From the NCBI GenBank assembly GCA_949358305.1, contig OX442322.1, positions 5,828,001 to 5,892,000 on the forward strand: a stretch of DNA of 64,000 bases. The letters are read 5' to 3'. Below, one piece after another: positions 1 to 64,000 of this stretch. A model generated the notes under the pieces. That model was not told where the DNA came from. It worked only from the letters and a program-made list of their open reading frames with translations, and ran no database searches. The position numbers and the translations under genes are program-made. The DNA comes from Strigamia acuminata. Its lineage: Eukaryota; Arthropoda; Chilopoda; Geophilomorpha; Linotaeniidae. Every line of letters starts with the position of its first letter. Position 1 is the stretch's first letter.

Positions 1-799
1 GCTTCCTTTGAAGTGATGCCGTCGGTTGATTTTTGTCATCTCGGCGAGGTGGTAATGGGCATTTGTTAGCATAATGTCCATATTCCTGGCAATTGAAGCA
101 TTGCACCGAAGATAACTGTCTAGGGGGTCGAGATCGGTTTCTTCCACGCTGTTTTTCACCAGCGTAGGCACGTGATGATTTCGAACTGTCCAAATCGCGC
201 GAGTCCATTGCTTTGAGTCGCATGTGTTCCGCAAGTAATTGCTCAGACACTCTCTTTGGCGTAAATTCACCGTTGGGCAAATGATATGTTGTGAATGAAA
301 TCTGTGAATATTCACGAGGCAATAAGTCCAAGTATTGGTAAGCATGGTGATCAGGCGAAGTTATCTCTCCGATGTCCTTCATTTGGCGGACATGGTAGTC
401 TACGCGACTTAGGAAATCAGCCATGTCTTCGCCTTGTTCCAGGCGCAAATTCAGAAATTCACGGCGCATGGCTGCCTGTCGCGCACGTGATGATGGCGCG
501 TAAATATTGGCTAAAATGTCCCAAGCCTCTTTAGGGGTCTTGCAGTCATCTAGCGCAGACTTTTTAGCCTCGCTCACGGAACAATATATGAGTCCTAACG
601 CTTTGGCTTTGCGACGCTTGTATTTCTTTTTCTCTTTATCTCCGGCAGTTTTTAAGAATTCTTCTTCTTCTTCTTCCGTCACGTGGTCCCATAATTCCTC
701 GCTTCTCAGCACCATGCGCATTGAGCGCTGCCAAAGTTCGTAGTTTCCTACGCTGAGAACTGGGAGACGTCCGGAATTGCCATCTGCGGATTTCGACAT
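1..799 (-). CDS. gag: Copia-L gag (partial, C-terminus beyond window)
   Basis: The frame is open from an ATG at 799 to the window start, about 266 codons with no stop. The protein begins MSKSADGNSG and has the UBN2-type copia gag core (WDILANIYAPSS, then RVDYHVRQMKD), followed near the left edge by a CCHC zinc knuckle, CFNCQEYGHYANKC, encoded at about 57-98. Copia Gag forms the cytoplasmic virus-like particle and its knuckle binds the element RNA. The start was chosen because it is the first ATG and aligns with the starts of the Copia-R and Copia-B gags. The sequence is distinct from those two, so it is a separate family. Pol would follow to the left. Confidence 0.88.
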   Translation of the reverse strand, partial: MSKSADGNSGRLPVLSVGNYELWQRSMRMVLRSEELWDHVTEEEEEEFLKTAGDKEKKKYKRRKAKALGLIYCSVSEAKKSALDDCKTPKEAWDILANIYAPSSRARQAAMRREFLNLRLEQGEDMADFLSRVDYHVRQMKDIGEITSPDHHAYQYLDLLPREYSQISFTTYHLPNGEFTPKRVSEQLLAEHMRLKAMDSRDLDSSKSSRAYAGEKQRGRNRSRPPRQLSSVQCFNCQEYGHYANKCPLPPRRDDKNQPTASLQRK

Positions 800-825
800 A
801 ATGACGTGGGGACATCTCAAAATGT
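1..825 (-). mobile_element. Copia-L: 5' internal fragment of a Ty1/copia element
   Basis: The segment holds a minus-strand copia gag and a 26-bp stretch upstream of its start codon. It is cut by the window edge on the left and by the Gypsy-A1 LTR at 826. No LTR or primer-binding site of this element is visible. On the other side of Gypsy-A1 the sequence is the 3' end of a different copia (Copia-R), so the upstream leader and LTR expected here are missing. Confidence 0.85.
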
Positions 826-2472
826 TGTGACAAATTAGCAATAGATGGCGCCACTAGTACTAGCGGCAAATTCAACCTCGAGCTTACTATTTTACATATA
901 AATAGTTCACAAACATATTATTATGTTTGATACGACTAAATGTAATTCACATCGATAATATAAAGATATATTATCAATACTTAAGAAGATAAATTAGGCG
1001 TTACTGCTTTATCACCGATACATGACGAGAAACACGGTTTCGAATGTATTTCCGTTCTGTGTATCCATTTCCTGTCCCCGGTATCCAGTTCCGGTTTGTG
1101 CTAAAAGATTAGCATAATCCCAATTTGCATCTCCGTATCCACTTCCTGCGATACGAGATTGGTGGAACTTAATCCCACCGAGTATAAAACTCCCTGACAA
1201 CAGGAAGTTAGTCAGTTCTTGATTTCTGGTTATTTGGTATGTTCCGCATGTCAAATAACTGTTTCTTACTCAGGGCATGGTTCTACCGAACCATGCATAG
1301 CATGGCTCTGCTGAGCCATGCAACCCCCGTCAACTGAAGGCGAAGTTCGGACTGTTCATGTTTCCGTCAAACGGTCTTGCCGAGGAGAAAGCCTCCCGCA
1401 TAAGTATCCTCGTGGTCGGACAATAGAATCACGTGTGATACCAAAGTATTTAGTAACCGTTAGTAGCACTGTTACTGAAAGAGATTGACTCCATCACTTG
1501 ATGGTGCCAAAGCAGTCTGCATGCAAAACATGCAGTTACCGCCAGTAGCACTATGTGTTTGGGAAAGTTATATCTCTTCGGTGATGGTGCCAAAGCAGTC
1601 TACTTATGAGTAGTATCTCAGGTGATTAATTCTGTTGTGCAGAACTGCGGGCTATATCCCCCTGAATACCAGTGCCGTCTCTCACCGCACTGTTATTTAG
1701 GGCACGCGCGATACTGTTCTGCTCAGCAAGGCGAACTTTGACGGCAATTGTGTGTTGCGATGTTTAACCTTTATTATATTTTGTAGTTGATAAATACACC
1801 TTAATTGTTTAAACTTGGCAACAAGTTAACAACCGAAGTAAGTCACGAGACTTATTTCACTGTATGACGAATCAAATTCGTAACAATAAATTGAATACAA
1901 TTTATTGAGTTAATTTATTAAACTCACAACATCGCGAATTAAATATAATTCGCAAGCGGAACCTTGGCGAATAAATGACTTCATTTATTCATTACCAATT
2001 TCCAACCCTAGTTGTGGCGGTGCACATGAGTCAACCGCACCTCTCGGATCGAACCAGACAGCATTACACGGACCATTACACGATACGAACCAGGAACGCG
2101 AAGGAACCAGTTCCACGATTACGAAGCGCCGACGGAAGCCGCGAGGACACAGCCAGCCCGGCTATCTGATGACATCTATACTCGGTCGAGCGGGCGTTTT
2201 GCCGTTCCCGAACCCCGGATCACCAATAACCGTAATCATACTATTTTAGGGCTGTTTTACAGCCAATTCATGTATAGTTTAACTTGTATTTAACTTGCCA
2301 AATGTCGGCATTAGAATTTGTATAACTTTTAGATTTGATTCTATTGTTTGACAACAATAAATGTAGTGTTTGAGAAACTTGTTGTCTTTATTTTATCTCG
2401 TATTATTCACTATTTCACGCGACTTATACCCGGAACTATCATGCGATAGGAGTTGTGGTCGTCACCGTCACA
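826..2472 (+). repeat. Gypsy-A1 5' LTR
   Basis: It begins TGTGACAAATTAGC and ends CCGTCACA, with perfect 6-bp terminal inverted repeats. It carries an AGATGGCGC motif at 843-851, hairpins around 1275-1322 (CATGGTTC/GAACCATG and GCATGGCTC/GAGCCATGC), and a diverged tandem repeat at about 1453-1607 in which each unit ends GATGGTGCCAAAGCAGTCT. A polyadenylation-type AATAAA lies near 2357. Short ORFs inside it are not supported as genes. Confidence 0.95.
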
Positions 2473-2474
2473 CG

Positions 2475-2492
2475 TGGAGGTTCCACCGAGAT
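2475..2492 (+). other. Gypsy-A1 primer-binding site, tRNA-Gln
   Basis: TGGAGGTTCCACCGAGAT begins 2 nt after the LTR. It is complementary to the 3' end of animal tRNA-Gln plus CCA over all 18 nt, as I recall the human CTG isoacceptor. Reverse transcription of the minus strand would start here. Confidence 0.8.
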
Positions 2493-3279
2493 AGGTTGCA
2501 AAGTTTAAATTTACCGAATTTAATAGAAAGTGAAAATTGAGATAAATAAAGAGTATAACATTTTGAAACGAATTATATATTTCTACTTTTGCGAAGTAGG
2601 AAAATGTCTTTAAAAACGTTAGAATTCGTAAGAAATCTAACATTAAAGGGAATGTTATGTTGTGTTATAAAACCCTCCAATAATTGAAAGAATTTATTTT
2701 CTAAATTTTCACGGAAGGTCTGTAAAACAGTTTCAATGTTGGTTGAATATTTTCGAAAGAAAATATCCAATCAATAACGAGATTGACCAGGCCAAAGTGC
2801 GGACGTAGTAGAAAACTACTAAAATAAAGGATTAGTTTCCATTTTTATCATTGGATAAAATAACTTTCCACCAATAAAGTGTCGAGGGATTAAAGGATTA
2901 TCGATCCTCGATACCACGCGGATCCAGACTACAGACGACCATTCGTATCCAGACCAGACCTGCAGACACGTGTTCCAGTAGCCATCTTGACCACGCCGTC
3001 CCGTTCAGTCCCGATTCGAATTTTTCCACGCCATAAACCAGCGAAAGTTAAGTGTATTTCATCTATTATTTTAACAAATAGTTTAAAGCGCATTCTCACC
3101 CGACGCTAGTTACTTGTAGTAGGATTCATTTGATTGTTTAAAGTTTGTCGATAGTTTAACACGTTTAACCAGCACGTGGAGTTTAAACTTAACCTTATCG
3201 AAGTGTATTGTTATTTTGAAGTGTATTTTTATAAAGTGTGTTATCGTTCTTTAGTAATAAAGAATTTAAAACTTTTATT
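2493..3279 (+). other. Gypsy-A1 untranslated leader
   Basis: This is a 787-nt, AT-rich leader between PBS and gag. It holds only short unsupported ORFs. The packaging signal and any splice donor would be expected here, but none can be identified from sequence alone. The corresponding leader of Gypsy-A2 is 41642-42427. Confidence 0.75.
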
Positions 3280-5391
3280 ATGTCTGACGAAAACATTCAT
3301 ATGAATGAACGAGAAGTCGATGACAGAAACTTGGAAAATAGTTACGTCCGACTCGAAGACCAAACGGATTTAATTCCGGACGATTTGACAGAGTATTGTC
3401 AACTCTATAATCTAAATCGGGCTGATTTCAAAACAATAACCGAAGCGGTTAATCATGTACGCGTACTTGAGAAAAGAAATCAAAGAATTAGGCCTGATGA
3501 AGATGAAAGTTCGGAAAATGAAAGTCGACATTCGCGGACTTCACACCGAACCCCACGGAAAAAGATTCCCACGAATCGTAAGCTGGACTTTCCCTCTCCT
3601 AAAAAGAGGTTGGGATATCAAGCCCGGATAGTGTCGACTCCACAGCTAAACGATAGAATGGTACGCGAACCATCGTTTAGCCGATCTCGTAGTCAACAAA
3701 GTTCTGGACAAAGAACACCCAGTTCTAATAGTCCTTTAAATCTGGCCAAACCAAGGTCTAGATCAACTAGTGTTAATCGAACGATTAACCATAGTAATTC
3801 GGGTTTTATCCCCCAAACTTCAGGGAATAGACAAAATATCTCCCAAAACTCGGGACATAGACAGTATGTTACTCCAACATCTGGAAATAGACATTATGCC
3901 CCTCAGACACCGGGGAAAGGACAGTTTGTCCCCCCAACGCAGTCAAAAAGAGTGTCAAATCGAACTCCAAGGAGATCCGATCCGATCTCACCGTCCCCCG
4001 TTATTCAAAATTTACCGGCGGGAAAGACTCGTTCAAATCAGACACCCCCAGAACATGTACAAAATAAAAGTAGTGTTCCACATGGACAACATGTACCATC
4101 TAGCAATCATACACAGCATGAGAATTATGTTCCTCCAAGGAAAGAAATTCCCCCGGACAATCAGGTCCCTAAGGGAAATCTGCCCAATTTTGAACAAAAT
4201 TCTGGTTCGGCATCCTCAGCTGGTAGTTCATCTCAAGCGAGATTTTCTACCGACGACTTGGGAACCATCCTTACCTATGTGCGAAATATTCAAACTGATT
4301 GTGCACATCAAGTACAACAATTTATGCAGAATAATGCACAGCAAAATAATAATGCAAACAATTCGAATAAAACCTTTTTCAAAGGTCAAAATATGCCTGT
4401 TTTCGATGGAAAACAGAAAGACGTGGCTAAATTTTTAGCTACAGCCAAAACAGTCGCTGTCGCTAAAGGTTTAACTCTGGATGAGATGGTAAAACGCGGA
4501 ATACCAACTTATTTATCTGGTATAGCCCACGAATGGCATACCGACAACATCGACAGATTTGTTGACTGGAAAACTTTCGAAAAGTTATTTTTGGCGGAGT
4601 TTGACATGATCCCTGTCACTCGAGCCCGAAAGCTTCGAAATTTAATCCAGGGCCCAGAAGAGCCACTCTATACATTTCTTTTGAGATTTAAACAAGCTCA
4701 AGGATCTTATTCAAAAAGAGACGAAGCTCCCACCCTTCTCGAGAATTTGAACTTAGTTAGTTACAATCGAATAATCGATAGAGGTCTCTATGAAGAATCA
4801 TTCAATGACATATTTCAGTTTGTCAGGCAGAACAGGGCTCTTTTCGAAGCCCAAAATGCTAGTGTGGACACTATTGCCAATAAAGAGGACGAAACTGTCC
4901 CATCAAATACTCAAAAAGGTAAAGACGCCAGGAGTTCGCGCCCACTCATACGATCCACTCAGACGTTGAACGCCAAACCGGAAGCTGAACCTATGGAATC
5001 TGACGAGACAGACAACATTGAAAATGATGTTGGATTCCACAACATGGTATGTGCCATGTCAGAAAAAGCAACTGGAAAATGTTTCCATTGTAATCAACCA
5101 GGGCACTTTAAGAGGGAATGTCCTTTGTTACAAAAAAGAAAATTTGTTCAGGACAAGCCCCAAGGTACTGGTAATAATACCAATACCAATCCCACTTCTG
5201 ATCTGTTTAAACGACAGAGACAAAATTGGGTAACCGCTGAATCTTTGGACCAAAAACTTGAAGACTTCAAAACTACTATGCAAACTAGTATGACAAAATC
5301 CATGTCGGATTTATTCACTAAATTTTTGGATCCAAAAAATGCAACTACTCCACCGTTGGCGATTGAAGGTCCTCCGGCCCCAAAAAACTAA
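3280..5391 (+). CDS. gag: Gypsy-A1 Gag
   Basis: The ORF is intact, 703 residues from ATG 3280 (MSDENIHMNE). An upstream in-frame GTG at 3238 is less likely to be used. The N-terminal half is basic, Ser/Pro-rich and contains short repeats of the type TSGNRxYVP (about 3800-3950). A retrotransposon gag core follows (FDGKQKDVAKFLATAK to LLRFKQAQ, about 4395-4695), then a CCHC zinc knuckle CFHCNQPGHFKREC at about 5080-5121 that would bind genomic RNA. The gag stop TAA (5389-5391) is immediately preceded by a frameshift heptamer that leads into pol. It is close to the Gypsy-A2 Gag, but A1 has about ten more residues in the short-repeat region. Confidence 0.93.
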   Translation: MSDENIHMNEREVDDRNLENSYVRLEDQTDLIPDDLTEYCQLYNLNRADFKTITEAVNHVRVLEKRNQRIRPDEDESSENESRHSRTSHRTPRKKIPTNRKLDFPSPKKRLGYQARIVSTPQLNDRMVREPSFSRSRSQQSSGQRTPSSNSPLNLAKPRSRSTSVNRTINHSNSGFIPQTSGNRQNISQNSGHRQYVTPTSGNRHYAPQTPGKGQFVPPTQSKRVSNRTPRRSDPISPSPVIQNLPAGKTRSNQTPPEHVQNKSSVPHGQHVPSSNHTQHENYVPPRKEIPPDNQVPKGNLPNFEQNSGSASSAGSSSQARFSTDDLGTILTYVRNIQTDCAHQVQQFMQNNAQQNNNANNSNKTFFKGQNMPVFDGKQKDVAKFLATAKTVAVAKGLTLDEMVKRGIPTYLSGIAHEWHTDNIDRFVDWKTFEKLFLAEFDMIPVTRARKLRNLIQGPEEPLYTFLLRFKQAQGSYSKRDEAPTLLENLNLVSYNRIIDRGLYEESFNDIFQFVRQNRALFEAQNASVDTIANKEDETVPSNTQKGKDARSSRPLIRSTQTLNAKPEAEPMESDETDNIENDVGFHNMVCAMSEKATGKCFHCNQPGHFKRECPLLQKRKFVQDKPQGTGNNTNTNPTSDLFKRQRQNWVTAESLDQKLEDFKTTMQTSMTKSMSDLFTKFLDPKNATTPPLAIEGPPAPKN

Positions 5392-5416
5392 TAGAGGGGG
5401 TTGCCGAAAACCCCCT
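5382..5416 (+). promoter_or_regulatory. -1 ribosomal frameshift signal (gag-pol)
   Basis: The heptamer A AAA AAC (5382-5388, in gag codon phase) directly precedes the gag stop TAA. Six nt after the heptamer starts a perfect 8-bp hairpin: AGGGGGTT (5395-5402), loop gccgaa, AACCCCCT (5409-5416). The pol frame is open through this site. Gypsy-A2 keeps the heptamer and stem but has a different loop. Confidence 0.9.
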
Positions 5417-8400
5417 AAACGACCAGAGTAGTACATTGTCCTCTGAAATAGAAAATGTTCTAAACGAAACTCTGAATAAATTAGTAATTCAAGATGAGGA
5501 AATTAAACGACCTAATCGTAAAACTAGGAAAAGGAATCCAAAGTATGTATTTAAGGAACCTTATCCTAACACTCCTTTTTCGGTGGAAGAGACTGAAAAT
5601 CCATTTACATCATTCGATGACGACCTCTTTCCTACGGATAAGGGGGACGAATCTTGGCGAGAGTCCTTGAATGCAATAATTGAAAGCGCTATAAATCCTC
5701 CTGTTCGAGAGGAAACCACTAGTTCTAGTGGAGGAGTATGCGAAAGTTTGGAGGCAATGATGGAAAATTTAGATATCTCCTCGAAATTATCTAGACATCA
5801 TAGACTTCGTAAATATGTCAAAGAACATCAGCTCAAGAGAGCTGAAGTAGTTGAGCGCATCAAACGTTTGGGAAACAGTGTCGACGACCCCCGAATGAAG
5901 ATAACAATAGGTGGACTCACCTATAATGCGTTAATGGATTCAGGGGCCACCCAATGTTTCATTGGATTACAATTACTTGACAGTACTTGTGCCTCCCCGG
6001 ACTTCATTCAAGATTGCCCCCGAAATATGAAAGTTTGTGCCGTCGGCATAACTCATATCCCGTTAGGACAAATAACCCTTTGTGTTCAATGGGCGGATGG
6101 AGTAGAATTCACTCCAATGAATTTCATCATTTTAGACAGAAATGTGTGTGGCCTAATTTTAGGCCCCAATTTTATGCGTCGTACCACAATCAATTTAAAT
6201 CCAGCACGAGCTGAATTTGATTGTGACAACAAACCTGGTTGGACTGCGCCTTACGTAGATAACGAACTTAATGACAGTCTAGCGAGGTTACGCACAATAA
6301 AAGACGACGGAACAGTCACTCATACACCCGACAATTGGGAAGAATTGTTGGTGAAAGATTGTGATTGCTCCGACGAGGAAAAGACCAAATTACTAGAAGT
6401 AATTTCCGGAATCAAGCACGTCTTTCGGGACAAAGTTGGTTGTACGAACCTTGCTAAACATAAGATTACGTTTAAAAAGGACGCGAAATGGAAAAAACAA
6501 CCATTTCGCATGTACAATCCAGCTAAAATTGCGATTATGACCAAACTAGTTGAAGAGCTAGAAGCAGAGAATCTCATTGAGAAATCTACGGGACCTTATA
6601 TAAGTCATCCCGTAATAGTTGCCAAACCAAATGGCACATATAGGTTATGTATTGATTACCGATGGCTAAATGCGATCACCGAAATCAATGCAATCCAAAT
6701 GCCCAGTATTGATTTGCTCATGCACAATACAAATCAGGCAAAATACTTCACCTCACTTGACCTTACAAAAGGATATTATCAAGTAGAGATGGAAGACGAA
6801 GATAAGCAGAAAACTGCTTTCTATACTCCAAAAGGCAACTATCAATTTGTACGTATGCCATTTGGGTTATGTAACGCGCCTTGTACATTTCAAGCTCTAA
6901 TGGAACAAGTTATGGGTGACGCGTTATATAAACATGCATTAGTCTATTTAGACGATGTAATTATCTTTTCTCAGACCTGGGACCAACATCTCGGTCACAT
7001 TAAAGATGTCTTAGAACGACTAGACAAAGCCAACTTGTCCGTAAATAAAGAAAAGTCTAAGTTCGGCAGAACTACGCTAAAATTTCTGGGACACTTAATC
7101 ACTCCAAATGGATTGGCCCCGGATCCTGACAAAATCGCGTCAGTACGAAAATTTCCAACCCCAAAAACATCGAAAGATGTTCAAAGGTTTCACGGGTTGG
7201 CAAATTTCTTTAGGAAGTTTATTCCTAACCACGGTGAAATTGCTACTCCACTGACTAGCATAATGCATGAGAAAGCAACTTTTGTCTGGGGACAAGAGCA
7301 AATGGACGCTTCCGAAAGAATTAAAGACATCTTATGCGACGAAACTCAAGTTTTGTTAATGCCTAACATGCTCGAACCCTTTGTGATTCTAACAGACGCT
7401 TCACATTCAGGATTAGGAGCGGTGTTATGCCAAGATGTGGACTTTCTTGACAAAAACAAGGACAAATGGATTAAAACTCCAAGACCCGTAGCTTACGCTA
7501 GTCGCGTACTTTGAGGAGCCGAGCAACGTTACACTACTCCCGAACTAGAGTGTCTAGCGGTAGTATGGGCTGTAGAACGTTTCCGCCCCTACATAGAATA
7601 CACGTCTTTCACCCTGGAGTCAGATGCAGAAGCCTTAAAATGGCTAATGGGGACGCCAGAACCTTCTGGTCGTTTTGGCCGATGGGCAATTAAACTGCAA
7701 TGCGGCGCCTTTAAAATTAAGTATCGTCGTGGTACTCAAAATCAAGTCGCAGACGCATTTTCAAGAGCTCCTTTGAGTATTGAAGACATTCCGAAGGATG
7801 ATTATATCGAACCCACAGAAATAACTCAATTCTGGCCCGAGTGGGACGGAAATAAAGAAGTTACTCGTAGAGAAGAGCCAAAACCCTGTCAGTTCTTAAC
7901 AAACGTGTCAGTAAAGTTTGATTATTCCAAAAAATTAAATAATTCTTTGGAAAAGGGGGAGAAAGGTCATGTTGAACCAGAAACTTTATTTAGTGCGTTA
8001 ACCGAAGTACTAAGTATAGTTCCTCCTACCAGAGCAGAAATCATCGAAGCTCAGCTCAAAGATTACGAATGCAGAAAAATAATAACTCATCTAAAGTTAG
8101 ATGAAGTTGAGCAAAAGAAAAATAGGAAAACTAAGCGATGGATGAAAGACATCAAAGGCTACCAACTAGATTTCAAAGAAAATCATGATAATGAAGATGA
8201 GAATAGTAATGATTCTGAAATGTTAATCTTCTTCAAACCAACATTTGAAGAAGAATTAAATGATTCCGGCAACGGATTTAAAGCGGTGATTCCACCGTCT
8301 TTAGTACGACGAGTGTTGTTCGCATGCCACGGACATCCGTTAAGTGGACACGCGGGGATGAGTAAAACGCTCGAACGAGCGAAACTCATCTATTATTGGC

Positions 8401-9749
8401 CTAAAATGAGCAAAGACACGTGTAATTATGTTCGTAGTTGTGTTCATTGCCAACAATACAAACCTAGTCAACACCGCAAACACAGAGCGAGTTATACTCC
8501 TCACAATATGGCACAGCCATGGGAAGTTTTTTGTTTAGACTTCATGGGTCCCAAACCCGCTGGGCAATACCAACATAAATATATTTTAGTAGGAATCGAT
8601 CAATGTACTAAATGGGTAGAATTAGCCCCATTAAGCAAAGCTTCAAGTGAAGCAATTATAACAAAATTAGGTGATATCGTACATAGATGGGGTTACCCCA
8701 GGAAAATTATCAGCGATAATGGAAAACAGTTCGCATCCACCATCTATGAGGGTTTCTGTAAAAGGCACAACATTAAAATGACTCATATAAGTCCTTATCA
8801 TGCTCAGGCCAACCCCACAGAACGGGCAAACAGGGATATCAAAATAATGCTTGCAATTTATTCTGATGTGCACTCTCACTGGCCACGTTTTCTGAATGAA
8901 TTTGCATTTGCATCCAGAACGGCAAAATCCGAAGCAACCGGATCGACGCCATTTTTATTAAATACGGGAAGAATAGTAACACTACCTTTCGACCCGCGAA
9001 TTATTCAACACGCGAATAAATTCGATAAAAATAACCCTGAGGAATTCGTGTTTAATTTACTCGGGATTTTACGAAGAGCACACCAAGAAATGCACCGTAG
9101 GATCCAACTAAATTACGAGAAACACGACAGAATTCACCGTAATAAATTTCATATTTGCAAATATGAAGTAGGTGATTTAGTCTGGAAAAATACACATATT
9201 CTTTCCAATCAAGACAAAGGCATTACTAAAGGATTTGCTGAAAAACGAGACGGACCGTGGGAAATCACGGCCGTATTAACAGGAGGTGCATATGCCTTAC
9301 GAAAATTATTAGATGATTCAATTGAACCATCAATAAATACGGATGATCTCACCCCGTATATCCCTTCATACCCGATTGAGACATGGACTCTGGGTCAGAA
9401 AAAAGGAAAATTGGAAGATCATCCAAACCCTGATTGGATGTCGGCAAATTCCGAATTTAACAAATCTAATTCACAAGAATTAGATAATCAAGATATGGAA
9501 GAAACCTCTCGTGAAAATCTTGAAAAAGATACGGAAGAACTTCCTCAAGAAAGTCTTGAACAAGAAGAAAGAATAATTCCTACCTCAAATGAAAATGGAA
9601 ACGAGATTATCGATCCACGAAGTAATAACTCGAATAAACGGAAGCGAACAGCTGACCTTCCGGAAATAATCTCGAGACCGAAAAGAACTTCGAGGCCAAA
9701 TCCGAAATATACTACGGATTTTGTACAGATGATTCAAGAACGTCGTTAA
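5388..9749 (+). pseudogene. pol: Gypsy-A1 Pol (PR-RT-RH-IN), one nonsense codon
   Basis: The pol frame is entered by the -1 shift and runs to TAA 9747-9749. Domains in order: aspartic protease with ALMDSGAT (near 5925-5950); reverse transcriptase with VYLDDVIIF (near 6942-6968); RNase H with TDASHSGLGAVL and the later ESDAEALKWL; integrase with the HHCC zinc module (HPLSGHAG to CVHCQQYK, about 8335-8462) and the DDE core (CLDFMGP, SDNGKQF, TERANRD); and an acidic/basic tail. A single TGA at 7512-7514 interrupts RNase H. Gypsy-A2 has CGA at this site, so it is a C-to-T change at a CpG. Otherwise the frame is uninterrupted. Full activity would need readthrough or trans-complementation. Confidence 0.92.
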
Positions 9750-10340
9750 AAAGATTCTAAATATAAAAAGAATATTCTAAAAGATATTGATTTAAATCAG
9801 TTATTGAATATTCAAATCGAAATTCGCGAAGTCACCGGATAAATTATGACCCCGGGTGGAGAGTAAAAGATTCGTTCTATACTCAGTCTTCTAACACACA
9901 CGTGAGAGAAGAAGAACTTCGTCAAGTTCAACAAAAATCACGGTCAAACGCGTTGACATTGTTAACTATCAATCAACGAATACAGGTATTATGATTATGC
10001 ATATAAAGTTATATATATATATCATGAAATTTCTTTGAATATTCGAAGAAATACGAACCAGCGGAATTCGTTTATTAGCGGCGGAAGATTTGAAAGCCAC
10101 GTGCTCTAAACTCCAAGTTGTCGTCGAGGCGACTACACTCATAATTCCACAAGATACGCTTCTAAAGGAAGCAGGACATTTTCGTAAGTTCGATAAAATT
10201 ATCAATACACGAAAATATAAAATTGTAACGAATCATAATTATAAAATTCGTAAATTCAGTTACGCGTTTTCTCAATAGAGGGCGCGCGCATATAAAAGTA
10301 TTGCAAATAAAACTAAAACGTTTTCTATATTTGTAGAATT
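9750..10340 (+). other. Gypsy-A1 spacer between pol and ORF3
   Basis: This 591-bp AT-rich spacer has no supported gene. Two features stand out near its 3' end: a consensus-like TATAAAAG at 10291-10298, and a pyrimidine-rich tract ending in AG (GTTTTCTATATTTGTAG, about 10320-10336) four bases before the ORF3 ATG. The latter could be a 3' splice site for a subgenomic ORF3 mRNA. In Gypsy-A2 the TATA-like box reads TACAAAAG. Confidence 0.6.
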
Positions 10341-11951
10341 ATGGTCAAGAAGATACCGATTAAAAAGCGGCGAATTGTGATTCAGTCGAGTTCTTCGGAG
10401 GAAGAAGACACGCCAACAGTCAACCCGACCATCGTAACGGTCCCGGGAGCGCCAAATACTCCTATTGTGCTCGACCAAAAAGGATGGGACATATTAACCT
10501 GGGCCCGAAACAACCCAGATGCTCTCCCAAAGGAAATTCGCCCAAAAACGGCTGTACCCAAAACGGCGATGGAGGTTACCCAAGAAACCTTCATTATACC
10601 AAAAAAGGACAGTTTCTCCAAAAGCCATCCTTTACAGCCGATCCATAAACCAAGTACGAGTCGAATGAACGATTCGTCGACCTCTCATGAGAGAAGTCTG
10701 GACGAGATTGTCCAATTAGAGGCGAATCGAAATCCCGAAGGAAATCGCCATCAAGACAACAAACGTAAACAGCGAGAATACGTTCATTACGACTCGCCGC
10801 CACCCACGACTTCGCGCGAAGTAGTGTATACTCCTAGATACAATACGGCTAGAGGGAAACGTACGTTTGTGTCCACCAGAGCCCCCAAACTGCAGCCGAT
10901 GACTGCTCAACAAAGAGCAGCTAGTAAGCAAGAAAAGGCACTACGTCGAAAAGCCGCCTGCGATCGCGACCTGGAATTGGGAATTCCACACGACAATTTG
11001 GAGCTCGCGAAGGGCGAAATACCGTGCCCCTTTTGTTTCGGGGTCGGCTGGATGTCCGGCTCCGGGACCGGATGCCATTTGGCATCGTGCGGTAATTGTC
11101 TCGGATCGAAACGACGATTAAAAATCCAACCCTGGAACCCCAAGTTTGTTTCATTCGTGGTTAAAGGGTTGTTCGATCCACAACCCCGAAAATGGGCAAC
11201 CTGCCACCTTTGCAAAGCTTTATTGTCTAACGATGGCAAAGCTGTATACGAGGATCCTGAATTTATGAATTCACGAAGAACGCCCCTTGGCCTTCAAATG
11301 GGTTTGGAAAAAATGCCAAGTATTGTCTGCGTAGATAATGCGACCCAAACGGACGAAGCCGCATTAGTCCCCATGCCAAACGTTGTGGAACACGGAATTT
11401 CGAACGAGTTCTTAATTGAACCTTACCAAGTTCCTCCGAACACCAAGATAGGACAGTTATTTGTTTGGGAGGTTGAATACTACTACCCCATCGTGGCTCG
11501 ACTTGCAATTATCATTTCTCGTCAATTAATTACGGGTCTTCCCGATCAGATAACGGTAGGATACGTGACCAGGATTATGCAAATGATCTTGAATCCACGT
11601 CGCGTTGAGGGCTTCAACATTTTGGAGCACCTTTGGAATCTGCTCGTGGGAAAAATCGCGGATGAGATGAAGAATCAAATATGTGAAGGCTGGATTTTGG
11701 TTTTGCCCCCGGTGATTGACATCTACGAAGATCTCAAAAAGATGATCAATGAAGAAGACGGATCGACTGATCAGCCTGAAGCAGGGGATAAAGCACCCGA
11801 AACGCCCATCGCCACGGAAGTTGTTGCGACCGCTGCATTTTTCATAGATCGGCAACCGGAAGAACCCCTTCCCGCCAAGAAACGTGGCAAAAGTTCCTCT
11901 TCAAAGGATAGGCAAAAGCCCGCCACGGAGACCGAAAAAGGTCAAGATTAA
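10341..11951 (+). CDS. Gypsy-A1 ORF3: cysteine-cluster protein of unknown function
   Basis: The ORF is intact, 536 residues from ATG 10341. The N-terminus is very basic then Ser/Glu-rich (KKIPIKKRRI, then SSSSEEE), resembling a nuclear localisation region. Residues around 225-300 hold a cysteine cluster (CPFCFGVGW, CHLASCGNCLG, then CHLCKALL) recalling DnaJ-type CxxCxGxG zinc motifs. A helical region follows (about 360-475), and a Lys/Ser/Glu-rich tail ends KGQD. No signal peptide, membrane segment or J-domain is seen, so it is neither a classical Env nor a DnaJ chaperone. It occupies the env position between pol and the 3' LTR. A2 carries a copy that is about 96% identical by eye and also fully open, and A3 a diverged rear half, suggesting selection to keep it. 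RNA or DNA binding is inference. Confidence 0.85.
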   Translation: MVKKIPIKKRRIVIQSSSSEEEDTPTVNPTIVTVPGAPNTPIVLDQKGWDILTWARNNPDALPKEIRPKTAVPKTAMEVTQETFIIPKKDSFSKSHPLQPIHKPSTSRMNDSSTSHERSLDEIVQLEANRNPEGNRHQDNKRKQREYVHYDSPPPTTSREVVYTPRYNTARGKRTFVSTRAPKLQPMTAQQRAASKQEKALRRKAACDRDLELGIPHDNLELAKGEIPCPFCFGVGWMSGSGTGCHLASCGNCLGSKRRLKIQPWNPKFVSFVVKGLFDPQPRKWATCHLCKALLSNDGKAVYEDPEFMNSRRTPLGLQMGLEKMPSIVCVDNATQTDEAALVPMPNVVEHGISNEFLIEPYQVPPNTKIGQLFVWEVEYYYPIVARLAIIISRQLITGLPDQITVGYVTRIMQMILNPRRVEGFNILEHLWNLLVGKIADEMKNQICEGWILVLPPVIDIYEDLKKMINEEDGSTDQPEAGDKAPETPIATEVVATAAFFIDRQPEEPLPAKKRGKSSSSKDRQKPATETEKGQD

Positions 11952-12320
11952 GCTGTGTGTCGAATTTTTAAAAAAAAATAGCAGTTTATTTGTTTGAATC
12001 TGTGATAAAAAGAATATAATATGTAACCGAAAAATTACTTTAATCGAGATTTTTGTAAGAAGTACTTCCTCGATATAAGAGAATGACTTCACGTTTATTT
12101 TTTTAATAACCAAATTATTTTTATAACCGTCTCTGTAAAAGAGAAAATAAAAACAATTTTTGAGCATCCTAATGATAAGAACATGTTTATTAAAAACACT
12201 CATGAACTTTATGAAATTAAATAGTAAAATATTTAATAATATGGATGAATTTGGCACGAATGATATTCCTAAAGAATAACATAAAATATAAAGATATATG
12301 TTTAGTTATTAAGGGGGATG
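11952..12320 (+). other. Gypsy-A1 3' untranslated region and polypurine tract
   Basis: This 369-bp AT-rich region ends with the polypurine tract AAGGGGGATG (12311-12320) directly before the 3' LTR. The tract would prime plus-strand DNA synthesis. No gene is supported. Confidence 0.85.
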
Positions 12321-13967
12321 TGTGACAAATTAGCAATAGATGGCGCCACTAGTACTAGCGGCAAATTCAACCTCGAGCTTACTATTTTACATATAAATAG
12401 TTCACAAACATATTATTATGTTTGATACGACTAAATGTAATTCACATCGATAATATAAAGATATATTATCAATACTTAAGAAGATAAAATAGGCGTTACT
12501 GCTTTATCACCGATACATGACGAGAAACACGGTTTCGAATGTATTTCCGTTCTGTGTATCCATTTCCTGTCCCCGGTATCCAGTTCCGGTTTGTGCTAAA
12601 AGATTAGCATAATCCCAATTTGCATCTCCGTATCCACTTCCTGCGATACGAGATTGGTGGAACTTAATCCCACCGAGTATAAAACTCCCTGACAACAGGA
12701 AGTTAGTTAGTTCTTGATTTCTGGTTATTTGGTATGTTCCGCATGTCAAATAACTGTTTCTTACTCAGGGCATGGTTCTACCGAACCATGCATAGCATGG
12801 CTCTGCTGAGCCATGCAACCCCCGTCAACTGAAGGCGAAGTTCGGACTGTTCATGTTTCCGTCAAACGGTCTTGCCGAGGAGAAAGCCTCCCGCATAAGT
12901 ATCCTCGTGGTCGGACAATAGAATCACGTGTGATACCAAAGTATTTAGTAACCGTTAGTAGCACTGTTACTGAAAGAGATTGACTCCATCACTTGATGGT
13001 GCCAAAGCAGTCTGCATGCAAAACATGCAGTTACCGCCAGTAGCACTATGTGTTTGGGAAAGTTATATCTCTTCGGTGATGGTGCCAAAGCAGTCTACTT
13101 ATGAGTAGTATCTCAGGTGATTAATTCTGTTGTGCAGAACTGCGGGCTATATCCCCATGAATACCAGTGCCGTCTCTCACCGCACTGTTATTTAGGGCAC
13201 GCGCGATACTGTTCTGCTCAGCAAGGCGAACTTTGACGGCAATTGTGTGTTGCGATGTTTAACCTTTATTATATTTTGTAGTTGATAAATACACCTTAAT
13301 TGTTTAAACTTGGCAACAAGTTAACAACCGAAGTAAGTCACGAGACTTATTTCACTGTATGACGAATCAAATTCGTAACAATAAATTGAATACAATTTAT
13401 TGAGTTAATTTATTAAACTCACAACATCGCGAATTAAATATAATTCGCAAGCGGAACCTTGGCGAATAAATGACTTCATTTATTCATTACCAATTTCCAA
13501 CCCTAGTTGTGGCGGTGCACATGAGTCAACCGCACCTCTCGGATCGAACCAGACAGCATTACACGGACCATTACACGATACGAACCAGGAACGCGAAGGA
13601 ACCAGTTCCACGATTACGAAGCGCCGACGGAAGCCGCGAGGACACAGCCAGCCCGGCTATCTGATGACATCTATACTCGGTCGAGCGGGCGTTTTGCCGT
13701 TCCCGAACCCCGGATCACCAATAACCGTAATCATACTATTTTAGGGCTGTTTTACAGCCAATTCATGCATAGTTTAACTTGTATTTAACTTGCCAAATGT
13801 CGGCATTAGAATTTGTATAACTTTTAGATTTGATTCTATTGTTTGACAACAATAAATGTAGTGTTTGAGAAACTTGTTGTCTTTATTTTATCTCGTATTA
13901 TTCACTATTTCACGCGACTTATACCCGCAACTATCATGCGATAGGAGTTGTGGTCGTCACCGTCACA
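12321..13967 (+). repeat. Gypsy-A1 3' LTR
   Basis: The same 1647-bp sequence as 826-2472 with about five substitutions noticed by eye (for example cccctg versus cccatg in the middle of the LTR). It has AGATGGCGC at 12338-12346. It ends GTCACA and is followed by the duplicated atgt. Confidence 0.95.
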
Positions 13968-14108
13968 ATGTAACTTTACATTATACAATAAAGGAAAATA
14001 AAAGGGCGAACCATCAAGCCGGGTACTGTTAATACAATCGCTACAGAAGCCCGAAAATTCCCATTGGAACTTGATGATCCTCGAAGTTGGGTAAATAAAT
14101 AAGGAATG

Positions 14109-17100
14109 TCATGATAAGTTGAAGTTGAAGATCCGGGAGATCAGCAGACGTAGTTGTGTTGAGCTCAACCATTTGGTGAAGATGTCTGCTACATTCATTG
14201 GTCCAGGAATCTTTCTCAGTTCGAATGCACCTGCTGTGTACCATTCCCGAATCCAATGAAACTTCACTCGGATATGTTTCGTCTTACTATTCTCCACGTC
14301 ATTTGAAGTGAATTGGATGGAAGAAAGCGCGTCGGAAAACACTATTGGTTTTGTTGATCGATTCAACATCGGGACGGAACTATAAACATAGTCTAACCAA
14401 TACAGCTCCCGAACGCACTCAACGAGGGCGACAAATTCCGCTTCCATCGTTGAGCACGCCACGCTAGTTTGTTTTCGGCAACTCCATCCGATGGGGACAT
14501 TTCCAATGTATGCAATACATCCGCCGAAACTTAATGACGTGGTAATGTCCGTGGCCCAGGACGCATCAGTATATCCCCAAAGCTGTCCACTAGTGCAGTT
14601 TGAAAGTTCAATGGCATAATCAATGGTATTTCCCACATAGCGAACCACTTGCATTAAAGCTTTGATGTGGGTGTGATCATAGCAGTTGTTGAACTGGGAT
14701 AACAGGATAACTGAATATAGAATGTCAGGTCGTGTCCTGGACGCGAGGAAGAGAAGTGAGCCTATCAACGAACGGTATGGAAACTCGGGCAAATTCTCTT
14801 TTGACCCTTTGACGAGCGTCGTTCCTGGAGTCACGGGCACTTTGATGAGTTTGTCGGGTGTGATCTCGAACTTCTTAAGGATCTTTTGGATGTATGATTT
14901 TTGAGAGATATAGATCCCTTTTGATGTGCGGATGAACTCAACGCCTAAGAGTTTCGAGATGGGACCCAAATTTACAATGTCAAATTTGATACTGATGAGA
15001 GCAATTAGGTGAGTCAGGATGCCATCGGTTGCGTAAAATAAAACAATGTCATCGACATAGATAAGCATCACGGCAGAGGTCCCGTAGATGTACACGCAGT
15101 TGCACCCTGGTAATTTTCGAAAGCCTAAATCACGCAAGGTTTGGTCAAGCTTTTCAAACCATTGTCGCCCCGATTGGTGGAGTCCATAGAGCGACCTAAT
15201 CAATAACCATACGTGATTTGGATTTGAACATGTTGCGCCAGCTGGAATACGCATGTACACTTTATGTGCAAGATCGCCGTATAGGTACGCGCATTTGACG
15301 TCCAAATGCGCGTCCTTCCATCCTTTAAGGACAACTAACAGACAGAAAAACAGGCGTATAAGAACGAAGTTGACAACAGGGCTGAAGACCTCATCATAGT
15401 CTACTCCTAACGTTTGACGAAAGCCCTGTGCCACTATCGCTGGCCTCAGGGGTGTGAGGTCGACGAGCCAAAGCATCGGGACGTAATCTCCTCCGAGGAC
15501 GGTAAAGCGGAAGTGGTGGGTCAGGCGTGACGTCCAAACCGATGTCCTCCGGTACATCGTCCGCAAACAGAATAGGAGGAGGCAATTCATCAGCAATGTC
15601 CTCTTCGACCTCCTCGAGGACGGAGCGATATGAAGCGACTGATGAAGCGCTTGACGGAGCCCGATGGCGGAATTCATCATCGTCATTAGACGATTCATCG
15701 TCGGAATCACGACGTCGACGTGACCAGGGAACGGACGGAAAAGCACCATCGTCAAAAGTGACACGGGACGGTGTAGTGACGCGAGAAGGCTCCTCCATGA
15801 ATGGAGCATTTTCGTAGGGATCCGGAACGTAAAACGGCGAGCGTTTGAAATTCTGACGTTCATCGATTTGAACGTGAACGGATTCCGTGACGGTGTTCGT
15901 AGCCGGATTCTAAACCCGATAACCGCGAGTGTTGGAGGCGTAACCTACGAGAAATCCTTCCCACGCCCGTGGATCCATTTTGTTGCGCCCGGGTGCGGTG
16001 AAATGCACCCAGCATTTAGAACCAATTTTTCGGAAATGTTTGACGGAGAGGGCACGCTGGCGCCACAAAACATATGGAACTTCGTCGTTAAGTTTCGAAT
16101 GCGGGCTGCGATTTTTAACGTACGAAAATGTCACAGCGAGTTTAGCCCAAAGTGTGTGCGGAAAACCGGTTTCGGAGGTAATAGAGCAAAGATAGTCGCC
16201 CATCGTCCGGTTTAGGCGTTCGGCGACCCCGTTCATTTGCGGGCTTCCGGGATTGGTCCGTTGTGCGACAATGCCCTTGTCAGCGAGGTAACGGTCAAAA
16301 GTCTTAGAAATAAATTCCCCGCCGCGATCCGTGCGAATTGATTTGACGCGGGAATCCGTAATGCGTTCAACGCGAGAAACAAAGTCTTTGAAAGTTGTGA
16401 AGACGTCGGATTTGCGTGCAATCGGAAAAATCCACGAATATCGGGTTGCGTCGTCAACAATGGAGAAGGCATAATCAGCACCGCCAATCGAAGTCAGTCT
16501 TGACGGGCCCCAGACGTCCATGTGCAGCAACTCCAACGGTTTGGTCGTCGAAGGTGTGGGAATCGGTTTATGCGAGGCGCGTGTGGACTTGGCAATGCGA
16601 CATGAGTTGCAGGAAAGTTCTTGTCGAACCGCAGCCGGATCGAGTCCATAAACTTGGGAATTGTTCGCCAAAGTCCGCATGGTTTTGGTGTGGAGATGGC
16701 CCAACCTGGCATGCCATAATCCCGTGGCATCCGCAACGTTCGCAGCCGGCGTTATAACCTTTTTAGGAGGTGGGACTGCCTTAGTCGTGGCAACGGGAGG
16801 CGGAGGAGATGATAGGACGTTGGAATACATCCGGATCTGTTGTGGTTTAGATCCGGGAACAGGAGAAGGCACGAGTAGGGTGTTGGAAGAGATGGGTAAG
16901 CGAAAGTCGGTCATTTCAACGTTTGATATTTTCTTCGACTTCTTTGAGGGCATCGCGGGAAAATCTTCCTCCTTCGTGATGAGAGTCATCGGCGCAGTAG
17001 TCGGAGGTGACGTTGGGATGGGCGGTGTACTCGAAACAACAGTCGGCGACGCAAATGGCAAAATTAGTCCATCTACGAAGTAAAGTCCTGACTTTTGCTT

Positions 17101-17861
17101 CGCCCGAAGAACACTTTGTTTGATATCTGTCCCATATGTATGCAACTCCGAATTGTAAATGTGTATGTGATGCCCACATTTATCAACTCGCGAAACCGAA
17201 ATTAAATTAGCGCCAAAATCAGGTGCGTACAAAACATCGCGGAGAAGTACGGTGCATTCACAGCCATCGATGAGTGACTTGACTGGAACATTCCCTTTTC
17301 CGGTAACTTTGGAGCTTCCTTGTCCCAATTCGATATTAAAAGGGACGACCTCAACAAAGTCCAAGAACCACGATTTAACGTGTGAAACGTGGTCGGTGGC
17401 GCCGCAGTCAACAATCCATTCGTGAGATTGGACGAAATGAACGGTAGGAACCTGGATCGCAGGTGGTGCGGACAGGAGATATGCTGCATCTCGGCGCGGG
17501 CGTGAAGACTCGCGAAACTGTCCCTGTTGCTGTTGATTCGGGTTCACATTCGGATTCGGGCCTTTATTGCGACGTCGACTCTTGCTGCGAGATCGTGTCT
17601 AAAGCGTAGCTACCGGCTGTTGCCCCGTTGTTTGCTTGCGAGGATGCTGGCACTTATTGGCGTAGTGTCCAAGCTCGTTGCAATTGAAGCAACGCACCTG
17701 CGCAAGCGGGCGCGGGGGTCGCGACTGGTTACGTCCTTGTCGCCCAGTAGCATAAGCGGAGGAATTACCGGAGTTTCGGTTCGAATGCGACTTTAATCGT
17801 AGATATTCCGACAACAACTGATCGGAGACTTTAGCCGGGGTAAACTCTGCCAGCGGCCAAT
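14109..17861 (-). pseudogene. pol: Copia-R gag (rear) and pol, two stops and an internal deletion
   Basis: Reading down the minus strand: end of the gag core (HYHWPLAEFTP), a CCHC knuckle CFNCNELGHYANKC, then TAG at 17601-17599 where Copia-B has Gln. Next are protease (WIVDCGATDHVSH), integrase (HARLGHLHTKTM, CNSCRIAKS, HMDVWGPSR, RTDRGGEF, NGVAERLNR) and TAG at 15912-15910 where Copia-B has Trp. The linker continues in frame to about 15450, where a deletion relative to Copia-B removes the start of reverse transcriptase and changes frame. RT then resumes at VAQGFRQTLGVDYDE with IYVDDIVLFY and ends in RNase H (YTDASWA to TKWLSS). The product would be the usual copia polyprotein; this copy is dead. 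Confidence 0.88.
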
Positions 17862-17866
17862 GATAA

Positions 17867-18383
17867 TGTTGGTTTTGAGAAACCCAAATGTTTTATGTCG
17901 ATGTGATATAGAATCACATTTTGATTGTTTAGTTTAATTATCTCGATGTATTAATTCACATGTTTATTTACTTTGGTATTATGTTTGCTTTATGCATTTA
18001 AGCATGAAGCATCATGCATTCCCTAGCTATATTTTTATGTAATGCATAATTCCGACACAAGGTGTCGTTGCTTATGTTTTTCCCATCCAAGATGGACGCG
18101 CACATGAATATGTGCTCTCATTGCTTTTCAACATTAGAAAAGGACTCTATTTGTAAGATATTTATTATTTCCGATAAATGTTTATGTTTTTAGAGTATTT
18201 CACTTTAATTTAGAGCACCTTCTGTGCTTTTTGGGCGCACATAAGCGGTATTTGGCCGCGCGCACTCGTCTCGTTCGCGACAACGTCGCTATTACGTCCG
18301 TGTCGGCGACACGGCGCCCGAATTGCGCTTCCACACTCGACACACGTCGAATTTGCGCCACTTCCCTCTGCTCCAAACGTTCA
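17867..18383 (+). repeat. Copia-B 5' LTR
   Basis: 517 bp, begins TGTTGGTTTTGAG and ends AAACGTTCA. It includes CCAAGATGGACGCG at 18087-18100, resembling a YY1/Pho core. It matches 24571-25087 except for a few bases (gataaatg here versus attaaatg). Confidence 0.95.
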
Positions 18384-18385
18384 AT

Positions 18386-18401
18386 TGGTAGCAGAGGATG
18401 G
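18386..18401 (+). other. Copia-B primer-binding site, initiator tRNA-Met
   Basis: TGGTAGCAGAGGATGG lies 2 nt after the LTR. It is complementary to the full 3' acceptor end of animal initiator tRNA-Met plus CCA, as recalled for vertebrates. The same site occurs in Copia-C and Copia-D, and a 12-nt version in Copia-R. Confidence 0.88.
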
Positions 18402-19421
18402 TTGGCTTGTTTGCATAACCATTTTTCCTTTTATCGCCGAAAAATTTCGCGAATTTCGCGAATTTTCGCGGCGATTTGTGTTTTTGCAGAATCCATCGAC
18501 GCTCGGGCCTATTTCCGTATCGACGACGTATCGCCGACGTTTGGACACGACTAGTGTTGTCCACTATACGTTTTCACGTTTATTTTCGCCAAAAATTGCG
18601 CGGTCTCGCGAATTTTTAGGCGAATTTTCGTCTTTTTCAGTTTTTTGTCGATTTTTCGAATTGACGACGTGTCATCGACGTTTGGAGACAGCCAGGGTTG
18701 TCCACCACACGATTCCACGTCTAATTTTGTCCGAATTTGCGCGGTCTTGCGGTTTTCGAGGCGAATTTTCTTTATATTTTCAGATTTTCGCGTCAATTTT
18801 ATTTTTCGACGATTTTCCGACGATTTTTCGACGGAAACGAGACGTTTCTCGCTATATACACCCCGGCGTGTATATAGTATCGACGATTTATTTATTTTCG
18901 ACGCATCTTTGTGAAGAGCCTCATTTTATGAGACGAATCTGGATTTTCGAATCCAGATTGCGCTTTTTCTCCGGTTTTTTCGAGAAAAACCGCGCCGTGC
19001 CTTCATTTGCACGAGGTCGCAACCGCGGCAGATTCACCTATTTCTCCTTCTTGTCGCAATACACTTTGTTAGATTTAAGTGGGTATTTTGGTTGGGTCAT
19101 TATTAGAATCGCAATAGCCCTTCGGACAAGTCTGTCCAAGCTATTGTTGTATTCTAGAGTAAGGCTGAGCCCTGCGCCACCTAGTATTCCCGCGATCCCA
19201 GGAGATCTCAAAGGACACTAGGGGGACACTTACTCTAGGTTATCAGCCGATTGTAGCATCGGCTCTTAATTCGTGGTTTTCCGCTTCGAAAGTGCTTCGA
19301 TTAGTGTTTGTGACAGTGCAGTGCTTCGAATATTCGCCGACGACGCCTATATCACTCTCAAAGCCTTCGTGTTTGCGTGGTGTGCGAAATCTTCTTTTTC
19401 CACGCCATTTTCCGCGTCGAG
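18402..19421 (+). other. Copia-B repetitive leader
   Basis: This leader of about 1 kb has no supported gene. It is rich in TCGCGAATTT and CGACGACGT words. Two diverged direct-repeat units are visible at about 18520-18655 and 18662-18790, each starting near GACGACGT-TC-CGACGTTTGGA and containing GCGCGGTCT. A 278-codon open stretch across it (18385-19221) is low-complexity and not supported as a gene. Confidence 0.75.
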
Positions 19422-22400
19422 ATGCAGAAATCACCTTGCGTGGAGCCAACGGTTGGAAAATGCCCGATGTTGGGCATAAACAATTATGAATCATGGCGTC
19501 GTGCGATGTGCATGCTTCTAAAGTCCGAAGGGCTTTGGAGGCATGTAACGGAAGAAAAAGAAGCCGAGTATTTGTTGACATTAACACCCAAAGAGATCGA
19601 AAAATTTATGATGAAGAAGGATAAGGCGTCAGGGCACATATATTGCCATGTGAGCGAGGCAAAACGCTCGACATTGGACAATGCCAACACTCCGAAACAG
19701 GCGTGGGACATCCTCACCAAGATTTTCGCTCCTAGTTCCCTGGCTCGTCAAGCAGCCATGAGATGGCAATTTTTAGGCCTACATCTTCAGCCAAACGAAG
19801 ACATGGTCGATTTCGTCAGTCGTGTCGATCTTCACGTACGCCAACTCAGGGATATGAAGGAGGAAGTTTCGGATAAGCATCACGCTTACCAATACCTGAA
19901 TCGACTGCCTCCGGAATATGCTCAGGCCACATTTGCCATCTATAACTGGCCTGAAGCTAACTTTACGCCGTCTAAAGTGTCCAAACAATTAATTTCCGAA
20001 TATCTTCGTCTCAAATCAGTGGGTTTACACAATGTTTCATCATCGGCTCACGCATCTGCCCAGAACCAGCAGCAATCTCGTCAAGGTTCACGTCCGCGCC
20101 GTCCATTATCGCAGGTTAAATGTTTCAACTGTCAAGAGATGGGTCACTACGCTAACAAGTGCCCATACCCGAAGCGTGACGACCGGAATCAACAACCAAC
20201 GGCAACATTCCAACGTTCTCGCAGCAAAAGCAAGAAGCGTGGCAGGAACTCGGCCCCCAAACCCGAGGACAATCGCCCAAGAGGAAGTTCCCATCCGGTT
20301 CGCAACGCGGTATTTTTCGTCAATGCCCCACAGATTGTTGAACGTCCTGTCGCCCACCTGATGCAATCCAACGAATGGATAGTTGATTGCGGCGCCACAG
20401 ACCACGTCTCCCACGTGAGGTCGTGGTTTTCCGAGTTCATGAACATTGTCCCATTTGACATCGAATTGGGACAGGGAAAATCACAGGTGACCGGCAGAGG
20501 AACCGTTGCGTTACAAACACGCGTGGACAATTCTCATTGCAATGTGACGTTAACGAATGTGCTTTATGCGCCCAATTTTGAGGCGAATCTAATTTCAGTG
20601 TCCAAAATTGATAAGACCCGACACCACATCCATATTTTTAACGGAGAAATCAACGTCTATCAAACGGATATTACAAATGCTATTTTACGAGCAAAGGAAA
20701 AGGGAGGACTCTACTATGTGGATGGGTTGTGTATTAACCTGACCGTTGCCGTTACGACTTCACCGATTGTCCAACAATCACCCGTACAGACATTTGTCAC
20801 GACGGAAGAGGACTTCGTGAAGATTCCGAAGCCAAAGAAACAGAAGTCACAGCAACAGTATATTACGGATTTTAGGATTCAAATGCCGCCATTACCTGCG
20901 ACGGAGGCCCCGACGTCAATTCCGGTTGCCACCAATCCTGTCTCACAATCCTTGCCTGTCCTCAACAACTCTCCAACCCTGTCCTATGCTGATGTCATCC
21001 AATACATCCCAAGCAGCCCTTTGCCTATTACACCTCCTCCTGTTGTCCAATCCGTAAGCAATCCTTCCCAATCACAAAAGAAGATTGTTCCTAACCCTGC
21101 CCAATTACCAAAGAAAGTCCAAGCCAATCCTGCTTCTGCCAAGGATGTAACCGGTTTATGGCATAGCCGCCTTGGACATCTTCATACCAACGCTATGCGG
21201 TTATTAGCCAATAATGACCAGGTTTATGGACTTGAACCGGCGGAAGTGTCGCAGGAATTAGCATGCAATGACTGCCGGATTGCGAAGTCTACTAGGGCTT
21301 CTCATAAACCGGATCCTCATCCTTCCACCACCAAGCCTCTTGACCTCTTACATATGGATGTCTGGGGGCCGTATCCGGTTCCTTCATTTGGTGGCGCTCG
21401 TTTTGTTCTCACCGTCATTGACGATGCAACCAGATATACCTGGATCACCCCCTTAGCACAAAAATCTCAAGTCTTCTCGTGCTTCAAAGAAATCGTCGCC
21501 AGAGTTGAGCGTGTCGCCAACACACGTGTCAAGGCCATACGCACTGATAGAGGCGGCGAATTCTTATCGAACGAATTTCAACAGTATTTAAAGGACAAAG
21601 GGATCCAGGGTCAGCGAACAAATCCTTCGAGCCCCCAGATGAACGGCACAGCTGAGAGGATCAACCGGACAATGGCTGACCACATTAGAGCTGTACAAGA
21701 AGAAACAAAACTTCCAGCCGCCTTATGGGCAGAGATCGCTGTCAACTTCGCATACATCAAAAATCGAAGTCCACATTCTCGTCTGAATAATCAGGTGCCA
21801 TATATTCTTTGGCGACAGCGTGCTCTTTCCTTGCGTCATCTGAGAAAAATTGGATCTAAGTGCTGGGTGCACTTCACTGCACCGGGACGCAGGAAACTCG
21901 ACCCAAGAGCCTGGGAGGGATTTCTCGTGGGTTACGCCACCGGCACGCGTGGTTACCGCGTATGGAATCCTGTGGACAATAGCGTAACGGAATCAATTCA
22001 CGTACGCATTGATGAGCATCAGTCTTACAAAAAGACACTGCGGAACCAAAACGGCAATCGCTATCCCATTTACGAAGAACCTGATGTTGGTCAACAACCT
22101 CGAGTTACTTTTGACGACAGTGTCCAATATCTGGACTGGCCCAAGAATGATTCTGACGAAGATTCATCCAATGCATCGGATGAAAATGGCGACAACCCAG
22201 ACGATGATGACGATAATGATGATGATGAGGATGGAGATGGAAATGTTTCTAGATCTATTTCTATCCCACTAGTACATCTTTCGCCACTTGGGACTCCCGA
22301 ACGTCAATCGATGATGATGCTATTCGATCGTATGCAGCTGAATCACAACAGTTTGGCTCTCCGAATATTTCATCAGCTTCTGCCAGTTCTCCTGAGCTTT

Positions 22401-24354
22401 CCCAGCTTTCCCCACCTGGCTCACTGAATCGTTTTATTACATTGCGTCGAAGACACGGTGGGGACATTCTTCAGCACACGGTGCCCATACTTGGCCAGGG
22501 AGCAATGTCACCTTTGCCAACTGGTTCGACGTCCGTTCCGGCTCATGGAAACAAGACCTCTTTTATGTGGCGTTATGTGGGTGGAGACACAGTCTTCAGG
22601 AGATGGGTTCGCGAAGAACACTTAAGGAAAGATCAACGACCAGGAACGATTGACGCAGATGTCTATTATTTTCCACAGCCTGGCACAAGACTTCGATCCC
22701 GTAACGAAATTGCAGCATTCTGTCAGGTGAATGATCTTCCTTACGATCCTGAATTATTCTTCTTTGGCGTTATGGAACATTCGTTACCGCTGATTCCTCC
22801 AGCCCGTCATGCAGCTCATCTTTGCCGTACGGAGCCATCATCCTATTCTGATATACCGACATTCCCAGATGCCCCGAAATGGCGCGAAGCCGTTAATGAA
22901 GAATTGGACATTTTCAAAGAGAGGCAGATTTATCAAGAAGTTCCGAGACCGCCCAACACTACAGTCTTAGGCTGTAAATGGATCTTCAAGCTGAAAACGG
23001 ATCTAAGCGGCGAAATAACTCGTTATCGTGCCCGGCTTGTCGCGCAAGGCTTCCGCCAAACCATCGGGGTAGATTACGACGAGGTCTTTAGCCCAGTCGT
23101 GAACTTTGTTTTAATCCGGCTATTCTTCTGTCTTCTGGTCGTCCTCAGAGGATGGAAGGATGCTCACCTCGACGTCAAAAGTGCATACCTGTATGGGGAC
23201 CTGAAGCACAAGGTGTACATGCGCATCCCCGCAGGTGCAACTTGTTCGAATCCCGGAAACGTCTGGCTGCTTGTTAATCCCTCTACGGACTTCACCAATC
23301 AGGGAGGGAGTGGTACGAAAAGTTGGATGGAACGCTTCGAGCCCTCGGTTTTTGGAAGATGCCCGCGTGCAATTGTGTGTACATTTACGGCAATTGCGCC
23401 GTCATGTTAGTTTACGTGGACGACATCGTTCTCTTTTACGCTTCCGACACCGTGTTGACCCGGATTATCCGACTTATTTCGTCCAAATTCGACATCGTTA
23501 ATCTTGGTCCCATCACGAAATTATTGGGAGTCGAATTTATTCGCGACGCCGGACGGACTTTCATCACACAACGTGGCTACATCACAAAGCTCGTTAAGAA
23601 GTTCGAAGTTTCCATCAACCGTCTCGTAAAAGTTCCCGTCACACCTGGGACGACACTCGTAAAGGGGTCAACCGATAATCTACTGGACTTTCCTTACCGA
23701 TCCCTAATCGGTTCGCTTTTATTCCTCGCGTCGAGAACACGCCCCGATATCTTATTTTCGGTTATCTCGTTGAGCCAATTCAACACATGTTACGACAAAA
23801 CGCACATCCGAGCCCTCACACAAGTTCTCCAGTACGTGGCTAACACCGTCGACTATCGAATCGAACTTTCCAACTGTAATTCGAGTCAGTTGTGGGCTTT
23901 CACGGATGCGTCGTGGGCAAGCGATCATGCAACGTCCCTAAGTTTCGGAGGCTATATCAACTTTATCGGAAATGTGCCTATTGGCTGGTCGTGCCGAAAA
24001 CAGTCAACGGTCGCATGTTCTACTATGGAGGCGGAATTTCTCTCTCTAGTGGAATGTGTTAAAGAATCCTTCTGGCTCGACCACATTTACACCAAATTTC
24101 CAGTTCTCAACCAACAATCTCGACCAATGATCTATTCCGACGCTCTCTCGGCTATCCAGTTTACTGAAAATGACGTGGAAAATTCCAAGACCAAGCATAT
24201 CCGCGTCAAATATCATTGGCTGCGAGAGTGGTATAAGGCGGGATGTTTCGACCTTCATAAAGTATCCGGTGAACAGAACATTGCGGACATTTTCACCAAA
24301 TGGCTTGGTTCCGAACGTTTGAAGTCCTTAATCGACAAGATCTTCTGGCACTGA
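19422..24354 (+). pseudogene. gag-pol: Copia-B gag-pol polyprotein, two frameshifts
   Basis: The start is ATG 19422 (MQKSPCVEP). Domains: UBN2-type gag core (WDILTKIFAPSS), CCHC knuckle CFNCQEMGHYANKC near 20120, aspartic protease with WIVDCGATDHVSH, integrase zinc module (HSRLGHLHTNAM, CNDCRIAKS), DDE motifs (HMDVWGP, RTDRGGEF, NGTAERINR), an Asp-rich linker, reverse transcriptase (YVDDIVLFY) and RNase H (FTDASWAS), ending at 24354. The frame changes in the linker at about 22263-22300 and again at about 23275-23285, in the RT segment LLV-LYGLHQSG. Both look like single-base indels. The first frame ends at 22427 and the middle frame spans about 22300-23280. Apart from these the coding sequence is clean, consistent with a recent insertion or with sequence errors. 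Confidence 0.92.
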
Positions 24355-24570
24355 TTTCACCGTGACTTTATTGTGACTTTCTTTATTTCTTATTCCCAAT
24401 TGTGAGGATCATCGAGTTCCAGTGGGAATATTCGGGCTTATGTAGCGTTCTTCAATTATAGTACCCGGCTCGATGATTCGATTTTATTTTTTCTGTTTTA
24501 TCTCTTATACACTGTAATTCCAGTATCTGTCCATTATTTCCCCGATTCTATTTCCATCGAAAGGGGGAAT
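24355..24570 (+). other. Copia-B 3' UTR and polypurine tract
   Basis: 216 bp of AT-rich sequence ending in the polypurine tract AAAGGGGGAAT (24560-24570) next to the 3' LTR. Part of it (GAGGATCATCGAGTTCCA) is shared with the Copia-R 3' end near 14070-14090, confirming that the two are related families. Confidence 0.85.
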
Positions 24571-25087
24571 TGTTGGTTTTGAGAAACCCAAATGTTTTAT
24601 GTCGATGTGATATAGAATCACATTTTGATTGTTTAGTTTAATTATCTCGATGTATTAATTCACATGTTTATTTACTTTGGTATTATGTTTGCTTTATGCA
24701 TTTAAGCATGAAGCATCATGCATTCCCTAGCTATATTTTTATGTAATGCATAATTCCGACACAAGGTGTCGTTGCTTATGTTTTTCCCATCCAAGATGGA
24801 CGCGCACATGAATATGTGCTCTCATTGCTTTTCAACATTAGAAAAGGACTCTATTTGTAAGATATTTATTATTTCCATTAAATGTTTATGTTTTTAGAGT
24901 ATTTCACTTTAATTTAGAGCACCTTCTGTGCTTTTTGGGCGCACATAAGCGGTATTTGGCCGCGCGCACTCGTCTCGTTCGCGACAACGTCGCTATTACG
25001 TCCGTGTCGGCGACACGGCGCCCGAATTGCGCTTCCACACTCGACACACGTCGAATTTGCGCCACTTCCCTCTGCTCCAAACGTTCA
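24571..25087 (+). repeat. Copia-B 3' LTR
   Basis: 517-bp copy of 17867-18383, followed by the target duplication gataa, after which Copia-R gag resumes. Confidence 0.95.
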
Positions 25088-25601
25088 GATAAATGGCAAA
25101 AGTCGCTTGGTCGTATTCATCCGGAAGAAAGTCTAAATACTGGTATGCGTGGTGTCGAGGAAGAATGTCTTCTCCAACATCTTTAAGTTGGCGGACCATA
25201 AGGTCAACGCGGCTGAGGAAATCGGCCATTTCTTCGCCGGGCTCCAACTTGAGCTGCAGGAACTCACGGCGCATCGCCGCTTGGCGGGCGAGAGAGCTGG
25301 GGGCGTAAATCTTGGCCAAAATGTCCCACGCCTGTTTCGGAGTGGTGCAACCGTCGAGGGCCGACTGTTTGGCCTGCGAGACGTGGCAATAAATGGTCCC
25401 CAGCGCTCGGGCTTTCCGACGTTGCCATTTTCGCCAAACGTCTTCATCGACGTTGGCTTTCACTAGTTCCTCCGTTTCGGTGACGTGGTGCCATACGCCG
25501 TCGGACATCAATAGCATTTTAATTGCACGGTGCCAGTGTTCGTAATTGCCGGTCACTAGAATCGGCACGTGGCCTGACGACTGATCGGTGGCCTTTTTCA
25601 T
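25088..25601 (-). pseudogene. gag: Copia-R gag N-terminal part, cut by Copia-B
   Basis: The frame starts at ATG 25601 (MKKATDQSSG) and is open for about 171 codons to the Copia-B insertion. It shows the copia gag pattern (YEHWHRAIKMLL, WDILAKIYAPSSLARQ, RVDLMVRQLKD) and breaks after QATFAIY; the next residues (YHWPLAEFTP) are found at 17861. An upstream in-frame ATG at 25727 adds a leader-derived 42-residue extension with no similarity to other gags, so 25601 was preferred. Confidence 0.88.
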
Positions 25602-26289
25602 GATTGTACGGAGGAAAAATGCGTAGAAATGGGAAATTGAAGCACAATCGACGCACAATTCACGCACAAACGAAGCACAAATCACGATGCGAAGCACTTT
25701 ACGTAGCACTGTCAAAGCGGAAACCAAGAATGGGCGATTCCTTCTGAAGGAATCAAATAGCTTTCGGTTGCCAGTCTGAGAGGGTCCGTTCGACTACCTG
25801 GAGCCGCGGGAAACCTCACTTGTACCACGACAAGCACAACCGAAAAATACAACGGCGCTTGCCCGGATTCGGACGAAGGGCGCCGAGGATTCTAATTGTC
25901 CCACACCAAAATCCCCACTTAAAACTAACAAAGGTAAATCGACTCTGAAAAGCAAAATAAGGCGAAATTGACGAATCAGTCGCAGTGCACGTCGCAACAC
26001 GCGATCCTCGTGTGAAAAACACGGATATGTGCGATTTTAAACGAAAAATCGCGAAAAATGAACAAAAATCGTCGATACTGTCGCACACCGGGGTGCTAAA
26101 CAGCGGGTTACACCCGTTTCTCGGTGATAACGTCGTGTAGACGTCGTCGCATGTCGAAAATCGGTGTAAATCGGCGAAAAATCTGAAAATATAGAAAATT
26201 TCCGCAAAATTCGCGAAAAAATCGCGAAAATTGTGGAAAATTAAGGAAAAAACGAGGCCCTGGTGTCTTTCCAGGCCTCTGCTACCAAT
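25602..26289 (-). other. Copia-R leader and primer-binding site
   Basis: This leader of about 690 nt is rich in TCGCGAAAA words and contains GATAACGTCGTGTAGACGTCG, a segment also present in the Copia-D leader (near 30172). The PBS at 26276-26287 reads TGGTAGCAGAGG on the minus strand, 12 nt matching the initiator tRNA-Met 3' end; the extension seen in other copia elements is altered. No gene is supported. Confidence 0.75.
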
Positions 26290-26863
26290 TGTGGTGGTAT
26301 GCTGCAAAAACAGCACAGACTAGGCAGTGGAAACGCTTAAAAATAAGCCAACACGTACGATATAGCACGCACGAGACGTGCGGCGCGTCGTGTACGCGAA
26401 TTCGAGCCGGTTCTGGTCGAATTTGCGTGGTGTCTGCACTTATCTACGTGCAGACACGAGAAACAAATTATTTATAAACAAAATAAACAATTTATTAACC
26501 TAAAACTTACGAAAACAGGATTGAAATGCACAGGAGCACACTTAGCAGTGTGCGTCGCCATCTTGGAATGAAAGGCAGTGCGCTCTGGTGACAGAAGCGA
26601 GCGACACCCAGGTATAAACAGATAGGCGATGCATGATGCCCAGTGTGTTAAGACACAGTTAATGCAGGCACCATGCATTTCCCTTACAATATAAAGTAAA
26701 TATACGGAAATATACTGGTAACAACCAGTTAAGTAGGAAATAAACACTAAATCATTTGGGGAAAGAAAAATATAATAACCAATGATGTGAAAAAGTCCAG
26801 GTAGCGTCATTACGCATCGAAAAAGTGTTAAATAAACGTCCGAAGTGGTTTCAAGGACCAACA
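26290..26863 (-). repeat. Copia-R 5' LTR
   Basis: 574 bp. On the minus strand it begins TGTTGGTCCTTG, like Copia-B TGTTGGTTTTG, and ends ACCACCACA just before the PBS spacer. It contains CCAAGATGGCG on the minus strand (26556-26566), a strong YY1/Pho-like core. The other LTR is not visible, so the boundaries rest on the TG...CA ends and the abrupt change to Gypsy-A3 coding sequence at 26864. Confidence 0.8.
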
Positions 26864-27668
26864 GTGCTGCGGTGCATCCGCAGGTTCTTCATTGATGCGT
26901 TGTCCAAATTGTCGTGGAAGGAAAACGCGACCGCGTTTGGAGCCGTGGAGGAAGGAGGTTCAGCCCCACGTAGTGAAAGGCATCAAGCCTAATGAGAAGC
27001 GATGTTGGGCTCACTGCCCAAAGTGCCGACTTTTCCTAAATAGTCGTGGCGAAGCGGTTTACATCGACCCGCGCTTCCTCACCTGGACCCGTGCTGAAGC
27101 CAACGCCGGCGTAAGAGTCGAACTCCTTCGACAATCGCCGCCGCCATCCGAGGACTCCGAAGTTTCTACTGAAACTGTCCAGGCCGCCGAAAGCGTCGAA
27201 AGCGAGGTGCAGGAAGAATTCGTTCGACCGAGAACGATGTCGCGTGGTCGAGGCTGCCTCACGCTCGACCGAGCCAAGGAAATTGCCAAAGTCCAGCGAA
27301 CCAACATCTTGGCACGAGGGCGAGCTCGTAAGCTTCGGATGGCAGTCGAAAAGTTGTCTAAACCCGTGGAGGATCCTCCAGCGGCCGTAACCGACATATC
27401 CAGCGCCCCTCCAGCGTCTAAGTCTGAGACTTCGGACGACGCTCAGTTTGAGGACGCCGAAGAGCTGCTTTCCGTCGTTGATTTCGTGGCTGAGCTTCTC
27501 GACGACATGCCGTTTCCGCCTCCGAGTCCGGGAGAGATTGAAGCGCCAGAGGAAGCTGTGTTTTCCGCCGTCTCGACAGAGGCGACTGAAGAATCTGATT
27601 TTCTGACTTCTGCTGAAGTCGAGAAGAAGGAAGAGAAAGATTCGACTGACGTCGAAAAGAAGGAATAG
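26864..27668 (+). pseudogene. Gypsy-A3 ORF3, C-terminal part
   Basis: The frame is open from the Copia-R insertion (codons from 26865) to TAG 27666-27668, about 267 residues. It starts inside the cysteine cluster: Cys-Cys-Gly, then MRCPNCRGRK, then CPKCRLFLNSRGEAVYIDPRF. These align with CGNCLGSKRR and CHLCKALLSNDGKAVYEDPEF of Gypsy-A1 ORF3. The rest diverges: a basic segment (RARKLRMAVEKL) followed by a long acidic Ser/Glu tail ending VEKKE. The 5' half is removed by Copia-R. No stop codon has accumulated in the preserved part. Function is unknown; conservation is concentrated in the zinc-cluster motifs. Confidence 0.82.
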
Positions 27669-28419
27669 AAAGGGAAAAAATTAACATTCGTTATTTTTTC
27701 CGAGTGGAGATTTTTATGATTAAAAATGCTCCAAGTGTTTGTTGTGTTTTTTCGCCATTACGAAATATTCCCACGAGTATTGTGTTTGTTTGTTTCAAGA
27801 TTTTGAACTAATCATTAAATACTCGAACGAGTATAATTTAATTTTAAAATTGGATTCAATTTAATTCGTTTTGTGTTTTCCGAATTCAATTTGGGTGTTT
27901 ATTTCAGCTAATCATATTAATATATGTTTGTTTGATTTATTTGCGAATTTCATAATTATTTGTGGAAATTGTGTTTGTTTTGCTTTGTTTAAAGTGTTGA
28001 AGAATTTCAAGTTGAAATTCAATAATTTTTATGACAATCGTAATAAAAATTAGTAGTTTAGATTTTCCGATAAATAAAATTTTGCATAAATTTATTTTAT
28101 TTGATCATCTGGATGATTAATAAGCTGTGAAGAAGTTTATTTGATGGAGAAAATAAAATTTCTATCAAAATTAGTTTTCTCGAACATGTATCCATGTTCG
28201 GACGAGTTCATTTCCGTCGCTTAGCAACCGAGAGTTGCGCAGTACAGAGAAGCCGATTAGTCTAATCGGGTGACGAAGTTTCTGAAAGAAATAACGTGAT
28301 TAAGTTTAATAAACATACTTACCCAGTGGATTAATTCGATAGAATTAGGTGAACATTTCTTATACATTAAGAATGACAATTGAAGAGTTAGTAAACTCTA
28401 TGCTTGTCACCGGGGGATG
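27669..28419 (+). other. Gypsy-A3 3' UTR and polypurine tract
   Basis: About 750 bp of T-rich, AT-rich sequence without a supported gene. It ends with the polypurine tract CGGGGGATG (28411-28419) before the LTR. Confidence 0.75.
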
Positions 28420-30157
28420 TGTGATGATTACAAATCCGTATTTATCAATGTTCACAATAGATGGCGCTGTTTACCAAACGCGCGTAATTCAAACTCGATA
28501 AAACTAAAAAGTGTGATAAATAATTATTTAGACACGGTGAATAAATTATAACTATTTTATTCGACATAAACTAAGTATTAATTACTTGATGATGTTGATT
28601 CTGTTGAATCAATATCCACGCTACTTACCTGTCGAAGGGAACCAACTGGACCCTTCCGGACCCCAACTGGGCTTATCTGGACATAGTCATATATTAGGTC
28701 CGGACTAGTGACCCACGAATCCGCCGATTCGTATGCTGATTGGCTGTCGCCAATCTAGTAGTTCTACAGAACTATATAAGCATCAGTTTTCACCCAGTAA
28801 TCTCCCTGGCTTGATAACTGTAAATGTCTGTAATTGAATTGTTGTTATCGTTTGATTTCACTTTCTTATCGACACATCAGGCCACCTCAGCTCTCCACAA
28901 TCGGTATTCATTACTATTGTTATTGTTGTTGTAGGGCCTTTTCGGGAAGGCTAACTCCGGTAATAGACATGCATTCGCATGAAATGGCCCCGTAACGTTA
29001 GCCAGCTGTTCTACGGGACAGTAGGATTTCGTACGGTGGCTTAATATAACGGTCGTATACAGTACGACCTTGCTAAATGAAAGTAGGTCCCTCAGCTAAC
29101 TGGCCTCAGTCCGCTGCAGGATGGCTGTTGTAAAAGCCCTCGCAGGTTCCCGTCTTTCTACGATTGATCCTTCCGCTCGTTAAAAGTCGGTAAAGGCCTA
29201 ATGCACAGGTGACACGCCGGGTTGGTAGCCCGTGAGTAATATCTTCAAGATGTTGCGATAAATAACTACCTGGATAATGGTAATCCAACGGCAGTGGCCG
29301 ATTAATATTTTACCCGGTGCTCGATCAGTGGATCCCGCCATCGTAAGGCATGCTGGCGGATGGAGGAGTCAAATCCTCCCGCGATGGTTCTCTCGACCGT
29401 CGTGACGGTCCCCGCCCCATTGTACCCTCCGGGTTAGTAACCCGTGAACGATATATAAAATATGTCGTGTTAAACAAATTACTCGGGCATTGGTAATCCT
29501 GTATTGGCAATATCTTTTAAACCCGGTAAGTCCATAGAAATGTTTACCTGGTGGTTGGTACCACCGATAGCGAGTTAAAGCACACAATTAAATACTCGGC
29601 GCCTGATCACGAGATCTTGTTGTCGTAAGGCATGCTGGCGGATGGAGTCTCAACAACTCCCGCGACGTTCTCTCAATTGTCGTGACGGTCCCCGCCCAAT
29701 TAATATTTATACAACAATTCATTTGTTGTATTCCACTAATTACTTTACTTTTATTCATTTGGAACATGGAATATTCTGCTGAATATTCCTACTTATGCGA
29801 AAGACTCTTTGCATTATTAGATACTCGAGCTGCGGACCAAATACGTCTCCGTAGCGATATTTGTGACGATGCCGCAAGTCAGCCGTATCCCTCTGGCTTC
29901 GCCCGGATCCTCAACCAGTTGATGCCGCCCGTTTACACGCGTCAAGAACCCATCTTTGTTATTGTTAATATTTAGTAATAAATATGTTATGTCACACTAA
30001 AACTGTAAGTTATTTCTATTCGATCACGTGCCATGTTTGTAAAGACTTCCGTAGCTTATCTCGGTTAGGTTGTTGCTAAACTTAGCAACGTCTTGTATAA
30101 ACCGAATTATCTATCTCAAAAGGACTAATAAATTAGCCCAAAAGTAGAATCGTCACA
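28420..30157 (+). repeat. Gypsy-A3 3' LTR
   Basis: Begins TGTGATGATTAC and ends TCGTCACA, 1738 bp. It carries AGATGGCGC at 28459-28467, like the other gypsy LTRs here. It also has internal repeats: a unit with TCGTAAGGCATGCTGGCGGA and CGTCGTGACGGTCCCCGCCC occurs at about 29340-29421 and again at about 29624-29697, and GGGTT-GTA-CCCGTGA inverted motifs recur at about 29219-29236 and 29429-29446. Confidence 0.82.
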
Positions 30158-30445
30158 ACCCGTTTCTGGTTGATAACGTCGCTTGGACGTGGCGAAAACG
30201 TGCGAAATCTGAAAATAAATGGGAAAAACCCGGAAAATTCGCGAATCCCGCGTAAAATTCCGATTAGCGACGGAAATAATCACACTTAGTGTGTGAAAAC
30301 GTTGCCGGACGTTCAAAAACGTTGTCGAAAACTTCAAATCGCCAAAATCTGCAAAGAAACACAAACAAACTCAAAAATTTCGCGAATCCCGCGTAAATTT
30401 CCGATTATTGGCGAAAATCGACGATTTTTCCGTGTCTGAACGTTG
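30158..30445 (-). mobile_element. Copia-D leader segment (left part)
   Basis: Non-coding minus-strand copia leader, recognised by GATAACGTCG and repeated TCGCGAATCCCGCGTAAA blocks (about 30237-30258 and 30378-30398) like those upstream of the other copia gags. It is separated from its remainder (58590-58780) by the Copia-C insertion, whose target duplication cgttg lies at 30441-30445. Copia-D gag-pol is not in the window. Confidence 0.7.
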
Positions 30446-30971
30446 TGATGACCACTGGTGGCTGCTGACCCGGTGTTGGACAGTGGAAGCGGTGCCCAAC
30501 TCGAAATACTGGTAAAAATCACGAAATTCCAAAATTTCGTTTTTGACGGAAATCCACGTATACGTCGGCGGGAGCCGGGGCCTCGTCCTGGGCATAAAAA
30601 GTACGCGATTTGCGGTGCGAACAGAAATGTTCCGAAATTGCACCAAACGTCCCAAATTTGCTGGCTAAAGCTGTGGCCGCACTTCTGTGCTTATAATGCC
30701 AATATATAAAGTTAATTATGACAAATTCAACTTACTGACACCTGGTAAAAATGAAAATGTTGAGCCATTTATTTGCAGCTTCATACAGGACTGGAGGCAG
30801 CCATTTTTGCACTCTCAAAACCAGATACAGAATATAATCTCAAAGCATAGGTTACAAGTATTATGTATAAATACAGGATAAATCATAAATGTTTGCATCA
30901 TAAATAATTCTATTACAATACAAAAAGCATGGATCAATCACACACATATCTGAATGGTTGTGATTGATCTT
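30446..30971 (-). repeat. Copia-C 3' LTR, distal part
   Basis: 526 bp nearly identical to 57785-58310. The LTR is interrupted at 30971/30972 by Gypsy-A2 (duplicated tctt) and resumes at 44103. Confidence 0.93.
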
Positions 30972-32622
30972 TGTGACGGTGACGACCACAACTCCTATCG
31001 CATGATAGTACCGGGTATAAGTCGCGGGAATAAGTGATTAATATGAGATAAAATAAAGACAACAAGTTTCTCAAAACACTACATTTATTGTTGTCAAACA
31101 ATAGAATCAAATCTAAAAGTTATACAAATTCTAATGCCGACATTTGGCAAGTTAAATACAAGTTAAACTATACATGAAATTGGCTGTAAAACAGCCCTAA
31201 AATAATATGATTACGGTTATTGGTGATCCGGGGTTCGGGAACGGCAAAACGCCCGCTCGACCGAGTATAGATGTCATCAGATAGCCGGGCTGGCTGTGTC
31301 CTCGCGGCTTCCGTCGGCGCTTCGTAATCGTGGAACTGCTTCGTTCGCGTTCCGGGTTCGTATGGTGTAATGGTCCGTGTAATGTTGTTTTGGTTCGATC
31401 CGAGAGGTGCGGTTGACTCATGTGCACCGCCACAACTAGGGTTGGAAATTGGTAATGAATAAATGAAGTCATTTATTCGCCAAGGTTCCGCTTGCGAATT
31501 ATATTTAATTCGCGATGTTGTGAGTTTAATAAATTAACTCAATAAATTGTATTCAATTTATTGTTACGAATTTGATTCGTCATACAGTGAAATAAGTCTC
31601 GTGACTTACTTTGGTTGTTAACTTGTTGCCAAGTTTAAACAATTAAGGTGTATTTATCAACTACAAAATATAATAAAGGTTAAACATCGCAACACACAAT
31701 TGCCGTCAAAGTTCGCCTTGCTGAGCAGAACAGTATCGCGCGTGCCCTAAATAACAGTGCGGTGAGAGACGGCACTGGTATTCAGGGGGATATAGCCCGC
31801 AGTTCTGCACAACAGAATTAACCACCCGAGATACTACTCGTAAGTAGACTGCTTTGGCACCATCACCGAAGAGATATAACTTTCCCAAACACATAGTGCT
31901 ACTGGCGGTAACTGCATGTTTTGCATGCAGACTGCTTTGGCACCATCAGGTGATGGAGTCAATCTCTTTCAGTAACAGTGCTACTGACGGTTACTAAATA
32001 CTTTGGTATCACACGTGATTCTATTGTCCGACCACGAGGATACTTATGCGGGAGGCTTTCTCCTCGGCAAGACCGTTTGACGGAAACATTAACAGTCCGA
32101 ACTTCGCCTTCAGTTGACGGGGGTTGCATGGCTCAGCAGAGCCATGCTATGCATGGACCGGTAGGCCCATGCCCTGAGTAAGAAACAGTTATTTGACATG
32201 CGGAACATACCAAATAACCAGAAATCAAGAACTAACTTAACTTCCTGTTGTCAGGGAGTTTTATACTCGGTGGGATTAAGTTCCACCAATCTCGTATCGC
32301 AGGAAGTGGATACGGAGATGCAAATTGGGATTATGCTAATCTTTTAGCACAAACCGGAACTGGATACCGGGGACAGGAAATGGATACACAGAACGGAAAT
32401 ACATTCGAAACCGTGTTTCTCGTCATGTACCCGTGATAAAGCAAGAATACCTGCTTTATCTTATTTGAATATTGATAATATAACTTTATATTATCGATTT
32501 AGATTACATTTATTGTAATAAATATAATAATATGTTTGCAAACTATTTCTGCGGAGAATAGTAAGTTCGAGGTTGAATTTGCCGCTAGTACTAGTGGCGC
32601 CATCTATTGCTAATTTGTCACA
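30972..32622 (-). repeat. Gypsy-A2 3' LTR
   Basis: 1651 bp, forward-strand ends TGTGAC...GTCACA. AGATGGCGC lies on the minus strand at 32597-32605. It has the same internal hairpins and GATGGTGCCAAAGCAGTCT repeats as Gypsy-A1. The adjacent polypurine tract is 32623-32633 on the minus strand (TAAGGGGGATG). Confidence 0.95.
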
Positions 32623-32989
32623 CATCCCCCTTAATAACTAAACATATACTCTTATATTTTATGTTATTCTTTAGGAATATCATTCGTGTCAAATTCATCC
32701 ATGTTAATAAATATTTTTATTTCCAATATTTATAAGGCCCACGAGTGTTTTTATTAAACATGTTCTTATCTTTAGGATGTTCAAAAAATGTTTTTATTTT
32801 CTCCTTTCAGAGACGGTTATAAAAATAATTTGGTTATTATTAAAACAATAAACATGAAGTCATTTTCGTATAACGAAGAAGCACTTCTTACAAAAAAACT
32901 TAGTTAAAGAATTTTCCGGTTACATATTATATCTTTTTATCACAGAACACACAAACAAACTGCTAATAGTTTTAAATTTGAATCATGGC
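32623..32989 (-). other. Gypsy-A2 3' UTR and polypurine tract
   Basis: 367 bp of AT-rich sequence between the ORF3 stop and the 3' LTR, ending in the PPT. No gene is supported. Confidence 0.8.
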
Positions 32990-34600
32990 TTAATCTTGAC
33001 CTTTTTCGGTCTCCGTGGCGGGCTTTTGCCTATCCTTTGAAGAGGAACTTTTGCCACGTTTCTTGGCGGGAAGAGGTTCTTCCGGTTGTCGATCTATGAA
33101 GAATGCAGTGGTCGCGACAACTTCCGTGGTGACGGGCGTCTCGGGTGCTTTATCCCCTGCTTCAGGCTGATCAGTCAATCCGTCTTTTTCATTGATCATC
33201 CTTTTGAGATCTTCGTAGATGTCAATCACCGGGGGCAAAACCAGGATCCAGCCTTCGCATATTTGATTTCTCATCTCATCTGCGATTTTTCCCACAAGCA
33301 GATTCCAAAGGTGCTCCAAAATGTTGAAGCCCTCAAAGCGACGTGGATTCAAGATCATTTGCATGATCCTGGTCACGTATCCTACCGTTATTTGATCGGG
33401 AAGACCCGTAATCAATTGGCGAGAAATTATTATCGCAAGTCGAGCTACGATGGGGTAGTAGTATTCGACCTCCCAAACGAATAACTGTCCTATCTTGGTG
33501 TTCGGGGGAACTTGGTAGGGTTCGATTAAGAATTCGTTTGAAATCCCGTGTTCCGCGATATTTGGCATGGGAACTAACGCGGCTTCTTCCGTTTGGGTCG
33601 CATTATCTACGCAGACAACACTTGGCATTTTTTCCACACCCATTTGAAGACCAAGGGGCGTTCTTCGCGAATTCATAAATTCGGGATCCTCGTATACAGC
33701 TTTGCCATCGTTAGATAATAAAGCTTTACAAAGGTGGCAGGTTGCCCATTTTCGGGGTTGTGGATCGAACAACCCTTTAACCACAAATGAAACAAACTTG
33801 GGGTTCCAGGGTTGGATTTTTAATCGTCGTTTCGTTCCGAGACAATTACCGCACGATGCCAAATGGCATCCGGTCCCGGAGCCGGACATCCAGCCGACCC
33901 CGAAACAAAAAGGGCACGGTATTTCGCCCTTCGCGAGCTCCAAGTTGTCGTGTGGAATTCCCAATTCCAGGTCGCGATCGCAGGCGGCTTTTCGACGTAG
34001 TGCCTTTTCTTGCTTATTAGCTGCTCTTTGTTGAGCAGTCATCGGCTGCAGTTTGGGGGCTCTGGTGGACACAAACGTACGTTTCCCTCTAGCCGTATTA
34101 TATCTAGGAGTATACACTACTTTGCGCGAAGTCGTGGGTGGCGGCGAGTCGTAATGAACGTACTCTCGCTGTTTACGTTTGTTGTCTTGGTGGCGATTTC
34201 CCTCGGGATTTCGATTTGCCTCTAATTTGACAATCTCGTCCAGACTTCTCTCATGAGAGGTCGACGAATCTTCCATTCGACTCGTACTTGGTTTTTGGAT
34301 CGGCTGTAAAGGATGGCTTTTGGAGAAACTGTCCTTTTTTGGAATAATGAAGGTTTCTTGGGTAACCTCCATCGCCGTTTTGGGTACAGCCGTTTTTGGG
34401 CGAATTTCCTTTGGGAGGGCATCTGGGTTGTTTCGGGCCCAGGTTAATATGTCCCATCCTTTTTGGTCGAGTACAATAGGAGTGTTTGGCGCTCCCGGGA
34501 CCGTTACGATGGTCGGGTTGACTGTTGGCGTGTTTTCTTCCTCCGAAGAACTCGACTGAATCACTATTCGCCGCTTTTTAATCGGTATCTTCTTGACCAT
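32990..34600 (-). CDS. Gypsy-A2 ORF3: cysteine-cluster protein of unknown function
   Basis: The ORF is intact, 536 residues from ATG 34600, the same length as in Gypsy-A1, with about 20 to 25 substitutions noticed (for example EEENTP versus EEEDTP, CLGTKRR versus CLGSKRR). All cysteines of the cluster (CPFCFGVGW, CGNCLG, CHLCKALL) and the basic N-terminus are kept. The changes are mostly conservative and no stop or indel has arisen, although gag and pol of this copy are broken. It lies in the env position, preceded by a pyrimidine-rich tract ending in AG. Function is unknown; the cluster suggests zinc-dependent nucleic-acid or protein binding (inference). Confidence 0.86.
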   Translation of the reverse strand: MVKKIPIKKRRIVIQSSSSEEENTPTVNPTIVTVPGAPNTPIVLDQKGWDILTWARNNPDALPKEIRPKTAVPKTAMEVTQETFIIPKKDSFSKSHPLQPIQKPSTSRMEDSSTSHERSLDEIVKLEANRNPEGNRHQDNKRKQREYVHYDSPPPTTSRKVVYTPRYNTARGKRTFVSTRAPKLQPMTAQQRAANKQEKALRRKAACDRDLELGIPHDNLELAKGEIPCPFCFGVGWMSGSGTGCHLASCGNCLGTKRRLKIQPWNPKFVSFVVKGLFDPQPRKWATCHLCKALLSNDGKAVYEDPEFMNSRRTPLGLQMGVEKMPSVVCVDNATQTEEAALVPMPNIAEHGISNEFLIEPYQVPPNTKIGQLFVWEVEYYYPIVARLAIIISRQLITGLPDQITVGYVTRIMQMILNPRRFEGFNILEHLWNLLVGKIADEMRNQICEGWILVLPPVIDIYEDLKRMINEKDGLTDQPEAGDKAPETPVTTEVVATTAFFIDRQPEEPLPAKKRGKSSSSKDRQKPATETEKGQD

Positions 34601-35190
34601 AATTCTACAAATATAGAAAACGTTTTAGTTTTATTTGCAATACTTTTGTATGCGCGCGCCCTCTATTGAGAAAACGCGTAACTGAATTTACGAATTTTAT
34701 AATTATAATTCGTTATAACTTTATATTTTCGTGTATTGATAATTTTATCGAACTTACGAAAATGTTCTGCTTCTTTCAGAAGCGTGGCTTGTAGAATTAT
34801 AAGTGTAGTCGCCTCGACGACAACTTGGAGTTCAGAGCACGTGGCTTTCAAATCCTCCGCCGCTAATAAACGAATTCCGCTGGTTCGTATTTCTTCGAAT
34901 ATTCAAAGAAATTTCATGATATATATATATAACTCTATATGCATAACCATAATACCTGTATTTGTTGATTAATAGCTAACAATGTCAACGCGTTTGACCG
35001 TGATTTTTGTTGAATTCGACGAAGTTCTTCTTCTCTCACGTGTGTGTTAGAAGACTGAATATAGAACGAATCTTTTACTCTCCACCCGGGGTCATAATTT
35101 ATCAGGTGACTTCGCGAATTTCGATTTGAATATTCAATATCTGAATTAAATCAATATCTTTTAGAATATTCTTTTTATATTTAGAATCTT
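34601..35190 (-). other. Gypsy-A2 spacer between pol and ORF3
   Basis: 590-bp AT-rich counterpart of 9750-10340 with no gene. The TATA-like box of A1 reads TACAAAAG here. Confidence 0.65.
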
Positions 35191-38100
35191 TTAACGACGT
35201 TCTTGAATCATCTGTACAAAATCCGTTGTATATTTCGGATTTGGCTTCGAAGTTCTTTTCGGTCTCGAGATTATCTCCGGAAGGTCAGCTGTTCGCTTCC
35301 GTTTATTTGAGTTATTACTTCGTGAGTCGATAATCTCGTCTCCCTTTTCATTTGAGGTAGGAATTATTCTTTCTTCTTGTTCAAGACTTTCTTGCGGAAG
35401 TTCTTCCCTATCTTTTTCAAGATTTTCACGAGAGGTTTCTTCCATATCTTGATTATCTAATTCTTGTGAATTAGATTCGTTAAATTCGGAATTTGACGAC
35501 ATCCAATCAGGGTTTGGATGATCTTCCAGTTTTCCTTTTTTCTGACCCAGAGTCCATGTCTCAATCGGGTATGAAGGGATATACGGGGTGAGATCATCCG
35601 TATTTATTGATGGTTCAATTGAATCATCTAATAATTTTCGTAAGGCGTATGCACCTCCTGTTAATACGGCCGTGATTTCCCACGGTCCGTCTCGTTTTTC
35701 AGCAAATCCTTTAGTAATGCCTTTGTCTTGATTGGAAAGAATATGTGTATTCTTCCAGACTAAATCACCTACTAAATCACCAGACTAAATCACCAAATAT
35801 GAAATTTATTACGGTGAATTCTGTCGTGTTTCTCGTAATTTAGTTGGATCCTACGGTGCATTTCTTGGTGTGCTCTTCGTAAAATCCCGAGTAAATTAAA
35901 CACGAATTCCTCAGGGTTATTTTTATCGAATTTATTCGCATGTTGAATAATTCGCGGGTCGAAAGGTAGTGTTACTATTCTTCCCGTATTTAATAAAAAT
36001 GGCGTCGATTTGGTTGCTTCGGATTTTGCCGTTCTGGATGCAAATGCAAATTCATTCAGAAAACGTGGCCAGTGAGAGTGCACATCAGAATAAATTGCAA
36101 GCATTATTTTGATATCTCTGTTAGCCCGTTCTGTGGGGTTGGCCTGAGCATGATAAGGACTTATATGAGTCATTTTAATGTTATGCCTTTTGCAGAAACC
36201 CTCGTAAATGGTAGATGCAAACTGTTTTCCATTATCACTGATAATTTTCCTGGGGTATCCCCATCTATGTACGATATCACCTAACTTTGTTATAATTGCT
36301 TCACTTGAAGCTTTGCTTAATGGGGCTAATTCTACCCATTTAGTACATTGATCAATTCCTACTAAAATATATTTATGTTGGTGTTGACCAGCGGGTTTGG
36401 GACCCATGAAGTCTAAACAAAGAACTTCCCATGGCTGTGCCATGTTGTGAGGAGTATAACTCGCTCTGTGTTTGCGGTGTTGACTAGGTTTGTATTGTTG
36501 GCAATGAACACAACTACGAACATAATTACACGTGTCTTTGCTCATTTTAGGCCAATAATAGATGAGTTTTGCTCGTTCGAGCGTTTTACTCATCCCCGCG
36601 TGTCCACTCAACGGATGTCCGTGGCACGCGAACAACACTCGTCGTACTAAAGACGGTGGAATCACCGCTTTAAATCCGTTGCCGGAATCATTTAATTCTT
36701 CTTCAAATGTTGGTTTGAAGAAGATTAACATTTCAGAATCATTACTATTCTCATCTTCATTATCATGATTTTCTTTGAAATCTAGTTGGTAGCCTTTGAT
36801 GTCTTTCATCCATTGCTTGGTTTTCTTATTTTTCTTTTGCTCAACTTCATCTAATTTTAGATGAGTTATTATTTTTCTACATTCATAGTCTTTGAGCTGA
36901 GCTTCGATGATTTCTGCTCTGGTAGGAGGAACTATACTTAGTACTTCGGTTAACGCACTAAATAAAGTTTCTGGTTCTACATGACCTTTCTCCCCCTTTT
37001 CCAAAGAATTATTTAATTTTTTGGAATAATCAAACTTTACTGACACGTTTGTTAAGAACTGACAGGGTTTTGGTTCTTCTCTACGAGTAACTTCTTTATT
37101 TCCGTCCCACTCGGGCCAGAATTGAGTTATTTCTGTGGGTTCGATATAATCATCCTTTGGAATGTCTTCAATACTCAAAGGAGCTCTTGAAAATGCGTCT
37201 GCGACTTGATTTTGAGTACCACGACGATACTTAATTTTAAAGGCGCCGCATTGCAGTTTAATTGCCCATCGGCCAAAACGACCAGAAGTTTCTGGCGTTC
37301 CCATTAGCCATTTTAAGGCTTCTGCCATTGACTCCAAAGTAAATGACGTGTATTCTATGTAGGGTCGGAAACGTTCTACAGCCCACACTACAGCTAGACA
37401 CTCTAGTTCGGGAGTAGTGTAACGTTGCTCGGCTCCTCGAAGTACGCGACTAGCGTAAGCTACGGGTCTTGGAGTTTTAATCCATTTGTCCTTGTTTTTG
37501 TCAAGAAAGTCCACATCTTGGCATAACACCGCTCCTAATCCTGAATGTGAAGCGTCTGTTAGAATCACAAAGGGTTCGAGCATGTTAGGCATTAACAAAA
37601 CTTGAGTTTCGTCGCATAAGATGTCTTTAATTCTTTCGAAAGCGTCCATTTGCTCTTGTCCCCAGACAAAAGTTGCTTTCTCATGCATTATGCTAGTCAG
37701 TGGAGTAGCAATTTCACCGTGGTTAGGAATAAACTTCCTAAAGAAATTTGCCAACCCGTGAAACCTTTGAACATCTTTCGATGTTTTTGGGGTTGGAAAT
37801 TTTCGCACTGACGCGATTTTATCTGGATCTGGGGCCAATCCATTTGGGGTGATTAGGTGTCCCAGAAATTTTAGTGTAGTTCTGCCGAACTTAGACTTTT
37901 CTTTATTTACGGACAAGTTTGCTTTGTCTAGTCGTTCTAAGACATCTTTAATGTGACCGAGATGTTGGTCCCAGGTCTGAGAAAAGATAATTACATCGTC
38001 TAAATAGACTAATGCATGTTTATATAACGCGTCACCCATAACTTGTTCCATTAGGGCTTGAAATGTACAAGGCGCGTTACATAACCCAAATGGCATACGT

Positions 38101-39563
38101 ACAAATTGATAGTTGCCTTTCGGAGTATAGAAAGCAGTTTTCTGCTTATCTTCGTCTTCCATCTCTACTTGATAATATCCTTTTGTAAGATCAAGTGAGG
38201 TGAAGTATTTTGCCTGATTAGTATTGTGCATGAGCAAATCAATACTGGGCATTTGGATGGCATTGATTTCGGTGATCGCATTTAGCCATCGGAAATCAAT
38301 GCATAACCTATATGTGCCATTTGGTTTGGCAACTATTACGGGATGACTTATGTAAGGTCCCGTAGATTTCTCAATGAGATTCTCTGCTTCTAGCTCTTCA
38401 ACTAGTTTGGTCATAATTGCAATTTTAGCTGGATTGTACATGCGAAACGGTTGTTTTTTCCATTTCGCGTCCTTTTTAAACGTAATTTTATGTTTAGCAA
38501 GGTTCGTACAACCAACTTTGTCCCGAAAGACGTGCTTGATTCCGGAAATTACTTCTAGTAATTTGGCCTTTTCCTCGTCGGAGCAATCACAATCTTTCAC
38601 CAACAATTCTTCCCAATTGTCGGGTGTATGAGTGACTGTTCCGTCGTCTTTCAGTGTGCGTAACCTCGCTAGACTGTCATTAAATTCGTTATCTACGTAA
38701 GGCGCAGTCCAACCAGGTTTGTTGTCACAGTCAAATACAGCTCGTGCTGGATTTAAATTAATTGTTGTACGACGCATAAAATTGTGCCCTAAAATTAGGC
38801 CACACACATTTCGGTCTAAAATGATGAAATTCATTGGAGTGAATTCTACTCCATCTGCCCATTGAACACAAAGGGTTATTTGTCCTAGAGGGATATGAGT
38901 TATACCGACGGCACACACTTTCATATTTCGTGGACAATCTTGAATGAAGTCAGGAGAAGCACAAGTACTATCAAGTAATTGTAATCCAATAAAACATTGG
39001 GTGGCTCCTGAATCCATTAAAGCATTATAGGTGAGTCCACCTATTGTTATTTTCATTCGGGGGTCGTCGACACTGTTTCCCAAACGTTTGATGCGTTCAA
39101 CTACTTCAGCTCTTTTGAGCTGATGTTCTTTGACATATTTACGAAGTCTATGATGTCTAGATAATTTCGAGGAGATATCTAAATTTTCCATCATTGCCTC
39201 CAAACTTTCGCATACTCCTCCACTAGAACTAGTGGTTTCCTCTCGAACAGGAGGATTTATAGCGTCTTCGATTATTGCATTCAAGGACTCTCGCCAAGAT
39301 TCGTCCCCCTTATCCGCAGGAAAGAGGTCGTCATCGAATGATGTAAATGGATTTTCGGTCTCTTCCATCGAAAAAGGAGTGTTGGGATAAGGTTCCTTAA
39401 ATACATACTTTGGATTCCTTTTCCTAGTTTTACGATTAGGTCTTTTAATTTCCTCATCCTGAATTACTAATTTATTCAGGGTTTCGTTTAGAACATTTTC
39501 TATTTCAGAGGACAATGTACTGCTCTGGTCTTTTAGGGGGTTTTCAGTAACCCCCTCTATTAG
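35191..39563 (-). pseudogene. pol: Gypsy-A2 Pol, broken near the C-terminus
   Basis: The pol frame is open from the frameshift site to a TGA at 35792-35790, giving a stretch of at least 1241 codons with protease (ALMDSGAT), RT (VYLDDVIIF), RNase H, the integrase HHCC module and DDE motifs (SDNGKQF, TERANRD). It breaks at FHIW because a GGTGATTTAGT unit is present three times at about 35764-35800, replacing a segment present once in Gypsy-A1. The C-terminal tail (RSNNSNKRKR to IQERR) continues in another frame to 35191. In RNase H the Asp of ESDAEALKW in A1 is Met here (ESMAEALKW), probably removing a catalytic acid. The codon that is TGA in A1 is CGA here. Confidence 0.9.
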
Positions 39564-39569
39564 TTTTTT
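39535..39569 (-). promoter_or_regulatory. -1 ribosomal frameshift signal (gag-pol), Gypsy-A2
   Basis: On the minus strand A AAA AAC (39569-39563) precedes the gag stop TAA (39562-39560). A perfect hairpin AGGGGGTT / AACCCCCT follows (39556-39549 and 39542-39535). The loop is actgaa versus gccgaa in Gypsy-A1. Confidence 0.88.
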
Positions 39570-41641
39570 GGAGCCGATGGACCTTCAATCGCCAAAGGCG
39601 GAGTGGTCGCATTTTTTGGATCCAAAAATTTAGTGAATAAATCCGACATGGATTTTGTCATACTAGTTTGCATAGTAGTTTTGAAGTCTTCAAGTTTTTG
39701 GTCCAAAGATTCAGCGGTTACCCAATTTTGTCTCTGTCTTTTAAAAAGATCAGAGGCGGGATTGGTATTGATATTATTACCAGTACCTTGGGGCTTGTCC
39801 TGAACAAATTTTCTTTTTTGCAGCGACGGACATTCCCTCTTAAAGTGTCCTGGTTGATTGCAATGGAAACATTTTCCAGTTGCTTTCTCCGATAGGGCAC
39901 ATACCATGTTGTTGAATCCAACATCATTTTCAATATTGTCTGTCTCGTCAGATTCCATAGGTACAACTTCTGGTTCGGCGTTCAACGTCTGAGTAGATCG
40001 TATGAGTGGGCGCGAACTCCTGGCATCTTTACCTTTTTGAGTATTTGACGGGACAGTTTCGTCCTCTTTATTGGCAATAGTGTCCACACTAGCATTTTGG
40101 GCTTCAAAAAGAGCCCTATTCTGCCTGACAAATTGAAATATGTCATTGAATGATTCTTCATAGAGACCTCTATCGATTATTCGATTGTAACTAACTAAGT
40201 TCAAATTCTCGAGAAGAGTGGGAGCTTCATCTCTTTTTGAATAAGATCCTTGAGCTTGTTTAAATCTCAAAAGAAATGTATAAAGTGGCTCTTCTGGGCC
40301 CTGGATTAAATTTCGAAGCTTTCAGGCTCGAGTGACAGGGATCATGTCAAACTCCGCCAAAAACAACTTTTCGAAAGTTTTCCAGTCAACAAATTTGTCA
40401 ATGTTATCGGTATGCCATTCGTGGGCTATACCAGATAAATAAGTTGGTATTCCGCGTTTTACCATCTCGTCTAGAGTTAAACCTTTAGCGACAGCGACTG
40501 TTTTGGCTGTAGCCAAAAATTTAGCCACGTCCTTCTGTTTTCCATCGAAAACAGGCATATCCTGACCTTTGAAAAAGGTCTTGTTTGAATTGTTTGCATT
40601 ATTATTTTGCTGTGAATTATTCTGCATAAATTGTTGTACTTGATGTGCACAATCAGTTTGAATATTTCGCACATGGGTAAGGATGGCTCCCAAGTCGTCG
40701 GTGGAAAATCTCGCTTGAGATGAACTACCAGCGGAGGATGCCAAACCAGAATTATGTTCAAAATTGGGCAGATTTCCCTTAGGGATCTGATTGTCCTGGG
40801 GGATTTCTTTCCTTGGAGGAACATGATTCTCATACTGTGTATGATTACCAGATGGTACATGTTGTCCATGTGGAACACTACTTTTATTTTGTACACGTTC
40901 TGGGGGTGTCTGATTTGAACGAGTCTTACCCGCCGGTAAATTTTGAATAACGGGGGATGGTGAGATCGGATCGGATCTCCTCGGAGTTCGATTTGACACT
41001 CTTTTTGACTGCGTTGGGGGGACAAACTGTCCTTTTCCCGGTGTCGGGGGGACATAATGTCTATTTCCAGATGCTGGAGTAACGTACTGTCTATGCCCTG
41101 AAGTTTGGGGGATAAAACCCAAATTATTATTGTTAATCGTTCGATTAACACTAGTCGATCTAGACCTTGGTTTGGCTAGATTTAAAGGACTATTAGAACT
41201 GGGTGTTCTTTGTCCAGAACTTTGTTGACTACGGGATCGGCTAAACGATGGTTCGCGTACCATTCTATCGTTTAGCTGTGGAGTCGACACTATCCGGGCT
41301 TGATATCCCAACCTTTTTTTAGGAGAGGGAAAGTCCAGTTTACGATTCGTGGGAATCGTTTTTCGTGGGGTTCGGTGTGAAGTCCGCGAATGCCGACTTT
41401 CATTTTCCGACCCTTCACCTTCATCAGGCCTAATTCTTTGATTTCTTTTCTCAAGTACGCGTACATGATTAACCGCTTCGGTTATGGTTTTGAAATCAGC
41501 CCGATTCAGATTATAAAGTAGACAGTACTCTGTCAAATCGTCCGGAATTAAATCCGTTTGGTCTTCGAGTCGGACGTAACTATTTTCCAAGTTTTCCTCC
41601 TCGACTTCTCGTTCATTCATATGAATGTTTTCATCAGACAT
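39560..41641 (-). pseudogene. gag: Gypsy-A2 Gag with one nonsense codon
   Basis: The start is ATG 41641 (MSDENIHMNE) and the stop TAA 39562-39560. The frame matches Gypsy-A1 Gag throughout, but TGA at 40324-40322 replaces the CGA that encodes Arg in A1 (after IPVTRA), a C-to-T change at a CpG. It lacks about ten residues of the short TSGNRQ-type repeat region present in A1. The core domain and CCHC knuckle CFHCNQPGHFKREC are preserved after the stop. Without readthrough it would yield only a truncated Gag lacking the knuckle. Confidence 0.9.
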
Positions 41642-42427
41642 AATAAAAGTTTTAAATCCTTTATTACTAAAGAACGATAACACTCTTTATAAAAATACAC
41701 TTCAAAATAACAATACACTTCGATAAGGTTAAGTTTAAACTCCACGTGGTGGTTAAACGTGTTAAACTATCGACAAACTTTAAACAATCAAATGAATCCT
41801 ACTACAAGTAAACTAGCGTCGGGTGAGAATGCGCTTTAAACTATTTGTTAAAATAATAGATGAAATACACTTAACTTTCGCTGGTTTACGGCGTGGAAAA
41901 TTCGAATCGGGACTGAACGGGACGGCGTGGTCAAGATGGCTACTGGAGCACGTGTCTGCAGGTCTGGTCTGGATACGAATGGTCGTCTGTAATCTGGATC
42001 CGCGTGGTATCGAGGATCGATAATCCTTTAATCCCTCGATATTTTATTGGTGGAAAGTTATTTTATCCAATGATAAAATGGGAACTAATCCTTTATTTTA
42101 GTAGTTTTCTACTACGTCCGCACTTTGGCCTGGTCAATCTCGTTATTGATTGGATATTTCGTTCGAAAATATTCAACTAACATTGAAATTTTACCAAGCC
42201 TTTTTTCGTGAAAAATTAAAATTAATTTTACTTCGAATTTAAGTGTTTTTTCAACACAACGAAACTTTCCCTTTAATGTTAGAGTTCTCCCGAATCCCAA
42301 CGTTCTTAAAGAGAATTCTCTACTTCGCAAAAGCAGAAACATATAAAATGTTTTGAAATGTTATAATCTTTATTTATCTCAATTTTCACTTTTATTTAAA
42401 TTCGATAAATTTAAAACTGTGCAACCT
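41642..42427 (-). other. Gypsy-A2 untranslated leader
   Basis: 786-nt leader, counterpart of 2493-3279. No gene is supported. Confidence 0.75.
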
Positions 42428-42445
42428 ATCTCGGTGGGACCTCCA
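42428..42445 (-). other. Gypsy-A2 primer-binding site, tRNA-Gln variant
   Basis: Minus-strand TGGAGGTCCCACCGAGAT, 2 nt from the LTR. It differs at one base from the Gypsy-A1 PBS. The variant base matches the acceptor stem I recall for the tRNA-Gln(TTG) isoacceptor, whereas A1 matches tRNA-Gln(CTG). Confidence 0.75.
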
Positions 42446-42447
42446 CG

Positions 42448-44098
42448 TGTGACGGTGACGACCACAACTCCTATCGCATGATAGTACCGGGTATAAGTCG
42501 CGGGAATAAGTGATTAATACGAGATAAAATAAAGACAACAAGTTTCTCAAAACACTACATTTATTGTTGTCAAACAATAGAATCAAATCTAAAAGTTATA
42601 CAAATTCTAATGCCGACATTTGGCAAGTTAAATACAAGTTAAACTATACATGAAATTGGCTGTAAAACAGCCCTAAAATAATATGATTACGGTTATTGGT
42701 GATCCGGGGTTCGGGAACGGCAAAACGCCCGCTCGACCGAGTATAGATGTCATCAGATAGCCGGGCTGGCTGTGTCCTCGCGACTTCCGTCGGCGCTTCG
42801 TAATCGTGGAACTGCTTCGTTCGCGTTCCGGGTTCGTATGGTGTAATGGTCCGTGTAATGTTGTTTTGGTTCGATCCGAGAGGTGCGGTTGACTCATGTG
42901 CACCGCCACAACTAGGGTTGGAAATTGGTAATGAATAAATGAAGTCATTTATTCGCCAAGGTTCCGCTTGCGAATTATATTTAATTCGCGATGTTGTGAG
43001 TTTAATAAATTAACTCAATAAATTGTATTCAATTTATTGTTACGAATTTGATTCGTCATACAGTGAAATAAGTCTTGTGACTTACTTCGGTTGTTAACTT
43101 GTTGCCAAGTTTAAACAATTAAGGTGTATTTATCAACTACAAAATATAATAAAGGTTAAACATCGCAACACACAATTGCCGTCAAAGTTCGCCTTGCTGA
43201 GCAGAACAGTATCGCGCGTGCCCTAAATAACAGTGCGGTGAGAGACGGCACTGGTATTCAGGGGGATATAGCCCGCAGTTCTGCACAACAGAATTAACCA
43301 CCCGAGATACTACTCGTAAGTAGACTGCTTTGGCACCATCACCGAAGAGATATAACTTTCCCAAACACATAGTGCTACTGGCGGTAACTGCATGTTTTGC
43401 ATGCAGACTGCTTTGGCACCATCAGGTGATGGAGTCAATCTCTTTCAGTAACAGTGCTACTGACGGTTACTAAATACTTTGGTATCACACGTGATTCTAT
43501 TGTCCGACCACGAGGATACTTATGCGGGAGGCTTTCTCCTCGGCAAGACCGTTTGACGGAAACATTAACAGTCCGAACTTCGCCTTCAGTTGACGGGGGT
43601 TGCATGGTTCAGCAGAGCCATGCTATGCATGGACCGGTAGGCCCATGCCCTGAGTAAGAAACAGTTATTTGACATGCGGAACATACCAAATAACCAGAAA
43701 TCAAGAACTAACTTAACTTCCTGTTGTCAGGGAGTTTTATACTCGGTGGGATTAAGTTCCACCAATCTCGTATCGCAGGAAGTGGATACGGAGATGCAAA
43801 TTGGGATTATGCTAATCTTTTAGCACAAACCGGAACTGGATACCGGGGACAGGAAATGGATACACAGAACGGAAATACATTCGAAACCGTGTTTCTCGTC
43901 ATGTACCCGTGATAAAGCAAGAATACCTGCTTTATCTTATTTGAATATTGATAATATAACTTTATATTATCGATTTAGATTACATTTATTGTAATAAATA
44001 TAATAATATGTTTGCAAACTATTTCTGCGGAGAATAGTAAGTTCGAGGTTGAATTTGCCGCTAGTACTAGTGGCGCCATCTATTGCTAATTTGTCACA
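42448..44098 (-). repeat. Gypsy-A2 5' LTR
   Basis: 1651-bp partner of 30972-32622, with a handful of substitutions (for example gcgactt versus gcggctt). It is flanked outside by the duplicated tctt. Confidence 0.95.
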
Positions 44099-44381
44099 TC
44101 TTACAAATTCAAACAATAATTTTATATACATAAAAGGCAATTGTCATTTGAATCAAATAAATTATTACATTTATATGGGGCTTATAAAGAAATACAACAA
44201 TTGCACAAGCTATAAGATCAAAAATAAACAAATACTTTCTTTAATCATATCAACAGCAAATTAAACTATTTTCACACTGCACATAAGATATGACAATTAG
44301 ACATAACAATGGTTATTTTTCACATTGTTTATGCACGACATTTCAACCAATGGATAACTTTTTATTTACAAAATGCTAACA
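44099..44381 (-). repeat. Copia-C 3' LTR, proximal part
   Basis: Matches 58307-58589. Minus-strand start TGTTAGCATTTTG at 44381. The first four bases (44099-44102) are the Gypsy-A2 target duplication. Confidence 0.93.
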
Positions 44382-44675
44382 AGCGCCCCCTTAAATCAAA
44401 GTTGTCCATCAGTTGATAACAACAAACTGGCACCGTGTCACGGCAGGTACCAACGCTTCACAAGGTTACCTGTGCCCGGCCGCGATCCATACAGATACTG
44501 CAGCATGGCCCAGGTACATGTGCCCGACCGTGATCCGAGTACGGATTCTGCCACATGGTCAGATGACACATGAACCCGACCGCGACCTGTATGGATTCTG
44601 CAGCATGGCCAGACACACAGGCTCCTGCATACCAAATCCATGCCATGACACAATACCATGGCCCGCATTAAACGG
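44382..44675 (-). other. Copia-C 3' UTR with PPT and a small tandem repeat
   Basis: The polypurine tract (minus strand, AAGGGGGCGCT) lies at 44382-44392 beside the LTR. At about 44467-44625 there are three diverged tandem units of about 50-55 bp, each with a CCCG-CCG-GATC-like start and a TCTGC--CATGG core. No gene is supported. Confidence 0.7.
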
Positions 44676-45372
44676 TCACTTTCGGGTTAACACACTAAAC
44701 ACTTTTTCACATAATGACTTGATCTTTTCACCAGATATCCACTTTCTGAAAATATCAGCCACATTCCACTGGCCTGGGATCTTGGACAATTTGAAACAGC
44801 CCTTCTCAAACCAGTCGCGTAGGAAAAAGTATCTAATACGAATGTGTTTTGTCTAACCACGCAGAACCACCAGTAGACAGAAAAACAATCTAATTAGCAC
44901 AAAATTAACTACTGGGCTAAATACCTCCTTGTAGTCAACATTGTAAATCTGTCTGAAACCCTGTGCCACCAGTCGTGCACAATAGCAAACAATTTTCCCT
45001 AAATCGTTATATTTGACCTTGAATATCCATTTGTTACCCATGATATGTGAGTGGTTGGGACGAGGTTTAACTTCAAACTCTTCCAACTCTTCGAGAGTAT
45101 CCAATTCTTCGCACATTGCTGCAGCCCACTCATCTTTTTGGGGCGATGTTATTGCTTCTTCGAAGGTGTTTGGTTGTATACCCTCAGCACAATATACTCT
45201 CACGGTATAGAATTCAGGATCGCTATCGTTCACTGGTGTAGGCTCCGGTTCTGCTTGCCCGACAGGATCATTAAAAGATGTTTCCTGTACAATCGTCTCT
45301 ATTGGACGTTGAGTTAGCTTCCAATCATACTCGTTGGCATTGTATGGGACCTTTAATTCCTTCTCACAATAT
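44676..45372 (-). pseudogene. pol: Copia-C pol end: RT start fused to RNase H end by deletion
   Basis: From the Gypsy-U1 insertion at 45372 the frame continues the Copia-C pol linker (CEKELKVPYNANEYD) into the start of reverse transcriptase (NKWIFKVKYNDLGK, VAQGFRQIYNVDYKE, VVLRG). At 44855-44853 a TAG stands exactly where the sequence jumps, in frame, to the last part of RNase H (TKHIRIRYFFLRDW to WNVADIFRKW), ending at TGA 44678-44676. Relative to Copia-B, most of RT including the YVDD motif and most of RNase H are deleted. Upstream coding parts are at 54394-56592 and 57169-57638. Confidence 0.87.
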
Positions 45373-45872
45373 TGTTACGCGGTAGAGCCGTACCGTGTAT
45401 CGGCTGGCTCTGCTCGCTCTGTTTAGGCATTTAATGCAATGAATTCTCACTAGACGGCGCTGTGCACCTAATTAGATGCACAGACCGTTCAACTTAGTTG
45501 ATAGGGGGAATAGGAGTTTACTTAGTGAGTTGATTAAGCCAGAGAGCTCAGATCTCTTTTGATTCTCAAACTGTTACCTTCACCTACTACTGCCAGCCGG
45601 TTGACGGTCAGGCAGGACTAGGTTTCCTGAATTGAATTGACAACAGCATCATCCTTATTTAGTTATTTATTTGATTTGAATGAACCATTTATGTGTTTTA
45701 GGTTTAATAAATGAACAAATGTAATAAGAGCTGATGACCGAACATTTACATTAGTAAATGTCCGACTTTGAATAATAAAGCCAATAGGCATTTTACATAT
45801 AAAACCCTGTGTCATTCTTGATTGAATTCATGTCACGTAGGACTAAATCAATCCCCATTTAGCCACGTAACA
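45373..45872 (+). repeat. Gypsy-U1 5' LTR
   Basis: 500 bp. It contains AGACGGCGC (45452-45460), the variant of the AGATGGCGC motif of the other gypsy LTRs, a TATA-like TATAAAA at about 45800, and AATAAA motifs near 45703 and 45773. Confidence 0.96.
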
Positions 45873-45873
45873 A

Positions 45874-45889
45874 CTGGTGGAGATGCGGT
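45874..45889 (+). other. Putative Gypsy-U1 primer-binding site, tRNA not assigned
   Basis: TGGTGGAGATGCGGTC begins one nt after the LTR end (..GTAACA, then a C-containing spacer). It starts with the expected TGG, but I cannot match it confidently to a tRNA 3' end. Confidence 0.45.
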
Positions 45890-46415
45890 CTCGATTGTAG
45901 CCCGTTTAGATTTAAAATCCCATTAAAATTGGATTAAAATTACCAAAATAATTTAATAAAAATCTAGAAATAAAAACTTGAAAATTGCTGATTTTATAGC
46001 AATTATCTTGAATGACTCAGAGTTGGTAAAAACAAGTGAAGTCACAGCTTGAATATTTAATGTCATTGTGTGAAATAATTTGCATTTTGGAAATGAAAAT
46101 AGAGTTTAATTGTTTATTAGGGATTAATAAATTGATTTACAATTGTTATATTTAGAATAAATAAAATATATAGTGTATAAATACTAATTTTGATATTTAT
46201 TTACAGGAAATTTTGTGAATTTATAGGAATTGAAAAATTGTTTTGAAATGTTATTGTTGGATTATTTTCTTTGTAATTTTGAGTGTAATATTTATGTATT
46301 ATATGCTAATAACACTTTAAGTTTTCAGGTAATGAATTCGTGTTAGTGTATTCAGTGTTTAGAAAGAGATTAGTGCTAGTGAAGTGAATAAAAAAGTGCA
46401 ATATAAGGCTTCAGT
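45890..46415 (+). other. Gypsy-U1 leader
   Basis: About 525 nt, AT-rich, with no supported gene. An in-frame TAA at 46404-46406 closes the gag frame upstream, so no ATG in the leader can start the gag frame without splicing. Confidence 0.75.
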
Positions 46416-47747
46416 GTGGATAAGCCGGTGAAATTGTCACAATTCAACTTGGATAATCTTCAGGATCTACAAAATTTGCAGTCACCTGAACCAAATTTGA
46501 AAAATATCACCACTAGAAGAAGTAAAAACGCTAAATCCGAATCTGACACCGAACCTCAGAAGGAAGATAAAGAAGTCCGATCTCAACCTCAATCAATCCT
46601 ACAGAAGTTGGATTTCGCTACTCCAGCAATAAAATTAATTCCACAAAAAGGTTTAGAAGAAATAATAAAGACATTTACACCAGTAAAAACTAAACCAGTT
46701 CCAACCCCAATTAAACCAAATTTTCCGAAAATGACATCACCACAGACTCCAACGGACGTATTGACCGACTTGTTGAAGAGTTTGGTAGTGCAGAAGCGAC
46801 CAGTCGTCACTTACGATACAGAAAAAGGCAACATTGACCAATGGCTAGTGGCATATGAAGCTACAATAGGAACAGATGATGAGAGGGTAAAACATCTAGC
46901 ATTAGCCTTAAAGACTGATGGATTGGCATGGTTTGTGGAACAACTTAAGAAGAATCCGACATGGAAATGGACGGATTGGAAACCACAGATCGAGAAAAAA
47001 TTTAGAAGAAGCCAAGAAAATGTTTACAATACTCTCCACTTCATGAAACACAAAGAGGGTACAGCAGATGCCTTCATGAAGAAAGTCTTGGCCGAATGTG
47101 CGTTTATTCTACCAGAGATGACTGAAACTCAGAAAATAAATTATGTTTACCAAGGTTTGAAGCCTGCAATGCAGAAGATGATGATAACAGTATTTCCATC
47201 GACGTTAGAAGAAATGGAACAGAGACTTAAATTGTATGAAAGTCACAAAACAGAAGAACCAGCGGATCTACTGCTCACAATGTTCAAAAAAGTTGTAGAT
47301 GAAAAGGTGAACCCTACGACAACAGGTATACTGTCTGGAACAGGGGGATCCCCAGTAAGCTACGCCGAGTTATTAGCTGAAAATATTAAATTAAAACAGC
47401 AAAAGCTCGTTAGTGAGTCAGTAGAGCCACAACAATCGGTTCCATTATTCATACAAGGCGAGTGGTATATTCCAGCATCGCAGCGCGGACAGAACTTTAG
47501 AGGTAGATACAACAGAGGTAGACAGCGGTCAAATAGCAGTCCGACAACAACGCGTTCATGTGGATGTTGGCATCGTTATGGTTGTGAACATAACACATCA
47601 GCGCCACAGGAGCAACAATCTCAGGAAAATAGAGGGAACCCAAACAACAGAAGGTGGTTTAAGAAGAAAAGGATACAAGGGGCTGGTAAAACGAACCCTA
47701 ATCCTAAGCAGAACCCACAACAAGGTCAACAAGAAGAGGAAAACTAG
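46416..47747 (+). CDS. gag: Gypsy-U1 Gag
   Basis: The frame is open for 443 codons from GTG 46416 (reads DKPVKLSQFN after the start) to TAG 47745-47747. The first in-frame ATG is 46731. The N-terminal 105 residues look coding, so either the GTG is a used non-AUG start or a lost ATG, or translation begins at 46731 (338 residues). A Ty3-type gag core is present (IDQWLVAYEATIG, WKWTDWKPQIEKKF, EGTADAFMKKVLAEC, INYVYQGLKP). The C-terminus is Arg/Gly/Asn/Gln-rich with Cys-His residues (CGCWHRYGCEH) but no canonical CCHC knuckle; the basic tail probably binds RNA. The stop is preceded by GAA AAC, and the pol frame overlaps by 40 nt. Confidence 0.88.
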   Translation: MDKPVKLSQFNLDNLQDLQNLQSPEPNLKNITTRRSKNAKSESDTEPQKEDKEVRSQPQSILQKLDFATPAIKLIPQKGLEEIIKTFTPVKTKPVPTPIKPNFPKMTSPQTPTDVLTDLLKSLVVQKRPVVTYDTEKGNIDQWLVAYEATIGTDDERVKHLALALKTDGLAWFVEQLKKNPTWKWTDWKPQIEKKFRRSQENVYNTLHFMKHKEGTADAFMKKVLAECAFILPEMTETQKINYVYQGLKPAMQKMMITVFPSTLEEMEQRLKLYESHKTEEPADLLLTMFKKVVDEKVNPTTTGILSGTGGSPVSYAELLAENIKLKQQKLVSESVEPQQSVPLFIQGEWYIPASQRGQNFRGRYNRGRQRSNSSPTTTRSCGCWHRYGCEHNTSAPQEQQSQENRGNPNNRRWFKKKRIQGAGKTNPNPKQNPQQGQQEEEN

Positions 47748-50700
47748 TGGGTCGGCCACAAGGAAGATGTCACCATCAACAAGGAAGATGTTGTCATCCA
47801 AAGAAGAAAAGAAAAAGTAGAAAAGAGAAGATAATCGTAGTCAATATGAACATTTCAGAATCTCTATTGGAAATTCCAGTAATAGTGAACAACATGGAAG
47901 TCAAGGCAGTTATGGACACTGGAGGAAAACGCAATGTTATCAGCGAAGAGCTTGCTGAAGCTTTACAGTTGAAGTACCCGCCAAGCCCAAATATACGATT
48001 ACAAGGGGTAAGCGGAGAACTTGTGACTCCAATAGGAAAAGCCAAGATGAACATTACAATTGGTGAATTAACATACAGGATCGAGGTCCTGATTGTTAAA
48101 GGATTTCATTATGAATTACTGCTAAGTGACCCATTCATGCTGTTCGCGAAGTGCGTGTTAGACTACGACAAACAAAAAATCTTTGTGGGCCGAACTAGTG
48201 GAAAGGAAGTGTCATTTCCAATGAATAAAACTTTTGTTGATCAGAATTATGTTGCGAGGGTAATGAAGAACATCACAATTCCACCAATGCATGAGTGCAT
48301 TGTTCCCATCTATTTGAATAAAGCAATAACATTGGACATGTTTGTGCAACCATTACATAATGTTACTGATAGATTTGCTGTGATAGGTTGTAAAACTTTG
48401 ACAGATTTCAAGAACGGAAAAGGCATCATTCGAGTGGCTAACCCAACCAAGAAGACAGTCTTTCTGAAGGAGAAGTCAGCAATCGCAAAAGCTTATTATG
48501 TGGTTGATGTTGGGGTGTTTGATGAAAAACAGGTACACTGTTTTGACTTTGACTCCTCAATAGCAAAAGACAAAATGAATAAAGACCAACAAGAGCAAAT
48601 GCGACAACTTCTTCAAAAGAATCAAGACAGATTTGCTGTTTCTGACAAGGATTTGGGAAGAGTTCAAGTGTATAAGCATAAAATCGATACTGGAGACCAT
48701 GACCCAATACATTTGCAACCGTATCGTCGTTCTATGAAGGAAAAAGAAGTCGAAGCTGAGGAAACAAAGAAATTGCTTGATATGGGAGTGATAAGGGAAT
48801 CAGAAAGTCCCTGGAGCGCGCCTGTATTGCTAATAAAGAAAAGAGATGGTAAGTGGAGATTTTGTGTCGACTGGAGACGTTTGAATGCGATAACAAAGAA
48901 AATGGTGTACCCATTGCCAAGAATAGATGACACTTTAGATCAGCTGGCAGGTGCACAGTTCTTCTCCATGATGGATCTTATTCAAGGATATTATCAAGTC
49001 GAAATAGATGAACAAGATCGCGAAAAAACAGCATTTACCACTTCAAGCGGACATTTTGAGTTTAACGTCCTAGGAATGGGATTATGCAATAGTCCAGCAG
49101 CTTTTCAAAAGTTAATGAATAAAGTTTTAGGCAACCTCCTAGGCAAAGTTTGTATAGCGTACATTGACGACCTTATCATTTTCTCTAAAACATTCGATCA
49201 GCATTTGAAAGATCTAGACAACGTTTTCGACAAGCTTAGACAATCTAACTTAAAGGTGAAGTTGAGCAAGTGCACATTTGGAACGAACACCATCAAGTAT
49301 TTAGGACATGTCGTGGACTCTGAGGGTATATCACCAGACCCTAGGAACTTGGAATCCGTCGCGAAGTTTCCAGTTCCTACTAACCTCAAACTTCTTCGAG
49401 GATTCATAGGGCTCTGTTCGTATTACAGGAAGTTCATTCCAGGTTTTGCGGACATATCCAAGCCCTTAGTCAATTTGACGAAGAAGGACGAGAAATTTGA
49501 TTGGGGCCCACCTCATGACAAGGCCTTCAAAACATTGAGGACCGCCCTTATCACCGTGCCAGTGCTTGCGCACCCTAATTTTGAAGAACCCTTCATGGTA
49601 TCGACTGACGCGAGCGCATATGGTCTTGGAGCAGTGTTGAAACAGAAGATAAACAAACAAGAACATGTGATAGCTTATGCCAGCAGACTTCTCAGCCAAG
49701 CAGAACAGAATTACACAGCCACAGAAAGGGAATGTCTGGCTATTCTGTTTGGAATTGAAAAGTACCGACCTTATCTGTATGGTAAGAAGTTCCAGATAAT
49801 TACAGACCATTCGGCACTCCAATGGCTGAAATCAGTCAAAAACCCCAATGGCAGACTAGCTAGATGGAGCCTACAGCTAGTAGACTTTGATTTCGATGTG
49901 ATCTACAAGAGCGGAAAAGCGCACAAAGATGCCGACGCCTTGAGCAGAATTCCAGAAGATTTAAGCGAGGAAGAAAACGAAATAGTTCCCTCACTTTTAC
50001 TCGAACAGCTCGACCTTCCTGCTGAGCAGCGTAAGGACAAGAAGCTACTGGAATTGATCACCGCAATGAATCAAGTAGAGCAACTTCCGAAGAAGAGAAG
50101 ACGTCCTCTAAAGCAGTTCGTTCTTCTCGACAATGTGTTGTTTAGGAAGAAAAATTCTTTGAATTCCCTAGACACGGAAGTAAATCTGTTATATGTTCCG
50201 CAGCATTTGAAAACTGCAGTTCTTGAAGAAATGCATGACGGACTGACGGGTGCTCACTTGGGCCTAAACAAAACGTGGAAGAGAATGAGAACAAGATTCT
50301 TCTGGCCCCGGATATATAAAGACGTTAGAAATTACGTACTTTCTTGTCCACATTGCGCGAGCTCGAAATCAATGACAACAGCGCCAAAAGGTTTAATGCA
50401 GCCGTGGTCTACGATATCTAAGCCTTTCGAGAGGATTGGAATCGATACACTGGGAAGTTTTCCGACCTCCGACAAGGGCAACAAGTATGTTTTCGTAATG
50501 ACAGATTATTTGTCGCGGACAGTGATTGCTAGAGCAGCTCCAGCATCAACAGCGTTGGAAGGAGCTAGAACCTTGCTTTATGAGTTAATGTTGAAGGAAG
50601 GCAGTCCGAGAGAAATCCTGAGCGATAGAGGCACAGAATACAGAAACAAAATGGTGGAAGAAGTATCAAATATGTTTAAAGCCCTACACAAAACCACTTC

Positions 50701-51691
50701 AGGGTACCATCCAAGGACCAATGGACTTACCGAGCGTTTTAATGCGACGTTTGCAAAAATGTTGCAGATTTATGTTGATAAGGACCAGAGGGACTGGGAT
50801 GATTTTTTGCCATTTTTGCTTTTCTCATATAATACCGGTGTGCATGAAACGACAGGATATACACCTTATTATCTTTTGAAAGGATATGAAGTTGATTTGA
50901 ACGTGGACGTAAACCTCAACTTACCTCAAAAAGAATTTACCTTGCGAACCTCAAAATTCATCAGAGAAGCTAGGAAGATAGCAAATGAAAGGTTGGAATG
51001 GCAAGGAGGAAAAAGCAGAAAAAGATTCGATCAAGGCCGAGTTCATGTGGAATTTGACCCAGGAGAATTAGTATATCTCAAAACACCCAATAGAAAAGTT
51101 GGGTTAAGTGAAAAACTCCTGCCACAATTCTCAGGCCCATACGAAATAGTAAGAAGAACCGCGCCAAATGACTACGAAATTAGAAGTTCAAATGGAAAGA
51201 AAACAGATATTGTCAACATTGAACGATTAAAACCGTATAAACCCAGAGAAGAAATTCCAGCGGAGATATTAGAAGAATTGACAGCTAAAAAAGTCACATT
51301 TGTTGATGAAACTGCAACACAGAGTGAAAAACAACAAGAAATTGAAGAAAACACGTCAATTTCGCCAATTCCGATCGCTAAAGAACGATTCATTAGCGAT
51401 GACGACCAAATTTCGTTAAAAACACTCTTTGAACCTGAAGAAAATACAATAAAAGTGTCAAATTTCCCAATTTCAAGTGAAAAAGAGCGATTAAAAGCGC
51501 TCTATGGACCGAAAGAAATTATGGAAAGATGGCAAAACGAAGACGAACGGAAAAACAAAGAAAATCAATTGCGAAAACCGCCGACAGGTGTCGCTGACGC
51601 AGTCGATGACGCGTCGCCGCCTGAAATCGAGAGTTTCCGGTCACGTCGCCTTCGCAAACAGGCTCGTCGTGACTACAGTGGATTGTGTTAA
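47708..51691 (+). CDS. pol: Gypsy-U1 Pol (PR-RT-RH-IN), intact
   Basis: The frame is open in the -1 phase from 47708, overlapping the end of gag; expression presumably needs a -1 frameshift. The junction reads G GAA AAC TAG, an imperfect slippery site. Domains: aspartic protease with AVMDTGGKRNVI (47900-47940); RT with SPWSAPVLLIKKRDG, YPLPRID and YIDDLIIFSK (near 49160); RNase H with STDASAYGLGAVL and ITDHSALQWL; integrase zinc module (HDGLTGAHLG to CPHCASSK, about 50230-50365); DDE core (GIDTLGSFP, LSDRGTEYR, TNGLTERFN); and GPY/F-type module (LLPQFSGPYEIV). The tail is acidic then basic (SFRSRRLRKQ). There is no stop or indel in over 1300 codons. It is related to the pol end of Gypsy-U2. 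Confidence 0.94.
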   Translation, partial: AEPTTRSTRRGKLVGRPQGRCHHQQGRCCHPKKKRKSRKEKIIVVNMNISESLLEIPVIVNNMEVKAVMDTGGKRNVISEELAEALQLKYPPSPNIRLQGVSGELVTPIGKAKMNITIGELTYRIEVLIVKGFHYELLLSDPFMLFAKCVLDYDKQKIFVGRTSGKEVSFPMNKTFVDQNYVARVMKNITIPPMHECIVPIYLNKAITLDMFVQPLHNVTDRFAVIGCKTLTDFKNGKGIIRVANPTKKTVFLKEKSAIAKAYYVVDVGVFDEKQVHCFDFDSSIAKDKMNKDQQEQMRQLLQKNQDRFAVSDKDLGRVQVYKHKIDTGDHDPIHLQPYRRSMKEKEVEAEETKKLLDMGVIRESESPWSAPVLLIKKRDGKWRFCVDWRRLNAITKKMVYPLPRIDDTLDQLAGAQFFSMMDLIQGYYQVEIDEQDREKTAFTTSSGHFEFNVLGMGLCNSPAAFQKLMNKVLGNLLGKVCIAYIDDLIIFSKTFDQHLKDLDNVFDKLRQSNLKVKLSKCTFGTNTIKYLGHVVDSEGISPDPRNLESVAKFPVPTNLKLLRGFIGLCSYYRKFIPGFADISKPLVNLTKKDEKFDWGPPHDKAFKTLRTALITVPVLAHPNFEEPFMVSTDASAYGLGAVLKQKINKQEHVIAYASRLLSQAEQNYTATERECLAILFGIEKYRPYLYGKKFQIITDHSALQWLKSVKNPNGRLARWSLQLVDFDFDVIYKSGKAHKDADALSRIPEDLSEEENEIVPSLLLEQLDLPAEQRKDKKLLELITAMNQVEQLPKKRRRPLKQFVLLDNVLFRKKNSLNSLDTEVNLLYVPQHLKTAVLEEMHDGLTGAHLGLNKTWKRMRTRFFWPRIYKDVRNYVLSCPHCASSKSMTTAPKGLMQPWSTISKPFERIGIDTLGSFPTSDKGNKYVFVMTDYLSRTVIARAAPASTALEGARTLLYELMLKEGSPREILSDRGTEYRNKMVEEVSNMFKALHKTTSGYHPRTNGLTERFNATFAKMLQIYVDKDQRDWDDFLPFLLFSYNTGVHETTGYTPYYLLKGYEVDLNVDVNLNLPQKEFTLRTSKFIREARKIANERLEWQGGKSRKRFDQGRVHVEFDPGELVYLKTPNRKVGLSEKLLPQFSGPYEIVRRTAPNDYEIRSSNGKKTDIVNIERLKPYKPREEIPAEILEELTAKKVTFVDETATQSEKQQEIEENTSISPIPIAKERFISDDDQISLKTLFEPEENTIKVSNFPISSEKERLKALYGPKEIMERWQNEDERKNKENQLRKPPTGVADAVDDASPPEIESFRSRRLRKQARRDYSGLC

Positions 51692-52105
51692 GGTTTTCTG
51701 AGACGAACCAGGTTTACTGTGTGACTCAAAGAAACCTAAAGCATTAATAACAGCAGCAGTTGATTTGTGTGTGATTCCGTAAGTGAAAAGAGTGGATTTT
51801 GAACGAATTTGGCGAACAAATAGCTTAAAAACGAAACAAATCTATCGCAAATTTTGTGAAAAATAACATCGCGAAATGGAAAATTAGGCTTAAATAATTG
51901 TGTTAAAACTTCGAAATGAAATTTTAGTGTGTGCATACATTATCAAGTGACTAATTAGTTGAAGAATTGTTAAATTTAGTGTAAATTAGTGCAACATGAG
52001 ATGTTAAATGAAATAATGAATGGAAATTGGAATAATTTTGTGAAAATTTTGAATTAATGAATTAATTTTTTTTATTTTCTTTTCAAACAATATATTAGGA
52101 TCCGA
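51692..52105 (+). other. Gypsy-U1 spacer with a candidate 3' splice site
   Basis: 414-nt AT-rich spacer. Just before ORF3 lies a strong T-rich tract ending in AG (about 52066-52099, last bases AATATATTAG), seven bases upstream of the ATG. This would suit a spliced subgenomic mRNA for ORF3. Gypsy-U2 has a similar tract before its ORF3. Confidence 0.6.
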
Positions 52106-53479
52106 ATGGACGAAATGGCAAGCAAATTTGATCGGATGGATGTGCGTAGTGACAGTGACAGCGATGCGGATTCGGTTTGCTCGATGCAAGTGGGCGATCT
52201 TTTGGAACGTCAACTTAAGAAAGGCAATGACTTGGAAATTTATCTAGCTAATAAGCCTAGCACAAGCAAAACTTTGGACGAATTGGTTAACTGCCCACGC
52301 CCGTTTACAGAAGGAAAACAAAAGGCGGAGGAAGATAAAAAGAAATATGCAGGACCATTAACAAAGGGTGAAGAAGGCTTATTGCGTCGTCGTCGTAAGA
52401 ATCGACAATTGAAACGAGATAAGAAAGCACAAAAGAAGAAAGTGTTTGACGAGCAATCGAAAAGAATCCGGGAAGAAGAAATGCGTCACACCGTTGATCG
52501 AAACAAACGCCGATTAAATGATTTGCGAATGGAGCACCGGAATATGGTCAACGCCATTAGAGCCAGGAAATTAAAAGGAGTGATGGGATTGCCCGACTAT
52601 CAGTTGTGGAGAACAGGGGCGAATGCTTTGCTGATCCAGGAGGCGAAAATAAGGAAAAACATTTTAAAAGCCATCGCCCTAGCGAGAAGAGAGTCCTTCC
52701 AGGACCCTAGTGTAGTATTTCCTACTCCTATACGGGTATACCGTGTGGAGTTGGACGCTGCACGACAGGTCCAGGCTCTCGGACTTGCATTAGACTATAG
52801 TAATGCGCCAAAATATGACTTAGCATTCGACGCCGTAGGTTGTCCGCCGATTAAAGTCATGAACTATCAGATGGCAGCATTAGGCGATCTAACGCCGGGA
52901 CGACAGAGCTGGACGTATGACAGCGTCGTTGATTACTACCTCCAACTGTTAGAAGAACGATATCCTATATTGGCACCAATTCAATCTGAGTGGGTATACA
53001 AAATGGTGGACCCAGCTAAACGAAAGGAAGCGATCTATTGGCTAATGAGGAGACTTCCAAGTGCTCAAAAGAAGATTTGGGTGTTTCCAGTTCCTATTGA
53101 AGAGCATTGGCAGCTTTTCATAGTGGATTGGCGGAAAAAGCCAACCCAATACGTGCTTTACGACCCAAGCGGACCAATAGAGCGCACATATCCAAAGTGG
53201 GAATCTTTAAGGTACTCGTTGATGGATGCAGGAGTAAAGTTTCCAAACAAGTTCATACGTTGGGACCCGCCACGTATGCACCAATTGGATAATGACAGCT
53301 GTGGCCCAACCATACTCTACTTCACTAGAAGATATGTTGAAGACCGTGACTTAATGCAGTTTGGGGAGCCATGTGAGTTACGCTTACGATTTGTGTATGA
53401 GATTGCAAACCGTGAAATTCTCCCATTCGAGTTGATCAAGGAAGAGGATAAGAAAGATCAAGCGGAAGGAGGAGAGTGA
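52106..53479 (+). CDS. Gypsy-U1 ORF3: Ulp1/adenain-like cysteine protease
   Basis: The ORF is intact, 457 residues from ATG 52106 (MDEMASKFDRMD). The N-terminus is acidic/Ser-rich, then has PSTSKTLDELV and a highly basic stretch (RRRRKNRQLKRDKK). The C-terminal half has the signature of papain-fold C48/C5 proteases: IWVFPVPIEEHW with His334, VLYDPSG with Asp353, and MHQLDNDSCGP with Gln393 and Cys399. The Gln-Cys spacing of six equals that of yeast Ulp1 as I recall it. Such enzymes cleave SUMO-like proteins or viral polyproteins; the substrate here is unknown and could be element Gag-Pol or a host SUMO conjugate. No signal peptide or membrane segment is present, so it is not an Env. It lies in the env position of an intact element. 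A diverged relative is encoded at 60304-61735. Family assignment rests on motif layout, not on a search. Confidence 0.85.
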   Translation: MDEMASKFDRMDVRSDSDSDADSVCSMQVGDLLERQLKKGNDLEIYLANKPSTSKTLDELVNCPRPFTEGKQKAEEDKKKYAGPLTKGEEGLLRRRRKNRQLKRDKKAQKKKVFDEQSKRIREEEMRHTVDRNKRRLNDLRMEHRNMVNAIRARKLKGVMGLPDYQLWRTGANALLIQEAKIRKNILKAIALARRESFQDPSVVFPTPIRVYRVELDAARQVQALGLALDYSNAPKYDLAFDAVGCPPIKVMNYQMAALGDLTPGRQSWTYDSVVDYYLQLLEERYPILAPIQSEWVYKMVDPAKRKEAIYWLMRRLPSAQKKIWVFPVPIEEHWQLFIVDWRKKPTQYVLYDPSGPIERTYPKWESLRYSLMDAGVKFPNKFIRWDPPRMHQLDNDSCGPTILYFTRRYVEDRDLMQFGEPCELRLRFVYEIANREILPFELIKEEDKKDQAEGGE

Positions 53480-53889
53480 AGTGAACTTTAACTTCTTTAA
53501 GTGAATAAGTGTAAAATCAACACGAACTTTGAACATTTTTTTTTGTGTGTGTTTTTTTTTTATTTTATAGAAAATTGAAAACTGAGAAAAAAAGTAATAT
53601 AAAACAAAAAACCAAAAAAGTGTTATTATTGATGAAAAGTGTTAATTTTATTTGATTTTAAACTTTGAATATTGTTTCCAATGTAAAAGTGTAATAAAAA
53701 GTGACTATGACATTTATAAACATTGAAAAGTGTATCATATTATATTTTTGTAAAAATAAGGATGATGAAAAGAGATTCTCAAAATTGTAAAATTGAGTTT
53801 ATGATTTGAAAATTTTTATGTAAAAGGAGATGCGTTAGTTAGAACAATTCATTGTTTTTCGAGAGACCGAAAAAATTAAAGGGGGGGGC
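53480..53889 (+). other. Gypsy-U1 3' UTR and polypurine tract
   Basis: 410 bp of T/A-rich sequence ending in the polypurine tract AATTAAAGGGGGGGGC beside the 3' LTR. No gene is supported. Confidence 0.85.
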
Positions 53890-54389
53890 TGTTACGCGGT
53901 AGAGCCGTACCGTGTATCGGCTGGCTCTGCTCGCTCTGTTTAGGCATTTAATGCAATGAATTCTCACTAGACGGCGCTGTGCACCTAATTAGATGCACAG
54001 ACCGTTCAACTTAGTTGATAGGGGGAATAGGAGTTTACTTAGTGAGTTGATTAAGCCAGAGAGCTCAGATCTCTTTTGATTCTCAAACTGTTACCTTCAC
54101 CTACTACTGCCAGCCGGTTGACGGTCAGGCAGGACTAGGTTTCCTGAATTGAATTGACAACAGCATCATCCTTATTTAGTTATTTATTTGATTTGAATGA
54201 ACCATTTATGTGTTTTAGGTTTAATAAATGAACAAATGTAATAAGAGCTGATGACCGAACATTTACATTAGTAAATGTCCGACTTTGAATAATAAAGCCA
54301 ATAGGCATTTTACATATAAAACCCTGTGTCATTCTTGATTGAATTCATGTCACGTAGGACTAAATCAATCCCCATTTAGCCACGTAACA
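53890..54389 (+). repeat. Gypsy-U1 3' LTR
   Basis: 500 bp, identical by eye to 45373-45872; followed by the duplicated atat. Confidence 0.96.
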
Positions 54390-54393
54390 ATAT

Positions 54394-56592
54394 TCTTTGA
54401 TCTCGGGTCTACTCCGGAGTGGAGTTCGCTGGCCTGGCGGATAAAAATATATGTCCCATTGTCCTTTTGTTGTCCCAGACTGACGCTGCACCTCTTCCCT
54501 TTCCCACCCAGGTTTATTCGGAATGGGAGTTCTAAACGCTACCCTGGTGGGTCTCAACGGCGTTGTAGCAACAGGGACTTGTTTATGCGTTGTAACAAAG
54601 GGATGAATTACAGGGGGAGCAGGTGGAGCAGGCAGCGCAAGCGGCGCAACCGTAGGTTTGGGTATGGTCTTTGGGGGTTGTGACGGTTCATCATCATCGC
54701 TCTCATCACTGGAGTCAATTGGATTGTAAAAGGAATCATTGCCATCAGATATGTCAAAAGGGCTGTCACCGACGTGTGTCTTCACCACATCTTTGTAGAC
54801 TTTTGACTCATCTATCTTAAGATGTTTATTTTCATAAACATCGTCTGAAATTGGATCCCATATCCTGTACCCCCGGGTTCCCATCGCATAGCCCACAATA
54901 ACTCCTTTCCAGGCCCTTGGTTCAAGTTTGGTCTTCCGGTGTGCTTTAGGGATATGCACATAAGCAAGTGCCCCCGGTATGCGCAAATGTGTTACCGATA
55001 AAGGGCGTTTCCGCCAAAGCACGTATGGAATTTGATTGTTCAGGCGTGCATGGGGATACCGGTTCTTTAAATAAATGACAGTCATTGCTAGTTCTGCCCA
55101 TAAAGATTTGGGCAGTCCCAAACTCAGCAATATAGCCCTAGGTCCTATTTACTCTCTCGGCTACCCCGTTCATCTCAGCACTAAAGCTGTTAGTCCTCTG
55201 AAAGGTGACGCCTAAATTTGTTAGAAAATTCTCAAATTCCCTGGAAACAAACTCGCCCCCTCTATCAGTACGGATAGATTTGATTTTGGAACCACTCAAA
55301 CGTTCTACGCGCATATGGAAATTCTTGTATGTCTCAAAAACCTTTTCTTTAGTTTTCAGGGGAAAAATCCAAGAATAGCGAGTACTGTCGTCAATAATGC
55401 AAAGCAAATACTTTGCTCCTCCCAATGATGGAATTTGACAAGGCCCCCACAAATCCATGTGTAATAATTCTAATGGATTAGTAGTCAATACTCTACTTTC
55501 TGATCGGAAACTAGCTCTCGTAGACTTTGAAATTTCGCAATTCTCACACAATCCCTTATGGACATGATCATGAAAGTCAATACCTTTTACATCTTTGTTA
55601 CTTGTCAAATAGTTTAAACCTTTGGTATACATGTGTGCATATCTTTGATGCCACACATTTACACTAACACTATGACTCTCAGGCCTGCTTGATGTGTTGG
55701 TCAGTGTATCAATGTGCGAAACATTTAAACATGGCTTGTCAGCCGACTTGCACTTCACTGGACCAACTACTCGGTATAAACCACCGTCGAGTTTTCCTAA
55801 CATCAGACAAACCTTTGAATCATTTTGGTAAATACGCATAACATTATTAAAAATATCAATATGACACTTTGAACAATCAATCTTACCAATAGAAATTAAA
55901 TTTCGTTTGAAACCTTTGACATAATACACATTATTCAACGTAATTTCTTTCACAATTCCATCTACTTTCACAGATAACTCAATGGTACCTCGTCCGGTAA
56001 TACTCGATGATCCTTCACCGAGTTCCAAACGCATCGGGGTTAATTCGGTGAAGTCATAAAATAAGTCACGATTACCGCATACATGATGTGACGCACATGA
56101 GTCCAAATACCAATCACTCAGTTGATTTTCGACCGTTGCACTGCAGACTAAAGATGAACCAATGACATTTGCAAACCATGCCGCTTTCCCCGAATGGCTC
56201 TCTGGTTGCGCCTTTTGAACGTGCCCACCTTTCTTACCACGATCACGTCCCCGTCCGCGACCTCTGGATTTTTGATCGCCCTTTGAAACTTTGGGCGCCG
56301 TACAGTCACGTGCGTAATGGCCTGGTAATCCGCAGTTGTAGCAAATCAGGGACTCGGTGCTTGATTTGCTCTGGCTGGTCTTACTTGAACTCGCATCACT
56401 TCTACCTTGTTGATTCATGTAATATGCGACAGTTGTCTCCATGGCTTTGTCACTTTCCGCAGACAAGCGACGACGATTTGCTTCAGCCAACAACGATTTC
56501 GAGACTTTATCGAAGGTGAAATCTGCTTTGGACCACTGATAAATTGCTTGAACTTGGTGCTCATAATCTTTACCAATGCGATTTATCAATAA
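54394..56592 (-). pseudogene. gag-pol: Copia-C gag (rear), protease and integrase
   Basis: From 56592 the frame continues gag (LINRIGKDYEHQ, YQWSKADFTFDKVSKSLL), then a CCHC knuckle CYNCGLPGHYARDC at about 56302-56343, protease with WYLDSCASHHVCG, and integrase (HQRYAHMYTKGL, CENCEISKS, HMDLWGPCQ, RTDRGGEF, NGVAERVNR). At 55140-55138 a stop and a single-base frame change follow NRT; the next frame resumes as AILLSLGLPKSLWAEL (55130 downward) through the linker to EIKEY, where Gypsy-U1 is inserted. This family is more diverged from Copia-B/R/L than those are from one another. Confidence 0.88.
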
Positions 56593-56596
56593 ATAT

Positions 56597-57164
56597 TGTC
56601 ACGTGTACGAACCGTGCCAATTAATGCGCGATTCGTAACACGTAATTCGATTTATTATTATTAAATGTTGCTAAATTTCGGCCACAGATGGCGCTGACGG
56701 TTGGACTCCGTCATTGCCATGTGATGGACTGATCAATTAGATTATGGGGTTTATGGCAGATTTGCTATAAATAAGGAGCCCGCACTAAGACAGGTCCTAA
56801 TCACTTTTGCTTTTCAGCTCTAGAGAGTCTGATGTCGCCTCATTACAGAGCGCGGCTGATGACTATAAAACCATAGTTACATCGCATTTAAGATATCACA
56901 CAGTTGTTTATAACCCAGTTAATAACGGTTGTACAAATTAATAAGAATGTAAAAATGATAGTTTATCCGGATAACATTCCAAACTGTTTGAGAATAAATG
57001 TAACTGAATTTGAAAGGGATCGAACAAACTTTGTTTGTCCGGTCAAATAAAACTGAATTGAATTTAAACATAAAACCAATCTCATCCTTTCCTGTCACAC
57101 TCACTAAAACCCCAAATAAAACACGTTGCGTGGAAACCTAATTAGGCCCGGAAGCCACGTAACA
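56597..57164 (+). repeat. Solo LTR of a Gypsy-U2-type element
   Basis: 568 bp, begins TGTCACGTGTACG and ends GCCACGTAACA, with target duplication atat at 56593-56596 and 57165-57168. It is closely similar to the Gypsy-U2 LTR (59434-60006, opposite strand). AGATGGCGC lies at 56686-56694. No internal sequence remains, so it arose by LTR-LTR recombination. It splits Copia-C gag between NKAYC and INRIGK. Confidence 0.92.
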
Positions 57165-57168
57165 ATAT

Positions 57169-57638
57169 GCTTTATTACTGTCCTGTGGCTTTAAGTGGTC
57201 CCCTGCAGCTGTCAAATCGTCGGCAGCCTTCTCAACACGTGAAATAAACGCGTCAACCTCCTCATTATCCAAGCGGCGCATTAAATAAAAATTCTCGATT
57301 AATACCGCTTCACGGGCTAAGGAGCTGGGTTCAAATAAAGCCTTAAGATGGTCCCAAACCTCCTTGGTTGTCTTGAATTTCATCGCCGCTGGCTGCAACC
57401 TCGGTACAATGCATTGCAGAATGATGGCACGAGACTTCGCTTTATTCTTTTCAAAGCGGTCCTTCATATCCTGGCTGGCTGTTGCTGCATCAGGTGCTTC
57501 TTGCTTTCCAGTGGCAAATGGCCAAAGTCCTTTTTCTTCTAATAAAAGCTGAACATCTATGGCCCACTGGATATAATTTACTTTATCCAGCTTGGTGATC
57601 CCTGCAGACGCTGACCTGGTGATATCCTTCTCAGCCAT
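57169..57638 (-). pseudogene. gag: Copia-C gag N-terminal part
   Basis: Starts at ATG 57638 (MAEKDITRSAS), open for about 156 codons to the solo LTR. It shows the copia gag pattern: KLDKVNYIQWAIDVQLLL, VWDHLKALFEPSSLAREAV and DAFISRVEKAADDL. The frame resumes at 56592 beyond the inserted LTR. An upstream in-frame start at 57701 would add 21 residues from the leader; 57638 fits other copia gags better. Confidence 0.87.
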
Positions 57639-57784
57639 GGCGAAATTCTGCAAATTTAATAAGAAGACGGCAGAAAAAGTTCCAGAAATTGTAAAAATCA
57701 AAATTTTTACCTTTTATTGCCCAAAATGGTCATTGGGCAATTTTCCAGCTTTGGTCAGCAGCCAAACCATCCTCTGCTACCAAT
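57639..57784 (-). other. Copia-C short leader and primer-binding site
   Basis: About 130-nt leader. The PBS at 57767-57782 reads TGGTAGCAGAGGATGG on the minus strand, matching initiator tRNA-Met, 2 nt from the LTR end. Confidence 0.88.
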
Positions 57785-58589
57785 TGATGACCACTGGTGG
57801 CTGCTGACCCGGTGTTGGACAGTGGAAGCGGTGCCCAACTCGAAATACTGGTAAAAATCACAAAATTCCAAAATTTCGTTTTTGACAGAAATCCACGTAT
57901 ACGTCGGCGGGAGCCGGGGCCTCGTCCTGGGCATAAAAAGTACGCGATTTGCGGTGCGAACAGAAATGTTCCGAAATTGCACCAAACGTCCCAAATTTGC
58001 TGGCTAAAGCTGTGGCCGCACTTCTGTGCTTATAATGCCAATATATAAAGTTAATTATGACAAATTCAACTTACTGACACCTGGTAAAAATGAAAATGTT
58101 GAGCCATTTATTTGCAGCTTCATACAGGACTGGAGGCAGCCATTTTTGCACTCTCAAAACCAGATACAGAATATAATCTCAAAGCATAGGTTACAAGTAT
58201 TATGTATAAATACAGGATAAATCATAAATGTTTGCATCATAAATAATTCTATTACAATACAAAAAGCATGGATCAATCACACACATATCTGAATGGTTGT
58301 GATTGATCTTACAAATTCAAACAATAATTTTATATACATAAAAGGCAATTGTCATTTGAATCAAATAAATTATTACATTTATATGGGGCTTATAAAGAAA
58401 TACAACAATTGCACAAGCTATAAGATCAAAAATAAACAAATACTTTCTTTAATCATATCAACAGCAAATTAAACTATTTTCACACTGCACATAAGATATG
58501 ACAATTAGACATAACAATGGTTATTTTTCACATTGTTTATGCACGACATTTCAACCAATGGATAACTTTTTATTTACAAAATGCTAACA
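57785..58589 (-). repeat. Copia-C 5' LTR
   Basis: 805 bp. Minus strand begins TGTTAGCATTTTG and ends GTGGTCATCA. It matches 30446-30971 plus 44103-44381 almost perfectly (for example cacgaaatt at 30518 versus cacaaaatt here). Confidence 0.94.
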
Positions 58590-58780
58590 CGTTGTCCTAC
58601 GTTTAAAAACGTAGCTGGAAGCGGAGAAAACGTTGTCACGTTGTGGAAACGTCGTGGCAAATCGTCGGGAGCTGAAAAATACAAATTAAGCCGAAAATTG
58701 CGAAATTCGCGAAATTTAGCGATAAATTAGTGGAAATTCGCGTGCTATTGTTGGAAAGCCAACCATCCTCTGCTACCAAC
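58590..58780 (-). mobile_element. Copia-D leader segment (right part) and primer-binding site
   Basis: Continuation of the Copia-D leader after the Copia-C insertion. Duplicated cgttg lies at 58590-58594. The PBS TGGTAGCAGAGGATGG is on the minus strand at 58763-58778. ACGTTGT and TCGCGAAATT words recur as in the other copia leaders. Confidence 0.8.
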
Positions 58781-59433
58781 TGTAGCAGAGGACGAAAATA
58801 TGCACGAAATATCATGCAAACAAAGCAAAAACGACGTTGTCGAAACGATAATGGCGGCGCCCGACCGGGGCGCACGTTATCGTAAATGGAGCGACGTCTG
58901 CACGACGCGCACTAAAGAACCACTAAGGAAACGCCGAAATAAACACTAAGCATTTATTAAAGGCGTGCTAAAGAATGCCAAACACTTAAAATAATATAAA
59001 AGTTTAATTGAAAAGTGATAACTTACACATCGAATCCATTTCTGGATGAGAGATACAATTGCGACCGTGTGTCGCCATGTTGGAAAACAAGTGAACAAGC
59101 ACACGCCAACTGGTGGCGGAATAACACATTATTAGTATCAAATATGATAAGGGATGCATTGTGCTTAATGCTAAATTATAAATAAGCGAGTGCATTATGC
59201 CAAATGCACATGAAATGATTGCAAAGCAGGATAATAATACGGAATTAAATAATGCGTCGAATAAACGTAATTATAAATGAAATATCAAGAGATATGAACA
59301 GAATATAATATTGGAACACATTCTAGAGTACATTACGTACAGTACGTCAACAGAAGCGTCGGTAAATGCCCACAATTGGCTCGTCGTACATCCGGACAAT
59401 TCAATCGCCAAATTGGCCGTATTTGCGACATAT
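58781..59433 (-). repeat. Copia-D 5' LTR, interrupted by Gypsy-U2
   Basis: At least 653 bp. The minus-strand end is CTGCTACA, 2 nt before the PBS. The LTR start is not reached because Gypsy-U2 begins at 59434. A TGGCGACAC motif lies on the minus strand near 59071-59079 in a context similar to the YY1-like site of Copia-R. Confidence 0.7.
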
Positions 59434-60006
59434 TGTTACGTGGATTCTGGCCCTTTCTGACCGAGGTCCACGTGACTGTTGTTAAATGAGTGAGGGGAAT
59501 GAATGAGGCGTTGTTTATGGTTTTTAAATTCAACTCTAATCTTTATTAGACCGGACAGACAAAGTCTGTTCGACCTTCTTTAAATGTACGCTTTACAAAT
59601 CGAATAATTAAACATTATTAACTTTGAATGAAATGACATTTACATTATTTAAATTCACTACAATTAAATAAACACTTTAACAACCGGGTGATAAATTGTA
59701 TAATTCATAAATACTGAAGATAGCCGTCAGCCGTACTCTTTGTTTATTGGGCGACATTAGGCTAGTGATTTTAATTGATGTTTCCTGCAAAGCAACATAA
59801 GGTTAAGTGAGCTGTCTTAGAGTGGGTTAGTTCATAGGAAATCTCTTATTCTATCCTTAATCAAATTGATCGGTCCAACAGACGACGATGACGGTTTCCA
59901 ATCGCCTGCGCCATCTGTTGCCGAAATTTAGCAACATTTAACTAATAATGAATCGAATTACGTGTTACGAATCGCGCATTAATTGGCACGGTTCGTACAT
60001 GTGACA
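59434..60006 (-). repeat. Gypsy-U2 3' LTR
   Basis: 573 bp. Minus strand begins TGTCACATGTACG and ends CCACGTAACA. AGATGGCGC lies on the minus strand at 59908-59916. It is preceded on the minus strand by the polypurine tract AAAAAAGGGAGT (60007-60018). It matches the solo LTR at 56597-57164. Confidence 0.92.
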
Positions 60007-60018
60007 ACTCCCTTTTTT

Positions 60019-60303
60019 GCTGTGTTTTGGACCCCAAAATACAAATTTCGCTCCAGACAGGTCTTTTTTATAGTCGGACATTCTTAAGGAATGTTCGGTT
60101 GCTTTTTTTTTTTTTTTTCATACAAGTTATCACTCAGCTGTTTTACAATTATATCTCAAAATCAAAAGAAAATTTCACAATTTTTACATGTACTCCCTTT
60201 TAGTTTAATTTATACAGGTCTTTAGTATTTCTGTTTTATTTTACATGTTTTTGAAATGAAATGAAAAAGTACAAAACTCAAATAACTCAAAACAAAATTA
60301 AAC
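60019..60303 (-). other. Gypsy-U2 3' UTR
   Basis: 285 bp of A-rich (minus strand) untranslated sequence between the ORF3 stop and the PPT. No gene is supported. Confidence 0.75.
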
Positions 60304-61735
60304 TTAGATTTCTTCGAAAGGTTTGAATTTTCCATGCTGGATCTCGTACAGGATTCGAACTCGCAACTCCGAGCCTTCCGCTAACTTCATCAGGTCTCGG
60401 CACTCAACATATCTGCGAGCAAAGTGCAAAATCATAGGCCCGCAGCTATCCCCATCGAGCTGGGCTGCTTTTGGAGGTTCCCACGTCTCGTAACTCGGTA
60501 TTTCGTATCCAGAACCTCTCAAGTTGAGTTTGATGTTGTTCCACCATGTAAAATGATCTAAGTGTGGCTTCCCCGACGAGTCGTAGAACCCCACACACGG
60601 CGGAGAACGCTCCATATCGAACACGTATATGATCCAGTGTTCCTCCGCCGGTATGGGGAAGAACCAGATCTTGTGCTCCTTTTTTGGTTGGTCCACTTGG
60701 TCGCGAAACCAACACCATGTATTGTCCTTTCATCAGTTTCGCCACGGTTGCCACTGGAAACGCATAAACTATAGGATAACGCTTCATCAACATACCCAAA
60801 TAATAATCGACCACCGTGTCGTGAACCCAAGATATTCGGCCTGGCATTAATGCTCCCAAAGCAATCATCTCTCTGGGGCCGACTGCGATATGTGGTCGCA
60901 ATTCCGACACATACATTGGCTCATCTGGGTGGTGTTGAAAATACTTTGGCCATTTCTCCAGGGCTTCCATCGCTTTATCTGCAGGGATCTTAACTTCGTA
61001 ATCAACTGGTGGTAACGGCAAATTGATTCGCGGATCATAGAGCGCTGTTCTCTTCCCTAATTCTTTTGCGCGATCCACTTTATTACGAATCTTCGCTTCT
61101 TCCAGGATCAAAACCTGTGCCTCCTGCTTATAGGCTTGAAAGATTGGTCGTCCTTCCGCGCCCCTCGGTTGAAGAGGAATAACCGCCGCCGCTAGATTTC
61201 TCTGTTCAACGTTAATCTCCAGCAAACAACGGAAATTTCTCCTCACCGCTCGCTGAGATTGCTCTCGAATGATTCTCAAACCCCTTGGCGTCAGTTTTTT
61301 TTTCTCAATACCTTCCGTTTAACGACGCAAGATTCTGTTACGCTTACGCCGCTCCTGACGATTCTTCCTTTTAATGAACTTCGGGTCGTTTGGATCTAGC
61401 ATCTTCGGTGGCTGGTTGTGACCTTTCTTACGTCTATCGGTAAATGGGCGTTCAAACTGGACTATGTCCTCCAATTTAACCGTTTTGCTGGTACCCGCTG
61501 TTGGATTGTTCAGATCTATACTCCTATCGTACCAGTTCCACATGGCCATCGGGTCAATCTCTGCTTCAGCTTGATCAGGCATCGCATCGTTTAAGTTCGT
61601 TGACTCTTCAGTTGGTTCAATCGGCTCAACTTCAATTGGTTCGGTTGGTTCGTATTCTGGTATTTCGAACTCGTCGCTCTCGTCTGAGCTCGAATGGATG
61701 TCCATCCTGTCGGATTTGCTTGCCATACTTTCCAT
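60304..61735 (-). pseudogene. Gypsy-U2 ORF3: decayed Ulp1/adenain-like protease
   Basis: The start is ATG 61735 (MESMASKSDRMD, aligning with MDEMASKFDRMD of Gypsy-U1). There is an acidic N-terminus with TSKTVKLEDIV and RPFTDRRKK, then a basic stretch. An in-frame TAA at 61321-61319 interrupts it; the frame continues in phase to about 60700, where a single-base-type frameshift occurs, and the protease end is read in the next frame to 60304. The catalytic layout is kept: IWFFPIPAEEHW (His), VGFYDSSG (Asp), AAQLDGDSCGP (Gln and Cys, six apart). Flanking similarity to U1 is moderate (GRISWVHDTVVDYYL versus GRQSWTYDSVVDYYL), so the protease was present before the two lineages split. This copy is not functional as read. 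Confidence 0.85.
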
Positions 61736-62657
61736 TTGATGGTCCTTCGCACTATCACTAAGCACTAAACGATTCCAACCTACTTATGAAGAAAATAAAA
61801 CAAAATAAAATTAAATTAAATAATATCAATTATATTATGCCTAATAAATAAAATTATTCCTATTGTAAATAAATGTTTCATAATAAACTTCAATCACTCA
61901 ATTATTTCTAAAAGAATTTCAAATTAATTAAATTTTTTCTTTCATTTTTCAAGTTTTCTTTAAAAAAATCATTAATATTTTCAAAAACAAACATCAACTT
62001 ATTCTATTTTACTTATTTACAATAAATTATTCTTATCAAAATTCAATCAAATTTCCATCAAAAAATATTTACATTTATCAAACTTGTTCAATTTTAACAA
62101 AGTTCGCAATGAATTTGCTTATCGCGTCTCGAATCATTCGTGTTGTTAGAACTAAATTTTCAATTCCTCTTTGAAATTTATTTTAATTTACTCTACTATG
62201 CTATTAAATTCAGCATTTTATAATTTTAAAATTTTACCTAAATTGTTAAGCCTAATTAAAATTCAATGCAGATGAACGAAGATCGCGCTGGGTCCTTCCG
62301 CGTCCCCGCCATTCGCACTTTCATTACTTCTTATTTATACCTTAAAATCATTTTATTTCACACTAATGTGTCATTAAATTTAACTCCTAATTATTTAAAA
62401 TTTCAATTTTAAAATATTTTCACCTAATTAAAATTCTAACACGAATGAACGAACATGGCGATTAGTTTCACTTTACGAAAATCGCTCAAAAAAAACGTTT
62501 AAAATCTCAAAATTCATCTCTAAAATCACTTAAAATTATCAATATCATTCATACAAACCTTTTGAAACACAATTTTATACACAAAATATAAATAAATAGA
62601 CAAAAAAGGATTTTGTTTCCGGGTCACACTATGAGTTCGTGTTCACCGTAGCAAGAA
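61736..62657 (-). other. Gypsy-U2 spacer between pol and ORF3
   Basis: 922 bp, very AT-rich, about twice the length of the Gypsy-U1 spacer. A T-rich tract ending TAAGTAG (minus strand, about 61783-61820) precedes ORF3 and could be a 3' splice site. No gene is supported. Confidence 0.65.
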
Positions 62658-64000
62658 TCAATAGCAATGGCAATAGTCTTTTCGTTTCTGCGGTCTGAGT
62701 CTGCGCGACCGGAAATCGTCTTTTTGTGTATTTGCGCCATCTTGTGGCGGATTTTTAAGTTGATTTTCATTATTTCCTATCAAAGGCTGTGGTTCAAATA
62801 GCTATTTTAACGAGATTTGTTCTGTATCGTCCATGTAACGTTCCTTTGGTTTGATTTTCATCTTTTTAACTGGTTTTTCGATGTGTTCTACTACAATTTC
62901 TCCTTTTTTACTGATTTTCTTTACTTTATCAGCAAATTTCACTTTCTTTTCTGGTAAATCTTTCAAAACTTCATCTATTTCTGGTTCAACTCGTTCTTTA
63001 TACGGTTTTAGTCTTTCTACATTCACTATATCTCTTTTCTTTCTTGTTGAATTGATTATTTCGTAATCATTCGGTGCAGTTCTTCGCACAATTTCGTATG
63101 GGCCGGAAAATTGTGGTAAAAGCTTCTCTGACAAGCCAACTTTTCTGTTGATGGTTTTCAAATAAACCAATTCACCTAGTTCAAACTCTTTGTTGACTCT
63201 ATCTTCATCAAACCTTTTCTTGCTTTTTGCAGATTGTTTTTCTAATCTTTCATTTGCAATTTTCCTGGCTGCTCGAATAAATTTCGCTGTCCTTAAAGTA
63301 AATTCTTTCTGTGGCAAATCAAGATTTACATCTACTGTCAAATCCACGTCATATCCTCGTAAGAGATAGTGTGGTGTATAGCCTGTTGTTTCATGAACTC
63401 CCGTGTTATATGAAAACAGAAGAAATGGAAGAAACTCGTTCCAGTCAGTATGTTCGTCGTTGACGTAACTTTGCAACATTTTTGCGAATGTCGCATTAAA
63501 TCTCTCAGTTAATCCGTTTGTTCTTGGATGACATCCTGACGTAGTTTTATACAAACTTTTAAACATATTTGAGACTTCCTCAACCATTTTATTTCTGTAT
63601 TCCGTTCCACGGTCGCTTAAAATTTCCCTTGGGCTGCCTTCTTTCAGAATCACTTCATACAACAAAGTTTTCGCTGCTTCTAAAGCTGTAGCTACTGCTG
63701 CTGGTCTAGCTATTGCAGATCTCGAAAGATAATCAGTTACAACAAAAACATGTTTATTTCCAAGTCGTGATAATGGAAATGGTCCAAGTGTATCTATTCC
63801 AATTCGTTCAAAGGGCTTTGAAACTGTCGACCATGGCTGCATTAATCCTTTAGCTGGTGTTGTCATTGTTTTTGCTTTTGCGCAGTGTTGGCAGGACAAG
63901 ACGTAATTTCTAACATCTTTGTAAATTCTTGTCCAGAAGAATCGTGTTCTTATTCGTTTCCACGTTTTTGCCAATCCCAAATGAGCTCCTAGTAATCCAT
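62658..64000 (-). pseudogene. pol: Gypsy-U2 Pol, C-terminal part (integrase)
   Basis: The frame is open from the window edge to TAG 62804-62802, then continues about 47 codons to TGA 62660-62658; Gypsy-U1 has a sense codon at that TAG. It carries the integrase zinc module (GAHLGLAKTWKR to CQHCAKAK), DDE motifs (GIDTLGPFP, LSDRGTEYR, TNGLTERFN), the GPY/F-type segment LLPQFSGPYEIV and the conserved tail DDTEQISLK and FRSRRLRPQ. Over this region it is clearly homologous to Gypsy-U1 Pol. RT and upstream domains lie beyond the window. Whether the TAG is a fixed earlier terminus or decay is not certain. Confidence 0.88.

Follow-up and report, generated by a model that had tools for sequence, protein, structure and literature searches.

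The window (the whole 64,000-nucleotide stretch of DNA that was analysed) holds a Ty3/gypsy retrotransposon in which a third open reading frame, ORF3, for a Ulp1/SENP-like cysteine protease protein lies between pol and the 3' LTR. The original prediction had placed an intact frame of 457 codons at this position, and the frame was confirmed there together with its stop codon. The features of this focal element, and of a second element on the opposite strand, are listed below.

45369..45372, no strand, target site duplication ATAT, 5' side (flanks of the LTR pair)
45373..45872, +, 5' LTR, 500 bp, TG...CA (0/500 differences from the 3' LTR)
45873..45892, +, likely primer binding site, TGG from 45875, adjoining the 5' LTR
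46326..46331, +, candidate 5' splice site CAG/GTA in the leader, GT at 46329-46330 (consensus pattern)
46416..47747, +, gag, Ty3-type capsid region (Pfam PF19259, E 7.4e-4, under the cut-off)
47747..51691, +, pol: aspartic protease, reverse transcriptase, RNase H, integrase with H2C2 zinc and C-terminal domains (Pfam)
52097..52098, +, candidate 3' splice site: an AG lying 7 nt 5' of the ORF3 ATG and following a T-rich tract
52106..53479, +, ORF3, Ulp1/SENP-like cysteine protease protein, 457 aa
53870..53889, +, purine-rich tract 5' of the 3' LTR (sequence)
53890..54389, +, 3' LTR, 500 bp, TG...CA (0/500 differences from the 5' LTR)
54390..54393, no strand, target site duplication ATAT, 3' side (flanks of the LTR pair)
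60307..61735, -, second element: diverged, disrupted ORF3 relative with an in-frame stop and a frame change
62673..63998, -, second element: C-terminal part of pol, 66% identical to the focal pol

The element belongs to Ty3/gypsy by its paired TG...CA LTRs with a short target duplication and by the pol order protease, reverse transcriptase, RNase H, integrase, with the H2C2 domain (Pfam); the pol relatives listed in the protein collection have the same Pfam set. Because the two LTRs are identical, they point to a recent insertion. The focal pol and ORF3 are separated by 414 bp (51692-52105, +), and about 940 bp (61736-62672, -) separate the two frames in the second element. In 46407-46733 the gag frame opens past a stop at 46404 and has no ATG ahead of codon 106, yet its protein aligns from residue 1 with that of the relative L051 (59% over 418 columns). 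Translation likely begins at a non-ATG codon or in a spliced exon further upstream. Copia-type frames on the minus strand stand on both sides of the focal element (44853-45233 and 54360-57701), with RVT_2 at 44856-45233 and integrase, gag-pre-integrase and SH3 at 54363-56589, so that the gypsy element appears to be inserted within a copia-type one. Rfam and tRNA scans of the whole window gave nothing informative, and a bacterial-type promoter scan was uninformative.

Catalytic residues and predicted fold of the ORF3 protein

The ORF3 protein was divided into three regions, in the last of which the residues of a cysteine protease were located.

52106..52252, +, residues 1-49, acidic low-confidence N-terminus (predicted model)
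52253..52741, +, residues 50-212, helical, containing a basic NLS-like cluster at about 93-112 (predicted model)
52739..53422, +, residues 212-439, SENP/Ulp1-like catalytic domain
52910..52912, +, Trp269 codon, aligned with a SENP1 Trp
53105..53110, +, His334 (catalytic by homology) and Trp335 codons
53162..53164, +, Asp353 codon, catalytic by homology
53282..53284, +, Gln393 codon, oxyanion hole by homology
53300..53302, +, Cys399 codon, nucleophile by homology

Ulp1 (C48) and adenain (C5) proteases use His, Asp, Gln and Cys in this order, and in Ulp1 the Gln stands six residues before the Cys. In ORF3 these residues are found in EEHW (H334), YDPSG (D353) and QLDNDSCG (Q393 and C399), exactly where the original prediction had read them, and the four residues, their order and the six-residue spacing are invariant in 7/7 aligned ORF3 proteins and align with SENP1. 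W269, H334, W335, D353, Q393 and C399 are also unchanged in 29/29 further copies fetched from the window's family, these being the best-scoring among about 45. Membership in C48 is further indicated by the predicted catalytic fold, which is that of SENP1/Ulp1 by structure prediction and fold match. Structure prediction had been proposed at the outset as a test, and the SENP1/Ulp1 fold it returned agrees with the first reading. The model was built from 7 sequences; pLDDT is <50 over residues 1-53, and its mean is 69 for the ten-residue blocks containing W269 and Q393/C399. Convergence of H334, D353 and C399 in one triad is suggested by residue-level profile alignment to SENP1 and by the fold match, not by measured distances.

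The profile search proposed with that reading came out divided: a SENP1-like profile alignment was obtained, whereas the window's ORF3 protein had no match to PF02902 in the Pfam search. Weak PF02902 matches were given by 6/7 alignment members (E up to 10, best E 3.1e-4), and none of the 29 matches of a PF02902 genome search falls at the 94 ORF3 places described below.

Outside the catalytic domain, 8-10 of the first 30 residues are acidic and a basic 20-mer starts at residue 90-119, both in 7/7 proteins; a fold search with the helical part, residues 50-212, returned nothing informative. The highest 19-residue hydropathy mean is 0.69-1.53 in 7/7, below the usual membrane segment, and no membrane-spanning segment was found by hydropathy in any of the seven. 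A plain envelope protein was ruled out by the absence of a hydrophobic segment in 7/7. The basic helical region could bind nucleic acid, as would suit a non-enzymatic accessory protein with a SENP-like fold, acting in RNA export or packaging in the manner of CERV, or else an env-like protein; CERV of Cer1 itself lies in the env position and acts in the nuclear export of RNA, in the available text of PMC10309623. We consider such a protein very improbable, the catalytic set being invariant in all seven proteins and all 29 copies and a membrane segment being absent from all seven.

Relatives in the genome, association with pol and selection

The genome (237.5 Mb, 157 contigs) was searched with the ORF3 protein, which gave at least 94 matches, the window's own broken relative not among them; the figure counts matches and not copies, two places being split over two rows, and the best candidates alone were scored. 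By identity, 45 matches fall at 90-100%, three at 61-76% and 46 at 34-47%, and 80/94 have no internal stop. In the window's family, pol upstream and an LTR downstream accompany ORF3 in 30/30 loci fetched (L001-L030, the 30 best-scoring loci of the 90-100% group, with L001 the window copy). Six diverged loci were also fetched (L043-L048), and each carries a complete ORF3, 33-41% identical to the window protein. Pol is present in the fetched upstream flank of five of them, with 56-69% identity at L043, L045 and L047, 33% over 141 columns at L046 and a match of 55 columns only at L048; at L044 no matching pol was found within the fetched 1.5 kb upstream. Further upstream, related gag and pol were found above L045 (L051), above L046 (L055) and, in opposite orientation, above L043 (L052), while a different gypsy pol (29%) stands above L044 (L053) and no match was obtained above L047 (L054). 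The gag-pol of L052, a few kb from the B-family ORF3 of L043, is perhaps a nested or inverted insertion.

Pol and ORF3 identities of ten family pairs rise and fall only roughly in step (pol / ORF3: D-E 0.93 / 0.63, A-E 0.60 / 0.32, A-C 0.75 / 0.40, for example), which would be expected if the two were co-inherited with ORF3 diverging faster. A pseudogene or a recently trapped host gene was ruled out by the several diverged families, the stop-free majority of matches and the pol upstream in all 30 family loci. The disrupted relative in the second element (60307-61735) shares 30% identity with ORF3 in an alignment of 357 columns and 45% in one of 128, and its catalytic stretches are recognisable in pieces, aligned at the same places as in ORF3.

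ORF3 is under purifying selection. Across the 21 pairs of the 7 ORF3 proteins pN is 0.16-0.49 and pS 0.74-0.88, with synonymous sites saturated, and a corrected ratio was computable in 2 of 21 pairs (0.26 and 0.08). Within the family, 27 copies compared with the window copy (L026 and L027 were left out for their indels) have 76 distinct differences, 55 synonymous and 21 non-synonymous, against a non-synonymous expectation of 72.8% (transition weight 4); the binomial value of 3e-16 ignores shared ancestry and assumes a single mutation spectrum. When all 29 other copies are counted, synonymous to non-synonymous changes are 64:23 in ORF3 and 53:28 in the last 300 pol codons, and constraint on ORF3 looks about equal to that on pol; the protease part (32:12) and the part before residue 212 (27:10) were also counted separately. 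A chance motif was ruled out by conservation, selection, profile and fold.

Expression, location and proposed function

Retroviral env is the product of a spliced subgenomic mRNA. The ORF3 protein, too, is most likely made from such an mRNA, as the candidate donor and acceptor suggest. An AG placed 5-7 nt 5' of the ORF3 ATG and preceded by a T-rich stretch occurs in 5/8 leaders (families A, B and C), and no other AG occurs within 80 nt in leaders A, B43 and C44. The D and E leaders, three in number with two from one family, have several AGs, of which the last is 9-12 nt from the ATG. On the donor side, the window leader has one CAG/GTAATG, the sole pattern match in 45873-46430, L051 has CAG/GTAAAG 5' of gag, and L055 has only a poorer donor match about 1.1 kb 5' of the gag frame. 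The lack of membrane-level hydropathy and the basic 20-mer in all seven proteins make a nuclear, not membrane, location likely.

We propose that ORF3 is an accessory Ulp1/SENP-type cysteine protease of a Ty3/gypsy family, translated from the spliced mRNA and probably brought to the nucleus by its basic helical N-terminal region. Its His-Asp-Gln-Cys site would most likely cut after the Gly-Gly of SUMO and free host (or element) proteins of SUMO. Weaker SUMO-dependent transcriptional silencing of the element, for example by piRNA-guided heterochromatin, would be the likeliest gain. Taken as a whole, this reading of a spliced, nuclear SUMO-removing protease that weakens SUMO-dependent silencing seems to us moderately probable. 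A deSUMOylase-like or polyprotein-processing enzyme beside the aspartic protease had been anticipated; the residues and the predicted fold support it, and from them we infer proteolytic activity. Ubiquitin, NEDD8 or a polyprotein are also possible substrates of an enzyme with this fold.

The same fold and residue evidence, in equal measure, and the apparent co-inheritance of ORF3 with pol across families would suit a deubiquitinase or deSUMOylase whose targets are not host silencing factors but the Gag or integrase of the element itself, which it would protect or switch (stability, assembly, nuclear entry). No evidence separates this own-protein role from the proposed one, and we regard it as unlikely. 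Still less probable, in our judgement, is a maturation protease, a Ulp1-like enzyme cutting the element's own Gag or Gag-Pol beside the aspartic protease. Known maturation proteases are adenain (C5), ASFV pS273R (C63) and poxvirus I7 (C57), which cleave particular sites, often Gly-Gly-X. These viral enzymes and the Polinton protease seem structurally more distant from ORF3 than SENP1 is (adenain is absent among the best 50 fold-match rows, which is not evidence against likeness). Self-processing is less favoured because the predicted model is nearer SENP1, because the element already has an aspartic protease, and because the sole Gly-Gly of its Gag is not kept in place in two related Gags, which have four and two Gly-Gly elsewhere.

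The anti-silencing role of the proposed SUMO protease is put forward from precedent only. In yeast, Ty1 RNA goes up when Ubc9 or Siz1/Siz2 is inactivated, according to the available part of PMC8585004, and also upon loss of Ulp1 function or when Ulp1 is mislocalised or untethered, so it is not straightforward in which direction a SUMO protease would act. In C. elegans, SUMOylation of HDA-1 is required for Argonaute-directed silencing, and parallels with fly Piwi and Su(var)2-10 are drawn, as far as the accessible text of PMC8131101 goes. By analogy, a deSUMOylase of the element's own could weaken such silencing. It is a tentative further step, in which we place well under even confidence, that a Ty3/gypsy lineage acquired a cellular-type SUMO protease instead of env and kept it through diverged families as a nuclear counter-defence deSUMOylase against small-RNA or heterochromatin silencing. 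SUMOylation forms part of animal transposon silencing. If this reading holds, an LTR retrotransposon with a retained SUMO-protease-like gene would therefore be a direct candidate for retrotransposon-encoded counter-defence; an ORF in the env position could be a protease, and Ty3/gypsy would join the transposon groups bearing Ulp1-like domains.

Comparison with other elements

Ulp1/adenain-like proteases are known in Maverick/Polinton and some MULE DNA transposons. ORF3 is 13-20% identical to SENP1, SENP2 and yeast Ulp1 (C48) in the rows for these three proteins and, unlike them, is encoded by an LTR retrotransposon, has a basic helical N-terminal region of its own and matches PF02902 weakly or not at all. 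The nematode NeSL and Utopia retroelements likewise have a Ulp1-like cysteine protease, but there, in the portion of PMC4640811 available, it is the N-terminal domain of a non-LTR (LINE) protein, while ORF3 is a separate frame between pol and the LTR. A Ulp1-like domain is carried by Ginger1 and Mutator transposons (PMC2836005, available part) and a Ulp1/C48 domain by the oomycete Cryptons CryptonF/S (PMC3212892, available part); these are DNA transposons, in contrast to the LTR element described here. In the same genome, the L036 frame has C48 over the cut-off, with Mutator-transposase, SWIM and PHD matches under it, so its C48 shares a transposase-like frame, whereas ORF3 is a frame of its own. 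The A1 profile matched L036 at E 0.031 and L042 at E 6.4e-5, values from a small set that indicate weak profile similarity. Six places (L036-L041) have an identical 745-aa stretch joining C48 to Mutator-transposase-like and PHD-like matches, and L042 is a further C48 protein in a 665-aa frame; Ulp1-like domains seem common among this genome's mobile elements.

An ORF3 enzyme in place of env is also found in LTR elements of bdelloid rotifers, where the enzymes are a GDSL esterase and a DEDDy exonuclease and no protease ORF3 is described in the available text (PMC5408684); that ORF3 need not be env is stated in the accessible part of a review (PMC5718144). Errantivirus env and Cer1 CERV share their gene position with ORF3. 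CERV expression is spliced, as is suggested for ORF3, and no protease is named for it in the available part of PMC10309623; ORF3 differs from errantivirus env in having no membrane segment. The original prediction had held that a Ulp1-like protease is not an established feature of gypsy elements, and in the open-access literature searched none of the matches listed described a Ulp1-like ORF in a Ty3/gypsy element. Both this kind of protease and this kind of element are known; their pairing was not seen in the literature searched.

A protein collection was queried once with the window's ORF3 protein and once with alignment A1. Each query scored 7997 candidates, exact shared five-residue words being required, and gave no relatives, which does not mean absence from other animal genomes. 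The focal pol had 2422 matches there, so the collection does contain such elements. ORF3 relatives were found neither in phages nor in IMG/VR. The nearest named relatives of the focal pol include Cordylochernes, Amblyomma, Nuttalliella and Trichonephila, which we take to be a pseudoscorpion, two ticks and a spider, respectively. The mitochondrial COX1 frame contains 11 TGA codons, and 1occ, a bovine entry, is among its best PDB matches; with the pol relatives, this would suit an animal host, probably an arthropod and perhaps an arachnid.

A different gypsy family is present in the window at about 3238-11951 (+) and 32990-41683 (-). It has a third ORF of 536 aa 3' of pol (10341-11951, +, and 32990-34600, -) with the cysteine-rich stretch CPFCFGVGWMSGSGTGCHLASCGNC; the ORF matched no Pfam family over the cut-off, and its copy at 10341 had no PDB sequence match. 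What looks by eye like a diverged relative of it lies at 26892-27668 (+). Between their reverse transcriptase and integrase part, the copia-type elements of the window have a methyl-CpG-binding-like domain (PF01429 MBD; 54360-55130, -, and 22442-23410, +), which scored 39.0 bits in the first of them (cut-off 21) and, below the cut-off, 19.0 and 16.4 bits in the second and in the flank of L048.
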